Assembly (NCBI GenBank): GCA_943736015.1
Contig: OX031063.1
Location: forward strand, 34,874,172 to 34,938,171
DNA from: Tridacna crocea
Taxonomy: Eukaryota > Mollusca > Bivalvia > Cardiida > Cardiidae
Reading direction: 5' to 3'
DNA length: 64,000 nt
Below are positions 1 to 64,000 of the stretch, piece after piece. The first letter of the stretch is position 1. Each line of letters begins with the position of its first letter. The notes under the pieces are model-generated. The model was given only the letters and a program-made list of their open reading frames with translations. It was not told the origin of the DNA and did not search any database. A program made the position numbers and the translations under genes.

Positions 1-120
1 GAAGTCAGGTGATTTATGTAAACACTCGAGGCAAAGAGTAAATCTCTCTCTGTCTCTCTTTCTCTTTTAGTCTCTACGTCTCTTTGTCTATCTCTCTGAC
101 TTTGTACTTCTATCTGTATT

Positions 121-142
121 TGCCTGCCTTTCTCTCTCTCTG

Positions 143-187
<45 letters not shown>
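121..187. repeat. (CT)n microsatellite
   Basis: Long TC/CT run inside the SLC6 intron upstream of the first visible exon, with related TCTCTG-rich sequence from about 42. Confidence 0.9.
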
Positions 188-189
<2 letters not shown>

Positions 190-235
190 TTGCTAGTTAA
201 GTGAAATGAAACTTTTCAAGCAATGGTAAAACCCT

Positions 236-316
236 GCAATGTATATCGGACAGTGTAGATCAGATATCAGACTGTACGTTCTGTGCAGCCTGATCTACAC
301 TGTCGGCAAAAGTTTC
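236..316. repeat. short hairpin repeat (GACAGTGTAGATCA family)
   Basis: Arms of about 30 bp: cggacagtgtagatcagat and its complement ending ctgatctacactgtcggc. Related copies with the core cagactgcacgttctgtgcag lie near 1590-1665, 7515-7580, 9795-9860, 18060-18125, 21045-21110, 22055-22130, 25600-25670, 31690-31760, 41190-41255, 50810-50885 and 54885-54940, so it is an abundant dispersed non-coding family. Confidence 0.7.
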
Positions 317-399
317 TTGCGTCGCGCTTAACACCCTAATGATTAAGAGACAAAGAGCTTCTACTCACTTTTCTAAAAATTTCATCCACTTTTCAACAG

Positions 400-537
400 T
401 TTGTTGGGGTGGAAGGAGTGGTAACAGCTATCGTGGACCAGTTTCCAGGTTTCCTCAGGCGGGGCAATCGACGTGAGATATTTATAGGTTGTGTGTGTAT
501 ACTACAGTTCCTTGTGGGGATTCCAATGGTTTGTCCA
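400..537 (+). CDS. SLC6 transporter exon (pre-TM9 loop and TM9)
   Basis: Acceptor tttcaacag precedes base 400 and donor gtaagt begins at 538. The 46 codons begin [16 protein letters not shown] and end in a hydrophobic helix. Phase 0 at both ends. Confidence 0.85.
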
Positions 538-3500
538 GTAAGTATACAACTCATACCTTTCAAACGAAATAAGAGTTGGTGTTAAGATAGCATTTCACAA
601 AACATATTTGACTATAAGTTTACAACTACTACTTTTTTTTCTATTTCTGATCAATGTTTGATATTCAAATATTTCACATACATGTATTATGAATTCACAA
701 AACTCAGCACTATTGTACTTGTTGGCAACAAAGTTTTGAAGGCGGTAAGAATTCAAGACGAAAACTGGTTAAATGGGTGATAAATTCGTTTTTAAGTAGT
801 GTATAAATATCTTAACGTTTGATCTATCCAATTTGAAAGTAAGACGAAAGAAGTCCTCACGTGGGCTACATCGTCATACAAAAGCTGATGCCACTAATTA
901 TTTTCTGTCTCTTTTTACAGGGCGGAATGTATGTGTTTCAACTGTTTGATTATTACTCTGGAAGCAGAATTATTCTGTTTGTTGCAGCCTTTATGTGTGT
1001 AGCAGTAGCCTGGTGTTACGGTAATCTACAATTGTTGTTGTTGACTTTTATTTTCTTGTTGTATTTATTGCAAGACTATTGTCAGTAGTTGTGATGACTA
1101 CAGGGCAGGAGTTACAAGGTATGGCCATTAACGATGATTTTTTTTTTTGGGGGGGGGGGGGGGGGCGAAGCATTTTTTTTCTTTGCTTTTCACATTGTGC
1201 CAGCTCTTACGAACAAAAAAATGCATACGTGAAATACAAACCTCTTTTGGCGGAATTCGAAACCATGACGGGCAAATATCCTCGTTTATAAAATAACCTT
1301 TGAGATACTGTGATACCTCCACAACGCATTTGTTGGGTATTATAAGAAGCCATACATGAAGCAGTGGTCTCCCGTAACACAACCCTACTTAAACTCATCA
1401 TTTATGGATAACTCGAAGCCTTATACCAAGCAGAAAGTCCGTGTTTCGGACATGAAATGGGGTCAGTTATTTGCCCTTAATTTGATTGAGACTCTTATCT
1501 GCACTGTTAACCCTTATCCTGCTGAATAAGTGTACAGAAAATTTCAAGCCGTTGTATAAACCCAAATTTTGTGTTTCAAGTTTATTTTTGAGTGTGGATC
1601 TCAGTTCAGACTGCACGTTTTGTGCAATTAGATCTTCATCCATACGGTCTGCAAAAGATCTCTGAGTTGGGCCTGGCAACATACGGTCTGAAAGGATTTC
1701 TTGATGTGATTTGTCAAATAAATCTATACCAAATTAATCCTGCTCCTGCTGTTAATCGTGATAACGTCGGTTTACTTCAAAAACCTCGTAACTACAGCTT
1801 GAAATAAGCTGTAGTTACGAGGTTTTTGATGTAAACCGACGATAATCATTTAGTGTGCATTCTCAATTTTGACATAAAACGCAGAATTATTTATATGCAT
1901 TGATCTACCAACCATTTTTTTAATCGAGAAAACCAAGAAACTAAATTACCTTTTCTCTAAATACGTAATATACAACCCGTTCATTCATTCCTTCATTAAT
2001 TAATTAATTACTTAATTAATTCATTCATCCATTCGTTCGTTCGTTCGTTCGTTCGTTCTTTCGTTCATTCATTCATTCATTCATTCATTCATTCATTCAT
2101 TCACAGGGGTAAACCGATTCTACGACAACATGGAGATGATGTATGGATTTAGAATCAACCCTTACATGATGGTAGGCTGGGTGGTGTTGTCCCCAGTATT
2201 CTGCATGGTACGTAACATTTTGTCAAGACCGGACGCTCGGTCAGTAACTTAAATGGCATCAATCTAGCCGGTGTCTTGTTCAAATTCACATCTCTGGCAG
2301 TATCTTTCCGAGGATTGATTATAATGATTTGCGACTGCATTTAATTTTTTCTTACCACTAGAATTGGCATGCAACACGCGAAAAGGGGCATTCGGACATT
2401 TGCGTAAAGTGTCGTCTCGGATCAGCCTGCGCAGTCCGCGCAGGCTAATCCGAGACGGCACTTTACGTTTTTATGGTATTTTCTGTTTTGCACATGTCTA
2501 CTGTAGAACAAAATCTAATGCAGTCGTAAAGTGCCGTCTCGGATTAGCCTGCGCGGACTGCGCAGGCTAATCCGGGACGACACTTTACGCAATGTCCGAA
2601 TGCACCTTTTCGCGTGTTGCACTCCGATATAGCTTTGACGGTGGCTGTGTGAAGAGGTTTGATAAGAACTTTCTGCTAAGTACTGGTACACAGGAGAGCA
2701 TGGATATGTGCACTGGTCACCGCAATAGAACTAAAATTATGTTAAAAACGGCTGTGCAAACAGCAAACAAACAAACTTAGTATTTAACCCACCACAACAC
2801 AGCTTTTATGTCCAAGCTAAACCTTTCAATACACTAATTAAACCTTTTCCCAACAGTTACAAGTTTTAACGACCCTGGAGAAGTAGGCCTATATAGGCAA
2901 TATAACAAAAGAAACAAAATATAATTCTAACGAACGTTTTCTCTTTTTCCCGTAATGGTTCTTTTCTTTAAAGACAATTCCCAGTATTTGATCCGCATTT
3001 CATTTGTTATGTGCCAGCACTTTTACTAAAGACGGGTCTTCGAGTATACAATATTTAAAATAACATTGTTTTGCTTTACTATAACGATTTAAGTCATACA
3101 AAGATACGAATTTCAAAGAGAATAAAAGTAATTTTGGAGTAGTGTTAGTTAATAATGATCACTATCTACCACTGTGATTTTACTGATGCCGAACGGAACA
3201 ATTTAAGATCAGAAAGTACAGAAGATAAATTCTAATATCCGGTGCCGTCTGATTTTGATCTCTCCAACAATCCGTGTAACTTTCTAATCGGCAAACGTTA
3301 TGAAAATGCAAAATAACGGCTGGTATTTTCACAATCATTTAGACTAACGTCATTGCTTCCTGATTCAAGGGGTAGCCATAATATTGACTGATACGGAACA
3401 CTTCCAGCCAATGAGATGATTAGCCCTTGAATTCTAAAAAAGAAAGAGATTTAATGTGCTTATTGGAACAACACCCCCTCTATCTTTTCCATGGTCTGGA

Positions 3501-5367
3501 GTGTTCTTACATGTATCATTTATTATGGGCGGCATTTGGCAAAAGATTGTATGTTGCATCTACGAGATATATTATACGAAGTAAGTTATCATAATTGGAG
3601 TGCAACACGCGAAAAGGTGCATTCGGACATTTGCATAAAGTGTCGTCCCGGATTAGCCTGCGCAGTCCGCGCAGGCTAATCCGAGACGGCACTTTACGAC
3701 TACATTAGATTTTGTGCTACAGTAGTCTTGCGTAAAACAGAAAATCACATAAAATTGGAAAATGTCGTTTCGGATTAGCCTCTGCGGACTGCGCAGGCGG
3801 ATCCGAGACGACACTTTACGCAAATGTCCGAATGACCCTTTTCGCGTGTTGCACTCCAATTATAACTATTGATCAGTAATATCTATTTTTGTCCATCAGC
3901 CAATTGAATTATTACGTAGACTAGTCTAATGACACACAGAAAGGAGACCGATAGCAAAAACGTTTCGACCCAGGTCAGCCTGCCGCAGTCCGCGATACTT
4001 CTCGGAAATCCGTAGAAAACATTGTTGGAAAAGGGGAAACCAGCATTTTCTCCTTTCGCTACAATGTTTGCAAAAGGCTTCTATTTCGTGGTCGTAAAAA
4101 CCAGGAACTGTTTGGGAAAAGGGTTATTAAACGCCTTTTGTACGAAGCATTTGCTCCTTTGTTTCTGAAAGTTTACGTACATTTTACTTTCCAGACCATA
4201 TTCATACTTAGCACCATTGACTATTCGGAGCTAGATTATAGACGACCAAAAGGTCTGTATATCTATCCGAAGTGGGCCGTGGGTGTAGGTTGGTCGATGG
4301 CCGCGTTTGCCGCCGTGTGGATCCCTGTAGGGTGGATTTACCATATCATCAAATATGGCAAGAGCTGGTCGGTATGTTATCTTGTTTCAGTCTCAACTTA
4401 CTTTTTATTCATCTTTTGTGAAACTAAGTTCTATAAGTAACGACACAAATTAAAAAGGTTTGTCACCGTTAATCCAAACTTATCAATTCCTAGAGAAAGG
4501 ATTGGACGTGAGATTTTCCTGTTCTAATAGACACTGTGATATATATCTCTTTTTTTGCATATTTAACCCGTAATACTAAACATAACGTAATATTTCATTT
4601 TTACATGTCCAGAAATTCCAACGAGAAAATATTGCAATTAGTAACAGTTTTGTAAGAAAACGTTTAGAAATTAACGCGGATGAGAAGTTTAGAGTAGTAT
4701 TTTACCTATTAACTGCGAAACAAAGATGAAAGTAGTCCGCACGCAGGTTGCATTACCATACCACATTTAGGACCATAATGCAGGTACAGATTTATTTTTG
4801 CGTGTCGGATCTTATCCGCGTATAATGAATAATGTTTTAATATTATATCAAATTTTACGCAGTCAATCAAGGAAGTTTGTTACAAACGCTGATCAAAGAA
4901 AAAGGATTTTTTTGTATTAAAGAGTTTAAGAATTCAACTCTGAGGGAAACATTTGCAGTCAGGCAGACAGTATAGCTTAAGATCAACTCCATAAAACGTG
5001 CCGTCTTCCCTTCAATGAATACCACTTGCCATTATGACAGATAATTTGATTAAAAGACCCTTGCATTGGCTTCAAATGGAGTTTTACCAACTCGAATACG
5101 ATTTCAGTGTAATCGTCAAAAGGCTGTTTTAATGTCTTTTATTTGTTTATTTTTCAGACATTCAAGCTTTGTTTCCGACCATTGGGATTAAAGGAACATC
5201 AGTTACGACCACAGGATCGCGGCGAGAGGACATTGGCTAGCTTGGACGAACCCGCACAGCTGTACAGAAAACCGGATGTTGATTCTGGTCTACGTCAAAG
5301 GAAAGATGTTGGCCTACCCCCGCCTGCCTACTCGGTACGCTTTAATCTCGAGGCTTTACAAAATTAA
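400..5367 (+). CDS. SLC6 family Na+/Cl- dependent neurotransmitter/amino-acid transporter, 3' part
   Basis: Five exons join in phase: 400-537, 921-1020, 2107-2207, 4195-4371 and 5158-5367, with stop at 5365-5367. The product covers the last third of an SLC6 transporter: the loop before TM9 ([15 protein letters not shown]), TM9, the family signature [12 protein letters not shown] opening TM10, [12 protein letters not shown] between TM10 and TM11, TM11, then [15 protein letters not shown] at TM12 and a hydrophilic cytosolic tail. Members cotransport GABA, glycine, taurine, monoamines or similar solutes with Na+ and Cl- across the plasma membrane. The substrate-binding helices TM1, 3, 6 and 8 lie upstream of the window, so the substrate cannot be told. 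The gene converges on the minus-strand TEP gene. All five exons have canonical AG/GT borders and compatible phases, so the copy looks intact here. Confidence 0.9.
921..1020 (+). CDS. SLC6 transporter exon (TM10)
   Basis: Acceptor ctctttttacag precedes 921 and the donor gtaatc follows 1020. It encodes [16 protein letters not shown] then a helix ending AWCYG, a diagnostic SLC6 block. Exits in phase 1. Confidence 0.88.
1138..1168. repeat. poly(T)/poly(G) homopolymer run
   Basis: A run of T followed directly by a long G run. The exact length is likely unreliable in assembly. Confidence 0.8.
1195..1395 (-). repeat. tRNA-derived SINE-like repeat
   Basis: Read on the minus strand it shares a block with 12360-12500: a clause like GCCCGTCATGGTTTCGAATTCC resembles a Pol III B box, with a degenerate A-box region upstream. 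Diverged and not a functional tRNA. Confidence 0.45.
1748..1852. repeat. long hairpin with about 45-bp arms
   Basis: Arms containing cggtttacttcaaaaacctcg and cgaggtttttgatgtaaaccg meet at a 5-base spacer near 1803 (agcttgaaataagct). MITE-like palindrome in an SLC6 intron. Confidence 0.75.
1987..2106. repeat. (ATTC)n/(GTTC)n microsatellite
   Basis: Tetranucleotide array ending exactly at the acceptor of the SLC6 exon at 2107. Confidence 0.9.
2107..2207 (+). CDS. SLC6 transporter exon (loop and TM11)
   Basis: Acceptor ttcattcacag sits directly after an (ATTC)n microsatellite, so that simple repeat forms the polypyrimidine-like tract. Encodes [16 protein letters not shown] and the TM11 helix. 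Donor gtacgt at 2208. Confidence 0.85.
2370..2621. mobile_element. MITE family A (TGCAACACGCGAAAAGG ends), copy 1
   Basis: About 250 bp. Terminal inverted repeats of roughly 55 bp run from tgcaacacgcgaaaagg to cctttt cgcgtgttgca. Inside are two further GC-rich palindromes with cagcctgcgcagtccgcg. No coding capacity; short ORFs inside it are incidental. Confidence 0.85.
3601..3852. mobile_element. MITE family A, copy 2
   Basis: Same 250-bp palindromic architecture. The flanks are also inverted (aattggag … ctccaatt), so the true termini may extend a few bases further. Confidence 0.85.
4005..4130. repeat. MITE family B fragment (GGAAAAGG…CCAGCATTTTCTCC)
   Basis: Diverged copy with the palindromic core around agcattttctccttt, ending just upstream of the SLC6 TM12 exon. 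Confidence 0.6.
4195..4371 (+). CDS. SLC6 transporter exon (TM11 end and TM12)
   Basis: Acceptor ttactttccag, donor gtatgt at 4372, 59 codons in phase 0. Contains [13 protein letters not shown], matching the YPxWxxxIGW block before TM12. Confidence 0.87.
5158..5367 (+). CDS. SLC6 transporter terminal exon, cytosolic tail
   Basis: Acceptor tttatttttcag, then 69 codons and TAA. The tail is charged and ends with [17 protein letters not shown], which holds a PPAY (PPxY) motif. A potential donor gtacgc follows TACTCG (…PPAYS), so an alternative downstream tail cannot be excluded. Confidence 0.75.
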   Translation, partial: TFKLCFRPLGLKEHQLRPQDRGERTLASLDEPAQLYRKPDVDSGLRQRKDVGLPPPAYSVRFNLEALQN

Positions 5368-5385
5368 ACCCAAGTATTCTTTAAC

Positions 5386-5924
5386 CATCTTTGCGAGCCA
5401 AGGTTACGATCACTACGTGGATATTACCTTGGCGGATCGAGCCCGATTTCGAAATTCCTGCGATAAACACCCTATTGGATGCTGGTTATTGTCCCCCTTT
5501 AAATAGTATTTCTGATAGCCAATGAAATATCGTTTTACAAGCCATATACGAATACAATAATTCAATATGAAGCAATAACCACAAACGTACTTCGACATTC
5601 CATCGACAGGTGGTGGAATATAGCCTAAAACCTCCGATTGTTAATTGGTCACACTGTAACTTTCTGTAATTATTTTCGTCAATGTTTTTTCGGTTATAAA
5701 TTATTACAGATCTTACACACATCCACTGAGGTATCTGTGTTTACCTTCTATCTTTATTCGAAAGGTCACGGCCTTGTTCTATTGTTATCAAAGATGAAAT
5801 GATACGAGAGATTTGATTCGTGCAGTTAGAGCTAGCTGCAACCATTGAATCGAGGGAATGTCGAAATCAAGCTACTAAGGGTAGAGTAGCACAGTGGATC
5901 GTCACCCTTGGCTTGCAAAGATGC
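5386..5924. mobile_element. MITE family E with 8-bp target duplication
   Basis: Terminal inverted repeats catctttgcgagccaagg / ccttggcttgcaaagatg. The octamer tctttaac is present at 5378-5385 and again at 5925-5932, a perfect 8-bp duplication as made by hAT- or P-type transposases. The element starts 18 bp after the SLC6 stop codon, inside its 3' UTR. No transposase ORF. Confidence 0.85.
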
Positions 5925-6019
5925 TCTTTAACAAACGACACGGTTTTTGACTAGACTAAATTGGAAGCGTTCCAGATGACAAATCAAATGCTGCTTTTAA
6001 AAATGATGGTTTCTTTCTT

Positions 6020-6110
6020 TGATAACATGTGGGAAAGGAAAAAAATGCTGGTTACCAGCACTTTTTCCTTTTCCCACACTGTTTTCAAAAGGCCTCCACC
6101 TCAGAATCGT
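6020..6110. repeat. MITE family B fragment
   Basis: Palindrome gtgggaaaggaaaaa…ttccttttcccac around aatgctggttaccagca. Confidence 0.7.
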
Positions 6111-6221
6111 TAAAGCATGGGATCATTTTTTGAAATGTGATCAGACGACACAGTCTTTGGACTACTCCAAATTGAAATGATTTACATCATACTATGGCAA
6201 AAAAGGGTTAACATGTTGATA

Positions 6222-7145
6222 TTATTATACTGCAAAGAAATTTCTTGTGATCTGATTGGTTAACATGCCGGGAACATATATCATGTTCCCTGGCAAAAAC
6301 CACGTAAAACCAGTTTCCCTTTTGAGTGCCCCGTAAACATCACTTTACGTGCAACACAACATCCAAAATGGCGGCGTCGGTCGATCACGAGACTGCACCA
6401 TTCGGAACACCTCGGTCATTTCTACGAATCAAGCCTCGGATGTATGCCGACAAACTACTTCCGGAAGGAACAACAACACCTTCATAACAAGAAATACAAT
6501 GACGTCATTATCGCGCAAACATTCGGAAAATCTCGGCCAATCTTTCAATCCAGCCCAATTTTTCAAATGCATAATCAATGCAAGTCTTAAATTCAGCCAT
6601 TTATGCTGCTACCGTCATTCTACAGGATTCGTTGTCATTCGAAATGGTTACTAGTTGACGTCATTTGGAACACCCCGAGAACTATTTAGTGGGGAGTATC
6701 TGTCGAATAACCGCTTCCGGCGATGCATGTCAAGTTTTTTAACATATTATTCCGTCGGCATACATCCGAGGCTGGATCGAAAGATTGGCCGAGGTGTTCC
6801 GAATGCAGACTGCACATTTATGCACCAAACTGCACGTTTTAGTGACGTCACTTTCTAGTGACGTCAGTTTTCATTGAATTGGGGCACACAGAAGGGAAAT
6901 TCTGTTTCTTCAGCATACTCGATTTGTGAAATTATAACACGGACAAATTTCGCTTAACGCGCTTTGAAGGGGTAAAACTTTGCAGTATAATAAATTCGTT
7001 GTACGGTCAGGTGGCAGGGGACTTGGAAACTTGTTCACGGCTGTGGTGAATCATGTCGCCACCTCGCCTTCGGCTCGGGGCGACATGATTAACCACAGCC
7101 GTGAACAAGTTTCCAAGTCCCCTGCCACCTGACCGTACAACTAAT
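6222..7145. mobile_element. composite MITE family F, copy 1, with nested insertion
   Basis: Starts tattatactgcaaag and has the inverted ctttgcagtataata at about 6975-6991. It contains several tgacgtca CRE-like octamers and then a 140-bp perfect-looking hairpin (7004-7141) with arms ttgtacggtcaggtggcagg. The same unit occurs at 50990-51494. This copy is interrupted by the element at 6399-6806. Confidence 0.8.
6399..6806. mobile_element. 408-bp nested MITE with 8-9 bp target duplication
   Basis: Terminal inverted repeats cattcggaacacctcgg / ccgaggtgttccgaatg. It is flanked by agactgcac at 6390-6398 and 6807-6815. The second family F copy near 51147-51170 carries the uninterrupted site (cagactgcacatttatg), so both the insertion and its target duplication are directly visible. 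Confidence 0.88.
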
Positions 7146-7194
7146 ATTGTCTTGATGGTAGTACAGAATGTTTAGGGACACTGACAATATGCTG

Positions 7195-7375
7195 TTTTCC
7201 AGCATTTTCTTCCTTTCCCACATTGAAATAATGTTTTCTGTCGGCGAAAGAGTAAAAAACATTGTAGGAAAAAAGACAAAATGCTCCTTTTCTCAAAATG
7301 TTTTCAAAAGTCTTTTTTTTCTCAAGGTCGTGAAAGGTCGGAAATAACTATGTGGCAAAAGGTTTACCCTTTGTT
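7195..7375. repeat. MITE family B copy, diverged
   Basis: Contains gctgttttccagcattttct and aaaacattgtaggaaaaa followed by ctcaaaatgttttcaaaag, the usual order of this family. Confidence 0.55.
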
Positions 7376-8489
7376 GGGTATTTAGATTTTTCACATCTCA
7401 CTAAAAACATAATATAACACTGAAATCTATATGAAAAAAGCAATACATATCATCAATAATTAGGAATCATAGAATTACAAAAATGTTTTCGTTTAGAAGT
7501 TTTATATAGTGTATTGATCAAAGATCAGACTGCACGTTCTGTGAATTCTGGTCTTGATCCACGTCGTCCGAAAAAGTGCCATTTTCGCCTATGGCCCTAA
7601 TGGTTATCTTATTCAATATTTCAGGTGTCGCAGGCATACATAAACCCAGGGATGAAATCAACAAATCCGGACAGCACAAGACTTTAACGCTTAACCCTTT
7701 CCCAAATGACAATATTTAGACTGTTGTAAACTCAACATTGGCTATGTTTTCTACCATTGCTCTCCATATAGGTCTATCTAGAGTTTAAATGATAACACAA
7801 ACATAAAAGAGTCATTGTTCGTGACAAGATGGCTCAATGCATCCGCGAAAAGTAATTTACAGGTCATCCTGCGCAGTCCACGCAGACTGACCCGGGCCGA
7901 ACCTTTTCGCTTTTGGCCGATTTGTGTTTGTCCGATGACCAATCTATCTCACGATCACTAGAAAGCAGGCTGTTGAAAAAGTGGCTATTTTGGGTCCGTC
8001 ATTATGTAATGGCTTGCTTTGTATCAGACTTTCTGTGAAAGTTATTTCGTAGTTCAGACTTTATGGATTGAATATTTTGATATTTCTTTATAATGGAACA
8101 ATGCGAAAGAAAATCAAACTGCAATTGGCGGCAGAAGAAACACAGGGTAAGGTACAAAACGGAGGAAAAACTTAGATTACTTTACGACCAACATTCTTTG
8201 TATAAAGTCGTGTCATTGTATAATACTTTTTTCTTCTTTTACATCTGTACATGATCAAAGAAAAATGATATTGTTTTTCTCAAATGCGGGACTTTTACAA
8301 TGGAAGAAACATTCTTCTTATACAGTGGTAGAAACATTCTGGGAATAAGAGAAATAAGTTTTTGTAGACAAAAAAAGATGTGGCTTCATTGATGGATTTT
8401 GGATTTGAAAAGGGTAGAAGACCTTGTGAAAAGGACAAAAATGAGGTAACCAGGTTTGTCTCCTTTGAATTTTTCTCTTTTGGTTTTAA

Positions 8490-8700
8490 ACATATTTATT
8501 TTACATCAATTGAGAAACAAGTTCTTACAACTTATACTTATTTCTCTCGATTCTACTTCATGAAAACTACACCAGTACTCGCACTAGTACTCGCGCCGAA
8601 TGTTTTGGGCCTTCCCGGGTATCGAACTCAAGACTTCGATGTAATGAGGCAGACGCTCTACCTCACGACCACGGACACCACTGGAATTTTTCTCAAATGC
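8490..8700 (-). repeat. tRNA-derived SINE, copy 1
   Basis: On the minus strand the head reads gtggtcgtgaggtagagcg (A-box-like) and later gagttcgatacccggg (B-box-like). The body (tgagaaacaagttcttac on plus) is shared with 19046-19245 and about 43697-43775. It is not a tRNA gene: the cloverleaf is incomplete. Confidence 0.65.
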
Positions 8701-9477
8701 CTTCTTGCAGCTAACTCTTACTGCACGAATCAAATCGCTCGTAGCATTTAATCTTTGACGAAATTTATCTGTGAAATGTAGAAAACGCCGTGGGAAAAGA
8801 TGAAAACATTTCTGCTCTTCCAAAAGTATTAAAAAAAAACCCTTTCTTCAGTTGGGGGTCCTGGAAGCTCGTACTTTTTTGAAATGGCTAACATCCCAAC
8901 AAATTTGTGTTAGACAATGGGATACGCCATCAACAAGGTGATAGCTTTTTTTCTATATGTGTGTTCTTTTTTTTAATGATTTGGTACTGGGTATAATGTT
9001 AACGTGTTTTCATACAGAATGTGTATATATATATTTTTCTATACATAGAAAGAAAAAAAAATTACTCATTTTAACCTTTTTGTTATATATATATAGATAA
9101 AAGTTTATGTTGTACACATACAAATATATCAGTATGCAATAAAAATGAGTGTAAGAAAAGAAAAAAAAAATGTTTGTCAGTTCATATATAAGCTTGTGAC
9201 ACCTCTTGATAGACGCCAAGTTACACTTTCAATTTAAGCGGTCAATGCTAAATCTAAATGGCCATAAGCCAGTGAGAGTTTTTTCACCAGATTTTCCGAG
9301 GGAAGAATTGAGAGTTTTCGGTGCCGAATTAGAAAACAACGGTTGGGTGCCATTGTTTTCCCCTTTCTTGTGTAGGCCATTAATATACTTGCTAGAATCT
9401 TACAACAAAGTATTTTGTTTTGCTGAATGTAAGAGCAGTAGAGCTTTAAACTCTTTCACTGCTGAGTTTATTAATGC

Positions 9478-9706
9478 TTTACCAAACGACGAAATTTAGA
9501 CTTGTCCAAATTGAAAGCATTTGCAGACGACAATTTAAATATGGTTCAAAAGATGAATTTTTTTTTCTTTTCCTTTGATAGGGAAGAAAACATTTTGGGA
9601 AAAAGGAGAAAATGCTGGTTACCAGCATTTTCTCCTTTTCCCACAATATTTTCAAAAGGCTTCTCCCTCAAGGTCGTAAAAATAGGGATCGTTAGGTAAA
9701 GGGTTA
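9478..9706. mobile_element. MITE family B, near full-length copy
   Basis: Full pattern: ttaccaaacgac, gacttgtccaaattgaaagc, the palindrome ggagaaaatgctggttaccagcattttctcc (positions 9603-9632), ttttcaaaaggcttct, then gggttaa. This is the most frequent repeat of the window. Confidence 0.8.
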
Positions 9707-10084
9707 ATTTGACTTTTTTTGATGGCTGCAAATGCAATCCACAGCTACTTAAAGATATCTTAATTCTATAAGCTTAACAACACAAGCCGACAGCATGGTT
9801 CAAAGATCAGACTGCACGTTCGATGCAGTGTGATCTCGATCTACACCATCTGCATAAACTCCTGTTTTCACCTATGGCACTGAACAAGTTAAAAGAATAG
9901 TGATATTTACTTTTTTATATAGGGAAGGTAGTCACATGATACCGACAGCAGATGCTAAGGAAGTATAAACACTTGCAGATACATTGTATGATCATGATCT
10001 ATACCCATCCGAAATTGCTGTTTTCTCCTAATAGGGCGGTGGGAGAGCATAGGATATACCAAATAAATAACAAATAAAGACTGT

Positions 10085-13000
10085 CTGGCCTCATTTTTCA
10101 TTTATTTTTAATTGTTTTATTTACGCACATATTTTACATATAATAAAACACCTTTCATAAAACACCATACAAAAAATATATAAAATATTCTTTATACAAG
10201 TCTACAACCAACCTTGGTTCCAGTCCAATCACTTGGTCTTTTATATATATATTCGAACTTCACTTTGACAGAAAAGATAATCATTTCCGAATTGATAAAC
10301 CGTTAAGCCAAAGATCTGTAGAGATCGTGAAAAGAGACCGAAATATGTGATCAAACAGTTATTACCGCCAGGAACCGGGGCTTGTATTCAACAACCATTC
10401 TTGAGAATATTCTTAGTCTTATTCTAAAATTGTAATTCATACAACTTCTAATTTGCTAAACCGAATGGTATAGCCAATCAGAAGTTGTGTTACTTACAAA
10501 TGTAGGAAATTTTGGAGAATAAGGCAAAGAAAGTTCTTAATCTTGAACGGTTGGTGAATACGGCCTCAGATTAATCTACTACCGACTGCTCTTGATGATG
10601 CGCTCTCTTGTATATTTTATTTTGCAAAATCAAAAAGTTTAATTTGCACAAGAAGCAGATGTTGACGACACTGGCTTAACGTTTTATGCTAAACACATGT
10701 ATGACACCTCACCAAGGGGATACATTGAAATGCTTTTGTGAACCACGAATGTCAAAACTAGAGTGCAAGGTTGGGGGAGTGTGTTCGTAGAAAATTCCCA
10801 TGTCATGATAGATTATATGTTTATTTGATACAAATGTATGGATTTGTTATTTCATCTTGTTGCAGGAGATTGTTTATTTTTACAGTAACTCACATCTGAG
10901 AATGTGACAAAAAAAGGAAATTGCTCCTATTTTTACATACTTAATCTTGTACATAATCCCATTTACTGTTGACTACCCCTAACAAAGGCATTACCAAAGT
11001 CATCGCCTGCAAACTTTCGTGAAAATTCTGGGTTGAGAATAAACTCAAACAAAATGTTCAGAAACGGAAGAAAAAAAAAACGGAATTCATGCATCATAAC
11101 ATTTAACTAAACTATGCAATCCTGTATTTCAATATCCATTTCAGGAAGAAAGCTTAGACAGCTTTCGTACCCTTTGACGAAAAGGAGAAAATGCAGTGTA
11201 TATTTTTATACAAAGGACAACTACAATTCACTTATCAAAATTCAGTTTGTCGTCTTGAAAATGTTATAAATATTTACAAGTCTAAAATTTTGTTCTCCGA
11301 GAAAGAAATGACAAAAAAAAACATGGCGTTCAAAATTGTGAACTGTTGTGTACGTTCATATGTATATAATTTACAACTTTTCGAACTGTCCACCTCTCTG
11401 TTAAATGGTTTAGCTCTCCAGTGACACTGTTGGATTTATTACACAATCTGAAATGATAATACCATTAATTATGATAGGCTACTTAGAAAGGCGTGCAAGT
11501 TGATTGTAAAGCTTATACATATGTGATCCATCACGCAAAAAAAGGGAATTCTGTGAATCTATTTGATGAAAACAGATCAACGATAGTGCAAGTCAGTTTA
11601 AGTTGATATTTCAACAATAATTGTATAACAAGGTACAATGACTATTTTTTACACAGAAAATGTCATTAAAGCGAAAAGTGTCAACCTTGGTCAGCCTGCG
11701 CGATTCGTACAGTCTGACCAGGGCTGACACTTTTCGCAGTTCCAAGAAGGTCCCTTTTTGCATGATGGGTCACATATGGAGTGCAACACGCGAAAAGGGT
11801 CATTCGGACATTTGCGTAAAGTGTCGTCTCTGATCAGCGTGTGCAGTCCGCACAGGCTAATCCGAAACGACACTTTCCGATTTTATGTGATTTTCTGTTT
11901 TACGCAAGTCTACTGTAACACAAAATCTAATGTAGTCGTAAAGTGCCGTCTCGGATTAGCCTGCGCGGACTGCGCAGGCTAATCCGGGACGACACTTTAC
12001 GCAAATGTCCGAATGTACCATTTCGCGTGTTGGACTCCATATCGAAACTGGATCCGTATCAAACCTTATCCTGCTATAAAACTGAAAGTAAATTTTAACT
12101 TAGATATTAATAACCAAACTATTGCTGCCTCAAAGTTATGTTTTGGGGAATAATATTGCCTTATAGGACAGTGTAGGTCAAAGATCTGCAATCTGTAAAA
12201 AGAAGTTAGGCCTACATCATAATTGAAATATTCCATGACACACTGTGTAAGATCAATTTTGCAAAGCCGTTTTGCTCTTCCACAGTTTTTATCTGCCCGT
12301 ATGTTTTCTACATATAGAAATATCTAACGAACATGAAAGTTTGCAACAAATGCATAGCTTAAATACAAAAGGCCTCTGGAGGAATTCGAGCCATTATCCG
12401 GCAAATATCTTCGTTTTACGAGGTTTGAAGGACCACTACCATAACCACTAAACCAAAGAGGTATCTCTCTAACGCAGTTGTTAGATGTGATATTTAAATC
12501 GGGACGAAGCTATGAATGAACATTTTGCCATTTTGTCCAAATCTAAAATTGTCGTCTGTAAACTCTTTTGGTTCGGAAGTGTCCAAAATTTGTCGTTTGG
12601 TAAAGGGTTAAAAATGGCCACTAGAGAGAGGGAGGAAGTAAAACGGGTACATCAAATTACTTACTTTCGGACCACGATTATTTTCACAAAACTCACATTC
12701 CTTTCCACATACATCACAAACATCGGAGTCTCGGACAGCTTTCGGTACATAAAATACCGTTTCTTGATTGGCTGAAAATATAAACAAATCCCCTTGGTGG
12801 TTGTTACTGGTTTCCGATTGTTTTAATTCTATAAAGTCAAAGTGCTTTTAATATGCTTATCAATAAATAAATCTGAACACTTTCTTTTCATAATGTGACC
12901 CGTCACTTGAAAAAAGGACAATCTGGGAATTCCGAATATCAATCACATGAAAACATATAAAAAATAGTGCATGTCAATTCAAGTTGAGTGTTTAAAACTG

Positions 13001-16000
13001 ATTGTATAGTAAAGCAGAATGACAACTTTATTTTTCTAAAACATTTTCATAATCGACTTCTGTAGTTGTTATTTTTGGAGATTATACAGTAACATTAATA
13101 TCCCTGGAAAGTCTGAACGATTTCTATAGTTGAGTAGTTAGTACAGAGACAATCAACTACCGGTCGCTCACCTGCGTACCTTGTCGGAAAAGCGTAAATT
13201 TTTTGCACATTTAAACAGAGTAGGACTAGTGAAGGTGATAAACTGAAGTCTAAAGTCTGCCTTTTTCTTTTGTTTACAGCATTTTTTATAATTGTTTGTA
13301 AAAGAATAAAGTTGTGTCTTGAGCATTACTCAAATAACAACTGACATTCTACTGGACATGAATTTGATCGTAATCACAGATAACAAGTCTGGGTACGTTT
13401 TTACGTAGTCTTATTCTCAAGACGTTTTTAGATCTGAAAGGAACACAACCTCTGATTTGCTAAACCAAATGGTTAAGCCAATCAGAAGTTGTGTAACTTT
13501 ATAAATCATAACATAAAATAGAATAGACAAAAAATGAAATAGAAAGGAATAGACTAGGACAAAAAAAGGAAATCAAGGATGTTTGATAAATACAAATCCC
13601 GTGGAAAATACACATTTTTTAACCCTTCAATTGAAAGCGGAAATAGTAATCTCCGCAGACTAGTACCTAGGTAGACAACGCTTGTTTTTGAAACCAGATG
13701 GAAATATGACGTAATTGACCCCATATGTCTCGCAATTAACGTAATATTGTTATGAAAGAATGTTTATCTCAAACGGATATCGAACTCGCAACGACAAGGT
13801 CATGAGTCTGATAAGCTAACCACTGGGATTCTCGGGCGGGCTTCTCATTCAGAATGAAAGAATTAACCCCCATAATTGACCCAGAGGTTCTAACATGTTA
13901 AATCAGATGGTTAGTCCTGAAACTTACATGTAAAATCAGAAACAGTCAATCACGAAAGTTTTGTTGAATTAGACCCGAATCATTCACTTACTTGGTTCAT
14001 AGTAATCGTACACCTTAACTGGTACAGGTTGCGCTCCAGCCACTAACTCTGTCCTTTGCATATCAATTTTATAACACTGCTCAATATTACCAACCTGCAA
14101 AATAATGGCAGTAAAGGTCTTTAACATAGAAGACTGGAATCGTTGTCGGTGAAGCAGAGCGGAAGATGGAGACTAGAAATGAACAGGAACTGTTCATCAA
14201 TTTGTACACAACTACAAAACATTTCCCTAAATTTTGACACCAAAACAATATCGATCGCAAAGACCAGCATGGTCTCAGGTTATCTGAGCCTTGTTTAGTG
14301 AGGGTTCACTGTTTCCACAAAAACTATCTACCTAGATCAGCCTGCACAGTCCAGGTAGGTTGACCTGCGTCGAAACCTTTTGCTTTTGGTAACTCTGCTA
14401 CATATCACAGGACCATTTAATATCAGGATTCAACTGGATGGTTGACAAAAAATTACTTTTTTTCCGTGATTATGGTTCATCACATGACTATGCAGATTGC
14501 CAAGAAAAGTTTAGATAATTCACTGTATACTGTGTACCTCATCAAGATATAATATTAGTTTTTTGTTTCCTTCTTCCACTCTTTTAAGTGTTCCTTCCAT
14601 CTTTACACTTTGTTTATCAGCTGAAAATCCTGATGGCGCTCCAACTTCAACGACTGCCATTCCACTGGTGCCTTCCTTCAGCCATCTGAAAAATACCAAG
14701 ATTCTTTAAAAGCAGCTCACAAAATACTTCACCCGTACAGATAGAAAACGCCCACTCAAATAGACTGATTGATTAAATGGTGTGTTATGCCACTTTCAAC
14801 ATCATTTTAGCCATTTCACAGTCGCTTACAGTTCACATATTCATACCTGTCCTGGTTTCATTTGTACCTATGGTGGGGCTCTGTAATATTTTGCAAATGG
14901 ACACTACAAAGAAAGGCCAACTGCTTCCAGTGGATGCTCGAACCTGTCTGTTGGTCACGAGTCCTACACTTCACTTTTGAGCCACGCAAGACGCAGACAT
15001 CAAATAGATAAATGAACGTTTAATAATCAGAGACTTGTGCGAACATACGATTTCAAAAGAGTTTAGATAGACAATGAACAACTGAAAGATACGAATGTAT
15101 GATCTTTTACCTAAGAAATATTTCCTCAGACCGCAAAACTTTGGATTTCTTTATATTCTTTAGAGATAAAATGCAAGTTACAAACATTTTTCCTTTTGTC
15201 ACAGTGTTTTCGTTGGCTATTTTATAAGACACCAGGGGGTTATTTCTTACAATTCGCTTACAAAAATACAAGTATTTTTCTCATATTTTTGATAAAAAAC
15301 ATGGAAAATCTAATTTTCATAAATAAATGAAACCTACCGTGTGCATACTTCTACTTGGAATTCATTAAGTGATTCTTTTGATAATGCAACTTTCACATAA
15401 AAACTTTTGGTCATATCGTCTTCCTGGATGTTGTAGAAAACTGCAACCTAGTTGAATGAAAGTGACAGTTAAACAATAGTAAAAATGTGACATTGTTTTG
15501 GCTATGATATATTCGAACTCAGAACAGAATACAGGGGTCTATTCAGAGGAAGAGGAGATGAATAATACACAAAACTTCAAAAGGTTCACTGGTACCAAAC
15601 CTGACTACAAAAATAATAGAATTTGTACTCGATATTTCTAAAGTGTCAATAGCAGGAGAACGAGAAGAAGAAGTGGAAGTTGAAAAAATAAGATCTAGAA
15701 GACATTAATGATAACAGCAAGGTCTACCTCAACAAGACTAAGCCCTCGTCCAACGGCGTTGATGTTAACTTCCCCAATATTACTCGGTAGCTGAAAATGA
15801 GAATTACAGACTATAACTTACTTAGGCAGTTTTTTTTATTTCTCTATAATCCCTATTATTGGTATACTTTAAATGATTTAAGACTTTGAGTTGATTAAAG
15901 AAAGTAAAAACACTATCGTCAAAAAGGTCTGAAACTTTTTTTCTACTTTTCACCTGCTTTAGACTCTACAATATAATTTTACTTTTTCTGAGATCGGACG

Positions 16001-19000
16001 ATGCTTTACGGTTCTAGTGAAACATAGAATAAAATTTCTTATTAGTTGATAAATAAGAATTAATTCTGACATAATATTTTTGTACATTTCTAATCGACCA
16101 TAAATTCCTTTGATGTCTATCTTAAAATTATTTGTTGATACTTCTGTTAATTTCCTGAAAGGGGTGGGGTTAATCATTATATCCCTTTATAATGAGAAAA
16201 TAGTGGTTTTATAGATATAAATAACAACGAAGAATGGGAAAAAGTGGCCCTGTGAAAGTAGTAAAATAACTCATTTTCAACTAATTTTGTAGGAAAAAAA
16301 TCATAGTGGAAACAGCTGTTTCTCGTTAGTTGGGCATTACCTTAAGTCATTCAGAGGGAATTATATTTCTTTTAGAAGTGAGATATTTACCACGTGGTAC
16401 AGAAAAATATCCAGATTCCAGTGAAACTCTATCTGATTGTATTTGCAAAGGTCCATATTGTAGACATTGTATGTGGCACTGTTACTTGTAGTAAAAACTG
16501 GATGAAGTTATCACTCAAAACTAAAAATAACATATTTTGCACCAAACGACAAAGAATCTAAATGTGCACACCTTGCCTTGTTTAAGACAAGATTAAACGG
16601 AGCAAAACCATCCTTACGTTAGACCTAAGGCTTCTTGAAACTAGCATCTTTTGTAGAATAGACGGAATTACAGGATTATAAATTACCGGACAGTGTAGAT
16701 TCGCATTTCATGTAGAAATCTGGAACATTGCTGTGTTTTGATTTTGAAGGTCAAGGTTATCAAAATGTGTATATAAAATCTTACCTGTCTTGTTTGCAAT
16801 GTCAAAGCGTTGTATGCATTGACAGAGAACGATTCAGATACAGAGGAATCAACTGGTCCTTTGACCACAATGTTCATATCAAAGGTCTTCGAATACACCC
16901 TCGAGGCCATCTCTGCTAAAGCTTGCAGTGCGACAATTGTGTCCTGAAAATTGAAAAAGAAATGAGCCATGCTTGGTGACCAAGGAGGATTAATGCATTT
17001 GTAAAAAGAAGACTTCTATCAGCCTGGACAGTCCGCGTGTGCTGACATGCGTGGAAACCTTTTTGTATTTTATGAATTGTCTTCTTGTCCAAGGACCATT
17101 CTACATCATGATCAAGTGAATTTTCTGAATAAATTGATTTTGTGGGTTCTTAGTTTGTTGTGTACTTGCTGGTATAATGCATCCTCAGGCCAGGACATCA
17201 CTTATATATATCCTGTAAGAAAGTTTAGCAACGCTTGCAGTTTTCACCTAAATGCTATTAGTTTATGAAATATAGTTACGCAACATAATATCACATTAAA
17301 ACCCTTTTTCCTGGAGCATATCTCGTTACATAATTTTCGTGTCAAAACATGTACCTGTGTAGAGGAATATCCACCATCTGGATTTCTTTGAGATGTCAGC
17401 CATTTTAAGACCATGAGTCCGTCTTGCCTGTTATCATTTGCCGCCAGTGTAAGAAGAACGTATCCTGTCAGTTCTATATTGATAGCGTTTCCTTTACGTT
17501 TTTCCCAAGGAGTCAGGTTCGAATCAGTGGCAACCGACTTGGTCCAGTATTTCATACCATCTATAAGATGAAGGTGTTTATAATTATCTGTCTATAATTG
17601 AAATAAATCTTTTCAGCATATATATATTATGGATATAAAACAATATGATAGAGAAACGAAATAATAAAAGGAAGAACTGAGAAAGAAAACGATGAAGATG
17701 AGAAGTATTACAATCCGGAAAAATGACAAGAAGGAAGTCTTGATTTAATCCATGGTAAGATATTATGCCAATAACAACAGCAAGAAATGTAATCAAAAAT
17801 GAATTTTTCAATTAAATGATTGCTGTTACAATCATTTGATAATTTAGTGAATTACATGTATGGCTTCAACAATAGTTTACAAGCTGAAAGCTTTCAAAGA
17901 TACAACCTAGCAGATTTTAAGTTTGATATTCTTACTGTTTGCTATCTTTCGCAAGTCTTTCAAAGTTTAATATATAATTCGACCTCTTTCGACCGAGTAA
18001 AATACAATGTACTGAGAATCAGGCAGATTTTCATCATATACGTTTGATTAAACAATCGGACTATATAGATCAAGGTCAGACTTCACGTCCTGTGAAGCTA
18101 ATCTCGATCTGTACTGTCTGCACAAAGCCTATATTTTAGCCCGTGATACTTAGAGAGCAAAACAAAAACTTCCATCATTGTCCTTTAGTTTTAAAATTTG
18201 TACATACCTTTAACGGTGGCTTGTGCCTGCAGTTTGTTCATAATGTCCACTGCCTTGCTGCTCCCGGCTAAAGTCAAAACGTACCCTGCAATTGCTAGCT
18301 CGTAGGGATCTGTCATGTTTGATATTTCGTTTTCTAAATACTGGACCGATTTAGTAACTGCACCAGCTATCTTCTCGTTTACCTGTACAATGAATTCAAT
18401 TATGATCAGTCTAGCACTATCACAAACAATCCCTCTACTTCAACCTCTTTTGCAAAAAAGTGCATGCACACTACTTAGCTAACATCTCCTAATTTTCTAG
18501 GATTTCTTTTATTGCAAATTTGAATTGTTTGATATTATCTTGCTGTTTCTTATCAAGCTTCACGACAAATAGGCTAGAATGTTAGATCGGAGATCAAAAG
18601 GCAAGGTAGGATCTCTGACTGTATCATGAGGTAAAATTTAAAAGAAATTTTAAAAGCAACAGCTCCCTTTTCTAAAAAAAAAAACAAACGAATGAGAAAT
18701 GCTCTTGCAAGAGGAGGCTTACTGCATGCACGTGATGCATTATGCTACACAAGCATTGGTGCATGTATTTTTAAAACCGCTAGCAACGTAACTTAAAGAA
18801 AATAGATAAATGGTATTACCCCTTCAATCGATCTGGCTTCCAGAAGAGCTGCCAATACAAACGATGTTAATGATCTCTCACCGGCTGTCGATCCGCCCTG
18901 GGGAAACGAAAAGAAAAATGTGAAAGTATTAGAAATTTAAAAGAGCATCGGAAAAACTACGTTGTCGGGAGTCACTGCAAGGCGTATAGATCATTTAACT

Positions 19001-22000
19001 AAAAAGTACCTAGTCTTGTCGTAGGCTTGTAAATGCCAGTAGTTTAAACATATTTATTTTACATAGATTGAGAAACACGTTCTTATAACTTATACTAATT
19101 TCTCTCAATTCTGTTTCCTGGGAACTACACCAGCACTCGAGCTGCATGCGTGGGCCATTGAAAAATCCCAAACGGGTATCGAACTCGGGACCTTATGGTT
19201 ACACGGTCGACGCTCTATCCAAAAACCACGGACACTACACGTCAGTAGAACAATGGCCGTGCATTTGGTATTTTCAAGGTAACTTGTGCCACGTTAACGT
19301 ATGTACCAAGAGGGCTGTACGTGTGGCATTTTTAAGGAATATATTTCAACTATTTTTATGTGCACTTTAAAAAACCTTTATCTATTCAATTTACATTGTA
19401 AAAATATAGTAACGTTTAAAGTTTTAAACATTCGAAACAGCGCTATTGAAACATTTTGGTAACCAAGGAGTGCCTGCGCAATGCAAGTCCGGTCGCACGA
19501 CTGCCGTATTAAATTCATTCATGCGAATTCCTCTCAAATTTTGTGATGTTCCATGCGAGTATTTTTCATTTATCTCCATGTGGTCTTCTTTGCCAAGATT
19601 GAGTTTCAAAGTCATTTCCATTGATAGAATTGCTAAGTAACGGAAAATTGTACCTGCATTTCCTTGTGCAACACCTTTCCTGGTTCCTGGAACGTTCCAT
19701 TGTCGTTTTGGTATCTCAGAATCCATGTTATGGTTTTATTTATGATGTCATCATCGACGAATATGTACGGTTTTGCTTGGACAAATGACTTAAGGACAAA
19801 TGCAGTCAACCTGTCGAAAGTAAAAATGCAGCTATTATTTCTTATTTCATGCTTTCCGGTAGGATATCGAGAAATAGCAGTGAAAATATTTTTCGATCTT
19901 ACACTGGTACCACCAGTGAAAATACCGATTTTCACGTTCTTGTTGTCTAGGTAAATTGTGCGTGCCTAACAACCAGATGGGAAATATGACGTCACATACC
20001 TTACATTTCACGCGCTTGACGTAACGTTGCTATGCGGGAGGGGTACGCCACGGGGAATAAGGGAAAAGAACTGTACTGAATTTTGATAAAGCTCCTCCCA
20101 GAAAGGATTAAAAGCATAAAATAAATAGAATATTTGTTTTTTTCGGTGATAGATCGAAATTTATTTCATCTCGTGAACACCATCGGTAATATTTTCACTC
20201 GTGGCTGCGCCACTCGTGAAAATATTACCGATGGTGTCCACTCGATGAAATAAATTTCGATCTTACACCGAAAAAAACAAATATCCTCTATATCTTTGCA
20301 AGCCAAGGGTGACGATCCACTACGCTACTCTACCCTTGGCGGATTTAGCTTGATTTCTACATTCCCCCGATACGCATTTTCATTGGTTGCAGCTAGCTCT
20401 AACTGCACCGTATCAAATAGCTCGTAGCATTTCATATTTGATAAAAATAGAACAAGGTCGCGAACTTTCGGATAAAAATAGAAGGTAACCATGAATAACT
20501 CCGTGGATTTGTGCAGGATCTGTAATGAATTATTACCAAAAAAAAAAAAACCATAGACGAACAATATTTACGGAAAGTTTCAGTGTGACCAATCAATTAT
20601 CAGAAGTTTTAAGCTATATCCCAACACCTGACCATGGAATGTCGAAGTACGTTAGTGGTCATTGCTTCATGTTGAATTATTGTATTCGTAGGCGGTTTGT
20701 AAAACGATATTTCATTGGCCATAAGAAATATGATGTAGAGAGCGATAATAAGCAGCATCCAATAGGGGGCGTATCGCGGAAATCTGGAAATCGGGCTCGA
20801 TCCGCCAAGGTAAAATCCGCGTAGTTATCGTAACCTTGGCTCGCGAATATGCTATAATGTAGATTTTATGTTTTGCCATTTTGAGTCAGGATGATAATAC
20901 AAGTTCATAAAATTTTGAAGATATTGAAGTTCTCATGAGAATATGAGTATGCCGATTTAAAGAGCAAACACTAAAAATAAAACTGAAACAAACTTTAATT
21001 CTTAGGCTGTTAAGCGCCACTCAAAGTCAAAGACCTTTTGCAGATCATCTAGATCAAGATCAGACGGCACAGAAGATGCATTCTGATTTGGATCTACACT
21101 GTCCTATAGAGATATCGCCTCCCCCCCCCCCCCTCCCCGAAAGAAAATACTTTGGAAATAACATTTTTTTTTCTTTTGATCGGCTTCATAGTTTAATAAA
21201 ACTTATTCATCATGATAAGGGTTGAATGGTTCCTATATGGCCTGCAACACGCGAAAAGGGACATTCGAATATTTGCGTAAAGTATCGTCTAGGATCAGCC
21301 TGCGCAGTCCGCAGTAGTATTTTAGACTTCTCCAAATTTGCAGACAAGAAAATAAATGTGACCAAAATGATGATTTCATTCTTTGATAGGGTAGCAAACA
21401 TTGTGGGAAAAGGAGAAAATGGGGTTAAACAATAAATCCGTCCAGATTTAGAATTTAGAATTTGAAAGCTTGGGTTAATATGACCAAACGCTTTACCAAT
21501 CCAGTCTTACTTCTGTCATTCTTTAAATGCCATTGACCACCTTATAGCATAAATGGCTAAAAAAGAAATGTTGTCTGCGTATAACCTGCTGCAGGGCTTA
21601 TGGTGCAATAGCATCCCATCATGACGGTGCATGAAGGTCATAAACAAAACTAGACAAACACAGAAACAATAAAAATCTCAATAAAAGATAAACAGCAAAA
21701 AAGATACTAGAATATAAATATTGAAACTCTCTTTGGCTCTTTATGATGTAAAATAATGAAAAGTAGTCTTCAGAGAAATTGTCTTTTTTCCTCACCGTTT
21801 TTCATTTTGTTGAAAACTAGTATTTGGTCAGTGGGTGACGTTTATAAACAGATTCCATTTAGAACAAGAAAAGCAGGATTCTGTATTACATAAATCTGCT
21901 ACTGTATGAATTTAGGCGCCGGGGTATCGATTAAAGGTCGCAAAATTCGAAAATAGTGGTATCATAAATGCGATAGCAAATATGACAGCAGGGTCCGTCA

Positions 22001-25000
22001 TCTAAGTATGTGCACTGTTTAACCCTCAGGCTGCTAATCGCGACTCTCCGACCTTTTGCGGACAGTGTAAATCAAACTCAAACTGCACAGTACGTGCAGT
22101 CCGTTCTTGGATCTACACTTTCCGATAAGGAGATATTTTTCCCTACAAAAGTAATTTTGAAATCCAACATTTGGGTTTTACGATCGACTGGAACGTTTGA
22201 TTTTAGTTATATAGCAGGTTAAAGGTCGCCCGTGAGGTTGGCTCAGTAATCGCTCAGTAATCGATATTCAGCTCAACACCAGCCTTGTTGAGCCGGCTCG
22301 ACATTTCAGCTCAACGGCCAGCTCAACAGCAAAATTACATATATATGTCAAAATCAAGGTCCGTTGAACCGGCTCGACATTCCAGCTCAACCGCCAGCCC
22401 AACAGTAAAAATACTTATACATGTTTCAATCAATGTTCGTTGAGCCAGCTCGACTTTCCGGCTTAACCACCAGCTCAACAGAAAAAAAAAAAACATAATA
22501 TCAAAATCAAAGTCCCTTAAGCCAGCTTGACATTCCACCTCAACCGGCAGCTCAACAAAAAAAAATATACATATGTTTCGATCGACGTCCGTTGAGCCAG
22601 CTCGACATTCCAACTCAACGGCCAGGTTAACAGCAAAAATACATATCTATGTCAAAATCAAAGTCCGCTGAGCCATCTCAACATTCCAACTCAACCGCCA
22701 GCTCAATAGTAAAAATTCGTATACATATGCTTCGATCAATGTCCGCTCGAAATTCCAGCTCAACGGCAAGCTCAACAGCAAAATACATATATAGTCCGTT
22801 GAGCCATCTCGACATCCCAACTCAACTGCCAGCTCAACAGTAAAAATACTTATACATGTGTTTCGATCAATGTCCGTTGAATCAGCTCGACATTCCAGCT
22901 CAACCGCCAGCTCAAAAGTAAAAATACTTATACAAATGCTTTGATCAATGTCCATTGGGCCAGCTCGACATTCCAGCTCAACGGCCATGTTAATAGCAAA
23001 AATACACATATATGTCAAAATCAAAGTCCGCTGAGCAATCTCAACATTCTAGCTCAACTGCCAGCTCAACAGTAAAAATCTTAATACATATGCTTCGGTC
23101 AATGTCCGCTCCAAATTCCAGGTCAACGACAAGCTCGACAGCGAAATACATATGTACATGTATGTCAAAATCAAAGTCTGTTGAGCCATCTCGACATCCC
23201 CGCTCAACCGCCAGCTCAAAAGTAAAAATACTTACGCGTATGTTTAGATAAATGTCCGTTGAGCCAGCTCGACATTACAGCTCAACAACCATCTCAACAG
23301 TAAAAATACTTATACATATGCTTTGATCAATGTCCATTGGGCCAGCTCGACATTCCAGCTCAACGGCCATGTTAACAGCAAAAATACACATATATGTCAA
23401 AATCAAAGTCCGCTGAGCAATCTCAACATTCCAGCTCAACTGCCAGCTCAACAGTAAAAATCTTAATACATATGCTTCGATCAATGTCCGCTCGAAATTC
23501 CATGTCAACGGCAAGCTCGACAGCGAAATACATATTTACATGTATGTCAAAATCAAAGTCTGTTGAGCCATCTCGACATTCCAGCTCAACCGCCAGCTCA
23601 ACAGTAAAAATACTTATGCGTATGTTTCGATCAATGTCCGTTGAGCCAGCTCGACATTACAGCTCAACAGCAAATATATATATATATGATTATGTCAAAA
23701 TCAAAGTCTGCTGAGCCAGCTCGACATTCCAGCTCAACGGCCAGCTTAATAGCAAAAATACATATACATGTCAAAATCGAAGTCCGTTGAGCCAGTTCGA
23801 CACTCTAGCTAAACAGCAAAAATACTAGGTCTATGTCCGTTGAGCCAGCTCGACATTCGAACTCAAATCGCCAGCTCAATAGTATAAATACTTATATGTT
23901 TCAATCAATGTCCGTTGAGCCAGCTCAACATCCTAGCTCAACCGCAAAAAATACTTCTATCTATGTTTTAATCAATATCCGTTGAGCCAACTCGACATTC
24001 CAGCTCAACCTCGAGCCCAACAGTAAAAATACTTATACATAGGTATCAATCAATGTCCGTTGAGCCTGCTTGACTAAACATTTAGCTGGCCGTTGAGCTG
24101 GAATGTCGAGCTGGCTCCACGGGCTTTGATTTTGACATATATATGTATTTTTGCTTTTGAGCTGGCTTTTAAGCTGGAATGTCGAGCTGGCTCAACGGAC
24201 ATTGATCGAAACATATGTATAAGTATCTTTACCGTTGAGCTGGCTGTTGAGCTGGAATGTCGAGCTGGCTCAACGGACATGGATCTAGTATTTCTGCTGT
24301 TGAGCCGGCCGTTGGACTGGAATGTCCGGCTGGCTCAACGGACTTTTATTTTGACATGTTTTTTTTTTTATTTTTGCTGTTGAGCTGGCAGTTGAGCTTG
24401 AAATTCGAGCTGGGTCTACGGACTTTGATTTTGACAGATATATGTATTTTCGCTGTTGAGATGGCGTTTGAGCTGGAATGACGAGCTGGCTAAGCAGACA
24501 TTGATCGAAACATATGTATAAACAGTTTAACTACTGAGCAGGCGATTGAGCCGGAATGTCGAGCTAGCTCAGTGGACAATGATATATGTATAATTATTTT
24601 TACTGTTGAGCTAGCAGGGATGAGCTGGTCGAGTGTCTCAACGGACAAGGATCTAGTATTTCTGCTGTTGAGCTGGTGGATGAGCTGCAATTTCCAGCTG
24701 CCTCAACAGACTTTGATTTTGACATATATATATATGTAATTTTGCTGTTGAGCTGGCTTTTGAGCTGGAATGTCGAGCTGGCTCAATGGACATTGATCGA
24801 AATATAAGTATTTTTACTGTTGAGCTGGCGGCCAAGCTGGAATGTCGAGCTGGCTCAACGGATTTTGACATACATATTGTGTTTTTGCTGTTGAGCTGGC
24901 CCTTGGGCTGGAATGTCGAGCTGGTTCAACGGACTTTGATTCAGCAACACCGAAAAAATCAAGAGCTCATCTATTGACTACTACTACTCACCACATACTT

Positions 25001-28000
25001 CCGGACGGATCGCTATTCCCAAAAGCACTAAAAGAACCGTCATTATGTTGATATGTCAACTCTTTTTGGTATCCTTGAATTAAAGAAAAAACATCACACT
25101 TTTTATTGATCACAAAGTCAAAGAACACTTGGTATTGTAAATTCTACGGCCTGTTATAGTTAGAGTATGTAAGTTCGAATATAAAAGCGATTTTGGGTCA
25201 AGGGAAGTCGAATGTCACTTAGAGTAAAAAATTGTTATTTGCAATGGGTACATACTCGTAAAATCATTTTGATATTAAGGTGAAAAAATGTAGCTTTCTC
25301 TCAATCGACAGAGTTTTTTTGTTTTTATTTTACATGTATTTGTAACCTTTCCTCGTAAACTCTGCTTTTTTTATGTCGAAAAAGAAGCTACTATAGCTGA
25401 GCATCTAGATATCGAATTAATAATAGTGGTCCAGCACATTATCCCCTTCCTGAACCCAGTTTATCCCTTCCAGCGTCAAAGAAGAAAAGTAGGCTATCTG
25501 ATCCTTAAACTGCTGAAAAGTTAAGCGAAAATGTCCACTCAATAACAAAAACCTAAATTTTGCAGTTCCATAATTTTTTTAAAAAAACAAATTACTGTAT
25601 CGGACACTGTAGGTCAAAGATCAGACTGCACATTTTGTGCAGTCTGATCTTTATCTACACTGGCCGCAAAAAGCGATCCAAGTTGCTCTTAGCAGCCTTA
25701 GGGCTAACACGTTACCCGTTTATTTGCACCTATATTAAGTTTCTTACAACCAGTAGCTGGATAAGATATGTTGAGTTTCATGATGATCTTTCAAGACCAA
25801 CTTTCACTTTGTTACAAAAGGTATACTATCTGCAAATCACTTAATTTTGAAAGTCTAAAGTCTACAGCTAAAGTTGAAAATACATGTACGCCTGCCGCAA
25901 ATTAACCACCAAGGTAAGTAATGACTGCGACAAAAGCTGATCTAAATAAAATAAAAGTTCGTAATGCAGATTTTCTAACCTTTAACCATGTAACCCTTGG
26001 ATTTCTGGAAGGTGGCATCGTCCAAGTTGTTGGTAATTTCGAGGTACTTCGTAATGAAGATGTTTGGTGCAAAGTTTAGCATGTTTTGTTCGCCGCATCC
26101 ATATGGCATCTTTAACAAACTGTCCAACCCATGTATACTAGGTCCCATCAAGTCCCCTGAAGTTTAAGGTATTTTTCTTTTTAATTATTAATCCGATCAC
26201 CCCGATAACTAATGAATTGCTCTGGAAATAGGGGCCTTGTTGCATTTGCAGCATGCATTGACATATCAATATGCGCAGTTCGGGCTGGCTGCCTTTGCTT
26301 TAAGCTTTCACCGAATTTTCTCCGTGCCCAAGGACAGTTCTTCATCTTAATTCATCCAACTGTTAGGCAATGAAAATATAACTATGTGTGACGACTTGCA
26401 TGGTATAACTCATTACCAAACGATCGAAAGCATTTGTAGACGACAAAACAAAAGTGACTGAAAATTTGAAATTTGTTTTGTGAAGGGTAGCAAACATTGT
26501 GGGAAAAAGGAGAAAATGCTGATTACCAGACAAAGACAATTTCGCAGACAAGGAATTCGTAAGTGACACAAGGTCTAGGTTCTTCGACATGGTAGCAAAC
26601 CTTGTAGGGAAAGGAGAGAATGCTGGCAACCAGCACTTTCACCTTTTCCCACGATGTTTTCAAAAGCCTCTCCAATCAAGAGTCAAAACTCTGGATTGTG
26701 TGGGAAAGGGTTAATCTATTTTTTTACAAAAACCATAGTGATACCTACCAATAACTGATACCGTCACCTGTTCGGAGCCACTCACGGTACTTGGTGGAAA
26801 AGATATTGGTACTGTGGTACTGTACTCTGACTGCTGGCTCAGATCTAATAACACAGGGAAGTTGTATTCTTTCGGGGTACCTTCGGGCTGAATAATGTTT
26901 AAAAAATGTATAAATAAGTACGTAAATAATTATTCAAAAAAAGATATAATAAAAAAGAAATAATCTTTTCCCATGACATAATTTTACGTGCACTCTTCGG
27001 TACGGAAGTCTGACTGTTTGTTATAATCTAGTTTCTTTTGATTTTTCACAATCAAAATCGCGGTGAGTTGTAACATGAATAATGAACAAAAACAATAGGA
27101 AACTATGGGAAAGTTTACTGCGGTTATGAAAATATCCCTCTTTATTCGCATAAAAAAGTAAGAAATCTGTGCTAACGGGCGTCACAGAAAACTACAAGAG
27201 ACCGTAAAATTTCTTAGAATAAATTGTCAATCTTTTACCTTGAAAACGCATGAAATATTCAGTTCTTGACTCAATATTGTTAGTATGCTAAGGTATGGCC
27301 AAAATAAACATAAAATCCTCATAATTTTTCCACTTGTCAGTATGTATTCTATGTATGAAATAGTATTATGTACTCCATTTATAAATCTGGATAGACCTAA
27401 GTTATAAACGGCGATTTTATAAATGGCAGTTAGATTGCTCTCAGTTTTATCGAGTGCAGTAAATACCTAAAAGGTGTTTGTTATGCTCAGATTAATCACT
27501 ACTAGTTGCATGACCCGCAAATTCGAACAAATGGCATTACTGGTTAACTATACAGTGTCTGTTCGCTTCAAGAAAAGTGAGTTATCTCACCTCTCTGAAA
27601 TGAAGCTGCAAACTTCAATGATTTAACTTCAAAATAGGTTGCTACTACAAGAACTAAAATAGAAGTTTGGTGCTGTCCTACCTCGACTATTAGCTGTTTC
27701 TTCATGGCATCTGCCGCAAATAAAGATTGGGCTTGGACATGTAGGTCTATCTTACCGATACGCCTTGGAATAATTGGGAAATAGACGGCTGTGGCAGAAT
27801 TAGGTTCTATCTGTGTAAAACATGACAAGAGAATGATCAGATGTAAGTACATGTTTGAGATGTTAATCATAATTCAATTGTTGCAAAAATCCTCCTTTCT
27901 TTTTGTTGTGCGAAAATATTTTTTTTTTTTAATTTTGCAGGGAAAAAATAGCACCCGCTAGAAACAAGCAATTGCTTTTTTTCTCACAATATTTTCCATT

Positions 28001-30782
28001 TAATTATGACATGATTCGTTTTTAAGTGTCACTGTGACCAATCTAAATTGATTTAACTCTTTACCACACGAGAAAATTTTAGACTGGTCCAAATTGAAAG
28101 CATTTGCAGACGACAAAATAAAGGTGACTGAAAAATAGAAATTTGTTCTGGGAAGGGTAGAAAACACTGAGGGAAAAGGAGAAAATGCTGGTTACCAGCA
28201 TTTTCTCCTTTTCCCACAGTGTTTTCAAAAGTCTTCTTTCTCATGGGTGTCAAAAGTAGGGATTGTGTGGTGATGGGTTAACCAAGCTAGTACAGTAATT
28301 TATTAAATCCTAAGTATTGCTTCAAGCCTGTACCACATAACACAATTTCAGACTTGTCAAATTAAAAAATCACCGATTTAAATATGGCTCCAATGATGTT
28401 TTTTTCCCTTATGTTTTCAAAAGTGTTCTTCTTTAGGGTCCTTAACCCTTTACTCCATAGATACTCATTTCTACGCATTGCTTGTAGGAGCCTTTGGAAA
28501 ACATTGTGGCAAAAGGTGAAATTACTCGTGACGGGCAATTTCACCTTTTGCCACAATGTTTTCTATGCTATGAAAAGGTGTCATATACACATAAGAAACA
28601 GCTTCATCCCAATTAGGGTCAATGACAGATACATGTTCCATAGAAATGCCTATGGGATAAAGGGTTAAGACTATCTGCAAAAGGGTCCAATAGCTGTTTA
28701 ATAGACAGTATACATCAACAATTGTTCTTATACATATGTTTCGATCAATGTCCGTTGAGCCAACTCGACATTCCAGCTCAACGGCCAGCTCAACAGCAAA
28801 TATATATATATATATATATATATGTGTGTCAAAATCAAAGTCCGTTGAGCCAGCTCGATATTCAAGCTCAACCACCAGCACAACAATAAAAATACTTATA
28901 CATATGTTTCGATCAATGTCTGTTGAGCCAGCTCGAAATTCCAGCTCAACGGCCAGCTTAACAGCAAAAATACATGTATATGTCAAAATCAAAGTCCGTA
29001 GAGCCAGCTCAACATCAAACTCAACTGCCAGCTAAACAGTATAAATACTTATACATATGTTCGATTAATGTCTAATGGGCCAGCTCGACATACCATCTCA
29101 ACAGCAAAAATACATATATACGTCAAAATTAAAGTCCGTTGAGCCAGTTCAACATTCCAGGTCATTCCAGCCAGCTTAACAGTAAAAATACATATATATG
29201 TGTTTCGATCAATGTCCGTTGAGCCTGTTCGACATTCCAGCTCAATCGCCAGCTCAACAGTCAAAATATTTATAATTATGTGTTGATCAATGTCGCTTGA
29301 GCCAGGTCGACATTCTACGTCAATGGTCAGCTCAACAGCAAAAATGCATATATATATATCAAAATCAAAGTCCGTTGAGCCATCTCGACATTCCAGCTCA
29401 ACCGCCAGCTCAACAGTAAAAATGCTTATACATATGTTTCGATCAATGTCCGTTTAGCCAGCTCGAAAATCCAGCTGAACGGCCTGCTAAACAGCAAAAA
29501 TACATATACATGTCGAAATCAAAGTCCGTTGAGCCAGCTCGACAATCCAGCTCAACTGACAATTCAACAGCAAAATTGCTTATACATATGTTTCGATCAA
29601 TGTCCGTTGAGCAAGCTCGACATTCCATCTCAACGGCCAGCTCAACATTAAATATACACACATATATTTATCAAAATCAAAGTCAGTTGGGCCAGCTCGA
29701 CATTCCAGCTCAACCGCCAGCTCAACAGTAAAAATACTTATACAAATGTTTCAATCAATGTCCGTTCAGCCAGCTCGACATTTTAGCTCAAAGGCCAGCT
29801 CAACAGAAAAACTACATATATATGTCAAAATCAAAGCCCGTTAAGCCAGTTTGACATTCGAGCTCAACCGCCAGGTGGACAGTAATTATACATAATTATA
29901 TTTATCAAAATCGAAGTCCATTGAGGCAGCTCGACATTCCAGCTCAACGGCCAGCTCAACAGCAAAAATACATATGTATGTCAAAATCAAAGTTCGTAGA
30001 GCCAGCTCCACATTCCAGCTCAACAGCAAAAATACTAGATCCATGTCCATTGAGCCAGCTCGACATATCAGCTAAAGCGCTAGCTCAACAGAAAAAATAC
30101 TTATACTTATGTTTCGATCAATTTCCGCTGAGCCAGCTCGACATTCCAGCTCAACCGCCGGCTCAACAGTAAAATACTTATAAATATGTTTCGATCAATG
30201 TCCGTTGAGCCAGCTCAACATTCAAGCTCAACAGCCGGCTCAACAGCAAAAATACATACATATGTCAAAATAAAAGCCCGTTGGTGGGCGAGCTGGAATG
30301 TTGAGCTGGCTCAACGGACTTTGATATATATATTGCTGTTGAGTTGGCGGGTGAGCTGGCGGTTGAGCTGCAATGTTGAGCTGGCTCAATGGACTTTGAT
30401 TTTGACATATATATGTATTTTTGCTGTTGAGCTGGCGGTTGAGCTGAAATGTCGAGCTGGCTCATCGGACTTTGATTTTGACAAATATATGTACTTTTGC
30501 TGTTGAACTGGCCTTTGAGCTGGAATGTCTAGCTGGCTCAACGGACATTGATCGAAACGTATGTATAAGTATTTTTACTGTTGAGCTGATGGTTGACCTA
30601 GAATGTCGAGCTTGCTCAACGGATTTTGATTTTGATATATACATATGTATTTTTGCAGTTGAGCTGGTGGTTGAGCTGGAATGTCGAGCTGGCTAAACGG
30701 ACTTTGATTTTGATATATATATGTATTTTGACTGCTGAGCTGGAGGTCGAGCTGGAATGTCAAGCTGGCTTAACGGACTTCG

Positions 30783-30840
<58 letters not shown>

Positions 30841-33800
30841 ATTTTTGCTGTTGAGCTGGCCTTTGAGCTGGAATGTCGAGCTGGATCAACGGACATTGAT
30901 CGAAACATATGTATAAGTATTTTTACTATTCAGCTGGCGGTCGAGCTGGAATGTCGAGCTGGCCCAACTGACTTTGATTTTGATATATGTATTTCTTGCT
31001 TTTGAGCTGGCCGTTGAGCTGGAATGTCGAGCTGGCGCAACGGACATGGATGTAGTGTTTTTGCTGTTGAGCTGGCCTTTGAGCTAGAATGTCAAGCTGG
31101 CTCAACGGACTTTGATTTTGACATGCATATGTATTTTTGCTGTTGAGCTGGCCATTTAGCTGGAATGTCGAACTGGCTCAACAAGGCTGGTTTTGACTTG
31201 AACGTCGATTACTGAGCGTTGAGCCAACTTCACGGACCCATTCATTTTAGCAATGTGTGTTATGGATCAGTGACACACATTTTTTCTTGCAACAATGAGG
31301 TAAAATGTTCCTTGGACCTGCAAACTATTCACTAATATGAAAAAAATGTTTCGACCTATGTCAGCCTGCGCAGATCTGGATCGATTTTTGTGTGCAAAGG
31401 CATGGTGTCAACTTTTCACAGAGCATGACTGTTTTACTCTTTACCTTAACAAATCTCGCGACGTCTGCGGGGTATGCGCTTGTCCACCATGATGTGATGT
31501 GTATATTATCGTAGTCTGGATTTGCCGACAACAGAACGTAAGCCTGAAATAACAAAAGGCTGTGATACAATCTTATCACATAACTTCCCTTGTTTTGACC
31601 CTTATCCTGCTCGATAACTGGAATGAAATTATAAATTCGTTCGTAAAAACCCAAATTTCGTTATTTCAAAGTGTTTTGGGGAATAATATCTCCTTAACGG
31701 ACAGTTTAGAGCCACGTTGCACGTTGTATTCAGTCTGATCTTGATCTACACTGTCCGAAGACGGTCATTTAGTTGAGATTAGCAGCCTAAGGTTTGAGTG
31801 TGATACAGCGAGTTTTTTCCCTTTGTCACACTCGTTTTATACAAGCAAATAGTGCCGTATTTGATCAACGATCTGTATTCATACGCCTACTTTCTGACCC
31901 ATTACTGACCCGGATTTCTCTGCGAAGTTAACTGTCAATATAAGTGATTGTGACAAAGTTTAATTTTTTTTTCATCTGAAGATTCTAGACAAAATCTTTA
32001 TGGCTTGCAACACGCGAAAAGGGGCATTCGGACATTTGCGTAAAGTGTCGTCCCGGATTAGCCTGCGCAGTCCGCGCAGGCTAATCCGAGACGGCACTTT
32101 ACGACTACATTAGATTTTGTGCTACAGTAGACTTGCACAAAACAGAAAAACTGCATAAAAACGAAAAGTGCCGTCTCGGATTAGCTTGCGCGGACTGCGC
32201 AGGCTGATCCGATACGACACTTTACGCAATTCTCCGAATGCCCCTTTTCGCGTGTTGCTGCCCTTATATGAAAGTTTCTTTGGAACGTTTTTTGTCCGTA
32301 ATGCGTCTGTAAAACAATGAATAGGCTTCATGTACATTATGAAGAATATACATAGGCGAGTGGGCGTGTGTATTAACACATCATGAAATACATTTTTTCA
32401 TACACAATTATGTGATAAAAAGAATCTTAAATGATTTTTTTAGGTAAAATTCAATAAACGTATTTAAAAAAATGTTATCAAGCTCGCCAAAGTCTTGCTT
32501 AGTAACATTTTTTCTAGACCCGTTTAGAATATTTTTCTATCTCAGATGTCAACAACTATGAGATTTTTATATCTACAACAAAGTATATTTGAAAATAATA
32601 AATCTAATAATTATCGTTAAATTATTATTAAAGTGAATGCTGTTTTCTTTTTCCTTTATATAATTTTAAATTTCATTAATTTACTTATTCACCAACTTAT
32701 CTATCTGTATATTTTGTGGAAATATTTTTACAAATTTGTATTCAAAATCTCCAGTCAACACCGTGCATTAAACCTTTTGTAAATATTCTGAAAATAAAAT
32801 GCGTACTTCAAAATTTAGAAAAATAATCTCCTGACTTAACCTTTATATGAAAATGCTGTAATAGTTTACTAGTAAATTAGTAAAAGTAAATTAATGTGCT
32901 CTCTTCACTCCCCCCCTTAACACACACACACATACAGAAGATGGACTTACGTAGATGGGCTGTTGAAAATAGTTGAATACGTTCGCTTGAACTATAACTT
33001 TTTCCCCTCTTACGACAGAGTAAGGCAGATGTAGACGAACGAAAAACGGCAAAAACGTCTTCAGCTGTAATATAATATAAATCAGAGCTATTACTGATGC
33101 AAAAACAGGCTCAGTTTTCTCCTTAAAATGATACATCGAATAATTTGAGAAAAATAGAGCATGAGAAACACAGTACTAAGAAACAGAAAATCTGATGATT
33201 TCGTGGATATAAAAAACGGGGTTTATCAGGCTTGCTCACAAATGCAGGGATATACCAAATATGATAGTACTGTTACAGAAAATTCCTACTGCGGTACAAA
33301 TAACAATAATAGATACATGTTTCTATGAGTCTTCAACAGCCAATTTTGAAGAGTATTTGCTTCTTTCCAATACCTCTAGCTGTTTTAATCATTCATTGAC
33401 ATCAGTTTCATTATAATTCAATCAGATATCAATTATTGCTTCCCTTTTGACATGTCTTCAATATTTTCGTCAGAAATGGAATTTATTGCTCTAAGAAACA
33501 TAAGTGCATTGCCTGTCATCAAATTATAGATATCAAAAGTCATCCAAGAAACCTCTGCGACCCTGACATGACTGCAAAGACTGACAAACAGTACAATAGT
33601 CAAACAAACATGTATAACTCACATTCGCAGAGTCAGACAGCCCAAGTCCAGATTTAGGATGAACTGCAAAAGCTGTAGCTACCCATGATGTAATGGTATC
33701 AGGCACCTTGTCTTCAAAAACGACTGTTCCATTCGTTCTAGATGGGTAATAAATAAGTGCAGAATTAAATGGAAGTCACATGTATGTGCTGGCTGAAATC

Positions 33801-36800
33801 ACAATAACTATTTACAGCAATATGATTAATTATTTTAAAATATGTTTACTTATATTTAGGACCGAACGGAAAAATGACGCGTAGAGGTAAAACACACAAT
33901 TTCCATTACAAGTAAAATGTATTTACGTTTATAAAATGTTATCGTAACTGAGCCAAAAGTCCATACAAGGAGACGAAGTACAAAATGTCATATGAGAATG
34001 GGAAGAGTCTGCTAGAATAGTAAAAAAATAACTGTGAGTAGAGTTCGGTCACCCTTTTTGAATGGACAATGATTCTAATTTAACATAAATAACTACTCTG
34101 GTGTCTAGAGAATTATAACGATATTAAAATTAGCCAATATTTTTAAAGCAAAGCCTAGTGGCAGAGAGAAAGTGAAATTATCAATATAAATAAATTCATT
34201 CAAAGACAGGTTAATAGCACATTAGACTTGATATAGATTGTGAAACATTTTTTTTTAAACTGAATTACAGTTGCCCGTGATCATTTTTACTGAATACATA
34301 AACGTAATTCACAACAATACATAATTCACTAAAAAGCTTTTTTTACCAAGATATAAACCTAGATCGCTACTTTATTGCAGGTTAATTAAACCCCATTTTC
34401 ACGAAGTATGTCTCATATATAACTGCATGAAACATTAATAATACAAGTTCAGTGCTCGATATATTTCTAGAACTATACCATAATTGCATGCAATACCAAA
34501 CACAAGTTACAAATTGTCTACAACCAAGTGAAAGCTACATGTATGTAATAGACTACCAACGTGCAGTTTATAAACCACCAATTTTTTTTTTGCTTCTTTT
34601 AAAAAATGATGCGAGTATAAGTTTAACAAACAAAGGTTACACCAATTACTGTGTATCTTTGATGATTGAAACATTTAAATGCATCTATACCTAAATGTCT
34701 TCTTTCTCTATCTATCTATTAGAAGGTTACTCGAAGCTGCTATGACCAGCGCACTTCAGTACATACTTTAGATTTCATGGTTGCTTCTTACAAATTTTGT
34801 GTATACAAACTGTATATGGATTGTAAAGTATAGTTAACATACGTTGTGGCTGATTTCCAGAGCCAGGTTTCTGGGAATAATTTTCTAACCCTTTGAACAG
34901 GTTTCAATTCACTTTTACGAGCAGTGGCACCACCTTTTTCACGAAAGGCCATTGCGGCTGGGGCGGAGAAAGACATCAATGCAACATCGTCCATAACCAT
35001 CCCGCCTCTCATCATTGGCATTGCAACAGGACCTCTCCAATCTGGCGTAGAGTAATTCAAAGAAAAGTCTGTCAAAATAGGGTTTTGTTCGGTTCAAGTT
35101 AATTATGTAACCATAAGTTTTTGCATTGATGTATTTGATTTAGAAAAGGTTTCTGTGCAAGATGTTACAATGAATATTTTTTTTTTTTATAAAACTCGAA
35201 AACTGCAAAGATGGATGGGAACGGAAAACACATTAACCCTTTCCCAAACGACAAATTTTGATCTCTTCCAAACCGAAAGAGTTTGCAGACGACGACTTTA
35301 GATTTTGAGAACTGGTTACGAGCAATTTCTCCTTTTCCCATAGCGTTTTCAAAAGACTTTTACTGCAGACACGTAAAAACCAGGGCTTGCTTGGGAAAGG
35401 GTTAATGTGTAGTCCTGATGATTTTTTTTCATAGATTGCGTTTGGAATCAATTTGAGGATTTCGTTCAAAATCCACGCTCTGCGCAGCATGACTTAAGTC
35501 AGGCTGCATGAAAAAATCCATATACAAGTTTGCCGCTTACGGTAGAAACGAAGTAAAGCCCGGTATATAAAGTAAGTAAAACTATGTCAAACATGCGCTA
35601 TGAAATACGTGGTTTAATGATTCGGCAAAAAGTATCAGCCCATGTCAGCCTGGGTCGAAACTTTTTGTTATTTATGTATTTTCTGCATGGCAATGAAATG
35701 GTCTTTATTATATACCTAGTAGTGAAATCCTGGAATTTCCCAGTGTAATAAATTTTGATATCATCACTAGTGACGTTATCAACTTTTAGTTCCTGACGTC
35801 ATTTGGGAACTACGTTTTTTTTTCGACTACATTTTTTCGACTTTCAAACGCAAAATTACAAATAATGATGTTGATAAGGTATATAATAAATAGAGGATAA
35901 TCAACTGGTTATTTTTGATATGAAAAATATCTCACTCGGACGCGTCGTAAGGCGTTAAAAAAGCTCGTGCTGCGCACTCGTTTTTTCAACGCCTAACAAC
36001 GCATCCTCGTGAGATATTTTTCATATCAAAAACAACCAGTTGATTATCCTCTATTTCTCCTGATTTAGTCTGTTGTAAGACAAATAGAATTCATTGATGT
36101 ACAATTACATGTCGAACTGCTTGATATAATACACCAGGGCCCGTATTCACCAACCATTCTCAAGAATGATCTTGGTCTTATTCTTCAAGATTTCCTGTTT
36201 GTGAAAGTAACAGAACTTTTGATTGGCTAAACCGGATGGTTTAGCCAATCAAAAGTTCTGTTACTTTCACAGTGACAAAATTCTGAAGAAAAAGACTAAG
36301 AATATTCTCAAGAATGGTTGGTGAATACAGACCCAGGGAGATTCCTTAAATCCCTTATGTCAAAACATAGCCCCTTTACAGGTTTCTTGTGCTTGCCAAT
36401 GTCAACATCCATTATCCCTGTCGCTTGTTGAAAATGTATTAAGGATAGAAAACGCGAGGTCGCTTTTAACAGCACTAGGACAAAATAGTTATAGGATAAA
36501 AAACTTATTTATGCAGGTTCTATAGAAATACATTTTGTTATGTCTCCGAGTAAACAAAAGGATTACAAAGACCGCTCCGTTTCATATCAAAGCAAAAAGA
36601 TCGGAACATATCAGAACAAAAAAGTACAGTTTTTTGTTTGGCAATGGGATGGAAATAAAAAATCAATATTAAGACAATATAAGTTTGTTTGCATGTTATC
36701 AAAGATTATATTTACTGCGAGTATGACTGTCAAATCTTAATTATTGTTATTATTATTATTATTATTTTGACAGATACTTAATTCATTCTAGATAGTCTGA

Positions 36801-39800
36801 AACCTAGCCAAACCAGTCTTACCACTTATGTCAAATACTCGAGTTAGTACTCCAACCATAAACACGTTGCACCAAGTCAAATGAAAGCGTGCACACTACT
36901 AATATTTGCAGATATACACTTGTATTTGGTACAGGCCATAACCTAGAGTACATGTAAATCTTAATATTACGTGGTATCCAAGGTTTTCCATAGCCAGGTT
37001 TCGGGAAAAAATGTTCGTATATGGCTTGGAGACTTCAGTTGAGATTTTCGTCGCCCCTTGTCAACCGCACCTTTGGTCTTTCTTACAGGACCTGACGCTG
37101 ATTCGAAAGCAGCTGTTTGAGACGCAAATAGACGTCTGCTGCGTCGTCGAACTTAAAAAACCAATATAACTTTGAATCGCTGGTCAAAGAATTATTTTTG
37201 AAAGAATAACTCTACTGACTTAATGTTATCGATTAGGCCTAAGAATCTTTCGTACAAAATACTGTTGTATAGGTAACTCGTATTGAAAGTGACCTGCATT
37301 CTTAAAATAATAGCTGATAGTTAAGCTGAAGCATCTTAACAAAGACAGTACTAAGACATACATATTAAAGGTAAAGAAAGATGGAACAATTATGTTGACA
37401 TAGAAGGTTGAAACATTGTCATTTAATATCGTGTTGCCTTACCTTTCCAAAATATAGCCACATTTAAAGCGAGATGTTAGCGATAACGATTTCACTTTAA
37501 AATACTGTATGTCATGAAATATTCGGAAAGTCAAACACGTGCGTCTGCAATGTACGTTCTTTGCAATCTTCATAAGATCACTATGGCTTACTATTTCAAT
37601 TGACGGATTAACTTTGCTATCCTGGTGTAGCCTAGATATTGTCGACACGATGTGACAATTGATATACCTTCATGCAATAACTCTCAAACAGTTTCGCAAG
37701 TTACTTGCCGGTTAGAAGAAGTCAAGTACAGTAATACTTACTTTCCCTGTGGTTGTATACAAGAGCATCTGTTAAATATGCAACTCCAGCGTTCTGCAAT
37801 TACAGAATGGTATATTTCATACAAAGTTTAAAACCTCAAAAACAACAGATACATATACATATTTTTCATAGTCGAGTACAGCGTGCATGTTTTCTTAAAT
37901 TGGCACAGTAAAACGCAACATATAATTATGACTTTTAGCAGATCAAAGTGGAGTTAGTGTGGAAAAATGAAACAGGTGTTGACATCAATGTAAATCTTAT
38001 CAATGTAATAAAGAAATTAGCTAGTACGTAATCGTAGATATTACAAACAAATTAAGCTGACAATTGTAAAATTACTGTTCTAAGAAGTTGCATTCGGTAA
38101 AATTCGTTTTTCACCATATCTTTTGTTTTTTCAAAAGAATAATACATGTAGCTTGTATGGAAAAAGGTTTCAAAGGAAATCTTTCCCCTTTTCCAACTAA
38201 AAATCCTATTTTCAAAATGCGACTCTTTTCAGAAATCATGCATTGAAGAGGTAAAGTGCTTTAGGAACTATCGTTCTGTTAAGTTTTATATAACATTATA
38301 CTAACATATATAGAGATTAACGTTTCATTTATGACCCTACTGTACCCACAGGAGCTTTCAGCTCCTTTATAATATGGTTTCGGTGAAGCAGTATACACAA
38401 GTATTAAAGACAGGAATACTGAAACAGTGAAAGACACAAACCTCGAACACATCCTCTGCGTCGACACCACCTGTCGGCATGGGCCATCTCCAGCAAAACC
38501 AATCACATAAAAACGGCGAGCCACCTCTACTGTCGAAAGACTGAAGTTCGGAGCGCACCTATAACATTTTAATGACATTGTACACGTTAGTATACGATGC
38601 TCAAATCAAGAGAATGCAGTTGTCATGAGACATGTAGACTGATTTTGCAAAAATATCAACCATTTTGATCCATATGAGACAAACTATCTACTTTTCACAA
38701 GAACTGCGGAATTCTTCTTACAAACAATTACATGTACAACAGCTAATTATGCTGAATATCAAAGGCACACGTAGATGGTTTACTTCATTTATAGCGCGTA
38801 TCGCACGTATCAGTTTTTTTTTGTACTAGTCGCAGCAATGAATTTTGTTTACTATCACTACTTTAATAACACACTGATGCAATGATGTTCATGAATTTCA
38901 TTAACAAAAAATAAATCCATTAAGAAAAGTTGTCATCAAAAACTTTTTTAAAAGTTTTGTTAAGTTGTAAAATCATAAAACCCCTTAATTCGGCAAATAA
39001 ACTTTCAAAGAGTTGATACTAAGAAAATTTTCTTCGAACCTTGTTGTGGCATGAAGCCTTTTGGAGAAAAAAATCAACAAATACCTGATCTTTTGTTATA
39101 TCATTGCCTGACTTTAGGAGAAGAACGCTTTTGTCAACGGCCAAAATATTGATTTTTGACCCTGGATCAGCTTTCACTGTTAGACTTATTTTCTTTGACG
39201 GCTCTGCCATGGATCTACTGAATTCTATGGATACCTGTGAATATTGGACGAGATCGATTATATATAGATAAGGCAATCGTTTCTTGTTCAACTTTACTTT
39301 TGCAACAATCTGTCATCAAAGGCAACTATAAATGTCGTATACACACGGAACTCTCAACTCGTTAAACTCTTCACAAATAGCAACTAGCATTGTCTCCTAT
39401 TCCTACAATATTGTCCAATCTTTCACGTACCTATTGTGTCATATGAAAATTGATAATTTTGCCTTTGGCAAATACTTTCAGTATAGATAAATTATAAACT
39501 GTGTCGCTGGCGGCACTGATCAAGGTAAAACTTCAGAGAACAGTCAGTCCTGTCCTGAGTCTATACCACCTGCTATTTTGTATGAACTATCTCACTTACA
39601 CAGGCCTTAAACTGCAATGCATAGATAGGTATTTTCTTCCTTGGTTAAATATCTAAAGGTATCTGCCTGTTAAACTATGTACATAAAATAATATGCACCA
39701 TGTTTTCATAACACTTATTCTTACAAATAAATCATACTTAATAATACGCAGTATCTACCTGGTTGTCGAAAATGTCATCTATATTGAAAGATAAACCGTC

Positions 39801-40265
39801 GGCCACCACTTCGCCATCTTGACGCACGTAATAAACCATGACTTTGGCCTTCGGCGCCATCTTTGACGTCACTGGAAAACGCAATACTCCAGTAGCCAAA
39901 TCAAATTGGCCTGATTCTACTACAAACCCTTTTGAAATCACCTGAAAAAACACTATACAATATATATGTAAGTATAATGCAGATACAATATATGAATAGT
40001 CCAGAACTCTTTAAAGTTTGAAAGAACACTTAAGATTGGAATCCACTGCTTGTTAAAAGGCAGACCCAGTTGTCCTTTGTGACTGAACTTTTCGATAACG
40101 TCATTGATGTCAAGTAAGAAGACTAACTGCACTATGTAGCTTACTGGGTTTGTTCTGTTAGTGTATTTGTTTGACTTGTTTAAATAATAAAGTGCGAAAT
40201 AGGTGAACCGAAAATACAACTGATGTCTATTTTTTACTAAATAGTGCTCTCTCTCTCCCTTCCCC

Positions 40266-40298
<33 letters not shown>

Positions 40299-43200
40299 AT
40301 TAAGAATACTCGTTTGACATTTCACTTCTGCTGTGACCAAAGAATAATTAAATTCTTATCGCATCTTACCTGGAACAAAGCCATTCCCGACTTCTCTGTC
40401 GATCGAACTTCAATTTCTGCCATACTGCCAGTCTAGAAACAATTTTAAAAATGGTATTCAACCGGTATGCAATAATTGAAATGTCATCTACATAAAATCA
40501 ATTCTACCATTTCCCCTTTTAATTCTAAGAAATCGGAGTTTCAACTGGACTGGCACTTTGACAATGTATCATTGAAAGTTTAAACATATTATATTGTGAG
40601 ACAACACGTTTTACCATTATTTGTAATCAAATAACGTGAACAGTGCACAAAAAATGGGATTTTTTTTCGTAATGATTTCAGGGAATTACAGTTACAAAGA
40701 ACCAGATAAAGCAAAATATACTTCATAACCATTGGAATATTAGGTCTTATGTTGAATATCTCGCAGACAATCTTAATACTATACCCCAAAAACCTAACTT
40801 TTCTCCCCATTTTAAGTTGAAAAACACTGAGTAGCACAGAGCGTACAATCTAATATTGGATTTACAACGTACAATATGTGAGATTTCTTCCTTTCTTCAG
40901 CAGTATAAAAATTAAGCCTTTTTATCACTCAACACCGTGCTCTATCGACCCTGAAAAAAGCTTTCTGAAAACACTGTGGAAGAAAAAGACAATGCTGGTA
41001 ACAAGCATTTTCTCCTTATTCCCAGAATATATTCTACCCCTTCTTTTCTCTGGTAAAGCGTTAACCAATATCAACATTTTTTGTCTGCAATATCAAATCA
41101 TTCAAAATTATTAAGCCTGTAAATTAAGTGCCAATACATTTGAAACGAAGAGACATTTTGAAACATGGTTCAATCATTATAGCGGATGGTGTACATCAAA
41201 GACCAGACTGTGCCCTCTGTCCAGACTGATCTTGACCTACACTGTCCGCAAAAGACATGCACCTTGTCCATGCCAAGAAAAGCGTTGAAATGCCTTGAAT
41301 ATCTACGAACAGAAAACAAAGATGAACATTTTATAGAAAGACCGAAATGTAAGCTTACCTTCGGTGTTTCTGTTAGTAACTTTAGTTGTATAAAATTGCT
41401 ACTTGGTGATTGGGCCTTGGATAGAGACATGTAAGCGCTGCTTTTCTTGAACTCCGCCTAAAAAAAAACAGTAGAAATTAAACACGTAAAAATGTATATT
41501 GAAATCAGAATGGAAAGTATCTGCAATGACTGTGATAACGACGATAATAATGAATATGGCAGTGATTACGATGACTGTATTAACAACGATAATAATGGAT
41601 ATGGTAATGATTTGCAATGACTGTGATAACGACGATAATAATGAATATGGTGATGATTACGTTCGTTCGTTCGTTCGTTATTGTTGTCATCCTATTTGCC
41701 ACCATCATTATTAGCGATCTAAATCTGATAAAACACCAGTTGGTGATTATAAACATTTGCAGATATGAAGCAGAAAAACACTATTGTTCAAACAAACCTA
41801 ATTTTTTGCCAATCTATTACATTGTTTCCGGTAAATATATAATATTTATTTTATGTTTTTCATGGAGATATAACGCAATTATTGCACACAAGTCACTCTT
41901 TTTTCGCAAATCCTGATCAAGGTATCCAAATTCACGTGTACCGGTGTTAATTATCTTACTAAAAAGACATAAGCGACAAATCGGCTGCTGACAATGTCAA
42001 GGCCATGTAAAGAGGGACTTTCTCAAGAGCATTTTGCATCTTTGGTCCACCCTATGTAATATGGGATGATGATTAAAGATTTAAAATGTTTTAAAGATTT
42101 AAAATGTTTTAAAAATTAGTGTCTCTTAGAAGAACTTTATTTTGTTTGCACATTCAAACTTCCCCTACAGTCGAAAAGAAACTTCTCGCTGTAATGAAAT
42201 ATTGTAAAATGTTAATTGCTCATATATCTTTTAACCTGAAGATTTAAGCCAAATAAAGTATTTTGAATTGAATTGAAATGAGTATCATATATTCGGGAAT
42301 AGCTGCATCGTCACAACAATTATCATTATAATTATCTATAACAATGATAATACATCTTCAGCATCTTCCGATGCTTCTATAGTTTCATTGTATTTGTTAT
42401 CATAACGGTGTTAGTCATATTAAGGAACAACTCTGGTAATGTCGCTGCTGAGTTCGGCGATCTGTACACATTTTAGAATGATGACATGCTTCATCTTTGT
42501 ACAAAGCTTCTATAAAGATATGACACCACTTAATTCTGTTTGCTCTGATGTTTTTGAATTGTTCATATCAGCTTTTTGTAGATAATATCATGCTGTTCTG
42601 TTTCTAAACCACCTTTTAATTTCTCGTATGTGAATGATTTCACTGTGAATGGGTCAGAAACTGGTCGACATCAATTATGCACTGACGACAAAAGCAATGT
42701 TGCATAAGTAATATAGATAATCTTTGAAAGGTAGAAAACATGATGAGAAAAGGAGAAGTGCTGGCCACCAACATTTTTCCTTTTCCCACCATGTTTTTAA
42801 AAGTCATTTTCCATGGTTGACAAAATAGGATTATGAGATAAAGAGTTAAAGATAACTTACGTCTAAGGATACTCTCGTAATGTCTTCCGGTATGGCTATA
42901 GGTATCTCGATTAAACCATCAGGAGGAATGCTAAAGCTCATTGGAGGCTGCTTGATTTCCTCATCACGTGGCCACCACCATCCTGGTTCAATGATTCTGA
43001 TAGGTTTGATTGGCTTTTCAATGGTTATCAACTCACCTGTAAAAAAAAAAATAAAAAATCTTAATTATAAAAAACAAAAAGTATTTTTAATTCTTTATTG
43101 GCCAAAAGTGTGAAACTTGCTCTCTCTCTCGACGGCTGAAAATGGAATCTGCTGGAACTCAGTAAGATTTTTATTAGACAGGAATTTCTAAACAAGCAGA

Positions 43201-46200
43201 TTGTATAGACATGTTAACTAAATATTCTAAGGGACTGACGCAAATATGGCTAAATATAATTATATGAGTTATCCTCTGTGAAAAGGCGGTTTTGTGCATT
43301 TGCCAAAAAGTATCTACTCGAGTCAGCGCGCACAGTCTGGGTTGGCTGACCTATGTCGAAACATTTAAATTTTAGTAAATTTCCTGGATGTTCAAAGACC
43401 AGTCCACCTCAGGATTTAACCAGTTCTTAAAATAAATGTATTATGAGCTGTTTCGTATCCTCCACAGGAAGTGCATTAAAACATCTTTAGCCAAAGCATG
43501 GCTTACAAGATAACCCTTATTTACCATCAATCATAATCTGTTGAGGAGTGGTCGACGGTGTTGTTGTTGTTGTGGTTGTTGTTCTGATCTCTGGTTTGTA
43601 GAATGAAACCTTTACTGTGACCTCTCCGGATGGAATGTAGGCAGGAGTGTCGTCTTGTTCTGCAACTTTCAGCTTTAAAAGTAAAACAGTAAAGCTTAAC
43701 CATATTTATTTTATATTGACTGAAAAATAAGTTTTTACAATTTATACTAATTTCCCTCCACTCTCTAGCTTAAACGTAATTTAATTGTTTTTTCGGCTTA
43801 CCTTTCCCACTTGACTTTTGACTTACTGCTCCATAATAGTCTTCACTAAATAAATCATAACTTGTAGTTGGGTTAAAAATGTGGACAAGTTTATATTTTG
43901 TAGTTCTCAGACGGCCTTTGCTGAAATACCCTATAACCCCCTTACTGTACAGTCTACGTGTAATTCAAAACCATACCATTTTTAGCAGAAACTGCCCCCT
44001 TTTTAAACGAGTGAGCTGCATTGATAATTTAACTTTAACAGTTATCCATTTGAAAATTTCAGTCGTCAAAAATAAACAAATACAAAACGAGATAAAAGAT
44101 ACAATTTGCTGGCGTGTTCAAAGTTTCCCTTCATTTGAAAGACAGCAGAGTTTCAATATTCATATCCCAGCACCTTTTACGCGGCTTACGCCCTCTATTT
44201 TATTTAATATACATGTGTACATGTATATCTTGTTTCAACGATTACTATACATCAAATTAATGATGAATAATAAATACAATATACAGATGAATCGCGGTAC
44301 AATTAAAGTAGACAGGGTTTGGGAGATAAGTGGTGGTATTGGCCCCCAGAACAAGAAATCAGAGGCAGAAAGCACTGGTTTCCTTATAATTCAAAGTTGA
44401 GATTTCCAACTTGTTTAGCAGTACTTGAGGCACATCACTGCGAAAGAATATTCATCCATATTTTTGTTTCGATCTTGGACTTAATAATTGTCATATCGGG
44501 GATGAAAGCTCAAAACTGTCTGTAAGTTGACAATATAATTTGTAATCTAATAAATGTTAAGTAATTGTTCTTGACAGTATGAAAACCCACTTACCACAGC
44601 AGTATAAGCCATGCCGGGTTTAAAGTTTCTTGGCAAAGAATCTGGAAATTCCAGCTTTATTGGATTTTCAAAGAATTGCAACTCTTCACTGGCCGACATC
44701 TTTGCTCCTGTTAGGGTTTCTGTCACATTGGCTTCAAAAATCAGGAAAGATCTGTCAAGATACTTCTGGACTTTGCGTAGCCGATCCATGGAAACAGTGA
44801 ACGACTCCGTTCCGTCAATCTATAGGATAACAGAATTATAGGAATATCAATTAACACGAGTCATTCTCTGTGAAAAGGGGGTATATTGTATCTGCAAAAC
44901 ACATCGACCATGTAAGCCTGGTAAATTTTCTGTATGTGAAAGGAGCTATCTTCCTACAGATTTAGTAGGTTGTTAGATATGGCTTGCAACACACGAAAAG
45001 GGACATTCGGACATCTGCGTAAAGTGTCGTCTCGGATCAGCCTGCGCAGTCCGCGCAGGCTAATCCGAGACGGCACTTTACGACTACATTAGATTTTGTG
45101 CTACAGTAGACATGCGCAAAACAGAAAATGGCATTAAAACGGAAAGTGCCGTCTCGGATTAGCCTGCACGGACTGCGCAGGCTGATCCGAGACGACACTT
45201 TACGCAGATGTCCGAATGTCCCTTTTCGTGTGTTGCAAGCCAAATTTATTATAGAGATTTTATGGGTACATATTTCTGTGACAACTTGCCCAGTATAATT
45301 CATAACCGAGATGCATAAAAAAAGTTTTCCAATGCATTTATTGCTGATGTTAAAGGTTCTGAAAACTCTTTACCCTTTCTGTAAGGCGTTTCTACGGCTG
45401 GCTATTGACGTCAGTATTCTGAATCATAAAGAATCATAACTATTAGCCTAAGGTTAACTGAGCAAAGCTATCATGTCTTCCTGAATAACAAATAAGATAA
45501 TGATGGTATTAAGATATAAACATCTAGATGACAATATACCATTAAGATTATTTTTCAGATTGGCCAAGTCTTTTCATCAAGTATCATTATCTTATACATC
45601 ACACATTATTTTTCAGGGTAACACAAATTAAATCTATCATAAGAAATGCAGTACGTACCGGAAATTTCATTTCGACATCTTTGCTAACCTTGACACGTGT
45701 ACCATTCGTCCAGCTATAGTTAGGCCATTTGGCTCGGACTCTCATACTAACAACCCCCTTCACAGGCTTTCCGTAGGTGTATCTGAAATTTGAGTTCGGT
45801 AAAAATGCTTGTGGTCTATATTGTTGTAAGTATACCCACCATTGAGCGTCATAAATTGTACGGTCAGGTGGCAGGGGACTTTGAAACTTGTTCACGGCTG
45901 TGGCGAATCACGTCATCCCCATCTTCGCTATCCATGGTGACGATCACTAAGTAGATCCTATAGGATCCAAGAAGTGGTCATCAATTTGGCTAGCGAAGAT
46001 GTGTCATCCCAAGCCAGTTTCCAAGTCTCCTGCCACTAGACCGCCAAACGAATTTATTATGCTGCAAGGTTTTACTATTATAAAGAAAACAGCCGAGTCA
46101 AAAATCCGAAACAGAACACGTCCATCGAAGTATGCTGATGAAAAGGAACTTACTTTGCAGTCACTTTGCCGGTAAAATCTGTGTCCATTATACGACCAAA

Positions 46201-49200
46201 ACTTGGCAAGTCAAATGAAACTTCAAACTTTGGTAAAACTGAAACAAAAGTGTTAATCTAACTGATAAACCGACAAATGATGTCAGCCTGGGTCCATATT
46301 CACCAACCATTATAGTGAACATTATTTGTCTTCTACATCAGTAAGTAACACAACTCCTGATTGGCTAAACCATTCGGTTTAGCCAATCAGAAGTTGTGTT
46401 ACTTACAGATGTAGAAAGTCTTGGAGAATAACACTAAGAATATTCTCAAGAATGGTTGGTGAATACAGGCCCTGATGTCTTTTGCGACTGAGATATGCAC
46501 TGGCAAAAAGAGTACTTATGTATATCCGAGGTGCATTGTGCCAATCCATCCATCACATACGTATATGATTCACCATTAGTAGCGAAAACATGTTGGTCCA
46601 GGTCAGATACTGTTCGAAGATGCATAAAGTCCCTTTTTTCACCGAGTATGATTTCGTTCTTTCGTTGCATTGTAGCAATAAAATCTTTTTTAATACGTTA
46701 TCACTCCTGCGATTAATTTAACCCTTTCCCAAACAATCCCTGGTTTTTACGGGTCAGGAATAGAAGCCTTTTGAAAACATCGTGGGAAAAGGAGAAAATG
46801 CTGGTAACCAAAATTTTGGGAAAGGGTTAAACATGGACACAATCAGGATCGACGAGTGGGAAAAGGAGAAAATGCTGGTTACCACAATATTTTCTACCCT
46901 TCTGAAGAAAAGTCAAATTTATTGAGCCACACTGAAATTGTTGATTGCAATAGTGTTCAATTGGATGGGTCTAAAATTGTGTCATACGGTTAAGGGTTAC
47001 AACCGAGATTTACGTCTTTTCTCTTTTTTCAGATGTTTCTGGCAAAGATTCTCTAAATATTTCACCAACATTACACTAAATAGGAAACATGAATAAGAGT
47101 GTCTAGGGGAATTGTCTGTAGCTTTTGTTTTGGTGTAAAAGTTTATTAAGATCTTCAATAAAAGATGACATTATGAATGCATACCATATTCGTCTATTGT
47201 GATCAACTTTTCTACTTTCTCTTTCTGAAAGAAATAAAAAATAAAAGATATTTGCTATAATGTATAACAAAGATTGAACGGAAACTAGCTAAGCTACATT
47301 AAAATCTTTTCTCCTTGATTTTTAATGATTATTTTTCTCTTTTTTCCCCCAAATTATGATAATAAGAATGTTTACCATTCACAAATATATTTCGCTTTTT
47401 CTATAGCCATATTTTGTACTATGCAGTGGTACTTCATAAAATCATGACAAGTGTTCAACAGTTAATGTGAATTAACAGCAATTATGGCCAATGATGTACC
47501 TGTTCAACAAATACCATCTAAATTATGCATTAATGACACAGTGGTAGAGGGAACTGACAATGTGCTAAATTGAACTTAATAAACATTTCACAAATTTATC
47601 AAACATTGTAAACAGGGTTCCTCTGGATACAGAAACTTTTAAAAACTTAGAATTTCATCTGGATGATAAATTAGTAGGTAACAATTTTGACATAAAATTC
47701 ATAACAGCACTAGAGGTAAAACACATAATTGAAAATTTAGACCTTAAAAAGTCGTCAGGTTATGATAGTATCGGAGCAAAGATATTAAAATTATGTAAAG
47801 ACTTTATTTCAACAGCAATTTCGTGCATTTTCAATAACTATATTTCAAAGGGCATTTTTCCGACAAAATTCAAAATAGCACAGGTTACGCCTCTTTTCAA
47901 AAGCGGTGACAAAAGTGATCCAAACAATTATAGACCCATTTCAATTTTACCAACGTTATCAAAAATATTTGAGAGACATATAGCCAACCAGCTTAAACAT
48001 TTCTTAAAGAAAACTGATGTCCTATATTCACATCAATCTGGTTTTAGAGAAAACCACTCTTGCCAAACAGCTTTTATTCATTTGATAGATACATGGTTAA
48101 CAGACATTGATAAAGGAAATGTAATTGGATCTGTATTCCTTGATTTCAGAAAAGCTTTTCATCTCGTTGAGCATGGCATACTTCTACATAAGTTAAAATT
48201 GTACCATTTTTCGGATATTGCAAGCAAATTATTTGGGTCATATTTGAATAGCAGACTTCAGATGGTAAAAAATGGAACTTCGGTGTCTGACTTGAAACCC
48301 GTTTTATCAGGAGTTCCACAGGGCTCTATTATTGGACCTACTTTATTTTTATTGTATGTCAATGACTTGCCTTTAAATCTTTCTCCAAGCATGGACATGT
48401 ATGCTGATGATGCAACTCTGCATAATTCTAGCTCGTCTATAAGTCATATTAATATGATCTTACAAGATGATCTACTCAAAGTCGAGAAGTGGTGCCAACA
48501 TAATAATATGATTTTAAATCCTAATAAGACAACTTGTATGCTGATAGGAACCTAGAAAAGACTCGAACAGACGCATATTCTTAATTTAAAAGCACTTGGC
48601 AATAGAATAGAAAATGTAAATTCACAGAAACTTTTGGGAATATATATTGACAGTGCACTGTCCTGGAAGAATCATATAGACAAAACATTAGTGCAAAATT
48701 ATCTACAAAATGACATCTGCTAAAACGAATTAACTGCTTTCTGACTCCAGAAATGCGTCAAATCTTTTACAATTCATATATAACCCCATATTTTGACGGT
48801 GGGTGTATAACATGGAGTCACTGCAAATCTGCATTTATAAGAAGAATAACGAAAATTCAAAAAAGAGCTGCAAGGTTAATTCTAAACAAACCTAGGAGAT
48901 CCTGTTCAAAGGAAAATTTTGCCTCCTTAAATTGGCTAACTTTTAAAACTCGTTGCACATACTTTACTACTTTGATGGTTTATAAAACAGTAAATGGCCT
49001 AACACCTTCTTACATGTCAAGTCTTATAAATCTAAGTAACAATCAGTTTTATAAACTTAGATCAGAAACAAACCATGATATCTCCCATCAGCGCATTCCC
49101 AAAACAGAGTTTAAGAAAAAATCTTTTTCTATGCGCGGAATGACGTATTGGAATTCGATTCCACTGCATATCAAGTCAATTACTAACATCAAATCCTTCA

Positions 49201-52200
49201 AAAGAAATCTAAAAAGTTTTTTGATGTCTGTTAATGATTTTTCGTGATGTTGCTACATATGCATGATTAAACCACCATTTTTCTAAGTTTAATCAAAATG
49301 TATGTTCATGTGTGTGGGGGGTGTGAGTGAGTGAGTGTTTGTGGACAAAAATGTTGCGTGGAGTATGTGTGGAAAAACGATGCGTGCAAGGGCATGTTAT
49401 CGAAGGCCTTATTGTAAATAGGTAATTCATTATGCTGTTTTTATGATGTGTAATGATGGCTTAATAAGCTACCTTCGTTAAATAAAGATATTATTATTAT
49501 GTAAAAATCAAGTAACTAAACCTTTTGAAAACTAACGTAAAAGCTTGGCAGTGTCTAATCATTTCCGGTTTAACCCATTACCATACAATTCCTACATTTG
49601 ACGACCATGAGAAAGAAGCCTTTAGAAAAACTAAACCTTATATTAACACCTACCCCGACTGTCGCTTTAAACTTCCAGTCTCCGAGCACTGGTGATTCTG
49701 ACATCAACATCTTGCCCACGTACACTCCAGCAAGATCTGTCATGTCTTTTTTCGATATACGCCACTGATTTATCTTGTTACCATTCGGGTCCTATAAAGA
49801 ATGAGAAGTTATGCACAGCGGTTCAAATGATGTCAAGCAGAAGTCAGGTTCCCGTACACAAATTACTTATATTTTACTACTATTCATTTATTTATTTGTT
49901 GCATTTTGGCCTTGAGAGTATTTGCCACAGGTACCATAAACTCTAAGACAGTTTTGAAATCCCTATGTGTACAATCTCACATCGATTAAGGTCTGCAGAG
50001 TTACCAACATACAAAGTAAAGTAAAGTATATTCAAACAACACAGAAAACTACATGACTTATTTTAAAAGTAACACCCACCCAAATATAATGACTAATTAT
50101 TAAACTGATTGCAAAATATTGAGCATGCCAAGCACACTATGAAAATCAAAAGAAAACGCTAAAAAATGAGACCCTGAGCTTTGCCTTTTTTTATTAGATA
50201 CGTAACATAATCAGATGCATTTCCATTGCAAAAGTGGTATCGTTCAACTGTTACTTACGAAAAGGTCTAAGTCAAGCTTGTCAAACATTATTCTCAAGTC
50301 AGGAGTAGCTCCAAATACTCTAAAGTGCACTGAAATGAAGGTAAACACTTCTGATGAATATGATGAATTTTAGACTTAACTCATTACCAAACGACAACAT
50401 TTTAGGATTGTCCAAATCAAAAGCATTTGTAGACGGCAAAAAAAAAACTGACAGAAAAATCTAAATTTGTCTTGTGACGGGTAGAAAACATTGTGGGAAA
50501 AAGAGAAAATGCTGGTTACCAGCATCTTCTCCTTTTCCCACAATGTTTTCTACAGGCGTCTTTCTCAGGGGCGTCAAAAGTAGGGATTGTGTGAGGTAAT
50601 GGGTTAAGTTACCACTCAAGCAATTAGATAAGATGTATCCAGCAAACAGGTAATTACATACCACAAGTAAATAATGAATAGAGTTAGGCTCACTCTCTAT
50701 ACATTCAAGAGACATTCAACAAAATATGTAACTGAAATAAAAAATTATATTCCATTGTGAAAAAAACAAATGTTACTATTTCAAAGGTTCTTTTAATGTG
50801 TAATATCTCCTTATCGGACAGCGTAAATGCAAGATCAGAGTGCACGATCTGTGAAGTCTGATCTTGATTTATACTGTCACTAAAAGGTCAATTAGCATGC
50901 TCTGCAGCCAAAAGGTTAATAAAATGATAAACAGATACGCTTTCATGCACTTGTGAAGTACACACCTTTTCAAAGGTACAGAGAAATATTATTATACTGC
51001 AAAGAAATTTCTCGTGATCTGATTGGTTAACATGTCGGGATCATAATATCATGTTCCCTGGCAAAAACCACGTAAAACCAGTTTCCCTTTTGAGTGCCCC
51101 GTACACATCACTACACGTGCAACACAACATCCAAAATGGCGGCGTCGATCGATCACCAGACTGCACATTTATGCACAAAACTGCACGTTTTAGTGACGTC
51201 AGTTTCCAGTGACGTCAGTTTTCATTGAATTGGGGCACTCAGAAGGGAATTTCTATTTCGTCAGCATACTCGATTCGTGAAATTATAAAACAGGAAAATT
51301 TCGCTTTACGTGCTTTGAAAGGGTACAACTTTGCAGTATAATAAATTCGTTGTACGGTCAGGTAGCAGGGGACTTGAAAACTTCTTCACGGCTGTGGTGA
51401 ATCATGTCGCCACCTCGCCTTCGGCTCGGGGCGACACGATTAACCACAGCCGTGAACAAGTTTCCAAGTCCCCTGCCACCTGACCGTACAACTAATATAA
51501 TATACCTTGTGAGTAAGAGGTTTAAATGCATTTTCAAAAGGTGTCGACGCAAGTCAGCCTGCGCAGTCCGCTTTGGCCTATCTCTTTTGGCTATCGGTCA
51601 ATTTTATGCATGACAAAGGAGCAGTTTACCTCATAATTCAGAATGGATTTAATGGATACAACACAATGTGATGATTTGGTTAATATCGTGCATCAAGGAG
51701 TGTGTCTCAGATATTGATTAAAAGCAATGGTCATTTTCCAATAATATTATTTGTGTCACTTAAAAAGAACTTGTAATAATGTACTAATATTGCGTTGAAC
51801 AATAGCTTGATGTATACTGGTGGTCAAGCTGTCAGTTTGCAGTCTGAAAATAACTGGATGAAATAAATTATTGAACCATATGAGCTTGATTTCATCATTA
51901 CAAAATCCAACAATGATGGTTTTAATGAAAGGGTTAAAATTTTCACGCGAAAAGACATGAATTGATGAACAGCTGACAGTTTACCGGTTTGTCCAGGTTT
52001 GTAGATAGCTTTGTCAGTCTGCACCACAACAAACGCTGTTTTACTCTCATACTGGAGAGTTGTAGTATTTTCAAAGGTCAAGCCGCCTCTTCCTTTAATT
52101 CTTAACTGATAGTCTCCTTCGAGTAACGCTGTGGGAATCTGAAAAAGAAACAAAAAAACAATTAATTATTTTCAAAACCTATAGCGCTTGTGCATGCAAG

Positions 52201-53798
52201 TATTGATCACATGCAATTTCAACCATATAAAATCATTGAGTTTACTGGGCGTGAAAATACCGACGAGCAAGATACTTCACTAGTATAAAAGGTACTTCAA
52301 TGACCATATTGATTAAATATCCAATTTGAAAAAAAAAAAAAATCTGGGTACATATTCACCAACCATTCTTAAGAATATTCTTTGTCTTATTCTTCAAGAT
52401 ATTCTGACTGTGACAGTAACAGTATTTAAATTTGTTTCGACAAACTAGACTTGAAAGATAAACACCATTTACTCTCGTTTCCTTGGATTACGTTAGCAAC
52501 AGGCTTACCTCAAGATAAAAAGTTTGCATAGTTTTGTCTGATATAGACAGTTGTGATGTTGTAATTGGTTCTGGACGGGTTGGGGTTGTTGTCGGAGCAG
52601 GTGTAGTAGTAGTGGTTGTTGTTGTGGTCTGTTCCGTCAACGACATTCCGTTGCTATTGATTGGTATTGGTACAACTTCGTCTAGAACTGCAACAGGTTC
52701 TTGTATCATTGGTAAACGTGGACCGAAATCCGGAAACCTGTGTTTACGTTCAGCTTTTTCAAGTGTTACTGTTACAAAAACAGGGGACGTCACGTCCTTT
52801 AAGAGTGAACCCTGTATAGTCAAGGGTACGCCAGGTCGGATGACCTTCGGAGAAACGAAGAGGTAAGAACTGAAATGTCAAACAATTGAAATAAATCATT
52901 CAATCTATTAATCCCCTCTATTACACTTGTATATATTTTGACAAAATGCGTTTTAAATGAAAGATATTGCCAAGCAGGTCATTCTGGCTAAACTCAACTA
53001 ACACTACAATATAAAATGATACAATAAAATGTTCCTAGTAAATTTAAAAAGGCCTCTGGCCCATAATACAAATGTAACATTTTCATTTCGATTTGAACAA
53101 ATGCTATTGTGCCAATGTCACTTTCCTTACCAAAAATACAGTTTGGTCATGGTAAGAACATATTCATTTATTGATCATCGATTAAGAATTTCACTGGGAA
53201 ATATGAATTATGAAGTATGCACTGGGAAATGAGAACCAGAAGAATGAACTTTGGAATGAGAAATTACTATTCGGCTTTCTCAGAGTACTGCAAGATTTAG
53301 AAAACATCGTTGACTGTATGAGCTTTTTTTTTCTTTACCAATTAGAAATATATACAACCTAGTGTGCAAGGTTAATAATCGATTAACTTGTTGTGTACTT
53401 CGTTTTAGTAGAATTAAGGATAGCCAGTAAACCTACATGTGACCATGCGCACCCGTAGTTCTATAGAAATCGAAAGTGTATCTCAGTTTAATTGGCTGCT
53501 CTTCTTAAAAAGGCAATATGATTCTCATTGTAAAGGGGGGCGCCACGGCAGAGAGATATTTTTTATCAGCAAAGGATTCTGATTTTCTCAACCTAACAAT
53601 TACATAACATGCCAAGAAGCGATTAAGCTCTGGCAGATTGAAATATTGCATAATGAATTCGGCACACGCACAAAAAATTTACAAAAATGAACGATTTATT
53701 CATTTACTTACTTCTCTGCAACTGTGTAAGAAATCACAGATAACAAAGTGACACACAGTGTAGCCACCCGTGCCATACTTGCTGCTTTTGACTCTTCT
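10085..53798 (-). CDS. TEP: Thioester-containing protein (TEP; C3/alpha-2-macroglobulin/CD109 superfamily), complete or nearly complete gene
   Basis: Exons in coding order: 53776-53712, 52869-52509, 52138-51985, 50329-50259, 49791-49654, 47224-47185, 46238-46154, 45782-45659, 44819-44595, 43672-43525, 43036-42861, 41457-41359, 40432-40370, 39941-39759, 39234-39085, 38558-38442, 37793-37742, then 37151-36971 or 35068-34843, 33737-33623, 33064-32951, 31543-31445, 27810-27682, 26887-26749, 26156-25980, 25073-24992, 19810-19654, 18897-18820, 18382-18208, 17560-17355, 16943-16785, 15790-15728, 15447-15338, 14685-14538, 14094-13992, 12771-12665 and a candidate last exon 10315-10241. All borders are AG/GT and every phase joins, giving 1531 or 1546 codons through exon 35. 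Order: signal peptide, MG domains, bait, CUB/thioester domain with GCGEQN (Cys about 1030) and its catalytic His (about 1144), receptor-binding domain (VYDYYEP), Cys-rich tail. Family members are secreted opsonins that bind targets covalently after bait cleavage. Span includes the probable 3' UTR; poly(A) signals AATAAA (minus) lie at 10116-10121 and 10101-10106. Confidence 0.95.
10241..10315 (-). CDS. TEP: Candidate last TEP exon
   Basis: Pyrimidine-rich acceptor (cgatctctacag) at 10316, phase 0, 24 codons ([15 protein letters not shown]…) and TAA at 10241. AATAAA signals on the minus strand follow at 10116-10121 and 10101-10106, fitting a short 3' UTR. No homology supports it, only splice logic and position. 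Confidence 0.4.
   Translation of the reverse strand: MFGLTVYQFGNDYLFCQSEVRIYI
10374..10567. mobile_element. Palindromic MITE family C, copy 1 (diverged)
   Basis: Near-palindrome across its full length, arms with caaccattcttgagaatatt and cttctaatttgctaaaccga. Lies just outside the likely TEP 3' exon. Confidence 0.75.
11782..12034. mobile_element. MITE family A, copy 3
   Basis: Same 250-bp structure; flanks again inverted (atatggag … ctccatat). In the last TEP intron. Confidence 0.85.
12360..12510 (-). repeat. tRNA-derived SINE-like repeat
   Basis: Minus strand reads ggtttagtggttatggtagtgg (A-box-like, split by substitutions) and ggctcgaattcc (B-box-like). Shares sequence with 1195-1395. Confidence 0.5.
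12665..12771 (-). CDS. TEP: TEP exon 35: Cys-rich tail
   Basis: [20 protein letters not shown] followed by EFC: a CxxCxxxCxxC cluster as at the C-terminus of invertebrate TEPs. Ends in a strong gtaagt in phase 0, so a further exon is expected; reading on would stop within about 20 codons. Confidence 0.88.
13765..13845 (-). repeat. tRNA-like SINE head
   Basis: Minus strand: cagtggttagcttatcag then gcgagttcgatatccg, spaced as A and B boxes. No closed acceptor stem seen, so a SINE head and not a tRNA gene. Confidence 0.5.
13992..14094 (-). CDS. TEP: TEP exon 34: receptor-binding domain end
   Basis: [20 protein letters not shown] then KVYDYYEP, the classic C-terminal VYDYYEP signature. Confidence 0.96.
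14538..14685 (-). CDS. TEP: TEP exon 33: receptor-binding (MG8) domain
   Basis: [20 protein letters not shown], matching the SGMAVxEVxxPSGF block, ending LILYLDE. Confidence 0.96.
15338..15447 (-). CDS. TEP: TEP exon 32: receptor-binding domain start
   Basis: [20 protein letters not shown] and FQVEVCTR leading into the CxRW motif. Confidence 0.92.
15728..15790 (-). CDS. TEP: TEP exon 31: CUB end
   Basis: [20 protein letters not shown], equivalent to the AxGxGxALVQ strand. 63 bp, phase 0. Confidence 0.92.
16785..16943 (-). CDS. TEP: TEP exon 30: barrel end to CUB
   Basis: [19 protein letters not shown] (after SSTQ: the STQDTVVALQALAxFA motif) and the return to CUB strands ending NALTLQTRQ. 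Confidence 0.96.
17355..17560 (-). CDS. TEP: TEP exon 29: thioester domain
   Basis: [26 protein letters not shown] and the conserved [12 protein letters not shown] end of the barrel. Confidence 0.96.
18208..18382 (-). CDS. TEP: TEP exon 28: thioester domain
   Basis: [20 protein letters not shown] then [13 protein letters not shown], the DPYxLAIxxYALxLAxS helix pair. Sequon NMT. Confidence 0.95.
18820..18897 (-). CDS. TEP: TEP exon 27: thioester domain
   Basis: [20 protein letters not shown], the MQGG…xLTAFVLxALLE helix of the alpha-alpha barrel. Phase 0. Confidence 0.93.
19046..19245 (-). repeat. tRNA-derived SINE, copy 2
   Basis: Same body as 8490-8700 (tgagaaacacgttcttataa on plus) and a tRNA-like head with gagttcgatacccg on minus. 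Confidence 0.65.
19654..19810 (-). CDS. TEP: TEP exon 26: thioester domain with catalytic His
   Basis: [32 protein letters not shown] and [12 protein letters not shown]. The His in VLHKEM aligns with the C3 His in VIHQEM that makes the acyl-imidazole intermediate; A2M has Asn. Cys-to-His spacing here is about 114 residues, about 116 in human C3. Confidence 0.95.
19841..20291. mobile_element. MITE family D, copy 1
   Basis: About 450 bp starting ttatttcatgctttccggt and ending in a 150-bp hairpin with arms gatcgaaatttatttcatc. Contains tgacgtca. Highly similar copies at 58348-58800 and 62983-63438. It begins only about 30 bp from the acceptor of TEP exon 26. Confidence 0.88.
20292..20856. mobile_element. 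MITE family E, copy 2
   Basis: Inverted relative to 5386-5924: tctttgcaagccaagggtgacg at the left and accttggctcgcgaatatg at the right. Abuts the family D copy. Confidence 0.8.
21243..21315. repeat. MITE family A fragment joined to family B fragment
   Basis: Family A left end breaks off at gcgcagtccgcag and continues into family B sequence (ttttagacttctccaaattt…) up to about 21425. Confidence 0.65.
22232..24945. repeat. Satellite array 1 with internal orientation switch
   Basis: Tandem half-units of about 78 bp (dimers about 155 bp) with the imperfect palindrome gttgagccagctcgacattc/cagctcaac, alternating spacers tcaaaatcaaagtccg and tttcgatcaatgtccg. Units are direct up to about 24065, then inverted to 24945. 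Left terminus gtgaggttggctcag is specific and reappears inverted at the right end of array 2. Lies in the TEP intron between exons 25 and 26. Many ORFs inside are translations of the repeat. Confidence 0.95.
24992..25073 (-). CDS. TEP: TEP exon 25: thioester domain
   Basis: [19 protein letters not shown] equals the [19 protein letters not shown] family block; split codon W joins exon 26. Confidence 0.96.
25980..26156 (-). CDS. TEP: TEP exon 24: thioester motif GCGEQN
   Basis: [20 protein letters not shown] then [18 protein letters not shown]. Cys and Gln of GCGEQ form the internal thioester that reacts with target hydroxyls or amines. The donor used is gttaga at 25979; the gttaaa ten bases earlier in the transcript would break the join to GYQKELTY. 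Confidence 0.97.
26398..26712. repeat. MITE family B, two copies in tandem
   Basis: Two gggaaaaggagaaaatgct-type cores with ttcaaaagcc and gggttaa at the right end. Confidence 0.7.
26749..26887 (-). CDS. TEP: TEP exon 23: CUB to thioester domain
   Basis: [16 protein letters not shown], then [17 protein letters not shown], the PxxxVxGSxxxxVxxxGD block before the thioester domain. Confidence 0.93.
27682..27810 (-). CDS. TEP: TEP exon 22: MG7-CUB
   Basis: [20 protein letters not shown] and AMKKQLIVE match FxIxPxxIGxIxIxVxAxS…DxVxRxLxVE. Confidence 0.95.
28052..28280. mobile_element. MITE family B, full-length copy
   Basis: ttaactctttacc, ccaaattgaaagcatttgca, palindrome around ctggttaccag, ttttcaaaagtcttct and gggttaa. 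Confidence 0.8.
28330..28672. repeat. MITE family B variant with long palindrome
   Basis: Palindrome with arms acattgtggcaaaaggtgaaat / atttcaccttttgccacaatgt centred near 28526; related in layout to family B but different in core. Confidence 0.65.
28733..31238. repeat. Satellite array 2 with internal orientation switch
   Basis: Same units as array 1. Direct from 28733 to about 30283, then inverted to 31238, where the terminus reads ctgagcgttgagccaacttc, the inverse of the array 1 left end. Lies in the intron between TEP exons 21 and 22. A (TA)n run sits inside at about 30785-30835. Confidence 0.95.
31445..31543 (-). CDS. TEP: TEP exon 21: MG7
   Basis: 33 codons [13 protein letters not shown]… VARFVK, phase 0 both ends. 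Less conserved part of MG7. Confidence 0.82.
32006..32258. mobile_element. MITE family A, copy 4
   Basis: tgcaacacgcgaaaagggg … ccccttttcgcgtgttgc with both internal GC palindromes. Confidence 0.85.
32951..33064 (-). CDS. TEP: TEP exon 20: PFFVxLxLPYSVxRGE motif
   Basis: [20 protein letters not shown] and NYFQQPIY, a diagnostic MG7 start. Confidence 0.96.
33623..33737 (-). CDS. TEP: TEP exon 19: VPDTITSW motif
   Basis: [20 protein letters not shown] and a Gly-Leu-Gly passage, the canonical block after the bait. Phase 2 entry accepts either bait exon. Confidence 0.95.
34843..35068 (-). CDS. TEP: TEP bait exon, variant b (Met/Ala-rich)
   Basis: 226 bp, phase 1 to phase 2, acceptor tattttgacag, donor gtatgt. 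Runs from [20 protein letters not shown] through [18 protein letters not shown] to [16 protein letters not shown]. Same splice phases as variant a; 181 and 226 both leave remainder 1 on division by 3, so using both or neither exon breaks the frame. Confidence 0.88.
35234..35403. repeat. MITE family B copy
   Basis: ttaaccctttcccaaacgac at the left and gggaaagggttaa at the right, arms inverted. In the intron just upstream of bait exon b. Confidence 0.7.
35885..36062. repeat. Long hairpin MITE related to family D
   Basis: Arms aatagaggataatcaactgg and ccagttgattatcctctatt flank tatgaaaaatatctcac palindromes. Lies between the two bait exons. Confidence 0.75.
36135..36338. mobile_element. Palindromic MITE family C, copy 2
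   Basis: cagggcccgtattcaccaac … gttggtgaatacagacc with the centre gattggctaaaccggatggtttagccaatc. Lies between the two bait exons. Confidence 0.88.
36823..36894 (-). CDS. Candidate alternative exon 17-like segment
   Basis: Open in frame with a good donor (gtaaga) in phase 1 and a fragment [11 protein letters not shown] that lines up with [11 protein letters not shown] of exon 17. The acceptor (attagtag) is poor. Could be a duplicated exon 17 belonging to bait variant b, or chance. Confidence 0.25.
36971..37151 (-). CDS. TEP: TEP bait exon, variant a (Arg-rich, furin-type site)
   Basis: 181 bp, phase 1 to phase 2. Acceptor tttttttaag, donor gtaata. It opens [17 protein letters not shown], is rich in Arg/Lys, and ends [15 protein letters not shown]. 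The end is homologous to variant b and to the VRKYFPETWxW block that follows the bait in all A2M-like proteins; the rest is not alignable to variant b. RSRR fits the RxxR/RxRR furin pattern. Confidence 0.8.
37742..37793 (-). CDS. TEP: TEP exon 17: pre-bait
   Basis: [17 protein letters not shown] after tgtaattgcag; exits in phase 1 at gtaagt, the phase required by both bait exons. Confidence 0.85.
38442..38558 (-). CDS. TEP: TEP exon 16: MG6, Cys/Trp-rich pre-bait segment
   Basis: Contains [20 protein letters not shown] and DVFE. Invertebrate TEPs have a related DVFExxGxxxLT passage just before the bait. Confidence 0.88.
39085..39234 (-). CDS. TEP: TEP exon 15: MG5-MG6
   Basis: [20 protein letters not shown] followed by [11 protein letters not shown], the A2M_N_2 [15 protein letters not shown] block. 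Confidence 0.96.
39759..39941 (-). CDS. TEP: TEP exon 14: MG5
   Basis: [32 protein letters not shown] and FDNQ match the MxPxARxLVYYVRxDGEVVADSxxFxV block. Confidence 0.96.
40245..40305. repeat. (CT)n microsatellite
   Basis: Pyrimidine-rich CT run in the intron between TEP exons 13 and 14. Confidence 0.85.
40370..40432 (-). CDS. TEP: TEP exon 13: MG5
   Basis: 63-bp exon [20 protein letters not shown], phase 0 on both sides. Confidence 0.85.
41359..41457 (-). CDS. TEP: TEP exon 12: MG4-MG5
   Basis: [20 protein letters not shown], equivalent to the AxYxxxSAYxxxxxxxSPSxSY block. Confidence 0.9.
41500..41700. repeat. Imperfect minisatellite of about 96 bp period
   Basis: gcaatgactgtgataacgac recurs at about 41522 and 41617 with ataataatgaatatgg, followed by a (GTTC)n tract. 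Confidence 0.75.
41940..42290 (+). mobile_element. LINE 3' end fragment
   Basis: Non-coding stretch ending aataaagtattttgaattgaattgaa, the short tandem tail typical of CR1/L2-like LINEs. No RT coding left. Confidence 0.5.
42861..43036 (-). CDS. TEP: TEP exon 11: MG4
   Basis: Includes the unusual [10 protein letters not shown] followed by the typical [19 protein letters not shown] strand pair. Confidence 0.88.
43525..43672 (-). CDS. TEP: TEP exon 10: MG4 with second Thr-rich insert
   Basis: [18 protein letters not shown] then a run of eight Thr and PSTTPQQ, resembling the linker in exon 2. Phase 1 exit. Confidence 0.85.
43697..43775 (-). repeat. SINE body fragment
   Basis: Shares atatttattttatattgac and acaatttatactaatttc with the SINE copies at 8490 and 19046. 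Confidence 0.45.
44595..44819 (-). CDS. TEP: TEP exon 9: MG3-MG4
   Basis: 75 codons including [16 protein letters not shown] and the block [14 protein letters not shown], matching KPGLPYxxxV at the MG3/MG4 junction. Confidence 0.93.
44985..45237. mobile_element. MITE family A, copy 5
   Basis: tgcaacacacgaaaagggac … gtcccttttcgtgtgttgca; compensating changes in both arms keep the pairing. Flanks ggct … agcc are inverted too. Confidence 0.87.
45659..45782 (-). CDS. TEP: TEP exon 8: MG3
   Basis: [19 protein letters not shown] follows AK of exon 7, the AxYTYGKPVxG block. Sequons NYS and NGT. Confidence 0.93.
45855..46050. mobile_element. Family F hairpin, interrupted
   Basis: Arms ttgtacggtcaggtggcagg and tctcctgccactagaccg as in 7004-7141; its centre is replaced by the small element 45920-46002. 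Confidence 0.75.
45920..46002. mobile_element. 83-bp miniature element with 8-bp target duplication
   Basis: Ends catcttcgcta / tagcgaagatg, related to family E termini. Flanked by gtcatccc at 45912-45919 and 46003-46010. Confidence 0.85.
46154..46238 (-). CDS. TEP: TEP exon 7: VLPKFEV motif
   Basis: Completes EYVLPKFEV, a hallmark of MG3, and ends GKVTAK. Confidence 0.93.
46287..46474. mobile_element. Palindromic MITE family C, copy 3
   Basis: Arms tattcaccaaccattatag and gaatggttggtgaatacagg; centre gattggctaaaccattcggt and complement. Confidence 0.87.
46718..46998. repeat. MITE family B, rearranged copies
   Basis: Two partial cores (gtgggaaaaggagaaaatgc) with gggttaa separators. Confidence 0.65.
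47185..47224 (-). CDS. TEP: TEP exon 6: MG3 start
   Basis: Short 40-bp exon, [13 protein letters not shown], leading into VLPKFEV of the next exon. Phase 1 exit. Confidence 0.85.
48082..48555 (+). pseudogene. LINE reverse transcriptase fragment
   Basis: 157 codons with the RT palm: a YADD box with both metal-binding Asp residues present, and GVPQGS. The first palm Asp region is FLDFRKAF. Premature stop; the rest continues downstream in another frame. Confidence 0.88.
48753..49247 (+). pseudogene. LINE RT C-terminal fragment
   Basis: 164 codons: [38 protein letters not shown] and [13 protein letters not shown], the thumb and C-terminal domain usual in these elements, ending in TGA. Confidence 0.88.
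49654..49791 (-). CDS. TEP: TEP exon 5: MG2
   Basis: [10 protein letters not shown] at the start and [10 protein letters not shown] at the end match the DPxGNRIxQW…GxWxI blocks of the family. Confidence 0.92.
50259..50329 (-). CDS. TEP: TEP exon 4: MG2
   Basis: 23 codons plus split codon ([13 protein letters not shown]…), bounded by ttcatttcag and gtaagt, continuing the GQTVxFRV beta strand. Confidence 0.85.
50376..50606. mobile_element. MITE family B, full-length copy
   Basis: ttaactcattaccaaacgac to gaggtaatgggttaa, with the central palindrome around ctggttaccagca. Confidence 0.8.
50990..51494. mobile_element. MITE family F, copy 2 (uninterrupted)
   Basis: tattattatactgcaaag … ctttgcagtataataaattc then the 140-bp hairpin to 51494. 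Contains gtgacgtcagtt twice. Gives the empty site for the nested element at 6399-6806. Confidence 0.85.
51985..52138 (-). CDS. TEP: TEP exon 3: MG1-MG2, [12 protein letters not shown] motif
   Basis: Holds [15 protein letters not shown], the most conserved N-terminal signature of the family, and the sequon NTT. Confidence 0.95.
52509..52869 (-). CDS. TEP: TEP exon 2: MG1 with Thr-rich insert
   Basis: Begins [20 protein letters not shown], the conserved MG1 opening. Near residues 107-125 there is a run of nine Thr followed by Pro/Thr-rich sequence ([10 protein letters not shown]), like a mucin-type O-glycosylated linker. Then MQTFYLE closes the exon in phase 0. Confidence 0.9.
53712..53776 (-). 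CDS. TEP: TEP exon 1: start codon and signal peptide
   Basis: ATG at 53776-53774. Residues 1-21 read [20 protein letters not shown], a typical secretory signal, ending in phase 2 at gtaagt. An acceptor (tttcttttacag) lies 22 bases upstream of the ATG at 53799-53800, so a non-coding 5' exon should exist further right. Confidence 0.85.
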
Positions 53799-54169
53799 CT
53801 GTAAAAGAAATTTAACATTTGATATTATCAGGGTAACATCAGTTTTTGTGCAGGGGTCCCAAATTGAGTTCCAGCTACGGAAAAATTGTGTTTGGACATT
53901 GCATTTTCTATTAAATCAGATGACTAAAATTTAGTCAGTTTTTTACTTATTATCATGCAGGCCGATATTAGATTAATCAAAATACAGCTCGGCAAACAAG
54001 AAACGATATCGAATTACTAGCGTTAACCAAGCCAACTTCTGTGTTTAAATTTACTAAACTGCTAAAATCCCAAGACAAAAACATTATTATAAAAACCGCG
54101 GTCTACGTCAAACATGCCATCGCAAAACAACTGGAAATATTATAATACATAGATCTTAAATGTTCACTC

Positions 54170-54362
54170 TCTACTATTTATTTACTGTTTATTTCTAATC
54201 ATGATACTTTTCAACTTATTTTCTTTCCTATGCGTCTTTTTTTGTAATATCTTGATAGCACTAAATAGTATCTCCATGTACCTCGTTGTTTTTGTATATT
54301 GTAGTGTAACTGACGATGTACTTTGTACAACTCAAAAATAAAATGCTGTTCTGTTCTGTTCT
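54170..54362 (+). mobile_element. LINE 3' end fragment with (TTCTG)n tail
   Basis: Ends ctcaaaaataaaatgctgttctgttctgttctg, a short tandem 3' tail of non-LTR type. Confidence 0.5.
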
Positions 54363-54386
54363 GACGTTTATGTAACAGAATAGCTG

Positions 54387-54842
54387 AACCCTTTACCGCA
54401 CAAGGACGAGTTTTAACGACCTCAAGAAAGCAGCCTTTGGAAAACATTGTTGGAAAAGGAGAAAATGCTGGTAACCAGCATTTTCTCCTTTTTCACAATG
54501 TTTTCTGTTCTATCAAAGAATAATACCATCTTTCGAGAAATATTGGAATTGTTGTCTGTAAATGCTTCCAGTTTGGGTAAGTCTATAATTTGCTCGGGTG
54601 GTAAAGAGTTAACTCATGGCAAAACGACAAAACTTTAGACTGGTCCAAATTGAAATCATCTCAGTGCAGATGACAAAATAAATATGTCTCAGAAATTTTT
54701 AACTTGACTTGAGAGGAGTAGGAATAATTGTGGAAAAATACAAAATGTTGGTTAACAGCACTTTCTACTTTTCGCACAATGTTTTCAGGAGGCTTCTTCC
54801 TTTGAGTCTTAAAAAGCAGGGATTGCTTAGTAATTGCTTAAG
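54387..54842. repeat. Two family B MITEs in head-to-tail contact
   Basis: First copy 54387-54612 in inverted order, second from 54609 to 54842; they share the gagttaactcat junction. They lie upstream of the TEP start. Confidence 0.75.
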
Positions 54843-55273
54843 ATTTGTTACTGTTGTTACTGCCATGTGTTGGTCTTTTCTACGAGCAGACACACGACAG
54901 AACGTGCAGTCTGATCTTTGATCTACACTGTCCGATAAGGAGACACTGTCCCGCAAAGCATAATTTTGAAACAGAAATATTCGGTTATGAAAATCGAACT
55001 GAAAATTTAGTATTAACTATTTAGCAAGATAAGGACTAAAGATGAAATCAAAGTCCTTGTTTTAAATCTACGACCGAAGATGCGGAATACGACACTGTTG
55101 ATATGGTAGTAATTACCGCTTATTTTGTCAGAGGAAATAAGACTTATTATACTCATTTATAGGTGCGGCAAACCATTCCAAAACATTAGAAATGATAAAG
55201 CAAATGATACTATAGGCCTACAAGCAAAGTTAAACATTAACAGAAGATTCGCTCTTTTAGGAGGGAAGTCCAC

Positions 55274-55815
55274 CATCTTCGCAAGCCAAGGATACTAGGG
55301 TAGTACCCTTGGCCGCTCGCCTCTTTAAAACTCGAAGCTCCCGCTGCGCCTTTTCATTGGATGCGATCAAAACCCATCGCGTCCAATCAAACCATCCGTA
55401 AAAAGAAATCCTTCGCAAAACAGAAAACAATAATGGCGGCGCCCATCGAAAACGAAAGTTGTCGTGTTTGTGACGAAATTTGCCAAAAAAGAGTAGACGA
55501 TCGATATCTAATGAGTTTTTTTTTTTTTTATTTACGATCAATTATGTGAAGTATTAGGACGGGTTCCATAGCCAAATGATTGCGTCTGTTCGTCTTGTTT
55601 TGGTGTGATGAATCCGAAAGCGCAGCCATATTTGATGCATAACCAACAAATTTTATTACGAGCATTTTGATTGTCAGAAATAACATCAGCAAAGGTTACG
55701 CAACTCGTGATATTCGACAGGTGGCGCAGCGGGAGCTTCGATTTTTAAAGAGGCGAGCGGCCAAGGTACGTAACGAACAAAGTGGAGTTAGTATCCTTGG
55801 TTTGCGAAGATGGTT
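55274..55815. mobile_element. MITE family E relative, copy 3
   Basis: catcttcgcaagccaaggat … tatccttggtttgcgaagatg, with subterminal ttggccgctcgcctcttt and its inverse. About 540 bp like family E, but no matching flanking octamers seen. Confidence 0.8.
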
Positions 55816-55931
55816 GCCATTGGGCTTAATTTTGCTTTAGCAGTTTAAAGCTTTTAATGCCTTATAGAGCATTTACAATTGAGCAACGCTCTGGTAAAGG
55901 GGTGTTTAATGCATTTTCATATTATATGGCT

Positions 55932-56175
55932 TGCATCACGCGAAAAGGGGCATTTTGACTTCTGCGTAAAGTGGTGTCTCTTGTCAGCCTGCGCAGTCCA
56001 CTCAGATTAATCCGAAACGACACTTTCCGTGTCTATGAAATTTTCTGTCTTGCGCAAGTTTACCGTAGCGCAAAATCTAATGTAGTAGTAAAGTGCAATC
56101 TCGGATTAGCCCGCGCGGGCTGATCCGAGACGACACTTTACACGAATGTCCGAATGTCCCTTTTCGCGTATTGCA
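55932..56175. mobile_element. MITE family A, copy 6
   Basis: tgcatcacgcgaaaagggg … tcccttttcgcgtattgca with diverged internal palindromes. Confidence 0.8.
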
Positions 56176-57103
56176 AGCATCATTACATACCAAGCAAGAT
56201 ATCACATAATTAGGGATCTTTAATACCCATTCAGTCTGATAATTGACTGAATATTGAGCTAGAATGGGCCTTGGACATACATAGATTTGAATATAGCTTG
56301 AAGTCTTGACCCATGCAAACTTTTGTCGACTTCGCAGGTTGACATGCGTCGTTATAGTTTTGGTTTTTTGATTTTTTGCTTGTTTGTAGACGCATTCGTC
56401 ACGGAGCATGTCTCAATAATGAGTAGATTGCTGGTATCCCTTGAGTTTGTTGACACATGCAACATCCGTACCTCTTACAGGCATCATACATCGAGATCGC
56501 ACTACATGTTGTTTGCAATCTGATCTTAGATAATACAGTCGGCTGCTTCATTCCAAACCCTGAACATGAATTCTTTTTATTTTCAGTGGAAATGTATGTC
56601 TACATAGTTATTAGTGGAATTTCGAGCAGAGATTCCGAGTTTTGAAAAGGCTATTGGCGTTTTAGACTTTTGCTTGATGAGCAGCATAAGGACTCTGAAA
56701 ATGTAATAGATATACAATGCGCAGTTCAAAGGATTATTATTTAAAAGCCGTTATTGGAGAAGGAGAAACAAGAGAGAAAAACCTACTGAAGATGAGTCTG
56801 AAAAAGAAATGAGTATTCACGAGTATGTGTGTTTTTTTTTTTCAAATTTCACTTTGTTAACTGGAGCTGAAATATTGAGAGAAAGTGACATTAACTTAAT
56901 TTCCTTGCTTGTGGTTTATTAACAAGACACATTTTTTTTCTAGTTGGTTTATCTTAGAATACTGCAACGAACGACCTGTGAGCCAGTTGGCGTCATTCAA
57001 TACCCTGTAAAGACATGAGAAAAAAAATGCGTTTCTACAACAACAAGGAATGATTGTAGTTTGTTATTAAAAGGGCTACTGCCTAACATGCCTAAGTGCT
57101 GCC

Positions 57104-58263
57104 ATGAGTTTCGAAAATAATTTATCACGCCCTTCTTTTGCACTGTTCATATTACCGGTTGTCGTACCGCTTGTAGTGTCAGTCTTAGATTTAGTTTCAA
57201 TTGTAGTGTTATCTAAATGTATCCAAATGTCCAGCCAATACAACACATTGGCTCAAAACCTTTTGTTTTGTGATTCACTGGTACACTTTGCAGCTTCATC
57301 CAATAGCTTGCATGTAATGATAATAAACGAACCAGGGCACGTATTCACCAACCATTCTTAAGGTCGTTCTTTGTCTTATTCTCCAAGATTTTCTACATTT
57401 GTAAGAAACACAACTTCTGATTGGCTAAACCATTCGGTTTAGCCAATCAGAAGTTGTGTTACTTACAAATGTAGAAAATTCTGGAGAATAAGACTAAGAA
57501 TATTCTCAAGAATGGTTGGTGAATATGGGCCCTGATGGCCGGGGGATCATTTGGAATATAAAAATTTTATTAATCTGTGGCTTCATGTTAATGTATTGTT
57601 CGCTTGTTCTTTTCACTGTATTCGAATGTTTAATAGCAGTAAGACTTCCTAACGCATATTACAATATATTGTCACCTTCAACTGTAAAACGTTCGGTAAT
57701 TATCGTGTACCTCTCTGTCGCCGTGTGCATTGCGGACATTAGTGTATCTGTTGTGGTGGGTTGCAGGGGCAGGCTGGAGAAATGCAGCACGGACATGGAC
57801 GCTGTTTTTCGATACTCTAACGCCATATCAGTAACTCTTCGTTCTGGCTGATATTACTGTGGTATGTTTTTGTGTGTACGTTTTCAAAGTGTCAATTAAA
57901 CATTCCTCTAGGTTATGTTCTCAATATCCATCTGCGAGGATAAATCCCAAAGTATCTGCTTTACGCACTATGCTTCATGTGACAGTATTTATCATGTTTT
58001 CTGCTACCTATTTATTCGCTCTAGTGATTGGTATACAAGTAGGTAATCTTGAAGCTGATGACAAACTTGAAATGTTTGCACGGGCATTACTGTTTTTGTT
58101 TAGGCTAGCTAACTCAGTGGTGACGCTGTATTTTTATATTTTTGCGTTGCAAGAACCCAGACTTGTAAGTCAACGGCTATGCTGTCGATGGAATGGCAGG
58201 ATAGCGGCTGGATATGAGCGCCGTCGCATTGAGATTTATAATATTCCCACTTGTGTACTATAA
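57104..58263 (+). pseudogene. Class-A-like 7TM receptor, broken by a MITE and a frameshift
   Basis: Three segments. 57104-57332: ATG, TM1 (FALFILPVVVPLVVSVLDLV) and TM2 (NLLFCDSLVHFAASS). 57535-about 57835: TM3 with FECLIAVRLP in the place of the E/DRY box, then TM4. About 57836-58263 in the +1 frame: TM5 (FVLADITVVCFCVYVF), TM6 (TMLHVTVFIMFSATYLFALV), TM7 with NSVVTLYFYIF in the place of NPxxY, and a Cys-containing tail. Seven helices fit a single-exon rhodopsin-like receptor as in the expanded molluscan sets. The canonical motifs are weak, so ligand and subfamily are unknown. Removing the 202-bp MITE leaves TM2 and TM3 in one frame; one more frame change remains between 57835 and 57851. Confidence 0.72.
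57333..57534. mobile_element. Palindromic MITE family C, copy 4, inside the receptor
   Basis: cagggcacgtattcaccaac … gttggtgaatatgggccctg, nearly perfect palindrome, 202 bp. Its length leaves remainder 1 on division by 3, so it both adds stops and shifts frame. Confidence 0.9.
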
Positions 58264-58347
58264 ATGAGCCGTGTTCTGGCTGACCTCGAACCCTGTACCA
58301 AACGACAATATCATTTTACACCCGTGTTGCCGACGATGAATTAATGA

Positions 58348-58800
58348 TGTTTATTTTATGCTTTCCGGTAGGATATCGAGAAATAGCAGTGAAAATATTG
58401 TTCGATCTTACACTGGCACCACCAGTGAAAATACCGATTTTCACGCTCTTGTTGCCTAGGTAAATTGCGCGTGCCTAACAACTAGATGGGAAATATGACG
58501 TCATATACCTTACATTTCTCGCGCTTGACGTAACGTTGCTATGCGGGAGGGGTACGCCACGGGGAATGAGGGAAAAGAATTGTACTGAATTCTGATAAAT
58601 CTCCTCCCTGAAAGGGTTAAAAGCATAAAATAAATAGAATATTTGTTTTTTTCGGTGAAAGATCGAAATTTATTTCATCTCGTGAACACCATCGGTAATA
58701 TTTTCACTCGTGGCTGCGCCACTCGTGAATATATTACCGATGGTGTCCACTCGATGAAATAAATTTCGATCTTACACCGAAAAAAACAAATATCCCCTAT
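58348..58800. mobile_element. MITE family D, copy 2
   Basis: Nearly identical to 19841-20291, including tcatatacc/tacatttc and the terminal hairpin. Confidence 0.88.
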
Positions 58801-59649
58801 ATATCACAAATGTTTGTGCCCATCCGTGTTGCTCATTTGTTTTTGTCATGGATAGTGGATCAAAAGTGCACTTATTTATTTTTGCACATATCGCAATACC
58901 ATAGGTACACTGACACAAATAACACTTTCTCCGGGTAGTAGTAATAAAGTGACAGAAATTAATCTCATTGTAAAATATATGTACTTAAAATTCTGTTGAC
59001 ACGGCGTGAAACACCAAACTAGCAAACGAAAGCAGGAAATTTAAAACTGTGGAAGTATAGCTTTTTCCACTTTGAAAAATACTGTTTGGAATAGGATAGA
59101 TCGCTCCTAATGAGCAATTTCTCCTTTTCCCTCTGAGTCTGCTGCGCTTTCAATCAATTTTTCCTTGAAAATGAGAAGATGATTCTATGCGAGTAGTATG
59201 AGTCGAATGAACAGCCTATGTTAATGAAATGTGATTGTACTATAGATAATATTGACATCAAACTAATGCTTAATCTGCACAAGCCGATACCATTTAACTG
59301 AACATTATCGAAAGCGGTGTATGATACCATGTGAAAGTGAGCGTCTTTACCGGCAGTGCTAATTTTTTCTAGTACTACTAATGATAAATGTAGTGTTTTC
59401 TGATTTTTTTTTTTTTGTCGCTGAAATAGGGGCGACTCGTGTCCCGAAACCTTTTCAGCAAATGCTGTATCCGATATACAGAGGTGTTATTGTTAAAATA
59501 TGACAGGAGAGTCAAATGCCTCAATTCCTCTCACGTGCTTAAGGAAATACATCATTTCTGACCAGATCCACATGAGCTGAAAAAATTTTGAATGTTCGGC
59601 TTTTTCTTCACAAGGAGAAAATCCTCTGGGAGGAGGAAAATCACAACTA
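58801..59649. other. No gene recognised
   Basis: AT-rich sequence without a convincing ORF or splice-supported exon; a weak family B trace (gagcaatttctccttttcc) at about 59110. Confidence 0.5.
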
Positions 59650-59849
59650 TAGGGCGTATTTATTAACCATTCTCGATAGTATCCTTTGCCTTTCTCTTCA
59701 AGATTTTCTTAATCGGAAAGTAACGCAATTTCTGATTGGCTAAACCAAATGGTTTAGCCATTCAGAAACTGTGCAATTTTCAGATCAAGAACATTTTAGA
59801 AAACTAGACCGAGAATATTCATAAAAATGTTTTGTGAATACAAACCCTG
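59650..59849. mobile_element. Palindromic MITE family C, copy 5 (diverged)
   Basis: Centre gattggctaaaccaaatggt and its inverse; ends agggcgtatttattaacc / gtgaatacaaaccct. Confidence 0.75.
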
Positions 59850-61900
59850 AGTATAATGTAGGTAAAGTCAACATTATATAGACTAGGAAGTTGTAATAAG
59901 CTTTTTAAAGATCTCTCACTAAAAATACGATAGAAGAAATAAAACTAGCCCTGAGTAAATATTAAAAGATGTGATTTTTTTAAAAAGAATAATCATGTAT
60001 GAATGGCCAAGTAATAATTTACAGTCACGTACAAAAGCCCTCGGGTGATAATTTGTCAAAGTGGAAGGTGAACCTTTAACACTTAATGCATAAGAATGTT
60101 TGTAAGTGTGTTTACAGTTAATATTTATGGCTGGGTTACTGCTATGTGACAGGGATAGTATCTTGTTTCTAAATAAGGGAACAAAATTAGTGAACTTCAC
60201 CTCAATTTACAGTGGATGAATTAAAACAACAAAAATAAATGAAATGGTGTAGTTTGAAAACCTAAATGATGCTATTTGAGGCAAATGGAGATCCTTGACT
60301 ATCTCCTTTACTGTCTCACTGCCATTGACGACTTGAACATTTTCGGGCAGTTAGACTAGATCAAGATCAAACATCACACAAAGTGGAAATGTTTTCTAGA
60401 CCTGCAAAAACAAATTGTATCATTTGAAGACAGGATTTCTCGTCTGAAAAAGCGTTTAGTACCCAAAATTTTAAAATTATTCATGATATATTAAAATTAT
60501 TCATGAGATAAAGAATTTATTTATCAGTGTTCATGTATCGATATTAGCTTTTTTTTATACTAAAGAATTAGATAATATGTTAAAAACAGTGATTTCACCA
60601 TCATAATGATATTCATTTGATTTGCCTCTCTCTGAAAATGTACCAAGAACCTGCAATTTTGTGACCGATGGTGTCTTTAATGCGCACAGTACATTATTAT
60701 CGTCGTATTACAGCGACAGCCACCTCATTTTACACATTTTACGGGTTTCATCTGTACAATATTAGGGCTTTGAATTATCAATCCCGAAGAACACTCCCGC
60801 AAAAACCATCCAAGTCAAGTCAGGATCAGGCTCAGACTTTGGCGTACTCCGCACACATATTAACCATCAAACCACTCAACCCTTATCCAGTTTGATCTCG
60901 TACCTAAATGTATATGGTGGACATTTTGAGAAACGTCTTGGTAAAGCAAACATGGATTGTCGTGGTTTGGTCAAGATTCAGATGTAAGTAAGCCTAATAA
61001 TCAAATAGTGATTAATAGGTAAGACATAGTCTAAGGCGTACATAAATATAACCTTACCTGTATTTTCCTGTTTTTCGTTCAAGCAACATATATATATATT
61101 CATGAAATGTTGTATTGTATGCTATTCCCGAGAATACCACTAAAGCAAGCGTCCGAGGAAGTGAAATAATTAACAATTATTAATGAACTCTATTAATGTT
61201 ACAATTAAGGTTTTCCGTAAAATACCAACAGCTAAATACTGAACTATGTCGCATATTTACCGCTATATATAGGTAAAACTAAACGTTTGACAGATGACGA
61301 ATGACCTTCCTTACGCCCTCCTGTGTCAAAAAAAAACAACAACGGCAACGTTGGCTAGCCAATGACGTCGCGGTAAATCAAGGAACGTACGTAATTGCGT
61401 TTGTTTAGCGGGTTTTCCATAAATAGTTCGTTCCATTCGCCGAAAGGTACTGCGTGTGTGGTTGTCAACACTAGCCCGGGGTTACCTTTAATCTGAGGGC
61501 TTTTTGGTTTGATTTGAATCTTTTAGGACCAAAAGTATAGACTCGGCCTCTTTCGACACATGAAGATATAGCGGGTATTATTTTTCTTTTACGGTGAAAG
61601 AACGAAATTTATTTCATCGAATGAATATCAATTTATTCCTTGATATAAGATTTTTGAATATCAATATTGGATAGATAGTTGAAACGAGAACGCTGCAGTT
61701 GCCTGCAATTTCACTATAGAAATAAAAATTAAATTCTTGTCATTTATCAGGATAAGGATTAACTTCTGCAATACGAATATTTTGTGGTTCTATAGTAAAA
61801 GAATAATGAAAGTTCATCGTGTCAGCGTTTGCCTTTTTCTTACCTTGTTTTCCGCTTTTGATAAGAATTAGAAATTTTAATAAAGTATTAATATTAATTA
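59850..61900. other. Intergenic stretch, no gene recognised
   Basis: Only short, unconvincing ORFs. A segment at about 61360-61480 is less AT-rich, with a tgacgtcg site. A family D hairpin fragment (gaaagaacgaaatttatttc) lies at about 61595. Confidence 0.45.
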
Positions 61901-61901
61901 C

Positions 61902-62100
61902 CCCTTTACTGCACAACAAAATTTTAGACCTGTCCGAATGGAAAGCATTTGCAGATGATAGTTTCAATGTAGCCCATATGTAATGATTTTTCTTTGATAG
62001 GACAGAAAACATTGCAGGAAAAGGAGAAAATGCTGGTAACCAAGCATTTTTTCCTTTTCCCACAATGTTTTCAGAAGCCTTCCCGTTCAGGTGCGTTGAA
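61902..62100. repeat. MITE family B copy
   Basis: cctttactgcacaacaaaat, gacctgtccgaatggaaagc, core palindrome around ctggtaacca and ttttcagaagcc. Confidence 0.75.
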
Positions 62101-62126
62101 ATATATAATAGACTTACAAATTGGCT

Positions 62127-62378
62127 TGCAACATGCGAAAAGGGCATTAGGACATTTGCATAATTATAACGTCGTCTCGGATCAGCCTGCGCAGTCCGCG
62201 CAGGCTAATCCTAGACGGCACTTCACCACAATTTTCTCACGATTCTGTGCTACAGTAGACTTGCGTAAAGCAGAACATTACGTAGAAGAAGAAAATTATC
62301 GTTTGGGATCAGCCTGCTCAGACTGATTCGAGAAGAAACTTTACGCAAATGTCCTAATTCCAGTTTTCGTGTGTTGCA
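62127..62378. mobile_element. MITE family A, copy 7 (diverged)
   Basis: tgcaacatgcgaaaagggc … cagttttcgtgtgttgca; flanks ttggct … ggccaa are inverted. Confidence 0.8.
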
Positions 62379-62496
62379 GGCCAAATTGAAATACGTTGAT
62401 AAGAAATGAAAGCTGATGGTAACCATGAAGAAAATGCTCCTTTCTCTAACAAGCTTTCCTGTAATACACGAGCCATGCTCTGGCAAAATAAGGCTG

Positions 62497-62716
62497 AACT
62501 CGTTACCACACGACAGTATTTTAGGCTTGTCCAAATGGAAAGCATTTGCAGACGACAAAATAAAAGTGTCAGAAAATTTGAAATTTGTTTTGTGAATTGA
62601 AGAAAACGTTTGGGGAAAAGACGCAAATGCTGGTTACCAGCATTTTCTCCTTTCCCTACAAAATTTTCTAAAGGCTTCTTTCTCAGGGTCATCAAAAGTA
62701 GGGAGTTGCTAAATTT
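62497..62716. mobile_element. MITE family B, full-length copy
   Basis: cgttaccacacgacagtatt, tccaaatggaaagcatttgc, palindrome around ctggttaccag, tttctaaaggcttct. Confidence 0.75.
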
Positions 62717-62982
62717 AGACATACTGAGCACCATAATGAGATGAAAACAAAGGTTGAAAATTTCAAAGGAATTCTACCCTCTTGAATATTAAATGAACCA
62801 CATATGTACAACATCATCAACAGTTACTTAATACAAGCACATGGTTCATACAAAATATTGATAGAAAAAAATAAAGCTTTTTTAAGGATCTTTTAAGGAC
62901 ACAAACTTGAAATTTAAGGCCGACAAAACACTTTAAATATATGCACAAATATTGGTTTCATACAGTTTATAATACTGTAACT

Positions 62983-63438
62983 TTATTTCATGCTTTCCGG
63001 TGGGATATCGAGAAATAGCAGTGAAAATATTGTTCGATCTTACACTGGTGCTACCAGTGAAAATACCGATTTTCACGTTCTTGTTGCCTAGGTAAATTGC
63101 GCGTGCCTAACAACCAGATGGGAAATATGACGTCATATACCTTACATTTCTCGCGCTTGACGTCACGTTGCTATGCGGGAGGGGTATGCCAAGGGGAATG
63201 AGGGAAAAGAATTGTACTGAATTTTGATAAAGCTCCTCCCAGTTCTAAGAAGGGTTAAAAGCATAAAATAAATAGAATATTTGTTTTTTTTCGGTGAAAG
63301 ATCGAAATTTATTTCATCTCGTGAACACCGTCGGTAATATTTTCACGAGTGGCTGCGCCACTCGTGAAAATATTACCGATGGTGTCCACTCGATGAAATA
63401 AATTTCGATCTTACACCAAAAAACAAATATCCTCTATA
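62983..63438. mobile_element. MITE family D, copy 3
   Basis: ttatttcatgctttccggtg through the hairpin gatcgaaatttatttcatc; nearly identical to copies 1 and 2. Confidence 0.88.
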
Positions 63439-63594
63439 TCTATAACAATGGCAATACCAAATAATTATCTTCATTACCTATTGCTTTAATGAATCCACCA
63501 TCGTGATGATGTCTTCTTCATCCTTTTTAAGTTCCTCTTCCTTTTAAACATTTTCTCAAACAATTTGAGTGTTTAACAACTAATGTTTGATCCT

Positions 63595-63890
63595 TTATTT
63601 CCGCAGTTTTGATACATTATAAATGATGTACTTGATTGAACAGTGTTGGGTAATAGTGTGTAAAGTCCAAAAAGTTTCGGCTTTCAATGTGCCACTCTGT
63701 GTAACAAACAAGTCTAATGTCGCAATGTTTGCTTGTGTAACAATACTACCCAAATGGGTATCATCTGTACGTAAGGGGATTGTTAATTTGGTACCACTAC
63801 TACGTACTGGGTATATACTTGTCTCTTGTGCATTTTTAAAAGCTGCTGCAATACGTGTCGTCACAGTAGCGGCAGTAGATCTACATTGGA
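63595..63890 (-). pseudogene. Possible hAT-transposase-like remnant
   Basis: The minus frame contains LDLFVTQSGTLKAETFWTLH followed by TITQHCS, which resembles the LKAEILWTLKxVxxHYS segment found in hAT-derived and related zinc-finger proteins. The neighbouring sequence is not clearly homologous. May be part of a longer element beyond 64 kb, or a false match. Confidence 0.3.
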
Positions 63891-64000
63891 TGTGCTTCAG
63901 GGCTTACTCTCCTACCTCTATTACCTTATTTCAAATACAACAAATTACGCTGTGTTTGTCGAACTTCAATTCTCTGACCCATGATTTGTATTTCTGGCCT

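Follow-up and report, generated by a model that had tools for sequence, protein, structure and literature searches.

Does a single immune gene of the giant clam Tridacna crocea carry two interchangeable protease sensors, one of which is chosen by splicing? The question arises from two exons, here called A and B, in a window of 64,000 nt (the whole stretch of DNA analysed, on contig OX031063.1). The sequence itself shows two intact cassettes with identical phases between the same two flanking exons. We consider it probable, with good though not complete confidence, that A and B are duplicated bait cassettes spliced in a mutually exclusive manner between these flanking exons, giving isoforms for different proteases. 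That each transcript takes one cassette, A or B, and that both exons are expressed, never joined, and cut by different proteases, is what we infer from this arrangement.

The minus-strand gene is a thioester-containing protein (TEP) gene, a complement-related invertebrate immune gene, as the earlier note had proposed: the GCGEQ thioester and the TED, macroglobulin, bait-region and receptor-binding domains are all present. Pfam places MG2 (3.4e-15), BRD (2.5e-31), A2M (3.6e-26) and A2M_recep (2.6e-24) in the expected order, together with weak matches to MG3 (1e-4) and MG4 (1.1e-3) that fall under their cut-offs, and the GCGEQNM motif lies within the thioester exon, inside the TED domain. A 20-residue stretch of the model resembles a signal peptide by eye, and the product would be secreted and belong to the iTEP/CD109 type of mollusc TEPs. 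The C-terminal cysteine stretch, used to recognize iTEPs where PMC7016707 treats BgTEP1-4, is present in the C-terminal exon, the exact end of the protein being uncertain; on inspection, neither candidate C-terminus (one reads ...NNRGPKIV) carries a hydrophobic GPI-type tail after this stretch. The exon-chaining model used here is blind to homology beyond its codon training, and its splice matrix is a generic one.

Table 1. Features of the TEP gene and of its bait cassettes, in positions of the window.
Feature	Position	Strand	Details
TEP gene model	12665..53818	minus	~34 coding exons, counting one bait and a short last exon below 12665
Exon of 50 residues	39085..39234	minus	homologous exons in loci L006, L008 and L054
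Exon of 39 residues	38442..38558	minus	missed by the exon-chaining model, added by inspection; related exon in a C1 paralogue, locus L054
Exon upstream of the baits	37793-37742	minus	17 residues; leaves in phase 1
Bait exon A	37151-36971	minus	181 nt; enters in phase 1, leaves in phase 2; AG/GT borders
Bait exon B	35068-34843	minus	226 nt; enters in phase 1, leaves in phase 2; AG/GT borders
Exon downstream of the baits	33737-33623	minus	38 residues; enters in phase 2
Thioester exon	25980..26156	minus	Pfam TED_complement 1.8e-97 over the model
C-terminal exon	12665..12771	minus	cysteine stretch; short last exon may start near 11447

Coordinates, phases and lengths of the two cassettes are as first described: the phases of the flanking exons match them, and both lengths leave a remainder of 1 on division by 3. 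Exactly one whole cassette between 37742 and 33737 keeps the reading frame. When both are included, translation runs into a stop in B, 96 nt short of the B/33737 junction; when both are skipped, it meets one in the 33737 exon, 56 nt short of the exon's end. That inclusion of both breaks the frame is true of whole exons but not of a 42-nt piece of A (37112-37071), which could in principle precede B in-frame. This arithmetic adds no independent evidence: it follows whenever an exon with unequal end phases is duplicated, and duplicates of the bait exon are either/or by construction. The exon starts themselves are not fixed, because second in-frame acceptors exist at 37112, 39 nt further into A, where the first 13 codons including RRRSRR would be dropped, and at 35041, 27 nt further into B.

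Could the joining of A to B be the point of the arrangement? Under the usual 50-nt rule, a stop as far upstream of a junction as the one in B would trigger mRNA decay, and A might then be mainly a switch-off exon that tunes dosage rather than bait choice; such a role leaves unexplained the plug residues of A and its phases, which are those of a productive bait, and we hold it to be very improbable. The 42-nt piece might in turn be an optional insert ahead of B that lengthens the bait. It is frame-neutral, and the exon-chaining model takes this path once weak sites are allowed; the conserved tail of A and the donor at 36971 are left unaccounted for, the path comes from a model with the limits given above, and we find this reading barely credible.

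The likeness of A and B turns out to extend further than had been supposed. Both contain FPETWLWK, as the earlier note stated, although neither ends with it: A continues with TLDT(T) and B with SAT(T). The further statement that they are unrelated upstream of the motif does not hold, as the 15 residues before it align gap-free, with a score matched by 4 of 100000 shuffles (38 of 100000 for a block of 20 residues, both block lengths having been picked after the alignment was seen). The FPETWLWK codons of A and B show 3 nucleotide differences, none of which changes an amino acid (pS 0.72, pN 0), and as many residues were kept in 146 of 50000 neutral simulations for 8 codons, in 1238 of 50000 for 12 codons and in 3 of 50000 for 23 codons. 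Against a profile of the 9 other bait tails in the genome, the held-out tail of A scores 42.2 bits (iE 5.9e-11) versus 13.7 bits for the best non-bait stretch. A and B each combine a conserved C-terminal tail with a variable front, and over the whole exons A has 15 K/R in 60 residues versus 11 in 75, plus 7 Met, in B. Of 28 columns, A has 14 in common with B and likewise 14 with the second exon at C8:45.48, and it may descend either from B or from the bait of another gene. A GT permitting phase-2 exit accompanies all 11 exons of the genome with the exact tail motif. In the 64-kb window the tail pattern, with up to 3 mismatches allowed, has 3 matches versus 0.12 expected, two of them exact (A and B) and the third, with 3 mismatches, overlapping the motif of B on the opposite strand; neither the tail pattern nor the tail profile finds further bait exons there.

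Is A still a working exon? B is clearly coding, its codon log-odds of 17.7 being equalled by none of 571 open intronic stretches of its length. Codon use, scored with a training set that excluded both cassettes, gives no coding signal for A: of 1192 open intronic stretches, 106 reach its log-odds of -0.1 over 59 codons, and of 2440, 41 reach the value of 3.7 obtained from the 37112 start. An open frame as long as A is not rare in itself (1192 of 25393 placements). The donor of A is weak, only 2 of the 31 other donors of the gene scoring lower, and the exon-chaining model passes over A and skips the region even with B forbidden. Compared with the 1.05-Gb genome, A yields 6 matches at E <=0.5, itself counted, all of them bait exons, and its front has no significant match elsewhere, the sole match extending into it having E 0.42. 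These observations are what would be expected if B alone were used and A, a duplicated bait exon, had since dropped out of splicing and survived as a relic. Several features of A speak against decay, however: it retains an open reading frame and two intact splice sites, it has every one of the 7 residues (R, F, P, E, T, W, W) on which the other 9 tails agree without exception, and changes in FPETWLWK are synonymous only, next to a front too diverged to be recognized. The tail ranks 4th of 10 in leave-one-out scoring, and the donor sits at the family position, 17 nt past the final TGG of FPETWLW, a distance shared by 10 of 11 bait exons (14 nt in B). Bait sequences evolve fast, moreover, so that little codon signal is to be expected in the front. 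We regard the loss of A from the transcript as unlikely, though it carries some weight.

If A and B are both functional cassettes, how might they work? The front of each, 33 residues in A and 49 in B, would be the exposed, protease-cleavable bait, free to diverge, while the back of about 23 residues (...R--FPETWLWK) would hold the alpha'NT plug, which in this superfamily runs through a channel and keeps the native fold in place. Since the tail would be the alpha'NT plug of the A2M superfamily, every cassette would keep its own copy, and the cleavable front may differ. By analogy with human A2M, where experiments described in PMC9352918 support the mechanism, cutting of the bait would let the plug retract, the TEP change shape and the thioester become exposed. 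Engineering of human A2M shows that bait sequence can determine the cutting protease (PMC8267569), which makes different triggering proteases for the A and B isoforms plausible. The choice between A and B would alter the set of proteases that can set off a common thioester effector.

A different division of labour is suggested by the first residues of A. When started at 37151, the A isoform has RRRSRR at the head of its bait, in agreement with the furin-type rule R-X-K/R-R. The A isoform might be cut by furin during secretion, its plug freed and the molecule open on release, while B awaits a protease; a single gene would then yield, by splicing, either a constitutive thioester effector or a triggered one. 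In complement factors, furin cuts at the N-terminus of the ANA domain, which replaces the bait, and no ANA domain follows RRRSRR in A. We view this reading as a long shot and retain that of two protease-triggered baits.

What could enforce the choice of one cassette? The acceptor of B lies between the two halves of a 16-nt pair (34969-34984 with 35121-35136), and any stem of this kind, with 15 of 16 positions matched, occurred in 4 of 300 first-order Markov-simulated versions of the intron, in a comparison whose observed count includes pieces of long hairpins and is not specific to this stem. RNA structure is not claimed as the either/or mechanism, as the fold around the acceptor of B is no better than that of shuffles (z -0.52, 55 of 200 folding as well). 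The intron between A and B also contains two long hairpins (36134-36337 and 35888-36056), which look like copies of mobile elements; one of them resembles, by eye, a stretch near 10.5 kb.

Other TEP loci of the genome offer a comparison. Two tail motifs and one downstream exon occur at each of the loci C8:45.477/45.479 Mb and C11:27.889/27.911 Mb, each of which probably holds two bait exons. The exact motif occurs at 8 TEP loci, 3 of which have two motif-bearing exons, so that duplication of bait exons looks recurrent in this genome. The query with the upstream exon found no such exon between the two C11 motifs; its one match (E 0.001) lies 3' of the downstream exon of that gene and resembles a transposase fragment. 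In the C8:45.47 Mb paralogue, the exon corresponding to 37742..37793 has NAGVTVMTDATVFHHFE, and by eye a phase-1 exit is also possible. A count does not support T-rich acceptors in the paralogues (7 to 14 pyrimidines of 17).

The layout suggests a rationale, namely that with structural plug and bait in one exon, duplicates keep the tail while the front is free to vary. Alternative bait exons have been documented in accounts of scallop, snail, flies and shrimp, and these precedents make the T. crocea pair a new example of a known arrangement, a clean two-cassette case that joins the short list of TEP genes varying their protease sensor by splicing. The parallels with Drosophila Tep2 and a scallop TEP were correctly drawn in the earlier note; a closer precedent, which it did not name, comes from a snail (PMC7016707). 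As described there, BgTEP2 of Biomphalaria glabrata has 12 mutually exclusive exons over 30 kb, documented by transcripts, and like the T. crocea gene it encodes its hypervariable bait region in tandem alternative exons (as do BgCD109 and BgA2M), strongly conserves the C-terminal part of each, and has a C-terminal cysteine stretch; the BgTEP genes comprise 35-43 exons versus ~34 coding exons here. In the same source, citing Zhang et al. 2009, six mutually exclusive exons give CfTEP of Chlamys farreri its seven isoforms, of which some are challenge-induced. Unlike these two genes, which have more alternatives and demonstrated expression, the T. crocea gene has two within 2.3 kb, read from the genomic sequence. 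Drosophila Tep2 differs in having five alternatives, splicing of the hypervariable region in its exon 5 variants giving five isoforms, and the insect TEP genes cited have 11-15 exons (PMC5489563, PMC7016707). Human A2M shares the R and F before PETW in the tail, those of A corresponding by position to R732 and F735, and in the human protein these residues thread the channel (PMC9352918, PMC8267569); unlike the T. crocea gene, it has one bait, altered by engineering rather than splicing. The best solved relative of the C-terminal half is human CD109 (PDB 9fx2, 8s3o; E 2.3e-116). Classification as CD109 from this match was dropped, as CD109 is GPI-anchored, whereas the candidate C-termini here, judged by eye, follow the cysteine stretch and have no hydrophobic tail; the bait tail of human CD109 reads VRKHFPETWIW.

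Two minus-strand exons of the TEP gene, termed here A and B, are candidates for its bait cassette, each consisting of a putative protease-cleavable front and a conserved tail that ends in FPETWLWK. Given one base from the upstream exon 37793-37742, both are stop-free and leave two bases over for the downstream exon 33737-33623, and both lengths (181 and 226) have a remainder of 1 on division by 3. Joining A to B leads to a stop within B, 96 nt short of the following junction; skipping both leads to one in the 33737 exon, 56 nt from where that exon ends. The minus-strand reading therefore bears out an earlier note on this DNA in its coordinates, phases and equal remainders, and in the frame break predicted for inclusion of both whole exons or of neither. 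Either/or use of A and B would follow from the unequal phases of the exon ends. The window holds exactly two perfect FPETWLW matches, those of A and B; up to three mismatches, there are three matches against 0.12 expected, the third having three mismatches and overlapping B's motif on the opposite strand.

Bait exons and edited exons of the TEP gene model (window coordinates)
Feature	Coordinates	Strand	Remarks
Exon A	37151-36971	minus	181 nt; preceded by ...TTTTTTAAG; GTAATA after its end
Exon B	35068-34843	minus	226 nt; preceded by ...TTTTGACAG; GTATGT after its end
Exon	38558-38442	minus	found by inspection, added
Exon	33064-32951	minus	added manually
C-terminal exon	12771-12665	minus	added manually
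Short last exon	near 11447	minus	added

The same note held A and B to be unrelated upstream of FPETWLWK, which has to be revised: the 15 preceding residues align without gaps, with a score reached in 4 of 100,000 shuffles (38 of 100,000 when 20 residues are taken); both lengths were picked after the alignment had been seen. In the DNA of FPETWLWK itself 3 of 24 positions differ, all synonymously, and 146 of 50,000 neutral simulations, in which changes fall evenly along the sequence and base bias is disregarded, keep all eight residues. Across 12 codons, with 8 differences in 36 positions, 1238 of 50,000 such simulations keep as many residues, and across 23 codons, with 27 in 69 (pS 0.72, pN 0.30), 3 of 50,000 do.

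On its own signals exon A is weak. With a training set containing neither exon, its codon log-odds is -0.1, equalled by 106 of 1192 open intronic stretches, or 3.7 from its second acceptor at 37112 (41 of 2440 open stretches), and that of B is 17.7, equalled by none of 571 open intronic stretches. The donor of A outscores just 2 of the 31 other donors of the gene, and the exon-chaining model with B forbidden skips the whole region and leaves A unused. The starts of A and B are not fixed, each having two candidate acceptors: a matrix from the TEP gene itself prefers 37151 (4.13) to 37112 (1.88), a generic consensus matrix gives -2.15 vs 1.5, and the 13 codons between the two have a negative coding score (-3.8). 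For B the gene's own matrix is similarly close (35068, 3.17; 35041, 2.26); the edited gene model starts B at 35068, the exon-chaining model itself having chosen 35041. B's acceptor is bracketed by a 16-nt complementary pair (34969-34984 with 35121-35136); stems of this sort seldom arise in simulations (4 of 300), and the folding energy around the pair lends no support to a structure. The intron between A and B also contains two long hairpins, 36134-36337 and 35888-36056 (arms of 100 and 83 nt, 84% and 88% complementarity), probably short mobile elements; by eye, one of them resembles a stretch near 10560-10380.

Other bait tails speak for A as a bait exon. A profile of nine tails with A held out scores it at 42.2 bits (iE 5.9e-11, 18864 reading frames), the best non-bait score being 13.7, and detects no bait exon in the window beyond A and B. 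A ranks fourth of ten in a leave-one-out comparison, in which it was scored with nine training tails including B and the others with eight, and which excludes the second tail of contig C1, nearly identical to the first. A keeps all seven of the residues that do not vary among the other nine tails. Exon A has eight genome matches at E <=10, and the six at E <=0.5, A itself included, are bait exons.

We observe further bait exons in the 1.05 Gb genome that contains the window. FPETW[LIVMF]W has 11 exact sites and 147 at up to one mismatch, the one-mismatch sites among the matches listed being mostly repeats with TTTCAAGAAAC or TGTCCAGAAAC. For the two exons that follow the bait there are at least 25 genome matches, counts for large families being lower bounds; leaving out one at E 9.7, 24 fall into at least 13 loci, of which 8 hold the 11 motif sites and the other 5 lack the exact motif. 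Each of the 11 motif exons is followed by a GT permitting phase-2 exit, 17 nt past the last TGG in ten and 14 nt in B. The paralogues may enter in phase 1: an AG permitting this is present at all nine sites outside the window, but several qualify per site, and the favoured ones follow 7 to 14 pyrimidines of 17.

Two motif-bearing exons occur at three of the eight motif loci: the window, C8 (45.477 and 45.479 Mb, one downstream exon at 45.481) and C11 (27.889 and 27.911 Mb, one downstream exon at 27.878). On C1, the sites at 24.598 and 24.681 Mb are separate genes, with one downstream exon apiece. The C11 exons (G000:C11:27888951 and 27910654, both minus; loci L010/L033 and L022/L034) lie 21.7 kb apart with nothing better than E 0.4 between the motifs, and upstream exons of the gene were not found within the stretch covered; we infer that the two share a single gene, probably a further TEP with a pair of bait exons. 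Both are acidic ahead of the tail, one with internal repeats (GLGGVAFMPSEDE, DEPQLKEDP), and quite dissimilar to the basic exon A. The C8 locus (L006; G000:C8:45476928 and 45479486, both plus) is a TEP paralogue whose two bait exons are rich in Gly and Ala; the first lacks a convincing acceptor and may be decaying.

On the minus strand, the TEP gene as modelled starts at 53.8 kb and extends towards lower coordinates with about 34 coding exons, one bait counted. The model comes from simple exon-chaining, for which homologous reading frames served as training, and was edited by hand; two of the choices made by the chaining, a distant last exon and a 42-nt piece of A, were removed. Short exons may be misplaced, as may the last one. 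The Pfam order is MG2, MG3 and MG4 (both weak, under their cut-offs), bait-region domain, A2M, TED and receptor-binding domain, with the thioester motif GCGEQNM. Among solved structures, human CD109 is the best match to the C-terminal half (2.3e-116), followed by A2M-like 1, A2M and Anopheles TEP1. The histidine of GRVIHSELQGG in human CD109 is a histidine in the Tridacna protein too; this residue helps complement-type thioesters to attack hydroxyl groups. Inspection of the C-terminus shows a stretch of cysteines and no hydrophobic tail, so that iTEP fits better than CD109. Two threonine runs in different exons (52869-52509 and 43672-43525) resemble short mucin linkers. Within TEP introns, two regions (22287-24941 and 28734-31182) are large arrays whose unit is roughly 76-78 nt long (GTTGAGCCAGCTCGACATTCCAGCTCAAC...); with units in both orientations, each region resembles a big imperfect inverted repeat.

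Why would two bait exons be alike only in their tails? In human A2M, alpha'NT, the end of the bait region, is reported to thread a channel and maintain the native shape, R732 and F735 being especially conserved; the collapsed share rises markedly when F735 or residues 729-734 are altered and slightly with R732A (PMC9352918). By position, these two residues correspond to the R and F in the tail that A and B have in common. A2M with its bait wholly swapped for Gly/Ser repeats reportedly still works and is uncut by any tested protease, and added substrate sequences restore cutting by chosen proteases (PMC8267569). These results suggest a natural division of the bait cassette into a front that is free and a plug that is fixed, which would explain the likeness of A and B in the tail only; the tail would be duplicated along with the bait because the exon border comes after the plug. 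The conserved exon tail would be the alpha'NT plug, an interpretation put together here from separate papers. The fronts differ in composition, with 15 K/R of 60 residues in A and 11 of 75, with 7 Met, in B, from which we infer that the two may be triggered by different proteases.

The arrangement joins a kind already known. The variable region of Biomphalaria glabrata BgTEP2 is described as encoded by 12 mutually exclusive exons that span 30 kb and contain, C-terminally, extremely conserved residues, and BgCD109 and BgA2M as varying in the same region; six exclusive exons are reported for scallop CfTEP, five isoforms for Drosophila TEP2 and six variants for a shrimp A2M (PMC7016707).
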